Source: Alphaproteobacteria bacterium
Lineage (GTDB): Bacteria; Pseudomonadota; Alphaproteobacteria; Thalassobaculales; Thalassobaculaceae
NCBI GenBank assembly: GCA_024742605.1
Contig: JANSYC010000033.1
Location: 1 to 40,048, forward strand
Length of the DNA: 40,048 bases
Direction: 5' to 3'
Positions 1 through 40,048 of this stretch are shown here, piece after piece. How positions within the stretch are numbered: the first letter of the stretch is position 1; the number at the start of each line of letters is the position of its first letter. The notes under the pieces were generated by a model that was given only the letters and a program-made list of their open reading frames with translations, did not search any database and was not told where the DNA came from. The position numbers were made by a program, and so were the translations under genes.

Positions 1-82
1 ATGATCTGTCCACCCCTCGGACGGGCTCAAGGCCCGGGACCTCGACGTCTCGGACCAAACTCTAACGGACAGGGAAACCGAT

Positions 83-1060
83 ATGCTCAAAAAGACCTTA
101 CTGGCCGCTGCGGCCGTGGTCGCGCTTGGAACCGCACCCTTCGGTGCGACCACCGCGCAGGCCGCCGACATTCCGTGCGGAACCGCCAAGCTGATCGTGC
201 CGTGGGGCGCCGGCGGCGGCACGGATGTGATTTTCCGGACTTTCGTAGAAGCTGTGAACAAGGCCGGTGCCGAACCGCAGCTTCAGGTCGTTAACATCGG
301 CGGTCAGGGCGGCAACAAGGGGGCGAAGGAAGCCGTCAAGTCCAAGCCGGACGGCTGCACGCTGTTCGCCATTCATCAGAGCGCGCTGACCAGTTATTTC
401 ACTGGCCGCGTCGACTTCACCTGGGACGCCTTCGAGCCGGTCTCGCTGCTGACCCGCACCCCGGCCATCTTCGGGGCCAATTCCAATGTTCCTTATGACG
501 ATGTGAACGGTCTGGTCGCCGCCGCGAAGGCCGCACCGGGCGAGATCCTGGCCGGCGGAACACTTGGTTCCACCAGTCACTTCGTGTTCCTGCTGCTGGA
601 AGACAAGGCAGACGTCAAGTTTAAGCACGTCTCGTATGACGGCACCCGTGAGCGGATGACCGCTCTGCTGGCGAACAACATCCAGGTCGGCGAAATCAAC
701 CTGGCTGCCGCTAAGAAGTACATCCAGACCAACGAGCTGAAGGCCCTCGGCATCACCACTGCCGAGCGCAATCCAGATGTCCCCGATCTCAAAACCGTGC
801 GTGAGCAGGGCTATGACCTGATCTTCGGGACCGACCGGGGCGTCATGCTGCCGAAGGGCACCTCCAAGGACATCGTCGCGCATTACGGCAAGATGTTCGA
901 AGCGGCGGCCAAGTCACCGGAAATCGTGAAAGCGATGGCCGAGAAAGGCACCTCGATCGAATATCTCGGCCCGGACGCCTATACCAAGTACTTCGAGGAC
1001 ACCTTTGCGGACTGGAAGCGGATCGCCGAAGCTGCGGGCATCTTCAAGCCGCAGAGCTGA
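83..1060 (+). CDS. tctC: TctC/Bug-family periplasmic solute-binding protein
   Basis: This 325-residue protein is the extracytoplasmic binding component of a tripartite tricarboxylate transporter (TTT). Residues 1-27 form a Sec signal peptide (Lys-Lys, a hydrophobic run, then AQA before AD). The mature N-terminus has the family motif IVPWGAGGGTD near residue 40, which in Bug proteins contributes to the carboxylate-binding loop. The length is typical of the family. It is followed by tctB and tctA on the same strand, so it is the first gene of the transporter operon visible here. A purine-rich ribosome site (ACAGGGAAA) precedes the ATG. The ligand cannot be read from the sequence; organic acids are usual for the family, and the downstream dgcN-like gene suggests an acidic amino acid or derivative. 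The 82 bases before it hold no recognisable gene. Confidence 0.93.
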   Translation: MLKKTLLAAAAVVALGTAPFGATTAQAADIPCGTAKLIVPWGAGGGTDVIFRTFVEAVNKAGAEPQLQVVNIGGQGGNKGAKEAVKSKPDGCTLFAIHQSALTSYFTGRVDFTWDAFEPVSLLTRTPAIFGANSNVPYDDVNGLVAAAKAAPGEILAGGTLGSTSHFVFLLLEDKADVKFKHVSYDGTRERMTALLANNIQVGEINLAAAKKYIQTNELKALGITTAERNPDVPDLKTVREQGYDLIFGTDRGVMLPKGTSKDIVAHYGKMFEAAAKSPEIVKAMAEKGTSIEYLGPDAYTKYFEDTFADWKRIAEAAGIFKPQS

Positions 1061-1086
1061 GCCTCGGCAGACGTTCAACGTTATCA

Positions 1087-1114
1087 GGAGCCGGCCGGGC
1101 AACTGGCCGGCTCC
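1087..1114 (+). promoter_or_regulatory. Intercistronic stem-loop between tctC and tctB
   Basis: GGAGCCGGCC and GGCCGGCTCC form a perfect 10-bp stem around an 8-nt loop, 26 bases after the tctC stop. No T-run follows, so it is not a classical intrinsic terminator. Such hairpins after binding-protein genes commonly protect the upstream mRNA or attenuate downstream genes, giving more binding protein than membrane subunits. That role is inferred. Confidence 0.6.
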
Positions 1115-1166
1115 AATCCATCAAGTCGGACCTTGCAAGGCGCCGACAGAGGTATTGGGGGATACC

Positions 1167-1664
1167 ATGGCCGTTAGCCGCGACACGATCGTCGCCATCC
1201 TGCTCTTGGCCTTCACGGCGTTGATGTGGAACGCCAGCACCGAAATCGAGGTCACGCCGTACGCCACCATGGCATCCAGCGTATGGCCGCAGATCATTCT
1301 CATCGGGCTCGGCATCTTCAGCGGGCTGCTGTTGGCACAAAGCGTGACGACGAAACCCTCGCCTGAAGCGGAAGTCGAACCCGAACGGCTGGGTTCCATG
1401 GCGCTGCTGGCACGGTATCGGAACGCGTTGATCATCTATGCGCTGTTCTTCCTGTTTCTGATCACCCTGCCCTATCTGGGCATGCTGATCGGTGCCACGG
1501 CCTTCGTCTTCCTGGCTTTGACCCTGTTGGGTCGTCTGAATGCGCGGATGGTCGGGGTTCATGCGCTGATCGCCTTGGGGTCGGTGGGCTCCATGTGGGC
1601 GATCTTCACCTACGCGCTGCATGTCATTTTGCCTCAGGGCGAAATCCTGTCGAACATGTACTGA
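1167..1664 (+). CDS. tctB: TctB-family small membrane subunit of TTT transporter
   Basis: This 165-residue integral membrane protein has about four hydrophobic segments: residues 8-24, 40-57, 90-110 and 112-130, with a further stretch near 140-158. This is the size and layout of TctB, the poorly conserved small subunit of tripartite tricarboxylate transporters. The ATG at 1167 was chosen because it follows a G-rich ribosome site and gives a protein starting at the first membrane segment. An in-frame start at 1005 would run back into tctC. It lies 15 bases before tctA, so the two are probably co-translated. Confidence 0.85.
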   Translation: MAVSRDTIVAILLLAFTALMWNASTEIEVTPYATMASSVWPQIILIGLGIFSGLLLAQSVTTKPSPEAEVEPERLGSMALLARYRNALIIYALFFLFLITLPYLGMLIGATAFVFLALTLLGRLNARMVGVHALIALGSVGSMWAIFTYALHVILPQGEILSNMY

Positions 1665-1679
1665 ACGGGGAGCGGCAGG

Positions 1680-3374
1680 ATGATTTTTGAAAACATTGCC
1701 TTGGCCTTCGGGGCCGTCTTCGAGTTCCGCAATCTATTCCTGATGACGCTGGGCGTGACCGCGGGGCTGATCGCCGGATCGATTCCGGGCTTCACCATCA
1801 CCATGGCGGTGGTGCTGACCCTGCCGTTCACCTTCGGGCTGACCGCCGTCGAGGGGCTCGCGACCATGATCGGCGTGTTCGTGGGCGGGCTGTCGGGCGG
1901 GCTCATGTCCGGTATGCTGACCGGCATTCCGGGGACGCCGAGTTCGATCGCCACCACGTTCGACGGCTTCCCGCTGGCGCGGTCCGGACGGCCGGGTTAC
2001 GCGCTGGGCATCGGGGTCTGGTCGAGCTTCTTCGGCGGCATAATGAGCGCGGTCCTGCTGGTCACACTGGCGCCGCGTCTCGCGACAATCGGGCTCGAAT
2101 TCGGGCCGTGGGACTATTTTGCGCTGGTGCTGTTTGCGCTGACCATCACCGCCTCACTCTCGGGCGAGACCCTGATCAAGGGGATCATCGCCGGGATGCT
2201 CGGGCTGCTGGTGGCGACCATCGGCGAGGACGACGTGAACGGGGTCGAGCGCTTCAGCTTCGGCAACGACATGCTGGCGAACGGATTCAGCTTCCTGCCG
2301 GTCCTGATCGGCCTGTTCGCCTTCAGCCAGCTGCTCTCCGACATTCAGGACACCGAAACCGCCCGCAAGCCGCTGATGGACGCCGGAGACGCCAAGGGCG
2401 TGAAGGTCGAGCACTGGAATGCGATCAAGGCGATCTTCAAAAGCTGGACCAATGTGGTCCGGTCTTCGCTGATCGGGGTGTTCACCGGTATTCTGCCCGC
2501 CGCAGGCGGCTCGATCTCAAACATTCTGGCCTACGATCAGGCCAAGAAGGCGAGCAAGGAAAGCCACAAGTTCGGCACCGGTCACGTCGACGGGATCATC
2601 GCACCCGAATCCGCGAACAACGCGACCGCCGGCGGCGCGCTGATCACCATGATGGCGCTCGGCATTCCGGGCGATGTGGTCACCGCCGTCATGCTGGGCG
2701 CGCTGCTGATCCACAACGTTCAGCCCAGCCCGACCTTCATCGTCGACAATCCGGAGCTGGCCTATTCGATCTTCATCGCCTTCTTCCTGGCCCATTTCAT
2801 CATGATCGGCATGCAGTCGTTCTGCCTGCGGGCCTTCCTGCTGGTGGTGCGGATCCCGATGTACACGCTGGCCTGCGTGATCCTGGTCTACTGCGCCATC
2901 GGCGTGTTCGCCCTGAACAACATTCAGGACGACATCTGGACCCTGTTCATCTTCGGTGTCGTCGGCTATGGGCTCAGGCTCTTGGGCTTCCCGCTGGCAC
3001 CGATGATCCTGGGCGTGGTGCTCGGTCATGTGGCGGAGCTGAACCTGAACCGGGCGGTGACGATCTCGACCACCGGCGACCAGTTTCTGCTGGACATGAT
3101 CAGCCGGCCCTGGTCCCTGTTCTTCCTGATCCTGGCGAGCTTCAGCCTGATGTTCCCGTTCTATCAGAAGCACCGGTCGTCGAAGACCTGGACGGTGTTC
3201 TTCCCACCGGTTCTGGTCCTGGCGCTCTCGATCCCGATGTTCATGATGGACGGAACGGTCCGGACGGTGATCGCATTCGGGCTGATTGCAATTGCGGGAT
3301 ATCTTGTGGTTAAAGCAGGTCGGAGAGGGTTCCGGGTCGACCCGGATGATACGCCTTTGACCCCGCCCGCCTAA
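1680..3374 (+). CDS. tctA: TctA-family large membrane subunit of TTT transporter
   Basis: This 564-residue multispanning membrane protein is the permease subunit of the transporter. Family signatures are visible: the N-terminal GSIPGFTITMAVVLTLPFTF segment near residues 33-52, and a central region with LPAAGGSISNILAYDQA, PESANNA and ALGIPGD, the conserved TctA loop. The start is preceded by GGAG. The protein is some 60 residues longer than the usual roughly 500, with extra hydrophobic segments and a basic tail at the C-terminus. It is expected to catalyse ion-coupled uptake of the solute delivered by the tctC product. Confidence 0.93.
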   Translation: MIFENIALAFGAVFEFRNLFLMTLGVTAGLIAGSIPGFTITMAVVLTLPFTFGLTAVEGLATMIGVFVGGLSGGLMSGMLTGIPGTPSSIATTFDGFPLARSGRPGYALGIGVWSSFFGGIMSAVLLVTLAPRLATIGLEFGPWDYFALVLFALTITASLSGETLIKGIIAGMLGLLVATIGEDDVNGVERFSFGNDMLANGFSFLPVLIGLFAFSQLLSDIQDTETARKPLMDAGDAKGVKVEHWNAIKAIFKSWTNVVRSSLIGVFTGILPAAGGSISNILAYDQAKKASKESHKFGTGHVDGIIAPESANNATAGGALITMMALGIPGDVVTAVMLGALLIHNVQPSPTFIVDNPELAYSIFIAFFLAHFIMIGMQSFCLRAFLLVVRIPMYTLACVILVYCAIGVFALNNIQDDIWTLFIFGVVGYGLRLLGFPLAPMILGVVLGHVAELNLNRAVTISTTGDQFLLDMISRPWSLFFLILASFSLMFPFYQKHRSSKTWTVFFPPVLVLALSIPMFMMDGTVRTVIAFGLIAIAGYLVVKAGRRGFRVDPDDTPLTPPA

Positions 3375-3419
3375 GCGCTCCCGCGCTCCGTCATCTCTTT
3401 AACGCTTGGAGATCGGCCA

Positions 3420-4430
3420 ATGGCCTTCGACATCAAGAATCCGTATTTGTTGTTCCTCGGCGATGCGCCGGATCAGCTGGCCGCGAAAACCGCCAATGGT
3501 GTGAAGGTCTGGCGTCCGGATTGGTGCATCGGCCAGTTCCGCCTGCCGGGCTGCAAGGCGGATCTCGGACTGCCGGACGTCTCCATTGAGGAAGCCGCCG
3601 CCAAGGGGGCCAAGACGGTCATCCTGGGGGTCGCAAACCGGGGCGGCAAGATCGCAGACTCCTGGACCGTCGAGCTGGTGAAGGCGCTGGAACTCGGGAT
3701 GGATATCGCCTCCGGCCTGCACACCCGCGTGACCCAGGTCCCCGCCCTCAAGGAGGCCGCCGCCAAACACGGCCGCACCCTGTTCGATGTGCGCCACCCG
3801 ACCCAGGATTTCGCGGTCGCCAGCGGCGTCAAGCGGACCGGCAAGCGGCTGCTGACCGTCGGCACCGACGTCTCGGTCGGCAAGATGTTCACCACGCTCG
3901 CCATCGAGAAGGAGATGGTGGCCCGGGGCATGAACGCCGACTTCCGGGCGACCGGCCAGACCGGGATCTTCATCGCCGGCGCCGGTGTGTCGATCGATGC
4001 GGTGATCGCCGATTTCATCTCGGGTTCGGTCGAATGGCTTGCCCCCGAGAACACGGCGGATCACTGGGACCTGATCGAAGGTCAGGGCTCGCTGCTGAAC
4101 GTGTCCTATGCGGGCGTGACCATGGGCCTGATCCACGGCGCGCAAGCCGACGCACTGGTGATGTGTCACGAGGTCGGCCGTCCCCACATGCGGGGCCTTC
4201 CGGACTACCCGATGCCCGAAATTCTGCCGACCATGGACCTGATCCTGTTGCACGCCCGGCATGTGAACCCGGACGCCAAGTTCGTCGGCGTTGCGCTCAA
4301 CACCTCGAACGTTTCGGCCGAAGCCGCCGCCGCTTTCAAGGAGAAGACCGCCAAGGAGACCGGCCTGCCGGTGGTGAACCCGCTGATCGATGGTGTCGCG
4401 CCGATCGTGGATGTGATCCAGAAGGGCTGA
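3420..4430 (+). CDS. dgcN: DUF1611 P-loop protein, DgcN-like N-acetyltransferase
   Basis: This 336-residue protein of the DUF1611 family has a Walker-A-like loop (GTDVSVGKMFT, near residue 149) and conserved DVRHPTQDF, EGQGSL and HEVGRPHMRG segments. Members described as DgcN N-acetylate D-glutamate in a D-amino-acid degradation route, usually with an adjacent enolase-superfamily partner DgcA. No DgcA gene lies downstream; it could lie before the window. The gene is 45 bases after tctA on the same strand, so the transporter may bring in the substrate, or a precursor. The family assignment is firm, but the exact substrate is inferred from named homologues. Confidence 0.78.
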   Translation: MAFDIKNPYLLFLGDAPDQLAAKTANGVKVWRPDWCIGQFRLPGCKADLGLPDVSIEEAAAKGAKTVILGVANRGGKIADSWTVELVKALELGMDIASGLHTRVTQVPALKEAAAKHGRTLFDVRHPTQDFAVASGVKRTGKRLLTVGTDVSVGKMFTTLAIEKEMVARGMNADFRATGQTGIFIAGAGVSIDAVIADFISGSVEWLAPENTADHWDLIEGQGSLLNVSYAGVTMGLIHGAQADALVMCHEVGRPHMRGLPDYPMPEILPTMDLILLHARHVNPDAKFVGVALNTSNVSAEAAAAFKEKTAKETGLPVVNPLIDGVAPIVDVIQKG

Positions 4431-4457
4431 CCCGACCATGGTGACGATGGGGTCGGG
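4431..4457. terminator. Probable convergent stem-loop between dgcN and plsC
   Basis: CCCGACC and GGTCGGG form a 7-bp stem around a 13-nt loop, starting directly after the dgcN stop and ending 8 bases before the end of the converging plsC gene. There is no U-tract on either strand, so termination is inferred from position. Confidence 0.4.
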
Positions 4458-4465
4458 GATCTCCG

Positions 4466-5191
4466 CTACCTCATCGTCTCCCGTCCTTCAGCCGCCAAGC
4501 GGTCGGAGGCTTGCTCGATCGTGGTCTGCAGGCGTTCCATGAAGGTGGCGCGGTCCAGCCCGGGCTCGATCGGTTCCAGGAACTCGACGATCACCCGACC
4601 CGGGATCTTCACGAAGGCATTGCGGCTCCAGTAGAGACCCGAGTTCAACGCCACCGGAACCATCGGCAACCCGATCGAACGGTAGAGCGCGAACACCCCC
4701 GGATGATAATGCCCCTCCGCACCCGGCACCACGCGGGTGCCCTGCGGAAAGATCAGCACCGGTCGGCCGTCCGCGACTGCCGCCTTCGCATCGATCACCA
4801 TCCGTTTGATCGCCGGGGCCCCGCCCTCCCGGTCGATCGGCACCATGCCGGCCCCATTTATCATAGCGCCGAGGACCGGAATCTCGGTCAGCTCCTTCTT
4901 GAGGACGATCGCCGGCGTGTCCAGGAACTGGTTGAACCAGATGGTCTCCCAGGCCGATTGATGCTTGGAGGCGACAAGCACCGGCCCTTTGGGCAGGCGC
5001 TCGGCATTCCGCACTTCAACCCCTATCCCGGCGACCCATCGGATCAGCCACATCGAAAGGGAGATCCAACAGGACCGGACCGCGAAAAGGGCGTCCCGAT
5101 GCATCCATAGCGCGGGCCACCCAGTGAGCGCCATCACTCCGGTTGATCCGTAGAATAGGATGTTGAATATGACAGATCGGAGAACCCTCAT
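4466..5191 (-). CDS. plsC: 1-acyl-sn-glycerol-3-phosphate acyltransferase (PlsC family)
   Basis: This 241-residue membrane-associated acyltransferase transfers an acyl chain to lysophosphatidic acid in phospholipid synthesis. Visible features are a hydrophobic N-terminus (residues 5-50), the catalytic block KHQSAWET near residue 80 (HX4E, a variant of HX4D) and FPQGTR near residue 154 (a variant of FPEGTR that binds the glycerol phosphate). MVPIDREGG lies between them. The start at 5191 places the hydrophobic segment at the N-terminus. The longer in-frame extension to 5650 covers a gene on the other strand and looks non-coding. It diverges from the small gene at 5246 with only 54 bases between them. 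Confidence 0.88.
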   Translation of the reverse strand: MRVLRSVIFNILFYGSTGVMALTGWPALWMHRDALFAVRSCWISLSMWLIRWVAGIGVEVRNAERLPKGPVLVASKHQSAWETIWFNQFLDTPAIVLKKELTEIPVLGAMINGAGMVPIDREGGAPAIKRMVIDAKAAVADGRPVLIFPQGTRVVPGAEGHYHPGVFALYRSIGLPMVPVALNSGLYWSRNAFVKIPGRVIVEFLEPIEPGLDRATFMERLQTTIEQASDRLAAEGRETMR

Positions 5192-5245
5192 GCTCGCGCT
5201 ATACAATTCCGACGCGCGAATGGCCAGACCGGAGTCCCTGATTAC

Positions 5246-5599
5246 ATGACCGAAATTGCGTTTTCCGAGACCGCGCGCTGTTTGCTGCCGATCCTGGACC
5301 GTGTCGCGGCGCGGGGCGACACCATCACCTATGCCGAACTGGCACGGGACGCCGGTATCCATCCCCCCCATTCGATCCACCGGACCGCTGAAGCCCTTGA
5401 GGAGATCCTGCGGGCCGATCACGCCGCGGCGCGTCCTCTGCGGGCCGCCGTCGCGGTCTCCGCGAAACGCGGCGGGATTCCGGCTCCGGGTTTCTTTCAT
5501 CTCTGCGGTGAAATCGGTTTGTACTTCGGCCCCGACAGTGGCCCCCAGGCGGCAGCCTTCCATGCCCTGGAACTCAAGCGCCTGCGGCAGACCGGCTGA
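5246..5599 (+). CDS. Small protein resembling the MGMT winged-helix region, no active-site Cys motif
   Basis: This 117-residue soluble protein has a helix-rich N-terminus with TYAELARDAGI near residues 28-38. That is reminiscent of the TYGELA..AG segment of O6-alkylguanine-DNA alkyltransferases (MGMT/Ada). The MGMT active site PCHR is absent; the aligned position reads RAAVAVSAKRGGIPAPGFFH. This would fit an alkyltransferase-like or unrelated winged-helix protein. It lies between divergent plsC and a convergent exported protein, so context gives no function. Confidence is good that it is a gene (coding-like composition, no better competitor) but low for the fold. Confidence 0.6.
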   Translation: MTEIAFSETARCLLPILDRVAARGDTITYAELARDAGIHPPHSIHRTAEALEEILRADHAAARPLRAAVAVSAKRGGIPAPGFFHLCGEIGLYFGPDSGPQAAAFHALELKRLRQTG

Positions 5600-5634
5600 C
5601 GGCGCGGCGATAGCCGGGAACATGCCGCCATCGG

Positions 5635-6177
5635 TCAGGACACCAGACACGGCCCCAGATCGACCTCAGCCCCGGTCCCGGTGAAGGTGGCCGCCTCCAT
5701 CCGATCGGGGCCGCCCGGCGTCACCAGGCGCATCCGCACCGCGGCACCGTCCATTTCCGAACCCGCGACCATGGTCTGACCCATCGGCCCATCCGCCAGC
5801 CGGTCGTCGACATCAATGGTGAACATGGCGTACTCGCCCGGCTCCAGACCCGTAAAGCTGAAGGTCACCGACCTACCGCCATCCTTGACCTCGGTCACGG
5901 CGGTAACCTTCTCGCCGCCCGCCACCAGCTCGAAAGGCTGATAAACCGAAAGGCCCTGGCCGCCCGGGTCGGTGTCGAAGATCAGGTCCCCGGCCGAGCC
6001 GACCAGATCGATGGTCAGATCGGCGATCCGCACATCGCAGCTGGCCGAGTTCGTGATGGTGAAACTGTCCTTCGGCGCACCTTCGACGAACAGGACCTTG
6101 ATATCCGGCCCGGCGGCGCCGACCGGCAACGCCAGACCGGCCATGAAAAGGGCCGATGCAAGAGCCTTGCGAAACAT
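5635..6177 (-). CDS. Exported beta-rich protein of unknown function
   Basis: This 180-residue protein has a clear signal peptide (residues 1-21, MFRKALASALFMAGLALPVG followed by AA). The mature part alternates hydrophobic and polar residues as in a beta-sandwich: KVLFVEGAPKDSFTITN, a central DGGRSVTFSFTGLEPGEY, and DVDDRLAD. It holds two cysteines that could pair (near residue 48, SASCDVRI, and at the C-terminus, LGPCL). Similar short exported alphaproteobacterial proteins are often labelled 'aggregation factor core', but that label says little about function. It is divergent from the dehydratase gene across 111 bases and convergent with the gene ending at 5599. Confidence 0.75.
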   Translation of the reverse strand: MFRKALASALFMAGLALPVGAAGPDIKVLFVEGAPKDSFTITNSASCDVRIADLTIDLVGSAGDLIFDTDPGGQGLSVYQPFELVAGGEKVTAVTEVKDGGRSVTFSFTGLEPGEYAMFTIDVDDRLADGPMGQTMVAGSEMDGAAVRMRLVTPGGPDRMEAATFTGTGAEVDLGPCLVS

Positions 6178-6288
6178 GGAATCCTCCCGTGCTGTCCTGG
6201 AGTGAAATAGGTGCCCGGGGGCTTATGGCAATTGCCTCGCGGGACCTTTAGCATCGCCGCAAAACATCCAAACGAGGGAACGCCAATC

Positions 6289-8022
6289 ATGTCTGACGAA
6301 ATCAAGCCCCGGGGCCTTGCACGCGGCCTGACCAACTATGGTGACAACGCGTTCAGCCTGTACCTGCGGCGGTCGATGGCCTCGTCGATGGGCTATTCCA
6401 AGGACATGCTGAACAAGCCGGTGATCGGGATCTGCAGTTCGGGCAGCGGCTACAACAACTGCCATCGGCTGATGCCGGAACTGGTCGAAGCCGCCAAGCG
6501 CGGGGTGCTCGCGGCCGGCGGCCTGCCGATCGATTTCCCGACCATCTCGCTGGGCGAGGTGTTCCTCAGCCCGACCTCGATGATGTACCGCAACCTGATG
6601 AGCATGGACGTGGAGGAGATGATCCGCGCCCAGCCTATGGATGCGGTCGTGGTGATCGGCGGCTGCGACAAGACCATGCCGGCGCAGCTCATGGGCGCCG
6701 CCAACGCGGAGGTACCGGTGGTGCACTGCGTGGTCGGCCCGATGATGACCTCTCCCTATAACGGCGACCGGCTGGGCGCCTGCACCGACTGCCGCCGCTT
6801 CTGGGGCAAGTACCGGGCCGGCGAGATCGACGAGGCCGGCATCAACCGGGTCGAGACCGGACTCGCCACCACGGCCGGCACCTGTGCGGTGATGGGAACG
6901 GCCAGCACTATGGCCGCGATCGCCGAGACCCTGGGCATGCTGCTGCCGGGCACCGCAACCATCCCCGCCATTCACGCCGACCGGATCCGGGCAGCCGAAG
7001 CGTCCGGCGTACGGGCGATGGAACTCGCGCTGGCCAACGGATCGGACAAGCTGCTGCCGCGTGACATCATCACCAAGGAGAGCGTCGAGAACGCGCTGCG
7101 GGTGCTGCTGGCGATCGGCGGATCGACCAATGCGATCGTCCACCTGACGGCGGTTGCCGGACGGCTCGGCATTCCAGTCCCGCTCGACCGTCTGAACGTG
7201 CTCTCGGACGAAACCCCGGTGATCGTGGATCTCAAGCCGACCGGCCAGCACTACATGGAGGATCTTTTCGCCGCCGGCGGCATCGGCGCCGTGCTGAAGG
7301 AATTGCGCCCGCTGCTGAACCTGGACTGCATGACCGTGGCGGGCGAGACCCTGGGTCAGCGGCTCGACCGGGAGTTGGAGGAGAATCTGTGGTGTGATCC
7401 GGAGGTGGTGAAACCGCTGACGGCCCCCTATCAGGACAAGGGCGGCCTTGTCGCCCTGTTCGGCTCGCTCGCGCCGCGCGGTGCCATCCTCAAGCGGTCG
7501 GCCGCCGATCCCAAACTGTTCGAGACCGAAGGCCGGGCGGTGGTGTTCAGGGATCTGGCCGATTTGGCCGCCCGGATCGACAGCGACGATCTGGACGTGA
7601 AACCGGACGATGTTCTGGTGTTGCAGAACGCGGGCCCGAAGAGCCCCGCCGCCATGCCGGAAGCGGGCTATCTGCCGATCCCCAAAAAGCTGGCACGGGC
7701 CGGACTGAAGGACATGCTGCGGATTTCGGACGCGCGGATGTCCGGCACCGCCTTCGGCACCATCGTGCTGCACGTCACACCGGAAGCCGCCGACGGCGGA
7801 CCGCTGGGCCTGGTGCGGGACGGCGACCGGATCCGGGTGTCGGTGGAGAACCGAACCATCGAGCTGCTGGTGGATCAGGCGGAGCTGGACAAGCGCCGGG
7901 CCGCTTCCCCGCCGACCGCCGCCCAGCCGGAGTTCAAACGCGGCTACCGCAAGATCTACATGGACCACGTGCTGCAGGCCGACGGCGGCGTAGATTTCGA
8001 CTTCCTAAGGGCGGTGGACTAG
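6289..8022 (+). CDS. IlvD/Edd-family dehydratase (sugar-acid or dihydroxy-acid type)
   Basis: This 577-residue Fe-S dehydratase removes water from 2,3-dihydroxy acids or aldonic acids to give 2-keto-3-deoxy acids. Three cysteines expected to hold the [2Fe-2S] cluster are present: Cys58 (YNNCHRL), Cys126 (GGCDKTMPA) and Cys199 ([15 protein letters not shown]). The C-terminal [12 protein letters not shown] motif, with the active-site serine region, is also present. Its overall layout recalls L-arabinonate/D-xylonate dehydratases as much as branched-chain IlvD. The ATG at 6289 was chosen over an upstream in-frame start because it matches the family N-terminus. A uxaA-like dehydratase and an SDR nearby point to sugar-acid catabolism rather than valine synthesis. 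Its last 18 bases overlap the end of the opposing queG. Confidence 0.88.
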
Positions 8023-9051
8023 GCGCTCCATCGCCCAGACCGCCATCGCGCGCACCAGCTCGCTGTGGTCCCGGGTCAGGCGTTCCAGCAGGGGAAGCGC
8101 CGAGGGGTCGCCGCTGTTGCCGAGCGCGATGGTCACGTTGCGGACGAACCGGTCGCGGCCGATCCGTTTGATCGGCGAGCCGGAGAACCTTGCCCGGAAC
8201 CCGGCGTCGTTCAGCTCGGCAAGTTCGGTCAATAGCGGCAGGGTCAGGTCGGCGCGGGCGACGAAGGCCAGCTCCTCGGTGGCGGAGGCGAACTTGTTCC
8301 ACGGGCAGACCGCCAGACAGTCGTCGCAGCCGTAGATCCGGTTGCCGATGGCCTCCAGAAACTCCTCTGGAATGTGCCCCTTATGCTCGATCGTCAGGTA
8401 GCTGATGCAGCGCCGCGCATCGAGCTGATAGGGCCTCGGGAACGCCGCTGTGGGGCAGATGTCGAGGCAGGCGCGGCAGGAGCCGCAATGGTCGGCCTCA
8501 GGCGCATCCGGCGCAAGGTCCAGCGTTGTGAAGACCTCGCCCAGGAACAGCCAGGAGCCGTGCGCGCGGCTGACCAGATTGCTGTGCTTTCCCTGCCAGC
8601 CGACACCGGCTTGGGCAGCCAATGGCTTCTCCATCACCGGCGCGGTATCGACGAAGACCTTGACGTCGCCGGACGGCTCCCGGCCGTGGGTCTCCTGCAG
8701 CCACCGCGCCAGACGCTTGAGCCGCTTCTTGATCAGGTCGTGATAATCCCGGTGCCGCGCGTAGACCGAGATATTGCCGCGGTCACGCTGCGCCAGATTG
8801 GCCATGGGATCGTGGTCGGGACCGTAATTGGCGGCCAGCACGATCACGCTCCGCGCCTCGCTCCACAGCGCTTTGGGGTGGGAGCGTCGCTCCAGCGTGT
8901 CGGCCATCCAGGCCATCTCGCCATGCTCGCCGCCCTCGACGAAACCGGCCAGCCGCGCCCGCTCCCTGGCGCCCATCTCGGCGGGGGCGATGCCGACCGC
9001 GTCGAACCCGATCTCCCGCGCCTTGGTCTTGATCTCTTCGGAAAGCGACAT
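8005..9051 (-). CDS. queG: Epoxyqueuosine reductase QueG
   Basis: This 348-residue cobalamin- and Fe-S-dependent enzyme performs the last step of tRNA queuosine synthesis, reducing epoxyqueuosine. Seen in order: an N-terminal reductase-like domain, [12 protein letters not shown] (containing the conserved acidic residue), GKHSNLVS, and two [4Fe-4S] motifs, [12 protein letters not shown] and [14 protein letters not shown]-like C-terminus follows ([17 protein letters not shown]). The ATG at 9051 is preferred; a TTG at 9060 would overlap the upstream Nudix stop by four bases. It is probably transcribed with the Nudix gene. The 3' end overlaps the converging dehydratase gene by 18 bases. Confidence 0.95.
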
Positions 9052-9056
9052 CTGCG

Positions 9057-9548
9057 TCAAATCAGTTGGAACCCCTCTCCCGCCTTATAACGCAGGAACG
9101 CGTCCCGGGTCCGGGCAAGGTGGACCATGAACGGCTCGGGCAGGCTCTCGGGACGCGCCCAGGCCACCTCCAGACTTTCGTGTCCGTCGGCCCGCGGCTC
9201 ACCCCCCCACGCGGTGCAGTGGAACATCATCGAAAACGCCTGCAGCCGGTCTCCGTTCGGATAGTGCATGAGATCGTGGACCGGGTGGCTGGCATGGCCG
9301 AAGGGGATCATCTCACCTGCCACCAGCCCGGTCTCCTCGAGCAGCTCCTGGCGCGCGGTATCCTCGATCGACTGGCCCTCCTCGGCCGAGCCCGCCGGCA
9401 AGGCCCAGGTGCCGAAATCGCCGCGCCGGATCAGCAGGATCTCGCCCTCGGCATTCTCGCAAACCACCCGCGCGCCCGGCATCAGCACCATCCGGTGGCC
9501 GATCAGCTTGCGGAGCTGGCCGAGATAACTCTGCTCGAAATCGCTCAT
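9057..9548 (-). CDS. Nudix hydrolase with an altered Nudix box
   Basis: This 163-residue protein of the Nudix superfamily hydrolyses nucleoside diphosphates linked to another moiety. The Nudix box lies at residues 53-75 and ends in QELLEETGL. The metal-binding glutamates (Glu68, Glu71, Glu72) are present. The consensus glutamate six residues after the first glycine is Gln59, and the consensus arginine of REU is Gln67. WALPAG precedes the box, as is normal. The N-terminal helix ([12 protein letters not shown]) before VLMPGARV resembles ADP-ribose/sugar-nucleotide-type members. It is 10 bases after the AEC transporter gene and adjacent to queG, so it is probably part of one minus-strand transcript. 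The substrate is unknown. Confidence 0.88.
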
Positions 9549-9558
9549 GCCCTCATCC

Positions 9559-10500
9559 TCAAGATCCGAACGTCCAGGACACCAATAACATGGAGACCGG
9601 CAGGGAGATGAACGCGAGTGCGGTCTGAATCGTGGTGATCGCCGCCATCAGCGGCGCGTCTCCCCCCATCTGCCGGGCCAGCGTGTAGGCGGCCGACGCG
9701 GTCGGCGCGGCGCCGAACAGGACCGCGATCATGGTCTCCAGCTCGGACAGGCCCATGAGTCGGGCCAGCACCACCACGATCACCGGAAAGATCAGAAACT
9801 TGCCGACGATCGACAGGGCCAGCGGCAGCGCCGACGCCTGCATCGCGCGCAGACGCAGATTGGCGCCGACGCACATCAGCACGATCGGCAGGGCCGCATT
9901 CCCGATCACCTGCAGGGTCTGATGCAGAACCGGGATCTCACCCAGACCGGTCAGGTTGAACCCGACCCCTGAGCCGACCGCGAGGATCAGCGGGTTGCGA
10001 GCCAAGTCCCGCAGGATCGCCCCAAAGATTCCCTTGGTGCCGCCCTTGCGGTTCAGCACCACCATCAGCGGCACCACGCTCAGATTGGTGACCGGGATCA
10101 GGACGGCCGTCGCCAGCGCCGCCAGCGACAGGCCCGGCGCGCCGAACACGCGCTCGGCCACCGAGAGCGCGATGAAGGTGTTGTGCCGGGCCACACCCTG
10201 CATCACAGAACTGGCGCTGTCGTTCGGCAGCCCGGCCACGCGCGCGGTGATCAGCCCATAGGTCAGGGCCGCGAAGAACCCGCCCAGGATGACGATGGCG
10301 TAGGACCCCACCAGATCGAAGGAGATCTCCAGCGTCGAGGTCTTGTGGAACAGCAGGCACGGCATAAGGACCCAATAGACGAGCTTGTCATTCAGGTTCC
10401 AGAACTCGACATTCGGAATACCACCCCGCCGCAGCAGGTATCCCAATACGATTATCAGGAAGACCGGTGCGATCGAGACCAGGATGGCCGTCAGCGACAT
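9559..10500 (-). CDS. AEC-family (auxin efflux carrier-like) transporter
   Basis: This 313-residue membrane protein has about ten hydrophobic segments arranged as two five-helix repeats. Typical AEC features include VFLIIVLGYLLRR near residue 13, an asparagine in the first-half crossover (VARHNTFIALS) and the final repeat with AAPTASAAYTLARQMGG. Bacterial AEC members move malonate, malate and other organic acids. It lies 35 bases downstream of the uxaA-like gene and 10 bases upstream of the Nudix gene. A role in moving the sugar acid or a product of that pathway is plausible but inferred. Confidence 0.9.
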   Translation of the reverse strand: MSLTAILVSIAPVFLIIVLGYLLRRGGIPNVEFWNLNDKLVYWVLMPCLLFHKTSTLEISFDLVGSYAIVILGGFFAALTYGLITARVAGLPNDSASSVMQGVARHNTFIALSVAERVFGAPGLSLAALATAVLIPVTNLSVVPLMVVLNRKGGTKGIFGAILRDLARNPLILAVGSGVGFNLTGLGEIPVLHQTLQVIGNAALPIVLMCVGANLRLRAMQASALPLALSIVGKFLIFPVIVVVLARLMGLSELETMIAVLFGAAPTASAAYTLARQMGGDAPLMAAITTIQTALAFISLPVSMLLVSWTFGS

Positions 10501-10535
10501 GACGGCCGCTCCTGTTCAGATGGTCGAAAGGGCGA

Positions 10536-12071
10536 TCACATGGTGGCGCCGATGGCCCAGGGGATGAACTCGTTGTCGCCCATGCCCTGCGCCTCAGATT
10601 TGGTGGGCGAGCCGGAGGCGACCTCGAGCAGGCGGTCGAAGATCCGCTGGCCCATTTCCTCCAGGCTGATCCCCTCGTCCAGAACCGCACCGCAATTGAT
10701 GTCCATATCGTCGGACATGCGGTTGTACATGGCGGTGTTGGTGGCGAGCTTCATGCTCGGCGCCGGCTTGCAGCCGTAGACTGAGCCGCGCCCGGTGGTG
10801 AACGCCACCACATTGGAGCCGCTGGCGACCTCGCCGGTGATCGAGCACGGATCGTAGCCCGGGCTGTCCATGAACACGAAGCCCTTGGCGTCGATGTGCT
10901 CGGCGTATTTGTAGACGCCCGCCAGATTGGTGGTGCCGCCCTTGGCCGCCGCACCGAGGGATTTTTCCAGGATGGTGGTGAGCCCGCCGGCCTTGTTGCC
11001 CGGCGATGGGTTGTTGTTCATCTCGCCCTTGTTGCGGGCGGTGTAATCCTCCCACCACTAGATCCGCTCCACAAGCTTCTCGCCCACCACCCGGCTGACC
11101 GAGCGCCGGGTCAGCAGGTGCTCGGCGCCGTAGATCTCCGGGGTTTCGGCCAGCACCGCAGTCCCACCATGGCGGACCAGCAGATTGGCCGCCTCACCCA
11201 GCGCCGGGTTGGCGGTGATCCCGGAATAGGCGTCGGACCCGCCGCATTGCAACGCCAGGGTCAGTTCGCTCGCCGGACAGGAGGACCGGAGCGCCAGATT
11301 GGCGGTCGGCAGCATCTCTTTGATGATCGCGTGGCCCTTGTCGACGGTCTTCCGCAGGCCACCGGTGTCCTGGATCGTCATGGTCTGGAAGGCCGGACCC
11401 CGTTCCAGCCCGTAGGCCTCCAGCAGGAAGTCGATCTGGTTCACCTCGCAGCCCAGGCCGACCATCAGGATGCCAGCGAAGTTCGGATGCCGCGCCATGC
11501 CCCACAAGGTGCGCTGCAAATTCTCGAACCCGTCGCCATCGCCCGCCATGCCGCAACCGGTCGAGTGGGTCAGCGCCACCACCCCGTCCACATTCGGGAA
11601 GGCCTTCATGATGTCAGGGGTGAAGCTTTCGGCGATGTATTTGGCGGCGGTCGCCGAGCAGTTCACGCTGGTCAGCACGCCGATATAGTTTCGGGTGCCG
11701 ACTCGCCCGTTCTTGCGCTTGAACCCCTCGAAGGTGACCCGGTCGCTGTCGTTGAAATAGGCGGTCGGCTTGGCGTCGACGCAGAAAGCGTAGTCCCGTG
11801 AGAAGTCCTGCATCTCGACATTGTGGACGTGGACATGGGCGCCGACGCCGATCTCTTCGGTCGCGAAGCCGATGATCTGATCGTATTTCCGGATTGCCTC
11901 GCCGGCCGCGATCACCCGGGTCGCAACCTTGTGGCCGGACGGCACATGCTGTGTGGTCTTTACGGTCTCGCCCGGAAGGTCGGTGCCGGGCATCAGGTCA
12001 ACCCGTGCGGTGACGACGTTGTCGGCGGAGTTGAGACGGACGGCGATCGGTGCCGTGGTGGTGTCGGCCAT
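10536..12071 (-). pseudogene. uxaA: UxaA-family altronate/hexarate-type dehydratase interrupted by an in-frame amber codon
   Basis: The reading frame encodes a full-length (about 510-codon) UxaA/GarD-family dehydratase. It has an N-terminal SAF domain (residues 1-100, with HVHVHN) and a large C-terminal domain (NGRVGTRNYIGVL, THSTGCGM, GLGCEVNQ, QCGGSDAYSG). A TAG codon at 11058-11060 stops translation after LVERI. The same frame continues without decay (WWEDYTARNKGEMNNNPSP and on) to a normal stop at 10536. Homologues usually read IKWWEDY at this point, so a single AAG-to-TAG change would explain it. The pieces are 337 residues from the ATG at 12071 and a possible 161-residue restart at 11021. 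It could be a fresh pseudogene, a sequencing error or a suppressed stop. A GGGAGGA ribosome site precedes the start. Confidence 0.85.
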
Positions 12072-12198
12072 GAAATCCTCCCAGGAGACGCGTTTATTCG
12101 TTGGCGCCGAGCATACATCCCGGCGGGAGCGCCGCAAATGGGCTGCGCGGTCCTTGCGCAGATTGCCCGCAGCGGGCTAACTCGACGCAACAAGATAG

Positions 12199-13892
<1,694 letters not shown>

Positions 13893-14058
13893 GGGAGCTT
13901 TGCGCGTCGGGTGGATTTTCAATCAAGCCCCGATCCGTCTTAAGCGATTCTTCACGACTGGGTGAGATGGTCTCATAGCGGCCGTTGGCGAGCAGCGTTG
14001 CTGCCGAGTTCCGGATCTGCCGCCCGGTCCGGCCCCCATTCACACTGTGAGGAACGCA

Positions 14059-14757
14059 ATGCGACGGTCTCAGGCCAATGCTCAAAACCGATCGAATGCC
14101 GAGGCGGTGGGATCGCACGATAGAAACGGGTTCGATATTGCGGTCGCCTTGTTCACTGCGGTCCGACAGGTGTCGGACGAGGTTCTGCACGCACATGAAA
14201 GCAAGGTTGGGGAGATTTCGGGCATTCTAGGGGCCGCCCTCGGGCTCAATGCCGAGGAAGTGACGGCGCTCATCCAGGCCGCTTCCCTGCACGACATCGG
14301 GAAATTCGCGATCCCGGCAAAGATTCTGGGCAAGAACGGTCCTCTGACGCCCGAGGAGATTCACGAGATTCAGAGGCACCCGGTCAACGGCGCGCAGATT
14401 CTGATCAATGCCGGATACGGCCCTGACGATGCCGCCGTTCAGGCAGCGCACTATCATCATGAGAAATTCGATGGATCCGGCTACCCCGAGGGACTCTCCG
14501 GGACCGATATCCCCTTGGCGGCTCGGATCACGGCGGTTGCCGACGTCTATGACGCGCTCCGCGCGCTGCGGCCCTACAAGGAGCCGATCAGCCATCAGAC
14601 CGCCCTGAAAATCATCCTGGAGGGCGACGGCAGAACCCGCCCGGAGCATTTCGACCCGGACATCCTGGCGGCGCTGCTCGCCCAGCAGGCGCTTGTTCAG
14701 GCGGTTTGGGAAGCGCCGGCCACGGCAACGTCACGGCTGAGTCGACGGCCAAATTGA
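14059..14757 (+). CDS. HD-GYP domain protein (putative cyclic-di-GMP phosphodiesterase)
   Basis: This 232-residue protein is almost entirely an HD-GYP domain. It shows the metal-binding His-Asp pair in HDIGKFAIPAKIL (residues 78-90), RHPVNGAQIL, HHEKFDGSGYP with the GYP triad at 141-143, and ADVYDALRALRPYKE. These are the features of an active c-di-GMP hydrolase. There is no recognisable receiver or sensor domain; the first 45 residues are polar and then helical. The ATG at 14059, with GTGAGGAA just before it, was chosen over a GTG at 14047. The stop codon lies inside the FNR-like site that precedes the aer-like pair, placing this gene next to motility and redox signalling. Confidence 0.9.
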   Translation: MRRSQANAQNRSNAEAVGSHDRNGFDIAVALFTAVRQVSDEVLHAHESKVGEISGILGAALGLNAEEVTALIQAASLHDIGKFAIPAKILGKNGPLTPEEIHEIQRHPVNGAQILINAGYGPDDAAVQAAHYHHEKFDGSGYPEGLSGTDIPLAARITAVADVYDALRALRPYKEPISHQTALKIILEGDGRTRPEHFDPDILAALLAQQALVQAVWEAPATATSRLSRRPN

Positions 14758-14767
14758 CATAGATCAA
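14754..14767. promoter_or_regulatory. FNR/Anr/FixK-like box upstream of the split aer genes
   Basis: TTGACATAGATCAA matches the FNR-family operator TTGAT-N4-ATCAA at nine of ten defined positions. It overlaps the HD-GYP stop codon and lies about 94 bases before the PAS gene start. That suits activation of the PAS-MCP pair from a promoter near 14790-14800. Oxygen control of an aerotaxis receptor makes biological sense, but binding is inferred. Confidence 0.55.
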
Positions 14768-14860
14768 TAGTGCATCCCGTTAATCTCTCGTTACCTTTCC
14801 GGGCTCACTCTCAGCGGATCGATTGGCGCGAATTTCGCCAAGTCATCGAAGGAGAGGTAG

Positions 14861-15382
14861 ATGGCCGACAAAACAATCCCCACGGGCCGAGAGGCCCCGT
14901 TTCACGCCCACGAGATGATCGTCTCGAAAACCGACGCCAGGGGCCGGCTCGTCTATTGTAACGACGTGTTCATACGGCTCTCAGGCTATCACGAGAAGGA
15001 TCTGATCGGCGCCCCGCACAGCATCATCCGCCATCCGGATATGCCGCGCTGCATATTCAAGCTGCTGTGGGACACGATCCAGGCGGGCGGCGAGATCTTC
15101 GCCTACGTCGTGAACATGTCGAAAAACGGCGACCACTACTGGGTGCTGGCCCATGTGACGCCCAGCTTCGGCGCCGGTGGCGAGATTGTCGGCTTCCACT
15201 CCAACCGGCGCAAGCCGAGTGAGACCGCCGTCTCCTCCATCAAGACCCTGTATCAAGATCTGAAACAAATCGAGGACCGCCCCAGCAACCGCAAGGACGG
15301 GATGCTCGAGGCGACCGAAACACTCCATGGCATGCTGACAAAGAAGGAGGTGGAATATGACCGCTTCGTGCTCGCTCTCTAG
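14861..15382 (+). CDS. Aer-like PAS sensor protein (FAD-type PAS domain alone)
   Basis: This 173-residue soluble protein has one PAS domain at residues 15-120 and a polar helical tail. It keeps the layout of the sensor part of the aerotaxis receptor Aer: [12 protein letters not shown], then IRHPDMP with Arg57, His58 and Asp60 at the same numbers as the FAD-related residues of E. coli Aer, then [10 protein letters not shown]. The segment that usually reads PWxG before KN is GEIFAYVVN here. A strong ribosome site (AAGGAGAGG) precedes the start. It has no membrane or signalling domain; those are in the next gene, which begins 26 bases before this one ends. Together they appear to make a two-subunit redox or oxygen taxis receptor. 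Confidence 0.85.
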
Positions 15383-16670
15383 GATCCGCGTGGCGACCCT
15401 CGTCACCCTCGCAGGCTCCGCGCTCGCGGCCAGCCTCCCGTTCGTGCCCGTCGCCGGCGCGCAGATCGCAGGAACCGTGGCCGGCGCCATCGGCGTGCTC
15501 GGCGCGATCTGGGCTCTGCGCTGTCATGCCAAGACCCAAAAGTGGATTGCCGAAACATCGGCGGTCTGCGAGGCCGTCTCCGAAGGCGCGTTCGAACGCC
15601 GGCTGGTGATGATCGACGAAGGCGGGCTGCTGGGTACGATGCTGTATACGACCAACCGGATGATCGACGTCACCGACGCCTTCGTGCGTGAGGCAGGGGC
15701 CGCGATGGAAGCGGTCGCCGGCGGCAAGTTCTATCGTCTGATCCGGCCGGAAGGCCTCTCCGGGCATTATCTGAACAGCGCCAACCGGATCAATGCGGCC
15801 ACCACCAGCATGGGAGACCGGGTGGACGCGTTCGCCAAACTGACCGATCTGTTCGAGACCAAGGTCGGGGCCGTGGTCGACGAAGTGACCGCTGCCGCCT
15901 CCCAATTGCTGGACACCTCAGGGCAACTGAATACGCTGGCCTCCTCGACGACCCAGCAGGTTGCCAGCGTCGCGGCGGCCACTGAGGAAGCCTCCTCGAA
16001 TGTCGAGACCGTTGCCTCGGCGGCGGAAGAGCTGGCGGCCTCGATCGAGGAGATCACCCGGCAGGTTCAAGAGGGTAATCAGGTGACTGGTGCGGCGGCC
16101 CGGGAAGCGGCGGCCGCGGACGAGCTGGTCAATGCGCTCTCCAAGGCGGCGGAGGAGATCGGCTCTGTCGGAAGTCTGATCACCGACATCGCCGAGCAAA
16201 CCAATCTTCTCGCACTGAACGCCACCATCGAGGCGGCGCGCGCCGGCGATGCCGGCAAGGGCTTTGCGGTGGTGGCCAGCGAGGTGAAGTCACTCGCCAA
16301 CGAGACCGGACGCGCAACCCAGCGCATTCAGGAGCAGGTCGGCTCGATCCGGGCCGCCACCGACAGCGTCGTGGGTGCGATCCGGACAATCGTCAGCTCG
16401 ATCTCCAACGTCTCGACCGTGACCAACTCGATCGCCGCAGCGGTGGAGGAGCAATCGGCGGCGACCAGCGAGATCTCCCGCAACGTTCAGGAAGCCTCGA
16501 CCGGGACAAACGAGGTCGCCCGCAGCACCGAAAGCGTCGCGCTGTCGGCAAAGGAAACCGACACCGCCGCTCAGCAAGTGAACACTTCGGCCGAATCGCT
16601 GTCCAATCAGGCCAAGACACTACGGGCGGAGGTCGACGACTTCCTCCGCGCGGCGCGAAAATCGGCCTAA
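15357..16670 (+). CDS. Methyl-accepting chemotaxis protein, membrane and signalling partner of the Aer-like PAS protein
   Basis: This 437-residue protein has two adjacent hydrophobic segments (about residues 10-29 and 36-55) with almost no periplasmic loop, as in Aer. A HAMP-like linker follows (about 60-165) and then a cytoplasmic MCP coiled coil. The conserved hairpin tip is present at about 279-310 ([18 protein letters not shown] and [14 protein letters not shown]). No external ligand domain exists, so input probably comes from the upstream PAS protein. The ATG at 15357 follows AAGGAGGT by six bases, inside the end of the PAS gene, so it is translated as a separate, coupled product. The C-terminus lacks an obvious CheR-binding pentapeptide. 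Confidence 0.9.
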
Positions 16671-16750
16671 AGGTCGAGACAGAAACGGCCGGGCCTGCCT
16701 TGTTCGGTCGTCCGGTGGCCCGGTGTGCCTCCCCGTCCGGGCCCCACACG

Positions 16751-16790
16751 CCCCCTCGGCCGACCCGCTAACACGGGTTGACCGAGGGGG
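16751..16790 (+). terminator. Strong hairpin after the MCP gene
   Basis: CCCCCTCGGCCGACCCG pairs with CGGGTTGACCGAGGGGG over 17 positions, including two G-T wobbles, around a 6-nt loop, about 80 bases after the MCP stop. The bases after it (TTCGCGTTTG) are only moderately T-rich, so termination may be factor-aided. Nothing else was recognised in the 237-base gap before the next start codon. Confidence 0.65.
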
Positions 16791-16907
16791 TTCGCGTTTG
16801 CGGCTACGGTTCCCGACAAAGGCGGCCCAGAACAACGCCAACCTTGGATGACGCACGGCGTGGGATGTCGTATCCAGAACCTCCCACCCCTTCTGGAGAA
16901 CGGCAAA

Positions 16908-17654
16908 ATGGATCTCGGCCTCACCAACAAAGCAATCGTCGTCACCGGCGGCACCCGTGGCATCGGCTTCGCAATCGCCGAGGCCTGCGCCAAGGAGGGC
17001 GCGCGCATCTCCGTCTGCGGGCGCACGCCGGAAAGCCTCAAAACGGCCGAACGGCAGCTCAAGGATCTCGGCGTCGAGGTCCACACTGCAGCCTGCGATG
17101 TGGCCGATGCGGACGCCTTGAAAGCCTATGTCGAGGCGGCCGCGGACGCCTTCGGCGGGCTCGACGGCCTGGTGAACAATCCCAGCGGTTTCGGCAACAC
17201 CGATACCGAGGACGGCTGGAAGAAGGGCATGGATGTCGATCTGATGGGGGTGGTCCGCGCCACCTGGGCGGCGATACCGTACTTCAGAAAGGCGGGCGGC
17301 GGCTCGGTCCTGAACATCTCCTCGATCTCCGGGATCGGGGCAAGCAGCAACATCGCCTACGGGGCGGTCAAGGCGGCGGTCATCCAACTCACTCAATCCC
17401 ATGCCCAGAGCCTGGCTGCCGATCGCATCCGGGTGAACTGCATTGCGCCGGGCTCGATCGAATTCCCGGGCGGCGTCTGGGACGTCCGCAAGAAGAACGA
17501 GCCCGAAAAGTATCAGGCCACCTTCGACAAGATTCCGTTCGGACGCATGGGCAAGCCAGAGGAGATCGGTGCGGTCGGCGCCTTCCTGATGTCGATGCCC
17601 GCCTATTGGGTCACCGGCCAGACCATTGCGGTCGACGGCGCGCAGAATCTGTAA
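16908..17654 (+). CDS. SDR-family oxidoreductase
   Basis: This 248-residue classical short-chain dehydrogenase has the cofactor motif TGGTRGIGFA (residues 13-22), catalytic Ser in NISSISG, and Tyr-Lys in AYGAVKAAV. GQTIAVDGAQ lies near the C-terminus. An Arg in CGRTPES after the second strand suggests NADP preference. The usual NNAG motif reads NNPSGFG. The ATG at 16908 is preferred over one at 16848 because GGAGAA lies just before it and it gives the normal SDR N-terminus. It is convergent with the tusA-like gene 15 bases on and has no obvious pathway neighbours, so its substrate is unknown. Confidence 0.88.
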   Translation: MDLGLTNKAIVVTGGTRGIGFAIAEACAKEGARISVCGRTPESLKTAERQLKDLGVEVHTAACDVADADALKAYVEAAADAFGGLDGLVNNPSGFGNTDTEDGWKKGMDVDLMGVVRATWAAIPYFRKAGGGSVLNISSISGIGASSNIAYGAVKAAVIQLTQSHAQSLAADRIRVNCIAPGSIEFPGGVWDVRKKNEPEKYQATFDKIPFGRMGKPEEIGAVGAFLMSMPAYWVTGQTIAVDGAQNL

Positions 17655-17669
17655 GCCAGGTGAATCCCC

Positions 17670-17945
17670 TCATCCGGCGCGGCGCAGCAGAAACCGCAGG
17701 ACCTCGCCCTCAGCCTCCGACAGCAGCAGTTCGTGACCAGACTGTTTCGAGAAATGACGGAAATCCAGGGTGGCGGCCGGATCCGTCGCCAGGACCTCGA
17801 GGACCGTGCCGGCTGCCATCCCTGACAGGGCCTTGCGGGCCTTGAGTACCGGCAACGGACACTTCAGCCCGGTGACGTCCAGGCTCTGATCCGGCAGATC
17901 CTGATCACGCCGTATGGAATCGGTTGGGGGTTCTGTCTTGGTCAT
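17670..17945 (-). CDS. TusA/SirA-family sulfur carrier-like protein
   Basis: This 91-residue protein carries the TusA signature LDVTGLKCPLPVLKARKAL, with the sulfur-accepting cysteine at position 29 in a CPxP motif at the start of the first helix. A strand rich in hydrophobic residues (TVLEVLATDP) follows. Such proteins relay persulfide sulfur, for example to tRNA thiolation or sulfur metabolism, or act in redox roles. The N-terminus is about 15 residues longer than E. coli TusA. It lies 18 bases after the DUF1194 gene in the same direction, but no Shine-Dalgarno sequence is visible. Its partner is unknown. Confidence 0.85.
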   Translation of the reverse strand: MTKTEPPTDSIRRDQDLPDQSLDVTGLKCPLPVLKARKALSGMAAGTVLEVLATDPAATLDFRHFSKQSGHELLLSEAEGEVLRFLLRRAG

Positions 17946-17963
17946 GGGCGCAAAGTGGGGGGA

Positions 17964-18728
17964 TCAGTCGGCCGGCGCAAGCGCTCCGCGCGCGAATTGC
18001 ACCTGCGGGTCGCCGGTCGGGCTACGGTCGGCGATCTCGCGGATCATCTTGCCGAGCAGGGTATCAGTGAACCCGCTGGCCTCGTCGGCCACAACCACGA
18101 AGGCCCCGAGCCCGCCGATCACATCGAAGCGATAGTGCTCCTCCAACGGCTCTCCGCTCGGCCCCCGATAGACAGAGCGGTTTCCGACCACCAGCCCGTT
18201 GATGGTTATGCCCTGCGCCACGGTCTGGTCGCGGATCAGATCCAGGGATCGGCCGCCGATCTGCGGGCCGTCGCCTGAGACGTCGATCACCTTGCGGTCG
18301 CCGTCGTATGCGTTGGTGGCGATCAGGTCTGCGGAATAGGCGATCGCCTCGCTGATCGAATTGTACCCGATGGCCGCCCTTGGCGCCGCAAGCAGCCGAT
18401 CACCGAACGCCCGGGCATCCTCAAGGGACGCGATCTCGGTCCAGTCGACGATCGTATGCTGGCTGGCCGGCCCTCCCCACTCGACATAGGCCACCGCGAT
18501 ACGCCCGTGCAGACCCGACCGGATGGCGGACAGCACCCGGTCATTCGCCAGGGCGTCCGCATAGCCTTCGCGCTGCAGCCGCAGCTCCATATCGTCGATC
18601 GAGCCCGAACCATCCGCCGCAAACACAAGCTCCAGATCAACCGATTGTTGTGCTTTTGCAGCCTGAAATGAAAACGTCATAAGAATCAAAAAGCTACATA
18701 AGACTGTGGATAACATCATCCGACTCAT
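17964..18728 (-). CDS. DUF1194 exported protein with von Willebrand-like metal site
   Basis: This 254-residue protein has a signal peptide at residues 1-26 (ending AKA before QQ). The mature domain starts DLELVFAADGSGSID, containing a DxSxS metal-ion-dependent adhesion (MIDAS-like) motif at 39-43. It continues with the vWA-like VIDVSGDG and GITINGLVVGN strands. This matches DUF1194, found in many alphaproteobacteria and predicted periplasmic; its role is not established. The start at 18728 was chosen because it makes the signal peptide N-terminal; an in-frame start at 18815 adds 29 unneeded residues. It may be cotranscribed with the tusA-like gene. Confidence 0.87.
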   Translation of the reverse strand: MSRMMLSTVLCSFLILMTFSFQAAKAQQSVDLELVFAADGSGSIDDMELRLQREGYADALANDRVLSAIRSGLHGRIAVAYVEWGGPASQHTIVDWTEIASLEDARAFGDRLLAAPRAAIGYNSISEAIAYSADLIATNAYDGDRKVIDVSGDGPQIGGRSLDLIRDQTVAQGITINGLVVGNRSVYRGPSGEPLEEHYRFDVIGGLGAFVVVADEASGFTDTLLGKMIREIADRSPTGDPQVQFARGALAPAD

Positions 18729-18864
18729 ATGTGGCGTCAGAGCCACATGCGGAAAATGGCTTTCCGAATGGAAAGTTCGGGCGCCTAAATGACCTGAGCG
18801 GAGAGACAATGCCATCGAATGTGTTCCATCTGGAAATTACGGAACTATCCACACGATATTCACA
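18705..18864. other. Gene-free, AT-richer gap with three DnaA-box-like sites
   Basis: The 294 bases between the DUF1194 start (18728) and the end of the LysR gene hold no convincing gene. TGTGGATAA at 18705-18713 is the exact reverse complement of the DnaA box TTATCCACA; it overlaps the first codons of the DUF1194 gene. CTATCCACA (18845-18853) and ATATTCACA (18856-18864) each differ at one base and lie 11 bases apart in the same orientation. No replication gene is nearby, so an origin is unlikely. DnaA-linked regulation or chance remains possible. Confidence 0.3.
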
Positions 18865-19022
18865 GGCGGGACACGGAGTGCGGAATTCGGTCGCCGCACG
18901 ACTGCAACCAAGACCAAAAAGCAGAAACCGAGCACCGGAATCAAGACATTTAAAAACGCTTCCGGACTTGACTTAACAACTGCTTGGAATCGTGCCGGAA
19001 TGGGCACCTTGAAGCGGCGGTT

Positions 19023-19913
19023 TCAGCCCCGCCCGCCGATCCGATCCGCGTCAGCCCGGGCCCGATCGTGGATGAAATCGAGTACGGCGCGCACCCGCGC
19101 GATCCGGGCGAGGTCCCGGTGCACCAGAAGCCAGAGGTCGACGCACGGGATCTCGACCTCGGGCAGAACGCGCACCAGACCCGAACCTTCGGAGACCATG
19201 CACGGCACCAGGGCAATTCCGATTCCGGCTTTCGCCGCCGCCAGGCGGCCGCTGGCCGGGTTGGTCGCGAACGCCGCGGACCGCCCTTCCAGCACCTGCC
19301 GCAGCCAGATCACCGGGGCCGATTCCGGATAGCCGTCCAGCCAGTCGATCACCGCATGCTCTTTCAGGTCTGCGACAGAGTCCGGCATACCCTGCGCCGC
19401 GACATAGGCCTGTGAGGCGTAGAGCCCAAACCCCATGCTGCCGATCTTTCGCACCACGAGATCGCCCTGTTGCGGCCGAGCCAGCCTGATCGCCACATCC
19501 GCCTCCCGCCGCGACAGGTTGAGCAGACGGTAATCGCTGACCAGCTGAAGCCTGATGCCCGGGTGCCGATCCCTGAGATGGGGAAGATTGGGGATCAGAA
19601 AGGGAACCGTGAGGGATTCTGTCGCGGTCACAGAAACGGTGCCGGTCAGACCCCGGTCCTCGGCATCGAAGGCCCGGGAGAGAGCGAAAATCTCGGACTC
19701 GATGGCGCGGGCGCGCTCCGCCAGCTTCTCCCCGGCAGGCGTCACCGTGTAGCCGTCCTGCCGCCGGTCGAACAGCCGCACCGCCAACCGCTCTTCCAAG
19801 GCATCCACATGCCGACTGACGGTCGCCGGATTGACCCGCAGCACCCGGGCCGCAGCGGACAAACTGCCTTCTGCGGCAACCGCCAGGAAATAGCGGAAAT
19901 CATCCCAGTTCAC
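19023..19913 (-). CDS. LysR-family transcriptional regulator
   Basis: This 296-residue protein has an N-terminal winged helix-turn-helix (residues 5-63, with SLSAAARVLRVNPATVSRHV and LEERLAVRLFDRR) and a LysR effector domain from about residue 88 (TGTVSVTATES). The start is a GTG at 19913, supported by GGAGGG five bases before it and the standard LysR N-terminus (NWDDFRYFLAV). No divergent target gene is present: the upstream neighbour (20067-21014) points the same way across 153 bases. Its target could be itself, the unknown operon upstream or a distant locus. Confidence 0.92.
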   Translation of the reverse strand: MNWDDFRYFLAVAAEGSLSAAARVLRVNPATVSRHVDALEERLAVRLFDRRQDGYTVTPAGEKLAERARAIESEIFALSRAFDAEDRGLTGTVSVTATESLTVPFLIPNLPHLRDRHPGIRLQLVSDYRLLNLSRREADVAIRLARPQQGDLVVRKIGSMGFGLYASQAYVAAQGMPDSVADLKEHAVIDWLDGYPESAPVIWLRQVLEGRSAAFATNPASGRLAAAKAGIGIALVPCMVSEGSGLVRVLPEVEIPCVDLWLLVHRDLARIARVRAVLDFIHDRARADADRIGGRG

Positions 19914-20066
19914 CGCACCCTCCCCGAGGCCGGCCCAGTCGATCCCTCGATACTGCTGTCCATCGGACGTCTCACCATCCTTGCGCGATACCACCGGCAT
20001 TGCCCTCGGCAAGCCAGACCCAGTCCGGATCATGGACCCAGAACCCTGCGCGCGGCAAAGGTGCCC

Positions 20067-21014
20067 TCACCCGCAGTTCCGAATCCGCCCCAGATCGACC
20101 ACACCGGGGACCGCGCGACCGGCGAGCCGAAACCCGGTGACATGCACCGAGGTACCGTCGATCACGTAGCGGCCGGATACCTGGTTTTCGGTGATAGCGT
20201 CGGCGCCGAACAGATTGGCCAGTCCGCCCATCAGACGCGCGTCGAACGTGCGGGCGACGACAGCGACGGTCTGTCCGCCGGTCAGATCATGGCGCTGCCG
20301 GATTCTGTCGATCAGGTCGGAAGCAACCGTCGCCTCGGTTCCCGTTACCAGACGTATGTAGCCGGACGTGGAGTCGGGAGGGGTCCATTGGGTGCCCGGC
20401 TCTTCATCCAGGGACCAAAGCGAGTCTCCGGTCGACAGCAGCACACGTCGCTCCGCGCACCGCTCCAGATAGTCGCGCAGGACCTCCCGGTCGGCTCGAT
20501 AGGCCGGCCAGTCGATCCGGATGCCGGACGCCTCCCCGCGCGCCATCGCCTCCAGCAGGACGGCTCCTTCGCGCAGATCTCTGCGGGTCGGACGGACAAC
20601 CCGCGCCATAGGCGCCAGGCCCGGCGTCACAATCGTCGGCACCGTGACCGCCGGCGCGCGCGGCGGCGTAACCCTGGTCCGGGACCCTTTGGCAGCATCC
20701 TCTTTCGGGGCGACGGGCCTGACCGGGCTTGGGGCTACCGGCTTGGGTCTGGCGATCTCCGAGACCGGCTCGGGTTCCGGGCCAGTGGCGCCGGGCGGGG
20801 CCGGCAGGAGGATTGAGACCAGATGCAGCGCCGCGACCGACTCGTCCGGCGGCGATGCCGGTCGCGCGACTTGAGACATCGGCTCGGCGTCCGCCGGCTT
20901 GATCTCCGTCGGCGTGGTGGCGCCGTTCTGGGCGACGACCGCTCCTAGAATTGCGGCGGCCATCGCGAGCGGAGCGCCCAGTTCCAGAATCCGCGCTGCC
21001 CGCAGCAGCCGCAT
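20067..21014 (-). CDS. Membrane-anchored proline-rich protein, last gene of the seven-gene unknown operon
   Basis: I do not recognise this 315-residue protein. It has one hydrophobic segment near the N-terminus (about residues 13-28) preceded by Arg residues, so the rest is probably periplasmic. Residues 30-145 form a low-complexity Pro/Ala/Val linker of the kind that spans the periplasm in TonB-like proteins. Residues 150-315 look globular (DREVLRDYLERC, SGYIRLVTG, TVAVVARTFDARLMGGL) and contain cysteines near 192 and at the penultimate position. The start follows GGGGAGA. It begins 11 bases after the preceding small gene and is followed by a 153-base gap before the LysR gene. Confidence 0.7.
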   Translation of the reverse strand: MRLLRAARILELGAPLAMAAAILGAVVAQNGATTPTEIKPADAEPMSQVARPASPPDESVAALHLVSILLPAPPGATGPEPEPVSEIARPKPVAPSPVRPVAPKEDAAKGSRTRVTPPRAPAVTVPTIVTPGLAPMARVVRPTRRDLREGAVLLEAMARGEASGIRIDWPAYRADREVLRDYLERCAERRVLLSTGDSLWSLDEEPGTQWTPPDSTSGYIRLVTGTEATVASDLIDRIRQRHDLTGGQTVAVVARTFDARLMGGLANLFGADAITENQVSGRYVIDGTSVHVTGFRLAGRAVPGVVDLGRIRNCG

Positions 21015-21025
21015 GTCCGTCTCCC

Positions 21026-21259
21026 CTAATTGGCTTCCAGGAACCTGGCTTCCATGTCCCGCGCCGGATCCCGCAGCATCCGCCTGCGCTCAGACGGTGA
21101 GATCATAGCCGGTTGCGGTTCCACCACGACATCTTCCTGCCGGGCCGGCGACGGGTCCGGTTGATCAGATCGTCCGTGGCTGCAGGGGGCGGAGCGGCTG
21201 CGCCTGACTGAGCCCAATTTCTTCGTCGAGCGTCGTTTCCGACGCGGCGCGAGTTTCAC
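21026..21259 (-). CDS. Short basic protein of unknown function in the operon
   Basis: This predicted 77-residue protein begins with GTG. Its start overlaps the stop of the preceding gene (GTGA at 21256-21259), the arrangement seen between other genes of this operon, which is the main support for it. The first 25 residues are strongly basic (KLAPRRKRRSTKK). The middle is rich in Pro, Ser and Asp, and the end is helical and charged (PSERRRMLRDPARDMEARFL). No domain, signal peptide or membrane segment is visible. Without the gene there would be an odd 240-base gap in an otherwise compact operon. Confidence 0.5.
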   Translation of the reverse strand: MKLAPRRKRRSTKKLGSVRRSRSAPCSHGRSDQPDPSPARQEDVVVEPQPAMISPSERRRMLRDPARDMEARFLEAN

Positions 21260-22536
21260 CGAACCGGATCCAGATTCTCCGATCTGACGGTGACCGCAAC
21301 CGCGTCAGTTGCAAGGGCCCGCGCCGCCGCCTGCAGTTCAGCCGAACTCAGTCCCGGCGCAAGGGCCGACAGGTCTTTCGGTTCCGACGCCGCGACGAGT
21401 GCCACGGCGAGCCCGGTGAGCGATCGGCGCACCCAGGACGGGCCCTCGACCGTTAAAGACAGCGCTGCACCCGGCGCCACCATGGCCGACGCACGGTCGG
21501 TATATCTGGCAGGATCATCCGCATATTCCCGGAAAGCCCCGTCGACCCGGCCGATCAGCAACACGAAGCCCGGCATCCCACCGTCGTTCCGCGCCCGCAG
21601 CGTAATCGACGCCGGCCCGGGCTCCACCGAGACCAAAACTTGGGCAGGGTCAAACACCGGGTCCGCAGGGACGCTGTCCAGCGCGTTCACCCCATTTTCC
21701 GGCGCCTGCGAGGTCTCTCCGGTCAGTGCCGACACCGTCGCCTGCCGGGCTTCCCGACGCAGCTGCGCGCTTTCGGGATCGTATCCGACAATTTCCGCGA
21801 GCAGGATCAGCGCCGCGATGGCAAGCGCGATCCAGCCCATCACCCGACGGCGCATCTTCTTCCTAAAATCCCGTGCACCCGTGACCAGTTTGGCGGAGGT
21901 CAGTCCGGCGTCAGGCGCCAACTGCGCCCAAAGCTCATCGGCATTGGCCACCGGAAGCAGCGACGGATCCCGGAAGGTTTCCTTGGCGCGGGTCGGAACC
22001 GCGGCCAGGAACGGGGCGGTCAGCGCCCCCAGGTACTCGGCCGAAGCGTCGAGCTTGTCTTTAACCTTTTCGACCGGCCCGACGCTGAGATAGCGGTCCA
22101 CCGTCCCGGTCGCCCACAACACACGATCGGCCGGCTCATCGCCTTCGGCCAGCCGCCCGGCCGCCTTGAGCAGGTGCGCGATGAAGACCGCCAGTTGCCA
22201 GCTGTCTCCCTCGTCGATCGGTCGGTCAACATCCATCCGGAAGGCCCCGTACCGGACGGCGCGTTCGACGACACCGGTCGGCTCCCGCACGAACGCGTCG
22301 TAATCTCGGCTGATCGGCAGCGCCTTGGAACTGCCGTTCAGGCAGATCACCGAGCGAACCGCCGGGTCTTCCTGGGTGATCCGTTGAATGATCGACGGAC
22401 CTTGAGTTGTCGGGATGACGACGCGGACCCGCTCCAGGACCTCTCCGTCCGGGGACGGCTCCGCGCTGATCAGGTCAGCCAGATCCGTGCTTCCGGATTG
22501 GCGATCGCTTGGATGATCGGGTCTTCTGATGCGCAT
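21256..22536 (-). CDS. Single-pass membrane protein with Lon(S16)-like cytoplasmic domain and DUF4384-like tail
   Basis: This 426-residue protein has three parts. Residues 35-205 resemble the proteolytic domain of Lon. PIDEGDSWQLAVFIAHLL puts Ser112 where Lon has its catalytic serine (DGPSAG), and VLWATGTVDRYLSVGPVEK resembles TGEIxLxGxVLPVGGxKEK, with Lys157 as candidate partner lysine. Residues 226-231 (KKMRRR) precede one membrane segment (233-251), so the Lon-like part should be cytoplasmic. Residues 300-426 are beta-rich and predicted periplasmic. Their end (LTGLAVALVAASEPKDLSAL) resembles the DUF4384-like region of the exported protein at 37833-39467. There is no AAA+ domain. The gene overlaps the upstream gene by 67 bases and the downstream one by 4. 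The domain readings are by eye. Confidence 0.65.
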   Translation of the reverse strand: MRIRRPDHPSDRQSGSTDLADLISAEPSPDGEVLERVRVVIPTTQGPSIIQRITQEDPAVRSVICLNGSSKALPISRDYDAFVREPTGVVERAVRYGAFRMDVDRPIDEGDSWQLAVFIAHLLKAAGRLAEGDEPADRVLWATGTVDRYLSVGPVEKVKDKLDASAEYLGALTAPFLAAVPTRAKETFRDPSLLPVANADELWAQLAPDAGLTSAKLVTGARDFRKKMRRRVMGWIALAIAALILLAEIVGYDPESAQLRREARQATVSALTGETSQAPENGVNALDSVPADPVFDPAQVLVSVEPGPASITLRARNDGGMPGFVLLIGRVDGAFREYADDPARYTDRASAMVAPGAALSLTVEGPSWVRRSLTGLAVALVAASEPKDLSALAPGLSSAELQAAARALATDAVAVTVRSENLDPVR

Positions 22537-23072
22537 AACATTTGAATCTCGTCCTGGGCCGCAGCATCGAGGTCGAGCGTTGCCACCGTCCCAGTCCCTG
22601 TCATGGCGACCAGACGGGCGGCGAACTGCTCTGGGTCCTCAAGCCGAATAAGGACGTAAGTCTGCGCGGGGTTGGCCCGACTCGGCAAGAGGCGCAGCGA
22701 GAAACCCTGCCCCACCCGTTCGGTTACCTTGATGGTCGTCGCCGCAGCAGCTACCCGAGGCGCCTCTCCGATTGCGGCACCGGCCAGCATTGCTGCCAGA
22801 TCAAGATGCAGCGAGGGGTCGCGCAACAGGGCCGCCGCAAGTCGCGGAGACGGCTGGCTCTCGGTTCCGGTTGCGAAGGCCCAGAGGGCGGACGGTGAGG
22901 GTCGATCCGGCGCCCGCGCGGCCTCCGATGACAACTCGCCGCGTGTCTCAGTGACGGTTTCTGTCGGAGACATCCCCAGAGATGTTCGAAGTAAACCGCT
23001 GGTCTCGAGTCCCTCAAACACGCGGGCCACCATTTCCCGCCCCTGGGGACCGATGACCTGCCAGTCGGTCAT
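22470..23072 (-). CDS. Unknown 200-residue cytoplasmic protein
   Basis: I do not recognise this protein. Residues 1-35 look helical (GREMVARVFEGLETSGLL). Residues 36-65 are a low-complexity acidic and proline linker. A short helical segment follows (ALLRDPSLHLDLAAMLAG), then a mixed region with predicted strands (TTIKVTERVGQGFSLRLLPS, TYVLIRLED). There is no signal peptide or membrane segment. The start at 23072 overlaps the preceding stop by four bases (ATGA), which fixes it. Its 3' end overlaps the Lon-like gene by 67 bases in another frame. This coupling suggests an adaptor or regulator of the Lon-like protein, by context only. Confidence 0.68.
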   Translation of the reverse strand: MTDWQVIGPQGREMVARVFEGLETSGLLRTSLGMSPTETVTETRGELSSEAARAPDRPSPSALWAFATGTESQPSPRLAAALLRDPSLHLDLAAMLAGAAIGEAPRVAAAATTIKVTERVGQGFSLRLLPSRANPAQTYVLIRLEDPEQFAARLVAMTGTGTVATLDLDAAAQDEIQMLCASEDPIIQAIANPEARIWLT

Positions 23073-24844
23073 TGAACGCTCACCTTGGTTTGAGCCCCAT
23101 AGAAGGCCTCGAACCTCCGCGCGAATCGCACCCGGTCTTCCCGAAACACGGTTTCCGGATCCGCCCCGAGACCTGCGCCGGTGGCGGACCGCAGCTTCCT
23201 CAGATCCCGATGCACGTGGCGCAGCAACGGCGCTCCCGTAGCCATTGCCTCCAAGGTCTCGGGCTGTGTCCGAACCCCGTGAGCGAACCCCTGACGGCTC
23301 AATCCACGCAATGCCGAACGCGCGCACGTCAGGACCTCGACCGCATCCGCACCTGCAATCTCCTCCCGCGTCAAAGCACCAATCATTGCCGAGATCGCCC
23401 CCTCGCTGAGCACGCTCGGTCGAAGGGGCACAGTTTTCAACCCCCGCTCGCCGTCTGGTGCCGGAGCCACGATCGCGCGCAGCCGGACCGGATCAAAGCC
23501 AGGAGCCCGTTCCACGACTTCCAGGATGGCTTCGGGCCGTCGCCCTTCGACCAACGCGCACAAAGCTGCAAGCCCCATGCGCTCCAGGTGCTGTTCAAGC
23601 CCTGTCCAAGCCTTCAGCCGCTCGACATAGGTCGGCACGTCCTCACACCTGATGAGACGGGCAATGATCTGCGGTGTCTCACGGTTGCGGACCGCCTGAA
23701 CGATCCGCCGCTGAATCGCGCCGAAGACATCGACCCGAATGGCCGAGACCGGCAGATGGACCGCTTGAGCCCCGAGCACACGCAGGGTTTCCATCTGCTC
23801 GGTCTCACGACGATTCAGGAATTTGACGCGATCTGCCGGCGGTTCCGACAGTCGATCCATCGGATCAATCGGCGCCTCATGACGCTCCAGCGCATCCAGA
23901 ACCGCATCGGCGTCGATCTCGCCTGCCGCCCGGTCGGAACCGATCGGGGCAGCCCGGTCCATTTCATGGCGCAGGAGCCCGGCCTCGAACGCCGTTCGGA
24001 ATCGCGCGACCTGCTCTGCTGCCCGCTGGAAGGTGCGGACATCATCAGGCGCGCCGAGTTTGCGGTCCGCGGGGTGATCCAGCATGGGATCCGCACCCGG
24101 AACGGGTTCCACCGCATCATCCGCCATCCAATAGGCAAGCACGCAGTCATCATCCACATCCTCCAGCCGGAACGATCCACCGGAGCGGTGGCACAGGTGC
24201 TGCACCAGGCGCTGAAAAACCCGTTGAACATGCGCCGACGGCAGGTGCTCCTTGAGACGATCGTAGACCGCACGCGACAGGGTGTTTGAGATCGGTCCAC
24301 AGCCATCCAGACGGAACGGGGCCTCTCGCAGCATGGCCAATGCCTTATCGACCCTCTGATAGCCGAGTTCCGTGACCAAAAACTCCAGCAGAGCCGCCAG
24401 AAACGGCATCCGCCCATAGCTGACCGTGAACGGCCGATCCTCATAGTTCAGGGTAACCCCGCCATCCTCCAGCGTGATCCCCGACCCCAGGCCGCGTCCG
24501 CGCCGGGACGCTTCCTCCAATACCCCGCGGAATGCAGTCGCACGGGCCACCTGGAGTCCGAAGAAGAACCCCGTCCACCCATATCGGCCACCGGTGCGCT
24601 CGGCGATTCGAACCAGATGGCAAAGCTCCATCAGCGGTCGCCCATAGGCCCGGGCGGAGACGACCTGCGCCAGGCGCGCCATGACGCGCGGGCCGTATTT
24701 CGGACCGGCCCCAAGGTCGATGTCGGCAACCGTCCGAAAGGCCTGTTCCAATGCCACATCGCGCCCGGCGCTGAGGGCCGGATGTTCCGCCGATATCGGT
24801 TCCAAGAAACGCACACCCTCGGATGTAATATCTTTCCACAACAC
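23069..24844 (-). CDS. Unknown 591-residue soluble protein
   Basis: This is the largest gene of the unknown operon and matches no family I know. It is predicted cytoplasmic, without signal peptide or membrane helix, and mostly alpha-helical. Distinct blocks are YGWTGFFFGLQVARATAF near residue 95, NYEDRPFTVSYGRMPFLAALLEFL near 135-160, a Cys/His patch (QHLCHRSGGSFRLEDVDDD) near 220, and a helical C-terminal half with LIRCEDVPTYVERL near 405. The start is a GTG with only a weak ribosome site, 47 bases after the transglycosylase gene, so the true start could lie slightly downstream. Its stop overlaps the next start by four bases. Confidence 0.72.
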   Translation of the reverse strand: MLWKDITSEGVRFLEPISAEHPALSAGRDVALEQAFRTVADIDLGAGPKYGPRVMARLAQVVSARAYGRPLMELCHLVRIAERTGGRYGWTGFFFGLQVARATAFRGVLEEASRRGRGLGSGITLEDGGVTLNYEDRPFTVSYGRMPFLAALLEFLVTELGYQRVDKALAMLREAPFRLDGCGPISNTLSRAVYDRLKEHLPSAHVQRVFQRLVQHLCHRSGGSFRLEDVDDDCVLAYWMADDAVEPVPGADPMLDHPADRKLGAPDDVRTFQRAAEQVARFRTAFEAGLLRHEMDRAAPIGSDRAAGEIDADAVLDALERHEAPIDPMDRLSEPPADRVKFLNRRETEQMETLRVLGAQAVHLPVSAIRVDVFGAIQRRIVQAVRNRETPQIIARLIRCEDVPTYVERLKAWTGLEQHLERMGLAALCALVEGRRPEAILEVVERAPGFDPVRLRAIVAPAPDGERGLKTVPLRPSVLSEGAISAMIGALTREEIAGADAVEVLTCARSALRGLSRQGFAHGVRTQPETLEAMATGAPLLRHVHRDLRKLRSATGAGLGADPETVFREDRVRFARRFEAFYGAQTKVSVQ

Positions 24845-24891
24845 TATCGAAAGTCGCAGTCCTTCGCATCCTTTTCCGACTCGGGCCTACA

Positions 24892-25851
24892 TCAGCTTCC
24901 TCGGAGGAGTGCTCGGAACCGGGATTTTCGGGCCTCAATTGCCCTCAAAAGGCGGGCAGCCCCGCCGACAGGTACGGTGAATCCAGTGTCCGCTTTCCAA
25001 GCTGAAGACGCGTCACCCGGCGCCTCCCGGTCCTGATCCCCCATGCTCCGTCTGCTGGAATCGCGGACGTCCAGATACCCGCGGGATTGAAGACGGCGAT
25101 CGTAACCTCTGCCACCGCCGGTCTCCGCCCTCCGGGTCGGATGCCTGTCGTTTGTGGCGCGCGCCACCGCCGAAAGGTCCCGAAACTCCGGATGGTCCCG
25201 GATGTCCCGCCCTGGCAGATCACCCGGGTCCTCGAGCTGGGCCACGCGGCGGGACGCGCGGATCAGATCCGCTCTGATCTCAGCCCGCGGCAGGTCCGCC
25301 GCGAGGACCCGGTTCAGGGACCGCGCATCCGCGATCATCACCGCCGTCCGGGTCTCGCTGGCATAGCGGCGTTCCAGGCTCAAAACCTTGTCGACATAGC
25401 CCTGCGTTGCCGGGATCACCTTGGCGGTTGCGCCAGTCCCTACCCGTGAGCCGCCATTGTAATAGCTCAAGGCAAGATCCAAGCGCCCGTCATACCGATC
25501 GATCAGATCTCCGAGAAACGCGATACCGAGTTGAATGTTCAGGCGCGGCTGCCAAAGCTCGTCCGGGTCGACACCGAACTCTCCGCTGCCGGTGGCCGGC
25601 ATGATCTGCATCACGCCACGCGCACCCGCGGAGCTCTTCGCGTTCGGGTCGAAATGCGACTCCGCGTGGGCCACAGCCAGCGCGAGAGAGGGCGGGACCC
25701 GCGCGCTGCGCAACGCCTCTTGCACCACCATCATCCGCACCTCCTCCCGGGTCAGGGGAGTAATGTCAGAGCTCGGCGCGCCATGGCCGGGGGTCTGTGA
25801 GCAGGCCAAAAACAGGGTCACGAGGACGAGCCTCATCAAGGTGCGGGTCAT
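24892..25851 (-). CDS. SLT-type lytic transglycosylase with disordered C-terminus
   Basis: This 319-residue exported murein-cleaving enzyme has a signal sequence at residues 1-24; FLAC17 could be a lipobox with an unusual Phe at -3. The lytic transglycosylase domain spans about 45-165, with catalytic Glu64 in VAHAESHFDPNAKSSAGARG, then GVMQIMP, and LALSYYNGG as the usual A-YN-G motif. Residues 190-300 are Arg/Asp/Gly-rich and probably unstructured, unlike most soluble transglycosylases. It overlaps the upstream small membrane gene by four bases. A wall-cutting enzyme inside an operon of envelope and membrane proteins suggests that an envelope-spanning structure must pass through peptidoglycan. 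Confidence 0.88.
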   Translation of the reverse strand: MTRTLMRLVLVTLFLACSQTPGHGAPSSDITPLTREEVRMMVVQEALRSARVPPSLALAVAHAESHFDPNAKSSAGARGVMQIMPATGSGEFGVDPDELWQPRLNIQLGIAFLGDLIDRYDGRLDLALSYYNGGSRVGTGATAKVIPATQGYVDKVLSLERRYASETRTAVMIADARSLNRVLAADLPRAEIRADLIRASRRVAQLEDPGDLPGRDIRDHPEFRDLSAVARATNDRHPTRRAETGGGRGYDRRLQSRGYLDVRDSSRRSMGDQDREAPGDASSAWKADTGFTVPVGGAARLLRAIEARKSRFRALLRGS

Positions 25852-26222
25852 CGCACGATCTCCGGAGATTTCGAGAAGGGTGATTTGAGGGAGAGCTGGC
25901 GGATCCGGGCCCGCCAGGCGGCGTCGAGGGCGGTCAGCCGGACGCCGGGTTCGATCGTCGACGGGTTGAAAGGCCGTCTGCCCAAGTCGAAATACCGGCC
26001 GTCCCCGACAAGAACCAGACGGTCATCGGCCGTCATGACGGGCAGGTCCGAATCATGGCCGGGCGCCGAAAGCCTGAGGCTTGGAAACGCCGCGCCACTC
26101 TCTTCGGTCGGCGCGCGCCCCTGCCCCATGCTCATGAGCGTCAAGACCAGCCGACAGAAGAACACCATCGCCAGCGCGAGGCCTATTTCCGTCATCGCAC
26201 GGCCTGTCACCTGGTCATCCAT
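25848..26222 (-). CDS. Small single-pass membrane protein, first gene of the unknown operon
   Basis: This 124-residue protein has one hydrophobic segment at residues 11-31 (TEIGLALAMVFFCRLVLTLM) with Glu12 near its start and a short cytoplasmic N-terminus. About 90 residues follow that should be periplasmic (LRLSAPGHDSDLP, DRLVLVGDGRYFDLG). The arrangement recalls ExbD/MotB/ZorB-type anchors, but the Asp typical of proton-channel helices is not evident and the length is short. GGGAG precedes the ATG at 26222; a second in-frame ATG lies at 26195. The stop overlaps the transglycosylase start (ATGA). The perfect palindrome at 26233-26253 lies just upstream. Confidence 0.65.
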   Translation of the reverse strand: MDDQVTGRAMTEIGLALAMVFFCRLVLTLMSMGQGRAPTEESGAAFPSLRLSAPGHDSDLPVMTADDRLVLVGDGRYFDLGRRPFNPSTIEPGVRLTALDAAWRARIRQLSLKSPFSKSPEIVR

Positions 26223-26232
26223 CCACGCTCTC

Positions 26233-26253
26233 CCGACAGAACGGTTCTGTCGG
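26233..26253. promoter_or_regulatory. Perfect 10-1-10 palindrome before the unknown operon
   Basis: CCGACAGAAC, one base, GTTCTGTCGG: a perfect inverted repeat ending 10 bases before the start codon at 26222 and touching the GGGAG ribosome site on the minus strand. It can be an operator for a dimeric regulator or an RNA hairpin that hides the ribosome site. No T-run follows, which argues against a terminator for the upstream hyuAB genes. Confidence 0.5.
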
Positions 26254-26303
26254 ACGCTAAGGATTTCGGTGACGGGTTTTGCGACCCGGGGTCAGGTGCG
26301 GCG

Positions 26304-27998
26304 CTAGGCGGGAGGCTCCCAGCCGTACCACTGTTTCATGTAGGCGGCTGTGAACTTACCGGATTCCCAGTCCTCCGACAGCTTTTCGGCGGACCGATGC
26401 TCCGGCCGACCGTAGCCTCCAGAGCCCGGGGTCTCCACCACCGCCTGCTGATCCGCCCGGAGAACCAGATCGCCGGGCTTGGTTCCCAGCCGGGTTTCGG
26501 TTCCGTCATCATCCTGCATCAGGAACCGGCCGGCGGCGCCGGGCCGGGCGCCGAATACTCCCCACGGCCGGTTGCGGAAGCGCTCGCCGATCCCGGTGAA
26601 CAGGCAGTCGTGCCCGATCGGCCGCACCACCCGGCGCAGCCCCATACCACCCCGCCAGGTCCCGGCACCACCGGAATCCTCGATCAGGCCGTATTCCTCC
26701 ACCAGAAGCGGATACTCCATCTCGATCGCCTCGACCGGCAGATTCGAGGTGTTGGTGATGTGAACCTGGACCCCGTCCTTGCCGTCCCGGTCGTCCCGCC
26801 CGCCGAAGCCGCCGCCGAGGGTTTCGAGATAGACGTAGGGACGCCCGGTCTCCGGGTGCAGCCCGGAGAAGATCGCCATCGAATTGGCACCGTTCGCCGC
26901 ACCCACCACCTTGTCCGGCAGGGCTTCGGCCAGCGAGCCGATCACCACGTCAACGATCCGCTGCGAGGTGTGCGCGCGCGAGGCGACCGAGGCCGGGGCG
27001 ACGCAGCTGACCATGGTTCCCGGCGGTGCGATTACCTCGATCGCATCGATCACCCCGTGATTGTTCGGAACCTCCGGATCCAGCATCGCCTTCAGCACGT
27101 AGCAGACCGCCGCGATCGTGCCGTTGAGGGGAATGTTCACATTGCCGGGAACCTGTGGCGAGGTGCCGGTGAAATCGAACACCGCCCGGTCGCCGTCGAT
27201 CGTGGTCTTCAGCCGGATCGGAATGTCTTCGGTTCCGGCGCCGTCATCGTCCATGACATCGGCGAAATGGTAGACGCCGTCAGGGATCTCGCCGATCGCC
27301 AGCTTCATCCGGTGACGGGTCCGGGTGATGATCTCATCGAACACGGCGGTGACGGTGCCGACGCCCTCGCGGTCGATGATCTCCCGCAGCCGCCGGTCGG
27401 CCAGCCGAAGGGCCGCGAATTGGGCGTTGTAGTCGCCCCGCCGTTCCTCCACCACCCGCACGTTCAGCAGCAGAATGTCGAACAGGTCCTGATCCAACAC
27501 ACCGCGCCGGAACAGCTTGATCAGCGGAATCCGCAGCCCTTCCTGATAGATCTCGGTCATACCGCCGGCCATCGAGCCGGGGCTCATCCCCCCGATATCG
27601 GCATGGTGGGCGATGTTGCAGACAAAGCCGACGAGCTCGCCTTCGACGAACACCGGCATGGCGAGATTCACGTCCGGAAGGTGCGTGCCGCCGCCCACAT
27701 GCGGATCGTTGGCGCAGAACACGTCGCCTTCGTGGATCTGGTCGAGCGGAAACTTGTCCAACAACTTTCGCATCAGCCCCAGCATCGAGGCGAGATGGAT
27801 CGGGATCGACATGGAGGCCTGCATCACCAGCCGGCCGTTCCGATCCACCACCGCCGTCGAATGGTCATGCCGTTCCTTGATGTTGGTGGAATACGCACTC
27901 TTCATCAGGGCGACGAAACTCTCGTCAGTGACGGATTGCAGGGCGTTCGAGATGATCTCGATCGTGATCGGATCGGGCTTCGACAGGGCATCGGTCAT
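26304..27998 (-). CDS. hyuB: Hydantoinase B/oxoprolinase family protein
   Basis: This 564-residue HyuB-family subunit works with HyuA in ATP-dependent opening of hydantoin or oxoproline rings, or in related carboxylases. Visible family blocks are ALMKSAYSTNIKERHDHSTA near residue 35, the long conserved NDPHVGGGTHLPDV near 120, NIAHHADIGG, DFTGTSPQVPGNVN and GSGGYGRPEHR at the C-terminus. Its start overlaps the hyuA stop by four bases (ATGA). The 81 bases after its stop contain only a weak 5-bp hairpin and the palindrome that precedes the next operon. Confidence 0.92.
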   Translation of the reverse strand: MTDALSKPDPITIEIISNALQSVTDESFVALMKSAYSTNIKERHDHSTAVVDRNGRLVMQASMSIPIHLASMLGLMRKLLDKFPLDQIHEGDVFCANDPHVGGGTHLPDVNLAMPVFVEGELVGFVCNIAHHADIGGMSPGSMAGGMTEIYQEGLRIPLIKLFRRGVLDQDLFDILLLNVRVVEERRGDYNAQFAALRLADRRLREIIDREGVGTVTAVFDEIITRTRHRMKLAIGEIPDGVYHFADVMDDDGAGTEDIPIRLKTTIDGDRAVFDFTGTSPQVPGNVNIPLNGTIAAVCYVLKAMLDPEVPNNHGVIDAIEVIAPPGTMVSCVAPASVASRAHTSQRIVDVVIGSLAEALPDKVVGAANGANSMAIFSGLHPETGRPYVYLETLGGGFGGRDDRDGKDGVQVHITNTSNLPVEAIEMEYPLLVEEYGLIEDSGGAGTWRGGMGLRRVVRPIGHDCLFTGIGERFRNRPWGVFGARPGAAGRFLMQDDDGTETRLGTKPGDLVLRADQQAVVETPGSGGYGRPEHRSAEKLSEDWESGKFTAAYMKQWYGWEPPA

Positions 27999-30046
27999 CG
28001 CGCGACCTCCACGATCAGGTTAAGGGCGTCGTCCACCCGAACACGGTCTCCAGGATGGATCACGGTGGTTGCGTCCAGCTGGTCGACGATGGCGGGGCCT
28101 TCGAACCGATGCCCGGGACGCAAAGTGTCCCGCGCGAAGACACGCGCCTCATGCTCCCTGCCGTCAAACCAGACAGACCGGCGTCCGACCTCCGAAGGCT
28201 CCGAATCTTCAGCCTCCGGAACCTGCGGAGACGGCACAGAATCGGCGACACCGAACGCGGTCAGCCGGAAATTGACCGCTTCGATCGGATCGGTTTCGGT
28301 GAAATGGCCATAGGTCTGTTCATGCACCTCGAAGAACCGCCCGCGCACAATCTCCTCCGCCGGCAGCACCGGGGGCTCGCCATGGGTCTCCGCGACCGGC
28401 ACGGTCAGCTCGAAGTTCTGCCCGACATAGCGCAGGTCGACGGCCAGCCGGAGACGGCGGCGATCCTTTGGCACGTCCTCATCCTCGAACCAGGCCTGCG
28501 CGTCTTTTACCAACGGCGCGATCACCGCTCCCAACACGTCCCGGTGTTCGGCATCAAAAGGCAGACGCTGGGTTCCGACGAAATCCTCCTTCAGATCGGA
28601 GACCACCAGACCTTGGGCGCAGAGAATGCCGGGCGACGGCGGAACCGCGATCTGTTTCATATCCAACGCCCGCGCCACGTCCCCCGCATGCAGGGCGCCG
28701 GCGCCGCCGAAGGGCATCAGGGCGAATCTGCGCGGGTCGTGTCCGCGTTCGACCGAGACGGTGCGGATCGCCCGCACCATGTTGGCGGTGACGATCCCGA
28801 TGATGCCCTCGGCCGTCTTCTCAACCGACAGGCCAAGCCGCTCGGCCGCAGGCCGGATGGCAGTGCGCGAGGCTTCCAGGTCGAGGACCATGGCGCCGCC
28901 GATCAGGGATCCCGACAGCCGTCCGAGGACCAGATTGGCGTCCGACACGGTCGGCTCGGTGCCCCCCTTGCCGTAACAGGCCGGGCCCGGCACGGCACCC
29001 GCCGATTGCGGACCGACCTTCAACAGCCCGTCCTTCTCGAACCACGCGATCGACCCACCACCGGCCCCGATCGTGTGGATGTCGATCACCGGCAAGCGCA
29101 CCGGAAATCCCGCCACCTCGCGGCCATACCCGACATCCGCCTCATAGCCCTTGATCAGGGCCACATCGGCGCTGGTCCCGCCCATATCGAGGGTGATCAC
29201 ATCCGGCAGCCCGGCGGTGCGGGCGACATGGGCCGCGCCGACGGCGCCCGCCGCCGGTCCGGACAGCGCGGTCCGAACCGGAAACTCGGCCGCCCGCTCG
29301 ACCGACATCAGACCGCCCGAGGACTGGTTGATTCCCAGCCGGGCCCGGGGCGCACGCTTGGCCAGCTCTCCGCCCAGATGCCGCATGTAGCGGCCGACGA
29401 TCGGCTGCAGATAAGCGTTCAGGGTGGTGGTGGAGAACCGCTCGAACTCCCGGAACTCCGGTTGCACCGCGCTCGACAGGGAGATCGCGATGTTCGGCAG
29501 ACGCTCCTTGAGACGTGCGCCGATCCGCTGTTCGTGCGCCGGATTGAGGAAGGCGAACAGCAGGCACACGGCACAGGCTTCGGCCCCGGCCGCTTCAACC
29601 TGGTCGATCGCGGCCTCGATGTCGGCGTCGTCCAGCACCGTGAGCGGCTGTCCCCTGGCATCCATCCGCTCGGCCACCTCGAACCGGTGCTGACGCGGCA
29701 CCAGCGGCGGTTGCGCATCGGCCTTCAGATCGTACATTTTCGGCCGCACCTGACGGCCGATCTCCAACAGGTCCCGAAAGCCCTTTGTGGTGATCAAGGC
29801 GATGGGCGCGCCCCGTCGCTGGATCAGGGCGTTGGTGGCAACCGTCGTGCCGTGGGCCAGGCGGCCGATGGCGTGGCCCGGAATACCCTCCCGTTCGGAC
29901 AGCGCATCGAGCCCGGCGAGGATCGCTTCGGCCGGGTTGCCGGGCGTGGACGGGGTCTTGTGAACCACGAAACGGGCGTTCTCGACATCCACAGCGAAGA
30001 AATCCGTGAACGTCCCACCGACGTCCACTCCGATATACCAGGACAT
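27995..30046 (-). CDS. hyuA: Hydantoinase/oxoprolinase A-subunit family protein
   Basis: This 683-residue HyuA-family ATPase subunit has an N-terminal actin-like phosphate loop, GVDVGGTFTDFFAVD (residues 6-20), then AHGTTVATNALIQRRG and TTKGFRDLLEIGR. The second phosphate motif DMGGTSADVALI lies near residue 300, and PFGGAGALHAGDVA near 465. Family members include 5-oxoprolinase, N-methylhydantoinase A and acetone/acetophenone carboxylases. The start at 30046 gives the standard N-terminus; an in-frame extension to 30151 overlaps the upstream gene. It sits 16 bases downstream of the unknown 229-residue gene and overlaps hyuB. The substrate cannot be told from sequence. Confidence 0.92.
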   Translation of the reverse strand: MSWYIGVDVGGTFTDFFAVDVENARFVVHKTPSTPGNPAEAILAGLDALSEREGIPGHAIGRLAHGTTVATNALIQRRGAPIALITTKGFRDLLEIGRQVRPKMYDLKADAQPPLVPRQHRFEVAERMDARGQPLTVLDDADIEAAIDQVEAAGAEACAVCLLFAFLNPAHEQRIGARLKERLPNIAISLSSAVQPEFREFERFSTTTLNAYLQPIVGRYMRHLGGELAKRAPRARLGINQSSGGLMSVERAAEFPVRTALSGPAAGAVGAAHVARTAGLPDVITLDMGGTSADVALIKGYEADVGYGREVAGFPVRLPVIDIHTIGAGGGSIAWFEKDGLLKVGPQSAGAVPGPACYGKGGTEPTVSDANLVLGRLSGSLIGGAMVLDLEASRTAIRPAAERLGLSVEKTAEGIIGIVTANMVRAIRTVSVERGHDPRRFALMPFGGAGALHAGDVARALDMKQIAVPPSPGILCAQGLVVSDLKEDFVGTQRLPFDAEHRDVLGAVIAPLVKDAQAWFEDEDVPKDRRRLRLAVDLRYVGQNFELTVPVAETHGEPPVLPAEEIVRGRFFEVHEQTYGHFTETDPIEAVNFRLTAFGVADSVPSPQVPEAEDSEPSEVGRRSVWFDGREHEARVFARDTLRPGHRFEGPAIVDQLDATTVIHPGDRVRVDDALNLIVEVAR

Positions 30047-30062
30047 GCTGTCTCCAATGGGC

Positions 30063-30752
30063 TCAGCGTTGATTGCCGAATGTGAAGCTGTAGGCCCCGC
30101 GATTGACATCGACGGTCCGCACGCCGAACGCATCCGACAGACGGTCTGCACCGAACAGCGCCTCCACCGCGGCGCGAGCCTGCACCGGCGTGGCGGTATC
30201 GATCAAGACCAGCCATTCCTGCTGCTGATCCTCGGGAATCGGCTTGCCCTGGGCTTTCAGTCCGACATTCGAGACATCGAGATCGTTCTCAAGCACACAG
30301 GCGCCGTGAACGCCGTTCCGTTTGAGAATTTCCGGCAACAGCTTGTCTTTGAGTTCGGCGCGCAGCGCGTCCTTTGCCTCCGGCTTCGGAAACAATCGGG
30401 CCAAGCCTGCGGCACCGGAGAAGCCGTGCGTCATGTCGACTGTCGCGGTCACGGTCAGCCGGTCGAAATGGGTGAACCGTCCCATCACTTTCTTCGACCA
30501 GTCCGACTGGTTCGCCAGCACCTTCATGTAGTCCGGGGCGCACAGGTCCTGCGCCGACTCGGTCTCGTAAGTCGCGAAATATTTGACAGCGGTGGCCCCA
30601 TCGGCCGCCAGATAACGCCGGGCGCGCTTGAAGCCGGGCATGAAGACCCGCTCGTCGACATGTTCACGGTCGTACCACTCGTTGAACTCGAGCTCGTCCT
30701 CCGGTGCGACCTCCGTGAAGGTGACGAGCATGCCTTTGCCGAGTAGGGCCAT
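30063..30752 (-). CDS. Unknown protein with ferredoxin-like (EthD/dimeric alpha-beta barrel-type) repeat
   Basis: This 229-residue soluble protein has an N-terminal half that reads like a dimeric alpha-beta barrel monomer. It has strand GMLVTFTEV, then FNEWYDREHVDERVFMPGFKRARRY (residues 24-48; the WYxxEH pattern common in EthD and DABB proteins), then VKYFATYET. A second half (AELKDKLLPEILKRNGVHGACVLENDLD, WLVLIDTATPVQARAAVEALF) looks like another copy, so one chain may form the barrel that usually needs two. It lies 42 bases after the duplicated 269-residue gene and 16 before hyuA, so it is probably part of the same catabolic operon, perhaps handling a product or intermediate. Confidence 0.72.
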   Translation of the reverse strand: MALLGKGMLVTFTEVAPEDELEFNEWYDREHVDERVFMPGFKRARRYLAADGATAVKYFATYETESAQDLCAPDYMKVLANQSDWSKKVMGRFTHFDRLTVTATVDMTHGFSGAAGLARLFPKPEAKDALRAELKDKLLPEILKRNGVHGACVLENDLDVSNVGLKAQGKPIPEDQQQEWLVLIDTATPVQARAAVEALFGADRLSDAFGVRTVDVNRGAYSFTFGNQR

Positions 30753-30794
30753 CGCGGATCTCCGTAGAATGGGTTTGGTCGGGAGTTGAGCAGA

Positions 30795-31604
30795 TCAGGA
30801 CACCAGCTTAGACGCGAATACCTCCAGGCGCATCCCGATCTCGCCACCCGCTGTTCTCGCTGCGTCGTTGAGATGACTGATCACCCCGTCCCGGTAGACC
30901 GAACGCGCATTGCCGATCCGTGCGCTTGCGGCCGCGACGGTGCCGCCGATGATTCCGCGGGTATCCAGATTGGGCAGGCGGGTGATTCCGGCACTGTCCG
31001 CGCCGACGCCGGCATCGTGGAAAAATGCAGCGAAGGCATCGACCTTCATGGCGGAGAACGGGTCCGGATTCGGCAGGCCGCCATGTGAGCCGGTGACGAC
31101 GATCTGGCCGGTGTCCTCGGGCTTGACCAGGGAGGCACTGTCGATCAGCACGATACGACGGCCGGACGCCCCAGGCTCAAGGGTTTCCCGCGCCTCTTCG
31201 TAGACCGGAACCGACTTCCCGCTGGGCGTAGCGCCCCGCATCAGACGCGCCGCCTCGAGCGCCCGCATTCCGACCGTCACGCCCAGGACCGCCGCTACCC
31301 GGTTGACGGTGGAGATCGTGCCGCGGGCCGCCATATCGTCGCCGTTGCCAATTTTCGCCGACAGGGTATCCACAGCCGCGTAGGCGATACCCAGATCGTC
31401 GCAATAGGCGGCTCCACCGATCCCGGCATCGTCCTTGCCCCGGCCCGCGTCATTCAGGATCACCCCGCGCACCCCAGCCTTGCAGGCACAATAGGCCGCG
31501 TAGATTCCGCCGTGCGAACCGGCGATCAGCACGCCGCCGCGCCAGGCCTCGGTCGGCAAGGTCACGCTGCCGGCTGCCACAACCCCCTCCGGAAGCTCAA
31601 TCAT
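30795..31604 (-). CDS. Unknown 269-residue protein built from an internal duplication
   Basis: I cannot name this protein. It consists of two similar halves. Half 1 (about residues 27-113) has AGSHGG, NDAGRGKDDAGI, SAKIGN and a closing GVTVGM. Half 2 (about 170-258) has TGSHGG, HDAGVGADSAGI, SARIGN and GGEIGM. The distance from IGN to GM is 28 residues in both. The conserved SHGG and Asp/Gly-rich loop suggest a ligand or metal site in each half, made into one pseudo-dimer. It is first in the operon with the 229-residue protein, hyuA and hyuB, and diverges from the GMC oxidoreductase gene across 125 bases. A hydrolase or binding role in that pathway is a guess. Confidence 0.75.
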   Translation of the reverse strand: MIELPEGVVAAGSVTLPTEAWRGGVLIAGSHGGIYAAYCACKAGVRGVILNDAGRGKDDAGIGGAAYCDDLGIAYAAVDTLSAKIGNGDDMAARGTISTVNRVAAVLGVTVGMRALEAARLMRGATPSGKSVPVYEEARETLEPGASGRRIVLIDSASLVKPEDTGQIVVTGSHGGLPNPDPFSAMKVDAFAAFFHDAGVGADSAGITRLPNLDTRGIIGGTVAAASARIGNARSVYRDGVISHLNDAARTAGGEIGMRLEVFASKLVS

Positions 31605-31729
31605 GCGTCACCCTCCCCGAAATTCTCGCGTTCGTTTGAGGCATCCTGACCGGGCCGTTCCATTTGGTCCAGATTGCCTGCGCGTCGACGCTCTTGTGCG
31701 GTCGGGGCGGTCGGATAAACTCCGGTCCC

Positions 31730-33385
31730 ATGGAAAACTTCGATTACGTGATCGTCGGTGCCGGGTCCGCAGGGTGCGTGCTCGCCAACCGTTTGAGTGA
31801 GAACCCCGAGACCTCGGTGCTGCTGCTGGAAGCGGGCGGATGGGATTGGAATCCGCTGATCCAGATTCCGCTCGGTGTGGGTAAGCTCGTCCGCTCCCGC
31901 TTCCACTCCTGGGGCTATTGGACGGAGCCCGAGCCGCACCTGGACAACCGTAAGCTCTACTGGCCGCGCGGGAAGGTGATCGGGGGCTCCTCCTCGATCA
32001 ATTCTATGGTCTACATCCGCGGTCATGCCGTCGATTACGATCACTGGGCCCAGCTGGGAAATCGCGGCTGGAGCTATGACGACGTGCTGCCCTATTTCCG
32101 GCATGCCGAGGACCACGCGCAACGCCCGGAAGACGCCTATCACGGGCGGGGGGGATTGCTGAAGGTCACACGGGGCACCGGCTCGAACCCGCTCTACGAC
32201 GCGTTCGTGAAGGGCGGCGTCCAGGCGGGCCTGCCGCATGCGGACGACTTCAACGGACAGAACCAGGAGGGCATCGGCCGGTACGACTTCACCATCGAGA
32301 ACGGCCGGCGCGCCAGTTCGGCGAACTGTTATCTGCGTCCGGCAATAGGACGTCCGAACCTGACGGTCCGGACCCGAGCCCTGACGCACCGGGTGCTGGT
32401 GGCCGGCGCACGGGCGACCGGCATCGAATACTATCACGAGGGGGAGACCAAGACGGCGGGCGCGGACCAAGAGGTCCTGCTGTGCGGCGGATCACTCAAC
32501 ACGCCGCAGATTCTCATGCTGTCCGGGATCGGCGATCCCAAGTCGATCCAGCCGCACGGCATCAAGATGGTGCAGGAGCTTCCCGGAGTCGGGCAGAACC
32601 TTCAGGACCATCTGGACACGCCGCTGCAGTACGCCTGCACCCAGCCGGTGACCCTGCATTCCCTGGTACGTCTGGACCGGGCGGCATTGGCGATGGCGCA
32701 GGCGGCCCTGTTCCGCACCGGGCCCGCCGCCACCTTCCCGGCCGAGGGCGGCGCCTTCATCAAGACCCGGCCCGAGCTGGAAGCCCCCGATGTGCAGTGG
32801 CATTTCCTGATCGGACTGGCGGCCAAACGGGTGCGGATTCCCCTGTTGTGGCAGTTGAACAGGGACCCGAGCGACCGGGACGGATTCACGGTGCGTATGT
32901 GTCAGCTTCGACCGGAAAGCCGGGGACATCTGGAATTGGCGTCGGACGACCCGTCCGCACGGATCAGAATCTTCGCGAACTATGTTTCGACGGAAACCGA
33001 TCGGCGCACGTTGCGGGACAGCCTTAGGATCGCACGGGACGTTGTCTCCCAGGACGCCTTCGCACCGTTCCGGGGCGAGGAGTTGAGCCCGGGCCCGGAC
33101 GTCACCTCCGACACCGATCTCGATGCCCATATCCGACGGACGGCGGAGACGATCTATCATCCGGTCGGAACCGCGAAAATGGGTCCGGACGGAGATCCCA
33201 TGGCGGTGGTCGACAGCCAGCTTCGGGTCAAGGGGATCGATGGATTGCGGGTGGTCGACGCGTCGATCATGCCGACGGTGGTTGGGGGAAATACCAATGC
33301 GCCGGTGATCATGATTGCGGAGAAGACCGCCGATGCGATCCTGGGCCGGAACTCGGTGGGCGGGCAGCACTGGGACGCGGCATAA
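31730..33385 (+). CDS. GMC-family FAD oxidoreductase (choline dehydrogenase-like)
   Basis: This 551-residue flavoenzyme oxidises an alcohol. The FAD-binding Rossmann motif is at residues 5-30 (YVIVGAGSAGCVLANRLSE, then LLLEAGG). The first GMC signature is WPRGKVIGGSSSINSMVYIR, near residue 83. The second is GGSLNTPQILMLSGIG, near 250. The C-terminal active-site histidine block is TIYHPVGTAKMG, followed by the Asn motif GGNTNAPVIMIAEK. The ATG at 31730 was chosen because the Rossmann strand starts five residues later. It is divergent from the hyu operon and may act on the same or a related compound. The BetA-like family is broad, so the substrate is open. Confidence 0.92.
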   Translation: MENFDYVIVGAGSAGCVLANRLSENPETSVLLLEAGGWDWNPLIQIPLGVGKLVRSRFHSWGYWTEPEPHLDNRKLYWPRGKVIGGSSSINSMVYIRGHAVDYDHWAQLGNRGWSYDDVLPYFRHAEDHAQRPEDAYHGRGGLLKVTRGTGSNPLYDAFVKGGVQAGLPHADDFNGQNQEGIGRYDFTIENGRRASSANCYLRPAIGRPNLTVRTRALTHRVLVAGARATGIEYYHEGETKTAGADQEVLLCGGSLNTPQILMLSGIGDPKSIQPHGIKMVQELPGVGQNLQDHLDTPLQYACTQPVTLHSLVRLDRAALAMAQAALFRTGPAATFPAEGGAFIKTRPELEAPDVQWHFLIGLAAKRVRIPLLWQLNRDPSDRDGFTVRMCQLRPESRGHLELASDDPSARIRIFANYVSTETDRRTLRDSLRIARDVVSQDAFAPFRGEELSPGPDVTSDTDLDAHIRRTAETIYHPVGTAKMGPDGDPMAVVDSQLRVKGIDGLRVVDASIMPTVVGGNTNAPVIMIAEKTADAILGRNSVGGQHWDAA

Positions 33386-33397
33386 GGCGGGGGCCGA

Positions 33398-33874
33398 TCA
33401 GATCCAGCGCCGCACCCGGGACTTGAAGTCGAGATATTCGGCGCCGAACTTGCGTTCGAGATAGCGCTCCTCGGGTCCGATCACCGCGATCGTCATGACG
33501 ACCAGCGTGGGGATCAGCAGACCGAGCATCCAGAAGCTGTTGACCCACAGAGCGATCCCGACGGACAGGAGGGTAAGTGCTACGTAGATCGGATTGCGGG
33601 ATAGTCGGTACGGCCCGTCGGTCACGATCGCGGAGGTCGGGCGATGCGGCGGAACTTCGGTTCCGGCCCGAACGAACAGGCCGATGCACCAGCCAGCGAG
33701 TGCGAGGGACAGGCCGATCAGGACCAGGCCGGGCAGCATGCCCATTCCAGGCGCGAATACCGGAAACGGCACCAGCAGATCGAGGCCGAATCCGACGGCA
33801 AGCGCGCCGCCATATATCAGCGGCGGCGGGCCGATCACCCCGGGACGGTCGGCAGCATCCGGTTGCGACATCAT
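33398..33874 (-). CDS. Isoprenylcysteine carboxyl methyltransferase/phospholipid methyltransferase-like membrane protein
   Basis: This 158-residue membrane protein has about four hydrophobic segments. The ICMT-type C-terminal methyltransferase signature is present: GPYRLSRNPIYVALTLLSVG near residue 90, then GPEERYLERKFGAEYLDFKSRVRRWI. The bacterial role of this family is mostly undetermined, though SAM-dependent methylation of lipids or small molecules is assumed. Two adjacent ATGs (33874 and 33871) follow GGAGGG; the second has the better spacing. An upstream TTG in frame was not used. It converges with the GMC gene 12 bases away. Confidence 0.85.
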   Translation of the reverse strand: MMSQPDAADRPGVIGPPPLIYGGALAVGFGLDLLVPFPVFAPGMGMLPGLVLIGLSLALAGWCIGLFVRAGTEVPPHRPTSAIVTDGPYRLSRNPIYVALTLLSVGIALWVNSFWMLGLLIPTLVVMTIAVIGPEERYLERKFGAEYLDFKSRVRRWI

Positions 33875-34019
33875 GCCCTCCAAGCAAAACTCAACGGAAT
33901 ACCAGAGGTCGGGCGGGCCGTCGCCGGTTTCAATGGTCCAGCCGCGCCATTACCCATGACAGAGACGCGGCCCCTCGATACCCTCCGGGATCGAATCATT
34001 CAAACACCGAGGTTTTCCG

Positions 34020-34208
34020 ATGCTGCGTCTTCTGCCCGTTCTGTCGCTCGCTCTGCTCGCCACCCCCGCCGCCGCACATACCGGCGACCACAGCCATATC
34101 GGCGTGGTCGACGGAATCGTGCACGGCCTGATCGATCATGGAGCCTTGATTGGGGGCGCGATCGTCTTGGTCGTCGCTGCGGCGTTCGCCATCAAGCGGT
34201 TCCGCTGA
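34020..34208 (+). CDS. Histidine-containing exported membrane miniprotein
   Basis: This 62-residue protein has a signal peptide (residues 1-19, ending AAA). A short His-containing segment follows (HTGDHSHIGVVDGIVHGLIDH, with His at 20, 24, 26, 35 and 40), then a C-terminal membrane helix (41-57) with a basic end. A GAGG ribosome site lies about eight bases before the ATG. The layout suggests a periplasmic, perhaps metal-binding, tail-anchored peptide. No family was recognised. It ends seven bases before the converging serine hydrolase gene. Confidence 0.6.
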   Translation: MLRLLPVLSLALLATPAAAHTGDHSHIGVVDGIVHGLIDHGALIGGAIVLVVAAAFAIKRFR

Positions 34209-34215
34209 CCTCCGG

Positions 34216-35328
34216 CTAGCCGATCGCCCGCATCACGCGGGCGGCGAAGCCGTCGAGATGCGGCTTGTCGATCCAGCGGACCACGGCCACCAGATCGTGG
34301 TCCGCATCCCACCAGATCACGTTCGAGCCCACGCCCATCGCGAACACACTCGAGGCCGGCGCCGAGGGACAATGCGTCCGCTCGCCATTGAGCCACCAGA
34401 GATAGCCGTAACGCGGGTTGATCGCGCAGGGCGTCACACAGGCCCGCACCCAATCCGGGTCGAGAATCCGCTTCGCGCCCCAGAGCCCGTTTCGCGCCAT
34501 CAGCAGGCCAATGCGGGCATGGTCGCGACTGGGGATGAACAGGCCGCCGCCCCAGTGCGCGCCGCCTGAGACCGACTGCATCCGCTCTCCGTCGATCTCA
34601 ATCCAGGAGTTCCGGTATCCCTCCCAGCGCCACTGATCCGATGCGCCGATCGGATCCATGACGCGCGTCTTCAGAACCTCCGGCAACGGCCGTCCGATCG
34701 CCCGCATCAGGGACAGCGACAGCCGGTTCACCCGCACATCGTTGTATTCCCAGAACGTGCCGGGAGTGTGCAGGTCCCGGTGTGTGCCCTTGCGCGAGGG
34801 CGTATTGGGCGGCAGGTCGAGTTCCCGGTTCCGGTCGATCAGATCGGGCTTGTCCCACACCGTGCCTTCCCATTCGCTGGTCTGCTGCAGAAGGTGTTCC
34901 CAGGTGATCGCCCCATTGTGCGGGCCCTCGAACCCGCCGTCCCGGACCACCGCAGCGACCGGATCCTGCACGCTTCCGATCTTGCCGTCCGAGACCGCCA
35001 GACCGGCAAGGATCGCCAGATAGCTCTTTGCAACCGAGAAGGTCATGTCGGGGGCCATGGTCGGCCCCCATTCGGCAACGATCTTCCCGCCCTTCACGAT
35101 CAGGCCGGAGGGGTCGCCGCGCGGTTCCGTCGGCCCCAGGATCTCGCCTTCCGGCATCGGCTCAGAGAAGTGTCCGGTGTCGAGCGCCCGCCCGATATCC
35201 CGGTCCATCTTGCTTTCATGTGCCATCGCATAGGCGACGGCATCATCAATCGCACCTGCGTCGAGACCTAGCTCGCCGGGAGCGGCGGTTTCCCAGGCAT
35301 CGCCTGGACCGGGGACGTAATCGGCCAT
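34216..35328 (-). CDS. Beta-lactamase-fold serine hydrolase (class C/esterase type)
   Basis: This 370-residue enzyme has the penicillin-binding-like SxxK motif FSVAKSY (Ser98, Lys101), a tyrosine motif in WEYNDVRVN near residue 190, and late-family features GGGLFIPSRDHARIGLLMARNG and YLWWLNG. There is no signal peptide, so it is probably cytoplasmic. Relatives act as esterases, amidases (for example 6-aminohexanoate-dimer hydrolase-like) or D-amino-acid peptidases rather than antibiotic-degrading enzymes. The ATG at 35328, with AAGGAA before it, was preferred to an in-frame extension to 35469. It diverges from the agmatinase-family gene across 121 bases. Confidence 0.88.
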   Translation of the reverse strand: MADYVPGPGDAWETAAPGELGLDAGAIDDAVAYAMAHESKMDRDIGRALDTGHFSEPMPEGEILGPTEPRGDPSGLIVKGGKIVAEWGPTMAPDMTFSVAKSYLAILAGLAVSDGKIGSVQDPVAAVVRDGGFEGPHNGAITWEHLLQQTSEWEGTVWDKPDLIDRNRELDLPPNTPSRKGTHRDLHTPGTFWEYNDVRVNRLSLSLMRAIGRPLPEVLKTRVMDPIGASDQWRWEGYRNSWIEIDGERMQSVSGGAHWGGGLFIPSRDHARIGLLMARNGLWGAKRILDPDWVRACVTPCAINPRYGYLWWLNGERTHCPSAPASSVFAMGVGSNVIWWDADHDLVAVVRWIDKPHLDGFAARVMRAIG

Positions 35329-35449
35329 GGTTGGGTTCCTTTGTGCGATGTCGAGCGGAACCCTAGCGCGCTCATCGGACTTGATCGAGAGGCCTTGGGC
35401 GACGGACACTGTTCCCATCCGCGCCCCAATCGATCCCCGGAGATGGCCG

Positions 35450-36403
35450 ATGTCGAACGTGCCCGACAATCCGATGACCCGCCCGCGCTATACAGGCATT
35501 CCGACCTTCATGCGCCTGCCCTACGCAGAGGACTGGTCAGATCTTGATATCGGACTGATCGGCGTGCCCTATGACGGTGGCGTCACCAACCGGCCGGGAA
35601 CGCGCCACGGGCCCCGGGAGTTGCGGAACCAATCCAGCCTGACCCGTACCATCAATCAGGCGACCGGGATCAGTCCGTACGAGCTGTGCCGGATCGCGGA
35701 TATCGGCGACGCCTATATCGAGCGGCCGTTTTCCTTGGAGGAAGCGCATCAGCAGATCCAAGGGTTTTTCGATGGGGTCGTGGCCGCCGGGCTGGTTCCG
35801 GTCTCCGCAGGTGGCGACCATTCGATCTCGCTGCCGATCCTGCGCGCCCTCGGCAAGGATCGGCCCGTGGGCATGGTGCATATCGATGCGCATTGCGACA
35901 CCGGCGACGACTATCTTGGCTCCCGATTTCACCACGGAGCCCCGTTCAGTCGGGCGGTGGAAGAAGGGGTTCTGGACCCCAAACGCACGATCCAGATCGG
36001 TATTCGCGGCGGGATCAACGACCGGGACATCTGGTCCTTCAGTCATACCTCCGGGATGCGGGTGATCTACATGCACGAGGTGCCCGCCATGGGTCTTGAC
36101 GCGATCATCGCCGAGGCCCACCGGGTGGTCGGCGACGGCCCCACCTATTTCACCTTCGACATCGACGCGCTCGACCCGGCCTACGCCCCCGGCACCGGGA
36201 CACCGGAGATCGGCGGTTTCACGTCTCTGGACGGACAGCGATTGATTCGCGGCATGACCGGCATCGATTTCGTGGGCGCGGATCTGGTGGAAGTGTCACC
36301 GCCATTCGATCCTTCAGGCAACACCGCTCTGGTCGGCGCAAATCTGCTGTTCGAATTGCTGTGCGTGGTCGCCCAGGCAACCGAAAAGAGAAAATCGGAG
36401 TAG
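35450..36403 (+). CDS. Agmatinase/guanidino-acid ureohydrolase family protein
   Basis: This 317-residue ureohydrolase splits a guanidino compound into urea and an amine. The binuclear manganese ligands are in GGDHS (His124), IDAHCD (Asp146, His148, Asp150) and FDIDALDPAYAPGTGTPE near residue 240. The loop FHHGAPFSRA is where agmatinase, guanidinobutyrase and guanidinopropionase differ, so the exact substrate is open. The ATG at 35450 follows GGAGA and gives the normal length; an upstream in-frame ATG at 35327 would overlap the divergent promoter region. No polyamine genes lie nearby. Confidence 0.9.
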   Translation: MSNVPDNPMTRPRYTGIPTFMRLPYAEDWSDLDIGLIGVPYDGGVTNRPGTRHGPRELRNQSSLTRTINQATGISPYELCRIADIGDAYIERPFSLEEAHQQIQGFFDGVVAAGLVPVSAGGDHSISLPILRALGKDRPVGMVHIDAHCDTGDDYLGSRFHHGAPFSRAVEEGVLDPKRTIQIGIRGGINDRDIWSFSHTSGMRVIYMHEVPAMGLDAIIAEAHRVVGDGPTYFTFDIDALDPAYAPGTGTPEIGGFTSLDGQRLIRGMTGIDFVGADLVEVSPPFDPSGNTALVGANLLFELLCVVAQATEKRKSE

Positions 36404-36522
36404 AAACCCTCGAAAACCGTCGCAAACCGGCGTTCCACGCCCCATACTATCGCAGAGGTAGTGGTGCGACGGACGCGATCCACCGGATGGACCCGTCCTG
36501 AGCCGAGGGACCGGAGCCGGTT

Positions 36523-37836
36523 ATGCCTTGGTATTTTAGGGTATTGGCGATCCATGTGGCGATCCTGGGGGTGCTGGCCGCCGCCCCGGTCTCCGCGCAA
36601 TCCGATCGGGCCGCGACGAAGGCCGACGCGGTCGCGGTGATCGTCGGGAATCGGAATTACGCGCGCGGTATCCCTGACGTTTCGTTCGCACGAAACGATG
36701 CGCGGGCAATGCGGGACTTCGTGACGCGGGTCCTGGGGGTGCGCGAGGGCAATGTGATCGAACTTGTCGATGCAAGCCAGGCGCAGATGATCTCCGTGTT
36801 CGGAAACCGGGACGACCATCGTGGAAAGCTTTGGCAATACACCCGCGAGGGTCTGTCCGATGTCTTTGTTTTCTATTCCGGTCACGGCGTGCCCGGGCTG
36901 CGCGACCGGCGCGGATACCTGTTGCCGGTGGACGCGGATCCGGGCACCCCGGAGCTGAACGGCTATCCGCTCGACCAGCTCCTTGCCAATCTCGAGAAGC
37001 TGAAGGCCCGATCGGTGACGGTCGTTGTGGATGCGTGCTTTTCCGGAAATTCGGCAGGCGGATGGCTGGTCCGGTCCGCATCCCCGGTCTTCATCAAGAC
37101 AGCGCCCGTTGTCCAGATGGACGGGATCGTTCTGATCACAGCCGCTCAGGCGGACCACGTGGCAAGCTGGGATGCGGCCAGCGGTCTAGGCCTGTTCACC
37201 AAACACTTTCTCGAGGCGGCGCGCGGAGCCGCAGACACCGAGCGTTTCGGCAACGGCGACGGGCAAATCACCCTGGGGGAAATCAAGGAGTATCTTGATG
37301 GCGAGATGACCTACGCGGCCCGCCGGTCGTTCGGACGCGTTCAAACCGCGTCGATCAGCGGCCCCTTGAGTCGGGTGATCGTTCCCGAGATTCCCGAGAT
37401 GGCGGCGCCGACGGACCCGCGGCCGGTCCACATGCCGATACCGTCGTCATCGTACGGAAGCGCGGCCATTCCCAATGCCGCCGAGCTGTTCCGGGCGCCC
37501 GAGATCCGGACTTACGCCCCAGACGATCGCCCCAAGACGGCCGCTCAAGCAGATCATTTTCTCGCGACGAACACCCGTGCCGTTCTGCTCGCCGTGCGCG
37601 ACTACTACGACCGCGGCGGCAAGGTCTGGGACGCCGGGCAGTCCGGACTCTCCCTGCCCGAGCCGGAACGACTGAAACATCTGATTGATCCTGAACTGAT
37701 CGCGCTGACCGAGACCGGTTTCACCTTCCACACCGGCTATGTATTCGCCACCTCGACCCGGGAACTCAGAGCCGAGGCCGGATTCCGGATCGCGTTCCTG
37801 AAGGACGGCATGACGGTAACGGGCATGTGGCGATGA
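36523..37836 (+). CDS. Exported caspase-like (C14) cysteine protease
   Basis: This 437-residue protein has a signal peptide at residues 1-25 (ending VSA before QS), so the protease is periplasmic or beyond. The p20 domain starts VAVIVGNRNYARG. It carries the catalytic dyad His121 in FYSGHG and Cys172 in VVVDACFSGNS, both with normal surroundings. GNGDGQITLGEIKEYL near residue 245 resembles an EF-hand-like loop. After about residue 285 a linker leads to a C-terminal domain of about 120 residues (ETGFTFHTGYVFATSTRELRA at the end) that I do not recognise. GGAG precedes the ATG. Its stop overlaps the next start (ATGA), so the two are co-translated. Confidence 0.9.
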   Translation: MPWYFRVLAIHVAILGVLAAAPVSAQSDRAATKADAVAVIVGNRNYARGIPDVSFARNDARAMRDFVTRVLGVREGNVIELVDASQAQMISVFGNRDDHRGKLWQYTREGLSDVFVFYSGHGVPGLRDRRGYLLPVDADPGTPELNGYPLDQLLANLEKLKARSVTVVVDACFSGNSAGGWLVRSASPVFIKTAPVVQMDGIVLITAAQADHVASWDAASGLGLFTKHFLEAARGAADTERFGNGDGQITLGEIKEYLDGEMTYAARRSFGRVQTASISGPLSRVIVPEIPEMAAPTDPRPVHMPIPSSSYGSAAIPNAAELFRAPEIRTYAPDDRPKTAAQADHFLATNTRAVLLAVRDYYDRGGKVWDAGQSGLSLPEPERLKHLIDPELIALTETGFTFHTGYVFATSTRELRAEAGFRIAFLKDGMTVTGMWR

Positions 37837-39467
37837 GGTGGCTTGTATCGGTCGGGCTCGGTCTTTCGGCACTGCTGCTGTCACACGCAGCGGCGGCCCA
37901 ATTCGATGGGCCGGAGACACGGTCGGACTTCGCGACCCACGCAGCGGCGGTGTGGGCGGCGGTGCCGGACACCAGCCGGCTGGCGGTGCGACCGGTCCGG
38001 CCCGACGAGAGCGGGCTTGCTGAAGATATCGCCAAAAGCCTGGATGCGGCGCTCCTGCGGGCCCTGGATCGGGCGAGACCCGCGGCAGCAACGATTCTGC
38101 CGCGCGGCGCCCTGCAGCCGGTGTTCGAGGAAGCCGAAGCGTTCGGGGGGCGGGACCCGGCCGATCTGCTGACCGATGTCTCGGCGACGGCACTTGCGAT
38201 CCCGCGCGCGATCCCGACCGCGTTCGGCCTGCGCGTGGAACTGTCCGTTCTATCCGTGGAGGGTCGTGGGTTGGGAGGACTCCTGACCACCATGCCCTCC
38301 CTCCACATTGCCTTCTCGCCGGAACTGGCGGGATTACGGCCGCCCTCGATAGCCGCGCAGCAAGCCGGAACGGCTTTGGCCGAATCCCTTCGAGCGTCCC
38401 TCGACCCGGCCGGCGCCTTCAACGTGACAATCATCAAACCGGCGGCCCAAGGGGAGTTTGCGGAATGGTTCGCGGCCCAACTTGGAGAACACCTGGCGGC
38501 GCGGCTTGGAGAAACCCCGCTATACGTCTCCCGGCCACTCCGCGACTTGGACACCTCCGACGCTCGCCTGAAGGTCAGACTTGCGGCAGACGTCTGGGAC
38601 CTGGGCGATAGGGTCGACGTCACCGTCGTCGCGAGGGCGGGTTCGGTCCAGGCCCAGACGGTCGCACGGATTCCAAAACGAACGGTTCCGGCGGGCTTCC
38701 TGCCGCTGACACGCAGCGGCGGCAGGGTCGGGGCCGGGATGTTGCGGGCCACTGGAGCCGCCCAGGCCGGCGCGGGACTGAGAACCGACGAACTGCCCTT
38801 CGCCGCGCAAGCCGTTGCTCGCGCGCGGATCATCGATGCCGCATTGGGCGGCCAGCACAGCGTGACGGCCACGGCCCGGACACGCGCGGATCTCGTCGCT
38901 GCCCTCCGGAGATTGGAAGTGGCGATCCCCCACGAGGAGATTCTGCGAACCGCTGGATCCGCCGAACGGCGAACCTCATCGATATCCGCCCGGATCGAAC
39001 GCGTTGGTGAGGCCGGTGCGCCCCAGATCTCGGCGAGCCTCGACCGAGCCGCCTATGTGGAGGGACTGCCTATCCGCCTTCGCCTGCAAATGGCCCGTTC
39101 AAGCGGTTTCCTCGGTCTGTTCGCGCTGCAGGCGGACGGCTCCGTGGTTCGGGTCCTGCCGTCACTCGGCGGGGATGCGGTCAGGCTTGAGGGTGGCCGT
39201 GAGATCATGCTGCCGCGTCCGCAGGATGGTGAGATCTCGAGCGCCCCGATGCCGGAGGTCGCCGACAATCTTGAGGCGCTGGTCCTGCTCGTCTCGGCGG
39301 TCCCGTTTGATCCCCGCAAGCTTGCACCCATGTTGGGAACAAGGGCGGAGGACAGCGTCCGGGCGGGTATCTCGCTGGGCGCTTTCCTCGATCGGCTCGC
39401 GCAGCTCGATCTGGCGCGGTCCGTGCTCCGTGTCCTGCCGTATCAGGTCAGACGCGATGACGGATAG
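37833..39467 (+). CDS. Exported protein with C-terminal DUF4384-like domain
   Basis: This 544-residue protein starts with a signal peptide (about residues 1-21, ending AAA before QF). The N-terminal two-thirds contain two similar-looking segments of the type found in periplasmic proteins that bind other envelope factors (LAVRPVRPDESGLAEDIAKSL; FNVTIIKPAAQGEFAEWFA). The end, from about residue 405 (YVEGLPIRLRLQMARSSGFL, GLFALQADGSVVRVLPSLGG), reads as DUF4384, a beta domain often paired with caspase-like or serine/threonine-kinase proteins. The ATG at 37833 overlaps the caspase stop by four bases; a GTG lies six bases upstream. It is probably a partner or substrate-recognition subunit of the caspase. 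Confidence 0.78.
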   Translation: MRWLVSVGLGLSALLLSHAAAAQFDGPETRSDFATHAAAVWAAVPDTSRLAVRPVRPDESGLAEDIAKSLDAALLRALDRARPAAATILPRGALQPVFEEAEAFGGRDPADLLTDVSATALAIPRAIPTAFGLRVELSVLSVEGRGLGGLLTTMPSLHIAFSPELAGLRPPSIAAQQAGTALAESLRASLDPAGAFNVTIIKPAAQGEFAEWFAAQLGEHLAARLGETPLYVSRPLRDLDTSDARLKVRLAADVWDLGDRVDVTVVARAGSVQAQTVARIPKRTVPAGFLPLTRSGGRVGAGMLRATGAAQAGAGLRTDELPFAAQAVARARIIDAALGGQHSVTATARTRADLVAALRRLEVAIPHEEILRTAGSAERRTSSISARIERVGEAGAPQISASLDRAAYVEGLPIRLRLQMARSSGFLGLFALQADGSVVRVLPSLGGDAVRLEGGREIMLPRPQDGEISSAPMPEVADNLEALVLLVSAVPFDPRKLAPMLGTRAEDSVRAGISLGAFLDRLAQLDLARSVLRVLPYQVRRDDG

Positions 39468-39581
39468 GTGTCCTCAAGACGGTCCCCTGAGATCGGAGGC
39501 CGTCAGTATCAAACGATCGCAAAATCGATCTCAATCTTCCTTAACCGCCGAAGGACGACACGGCTTTCGGGAGAAGGGGTC

Positions 39582-40048
39582 ATGGGTACAACATCGGCTT
39601 GGAGGACGGCGACAGCCATGGCGCGACGCACGCTCCTGATGACCGCGCTGGCGGGGGTTCTGCTGTCCTGCGCCTCCGCGCCGGGACTGGGCCATGCGGA
39701 CGACATCTCCGGAGCGCGGGACGGCGGTCCCGTCAAGGTCCTGGTTTTGGGGGAGGATGATCACAGAAACCTGGTCGCCCGCGACGACCCGGCCTTTCGT
39801 CGTGTCATGTCGGAGCTTCAAGGGATGATGAACCGGCGCGGGTTTCGGGTTGTCGACGAAGCCGCAATCGCCGCGGACCTCGGCTGGGGTTGGCGGGGCA
39901 TCCAAGATCGAAGCGAGGTTCTGGAATTCGCCAAACTTGCGAACGCGACCGAAACCGCCGAAAACCGGGTGCGCGCGGCGGTCGTGTTCCGGATCGAGGC
40001 ATCTGTCCGCGATCTCGCCTATACCAGCCGGGTCGACCTCCACATGTC
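39582..40048 (+). CDS. Putative lipoprotein of the caspase operon, cut by window end
   Basis: An open frame of 155 codons runs off the window. The ATG at 39582 follows GAGAAGGGG; another in-frame ATG lies at 39618. The N-terminus holds a signal sequence with a possible lipobox LLSC (Cys30). The mature part reads VKVLVLGEDD, then MMNRRGFRVVDEAAIAADLGW, then VRAAVVFRIEASVRDLAYTSRVDL. This alternation suggests a CsgG/FlgT-like alpha-beta domain, but that is tentative. It follows the DUF4384 gene by 114 bases on the same strand. The missing 3' part could change the reading. Confidence 0.65.
   Translation, partial: MGTTSAWRTATAMARRTLLMTALAGVLLSCASAPGLGHADDISGARDGGPVKVLVLGEDDHRNLVARDDPAFRRVMSELQGMMNRRGFRVVDEAAIAADLGWGWRGIQDRSEVLEFAKLANATETAENRVRAAVVFRIEASVRDLAYTSRVDLHM

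Follow-up and report, generated by a model that had tools for sequence, protein, structure and literature searches.

In the Tol-Pal (TolQRA-TolB-Pal) and Ton (ExbBD-TonB) systems, a multi-pass inner-membrane protein and a single-pass one with an acidic transmembrane residue are combined with proline-rich single-pass proteins and outer-membrane lipoproteins, while Zorya (ZorAB motor, ZorC, ZorD) has a motor-like membrane pair within a multi-gene locus. In CalpL, the CRISPR-associated Lon protease, the Lon-like domain accompanies a small partner within a set of regulatory genes. Here we report that seven linked genes in the window (the whole 40,048-nt stretch of DNA that was analysed) are, judging from sequence comparisons, the remainder, after two deletions, of a conserved envelope system of about 14 genes that shares these traits with all of the systems just named. 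The system is apparently still undescribed. We put the probability of the whole explanation, in which the window would hold a reduced copy of an envelope system with a motor and a detachable proteolytic unit, at roughly 0.55.

The seven genes lie on the minus strand (Table 1), and recomputing their coordinates returned the same junctions as an earlier, sequence-only reading: overlaps of 4 nt for g1/g2, g3/g4 and g5/g6, an overlap of 67 nt for g4/g5, and gaps of 47 nt (g2/g3) and 11 nt (g6/g7). The reading frames of g1-g5 and g7 are intact end to end, and a search of 19800-26600 yielded no sigma-70-like site (0.5 in shuffles). Homologues of g5 begin about 35 residues later than the window protein; since no in-frame ATG, GTG or TTG occurs near that start in the window, the long g4/g5 overlap is upheld, barring the use of a different start.

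Table 1. Genes, deletion junctions and displaced genes of the locus in the window.
Feature	Position	Strand	Size and start	Description
g1	25848-26222	minus	124 aa	small single-pass protein, predicted TM 13-31
g2	24892-25851	minus	319 aa	predicted lytic transglycosylase, SLT domain residues 42-135
g3	23069-24844	minus	591 aa, GTG start	helical protein, no signal or TM; best system marker
g4	22470-23072	minus	200 aa	no TM
g5	21256-22536	minus	426 aa	
g6	21026-21259	minus	77 aa, GTG start	deletion scar: C-terminal end of proline-rich single-pass p150, without TM
g7	20067-21014	minus	315 aa	single-pass, predicted TM 9-27, 9.8% proline, conserved C-terminal part
Deletion 1 junction	21149-21228			genus-mate has 2,683 bp more (L069 333-3015); these 80 nt unaligned
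Deletion 2 junction	20027-20038			genus-mate has 626 bp more (L069 4121-4746: most of GNA1162-like gene)
Caspase-domain (C14) protein	36523-37836	plus		10 kb from g1, on the other strand
w38	37833-39467	plus		DUF4384-like; window copy below cut-off, E 0.002
w39	39618-40046	plus		N-terminal half, runs off contig

The same reading had recognised one standard function among the seven, and g2 is indeed the only product to reach a curated Pfam/NCBIfam cut-off or a convincing match. Its PF01464 match (E 1.6e-22, 79.7 bits, cut-off 21.3) and Glu64, at a site occupied by Glu in 34 of 38 homologues (the exceptions being L052_7, L114_11, L143_7 and L144_17), mark it as a predicted SLT lytic transglycosylase with its catalytic glutamate. 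Most of the scanned proteins of the system fall outside Pfam, and one of the window's seven has a worthwhile NCBIfam match. For g3, neither Pfam nor NCBIfam gave a convincing family match, Foldseek against the PDB returned nothing better than E 0.53, a second structural look gave at best Z 6.4, across an 80-residue helical stretch of common type, and the family profile (A1) matched the PDB at E 0.39 at best; such an absence of structural matches is not proof of a new fold.

Relatives have five additional genes between g5 and g7 and one additional gene after g7. The full locus thereby also encodes secreted proteins and a lipoprotein, together with two membrane proteins, one of them multi-pass and the other a second proline-rich single-pass protein (p150; TM in 6 of 6, proline 7-19%); a caspase-like protein is often present too. 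Over 47 loci, g3 and g4 are adjacent, with g4 downstream, wherever both occur (36/36), as are g4 and g5 (33/33); because these loci are interrelated and were found via g3 or p290, the counts cannot be treated as independent trials. Counted singly, g3 is present in 20 and p290 in 18 of 385 genomes, and the two occur together in 13, against 0.94 expected. The grouping could have failed at this survey, yet the homologues proved clustered and not scattered, and those of g1-g5 and g7 keep the same order in other genera, which makes the grouping more than chance.

The conserved system has two modules, and these also occur apart: the putative motor block stands without g3-g5 in L134-L136, g3-g4-g5 stands alone in L045, L046 and L048, and Nisaea genomes keep g3-g4-g5 without the rest. 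The caspase, GNA1162-like and OmpA genes are each missing from some loci, the OmpA genes being found in L052, L100 and L105. With its gene order kept across several families and beyond one class, the set of about 14 genes is probably not idle. Several loci were dropped before counting: L066, L068 and L069, which are contig pieces from the genome of the window, from G004 and from the genus-mate; L141, which overlaps L108; and L148, where G420 has a second g3 match that is broken and whose genes are poorly called. L023-L037, mostly from the same genomes as L038-L051, also stand outside the counts, which thereby leave out L029 (G026), L032 (G013), L034 (G021) and L037 (G011). Outside the window, genes were called with our own program, which gives starts and small genes only approximately, and calls are split or missing in L043 (= L026), L104 and L106.

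The libraries and open-access literature searched (titles and abstract starts) hold no match to an already described system and no description of the locus. Nor is it described in the passages available from PMC12204202, PMC12505986 and PMC7159879, and "Lon", "lytic transglycosylase", "MotA", "ExbB" and "TonB" are absent as whole words from those of PMC7159879. A pseudopilin set of type II secretion had been suggested by the sizes of the five extra genes; their sequences and Pfam showed nothing of the kind. Pilin, secretin and secretion ATPase matches, which would point to type II or IV secretion, were likewise missing when the scanned products of L029, L053 and the window operon were compared with Pfam.

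A Tol/Ton-like motor is, in our analysis, the best mechanism for the full system. In L053, a PF01618 protein above the cut-off (E 3.4e-6) takes the multi-pass slot and is followed by a TolR-like single-pass protein, g1 being missing; L146 encodes a fusion of the Lon-like domain with a kinase and a TonB C-terminal domain (E 2.5e-18); OmpA genes occur in three loci; and Glu12 of g1, at the start of the transmembrane segment, is kept in 29 of 29 homologues. By prediction, g1 thus has the ExbD/TolR-like trait of a single transmembrane segment with an acidic residue; for homology, 13 members of the g1 set gave no PF02472-type match, and hhalign against TolR/ExbD gave E 0.28, with scores no better than shuffled controls. 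Similarly, g7 and p150 appear to share an N-terminal transmembrane segment and a proline-rich stretch with TonB/TolA transducers, while g7 belongs to no Pfam family and no TonB_C or TolA C-terminal domain was matched in 19 of its members.

These observations must be weighed against the view that the full system is a motorless envelope assembly (for instance, one for peptidoglycan remodelling or transport), in which the multi-pass protein is structural and its likeness to a motor is chance. Three kinds of test (a Pfam scan, profile-profile comparison, and profile scoring with reversed and shuffled sequences as controls) did not show the main families to be homologous to ExbB/TolQ or ExbD/TolR. 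Among 15 members of the main multi-pass family, two matched PF01618 (best E 0.047), fewer than matched the unrelated Gaa1, and nine had four hydrophobic segments in a simple scan. Against TolQ/ExbB, hhalign gave E 0.15 with scores no better than shuffled controls, and cross pairs were no more productive. The single-pass protein of L053 matched TolR/ExbD at E 0.038 and g1 at 0.003, both with low probability, and the A5, A15 and A16 profiles found nothing relevant in the PDB. The proteins in L053, the fusion in L146 and the invariant glutamate nevertheless argue for the motor, and we regard a motorless assembly as a serious contender at somewhat less than even odds. The window's genome also carries its own tolQ-tolR-tolA-like operon elsewhere, these gene names being our interpretation.

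The window copy itself is reduced. In the genus-mate, the first missing stretch holds the lipoprotein gene, p290, p128, the multi-pass protein gene and most of p150, and outgroups hold the missing genes; the window locus lacks the multi-pass protein, the lipoprotein, two secreted proteins, most of the proline-rich protein and the GNA1162-like protein. The missing families A5, A6 and A7 have no match anywhere in the window's genome (G000, rated 100% complete), in a search that covered these three. In g6, conservation is confined to about the last 26 residues, which correspond to the C-terminal end of a larger protein; what had been taken for a short basic protein is thus a truncation scar. In addition, two stretches that relatives have in the periplasmic part of g1 are missing from the window copy. 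The caspase gene, which in relatives lies directly upstream of w38-w39-g1, is 10 kb off on the other strand; the w38 homologue of L053 matches DUF4384 (E 1.2e-14) and, below threshold, CsgG.

Such a copy could be dying, with all seven reading frames functionless remnants that persist because the loss is recent. This view is consistent with the loss of two stretches, with the g6 scar, with a shortened g1 and with the relocated caspase-w38-w39 block, and also with dN/dS values of 0.35 for g7 and 0.21 for the end of g5, above the 0.05-0.12 of four neighbours; they cover g7 and 100 codons of g5, where the genus-mate contig starts. These values are nonetheless well below 1, g1-g5 and g7 remain open at full length, the Lon dyad, the transglycosylase glutamate and Glu12 of g1 are retained, and the Nisaea genomes show g3-g4-g5 kept without its partners. 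We consider a wholly dead copy unlikely.

The earlier mention of a membrane protein with a Lon-like domain applies to g5 and is borne out by both profile and structure matches. In the model, this domain spans residues 35-213, with only 34 residues ahead of it, and is followed by a transmembrane segment (232-250) and a beta-sandwich. Ten of the 11 Foldseek matches at E ≤ 0.001 are Lon or LonC, the best Lon chain, 2x36_A, fits with Z 14.5 (158 residues, 3.1 Å), and 16 of the 17 PDB chains found by the g5 profile are Lon-type. S112, which the spacing of the Lon motif suggests as the catalytic serine, and K161, which presumably aligns with the catalytic lysine of Lon, are kept in 33/33 homologues with letters there (three fragments lack the region). 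On the model, residues 35-213 are thus a Lon peptidase fold with conserved Ser/Lys, a putative catalytic dyad. The protein is not a Lon protease proper, as the chain gave no match to an AAA+ ATPase domain in Pfam or NCBIfam.

The fold alone would also suit a scaffold or oligomerisation domain such as that of RadA or ComM, whose chains fit g5 nearly as well as the best Lon chain (Z 13.3-14.5 and 12.9-13.1, respectively), and the lack of an ATPase domain match is consistent with this. An idle dyad would be expected to drift, however, and the full conservation of the serine, and of a lysine at the presumed catalytic position, makes a peptidase-free role decidedly improbable.

Defence is a further reading, in which the locus would be an anti-phage or conflict system like Zorya or CRISPR Calp, with either its caspase or its Lon-like domain serving as the effector. 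PADLOC gave weak matches of g5 of L099 to CARF_LON (E 0.0021), of the multi-pass protein of L099 to KwaA (E 1.8e-4) and ZorA2 (E 0.0045), and of the L053 caspase (E 2.7e-11), and L146 and L147 encode kinase and FHA proteins. Against these stand the lack of SAVED, ZorB, ZorC or ZorD matches in the ten proteins scanned, a caspase in only 14 of 47 loci, plasmids without a match for g3 or p290, and, in Thalassobaculaceae, a locus found at one place with conserved metabolic genes on either side, unlike a mobile island; we hold a defence function to be very unlikely. PADLOC also gave weak matches of p290 to JetC (E 0.0013) and GajB (E 0.0061), taken as coiled-coil chance. Finally, although the draft genome comprises 187 contigs and w39 is split over two (its other half ends contig C42), two separate gaps inside one continuous contig, a scar reading frame and three families without a match in a genome rated complete make it scarcely credible that the missing genes are an assembly artefact.

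Based on this arrangement, we infer motor and control roles for the two modules of the preferred reading, a reduced copy of a motor-bearing system. In the full system, the multi-pass protein and g1, with its single transmembrane segment and invariant glutamate, could form an ion-driven, stator-like complex, which would move p150 and g7 through peptidoglycan opened by the transglycosylase, towards the outer-membrane lipoproteins (the lipoprotein of about 180 aa, the GNA1162-like protein and perhaps w38), with p290 and p128 as a periplasmic scaffold. A separable control unit would consist of g3, g4 and g5: the beta-sandwich of g5 may sense envelope or motor state outside the inner membrane, and the Lon-like domain, facing the cytoplasm and free of an ATPase domain, may cut a specific partner, g4 or g3 being obvious candidates. 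What had been proposed from the sequence, an apparatus that spans the envelope and has a protease or sensor in the cytoplasm, fits the full locus of relatives and fails for the window copy as a complete machine. With stator, lipoproteins and scaffold gone, g3-g4-g5 most likely works on alone, as in Nisaea, and g1, g2 and g7 would be leftovers under weaker constraint. Genomes that retain g3-g4-g5 by itself, the motor block by itself or a reduced locus are natural deletion mutants that may show which parts stand alone.

Compared with Lon (S16), LonC-type proteins, RadA and ComM, g5 is alike in fold and Ser/Lys positions within residues 35-213, and differs in having no ATPase domain match, in the transmembrane segment and beta-sandwich after the domain, and in its operon context. 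The likeness to CalpL lies in the CARF_LON match to the Lon part and in the small partner alongside, whereas the ten scanned proteins give no CARF or SAVED sensor match, g5 is membrane-anchored and envelope genes surround it. Likeness to Zorya lies in the motor-like membrane pair within a multi-gene locus and in the weak ZorA2 match of one member, the only match to the ZorA, ZorB, ZorC and ZorD set among the proteins scanned. Tol-Pal and Ton are alike in their general plan, with OmpA genes in three loci and the TonB C-terminal fusion of one variant, but the main families showed no sequence homology to TolQ/ExbB, TolR/ExbD or TonB_C, and the full locus adds the transglycosylase and the Lon-like module. 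As a tentative proposal that may well prove wrong, we suggest that Pseudomonadota possess an energised trans-envelope machine of a new class, whose membrane motor would belong neither to Tol nor to Ton. It would bring its own enzyme for cutting the wall and its own proline-rich arms, and a detachable cytoplasmic control unit (a protein of about 550 residues with a small partner, plus a membrane-anchored Lon-like peptidase free of an ATPase domain) would turn envelope state into proteolysis; the window would capture one step of its dismantling, the motor lost and the proteolytic unit kept. If true, this would open a route to understanding the step from envelope state to regulated proteolysis, and an envelope machine with a built-in peptidase would join the short list of Tol, Ton, flagellar stators, gliding motors and Zorya.

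The chief discovery is a conserved two-module system in relatives of the window organism, of which the window (contig C112 of a 4.47 Mb genome in 187 contigs) holds a cut-down version. The strand, coordinates and junctions of the seven ORFs, g1 to g7, match the values of the sequence-only reading exactly, and a curated family is matched by g2 only (SLT, PF01464, E 1.6e-22). Homologues of these genes occur together, not scattered, in the same order in eight regions (L023-L030) and with adjacency maintained over 47 loci. The envelope-spanning apparatus suggested earlier for the seven genes stands in part, as a description of the system but not of the window itself.

The g3 protein was matched in 17 of 61 genomes (the window's own counted) and 7 of 37 genera, every one of the same family, including by label Thalassobaculum litoreum (L040), T. 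fulvum (L044), BAL199 (L039) and Nisaea (L047, L051). The common order observed in the eight regions is caspase, w38, w39, g1, transglycosylase, g3, g4, g5, then lipoprotein (~180 aa), p290, p128, multi-pass membrane protein (~172 aa) and p150, followed by g7, a GNA1162-like gene, LysR, DUF1194 and a TusA-like gene. Exceptions are L028, where the contig ends within w38, and L025, where two extra genes are inserted; g1 of L026 and p150 of both L025 and L026 were overlooked in gene calling. The GNA1162-like label is based on one member at a sub-cut-off E of 1.8e-4.

Adjacency was counted over 47 loci (40 with g3, 23 of them with p290), the denominator being loci that hold both genes. Up to g5 it is 24/26 for g1-transglycosylase, 25/26 for transglycosylase-g3, 36/36 for g3-g4 and 33/33 for g4-g5; from the lipoprotein on, 29/30 for lipoprotein-p290, 30/30 for p290-p128, 28/28 for p128-multi-pass, 22/22 for multi-pass-p150, 23/23 for p150-g7 and 19/19 for g7-GNA1162-like. 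We place a module border between g5 and the lipoprotein because adjacency there is 16/23. The modules also occur apart: L134, L135 and L136 run from w38, g1 and transglycosylase directly to lipoprotein, p290, p128, multi-pass, p150 and g7, without g3-g5, while L045, L046 and L048 hold g3-g4-g5 by themselves. Separated or inverted blocks occur in L108 and L112, and genome G411 has them at separate chromosomal places (L107, L139). g1 was detected in 24 of 28 loci holding the multi-pass family.

A reduced locus is found in five genomes of one genus, labelled Nisaea, with only g3 and a g4-sized gene (5/5) and g5 (called in 4/5); a profile search of one of them (G002) found no match to p290, the multi-pass protein or the lipoprotein. 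Immediately upstream of g3, in the slot of g1 and transglycosylase, the Nisaea loci L046, L047 and L051 carry an unassigned secreted-looking protein of ~250-276 aa; for two such proteins, Pfam returned nothing of note.

Locations of features in the window and in related loci
Feature	Location	Remarks
Break 1	window 21229/21148 = L069 332/3016	2,683 bp absent from window (DNA alignment)
Break 2	window 20039/20026 = L069 4120/4747	626 bp absent from window (DNA alignment)
Hydantoinase B and A genes	window 26304-30046	PF02538, PF01968
w39, window part	window 39618-40046	
p150 of genus-mate G001	L069:2727-3138	two ends in different frames
Secreted-looking protein before g3	L046:1013-1843	
Secreted-looking protein before g3	L047:9026-9829	
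Secreted-looking protein before g3	L051:9074-9829	
Second transglycosylase-like gene	L143:7301-8158	Gly replacing catalytic Glu
Second transglycosylase-like gene	L144:12205-13017	Gly replacing catalytic Glu
g5 homologue, 870 aa	L146:11133-13745	Lon-like N-terminus, protein kinase 217-483, TM 669-687, TonB C-terminal domain 792-857, one chain
TPR/FHA-like protein (sub-threshold) adjoining system	L146:13751-15979	beyond the class
Kinase with FGE-sulfatase domain and FHA protein adjoining system	L147:4357-9124	beyond the class

The window locus is without the lipoprotein, p290, p128, multi-pass, p150 and GNA1162-like genes. Its genus-mate G001 (contig C438, L069) carries the missing genes at the same site, between flanking genes of 85-96% protein identity. 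Since other genera possess them too, they were most likely lost by the window lineage. The profiles A5 (multi-pass protein), A6 (p290) and A7 (lipoprotein) had no match in the window's genome at E<=0.001; among the seven genomes searched, each had one match in G001, G005 and G026, and A5 also in G004. g6 is a scar: the p150 C-terminus is matched by its end, and it has no TM segment. g1 is without two stretches present in relatives. The p150 of G001 may itself be broken by a frameshift, or this may be a draft error. The caspase-w38-w39 block lies 10 kb distant on the opposite strand; the hydantoinase genes separate it from g1 where relatives have w39 and g1 adjoining, which means that the locus is rearranged. 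w39 spans two contigs, its remainder lying on C42 (L066); the C42 genes adjoining it on the other strand look phage-tail-like or gene-transfer-agent-like, and three that were scanned gave no Pfam hit. When the window is compared with its genus-mate, dN/dS reaches 0.35 in g7 and 0.21 over the final 100 codons of g5, whereas four neighbours have values of 0.05-0.12; both evolve faster, yet are constrained. The machine cannot be complete in the window's genome.

Beyond the family, a g3 profile of 17 rows (A12) matched 20 of 385 genomes and 15 of 277 genera in the class sample, three of the 20 genomes reaching no better than E 1e-8 to 1e-10, and 13 of 398 genomes in the phylum sample, six of them beyond the class. 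The p290 profile (A14) matched 18 class and 7 phylum genomes of the same samples. Both occur together in 13 class genomes against 0.94 expected (P 1.1e-15, kinship not corrected for) and in 6 phylum genomes; in the class, seven genomes, including the window's, have g3 without p290 and five the reverse. The gene order recurs in these neighbourhoods.

g5 has a Lon fold. Its profile (12 sequences) found 17 PDB chains at E<=10, 16 of them Lon-type (15 of these at E 0.014-0.16) and the other unrelated, and its model (pLDDT 84.1) gave 11 Foldseek hits at E<=0.001, ten of them Lon or LonC. Residues 35-213 superpose on 2x36_A with Z 14.5 (158 residues, 3.1 A); RadA and ComM gave 12.9-14.5. The Ser/Lys dyad, S112 and K161, is conserved in 33/33, the Lys aligning with what we take to be Lon's catalytic Lys. 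Past this domain come a TM segment (232-250) and a beta-sandwich. The g3 model is helical (pLDDT 82.5), and structure comparison gave no convincing relative. g1 has one TM segment with Glu in 29/29; among 15 members of the multi-pass family, a simple scan showed nine with four hydrophobic segments and six with two or three; g7 and p150 are proline-rich, each with a single N-terminal TM. The second transglycosylase-like genes lie beside a normal copy, and their products are possibly inactive partners.

By architecture and by replacement, we put the odds that the system is motor-like at about even. In favour of a motor, the multi-pass slot of L053 is occupied by a protein above the PF01618 cut-off (27.3 vs 22.9 bits, E 3.4e-6); after it comes a single-pass protein whose start is TolR-like, and g1 is absent from its usual place. 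The L053 record is labelled Marinimicrobia, with genes close to an alphaproteobacterial MAG (L050) and a GC of 0.65; it is probably a misbinned contig. The L146 fusion joins g5 to a protein kinase (E 3.7e-35) and a TonB C-terminal domain (E 2.5e-18), and OmpA genes are present in L052, L100 and L105. On the same side, the L099 multi-pass protein matches ZorA2 weakly (E 0.0045) and KwaA better (E 1.8e-4). Against a motor, the main families failed direct homology tests with the TolQ/ExbB or TolR/ExbD of their own bacterial family. What the data show is gene order, modularity, the Lon fold and dyad of g5 and the stretches that the window lacks; the energy source, partners and substrate of a machine we infer. 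In the mechanism that we consider most likely, a membrane motor would drive proline-rich arms via locally opened peptidoglycan toward outer-membrane lipoproteins, and g5, within a control unit, would respond to an envelope signal with cleavage at the cytoplasmic face.

Going by listings and passages of open-access papers, a literature search did not find the locus described, and a PADLOC scan of ten proteins found no Zorya set for it. g5 possesses a Lon-like peptidase domain yet is not a Lon protease. A tolQ-tolR-tolA-like operon, its gene names being our reading, lies elsewhere in the window's genome. By the tests made the system is not a member of Tol or Ton, but its outline of working may be similar to theirs.
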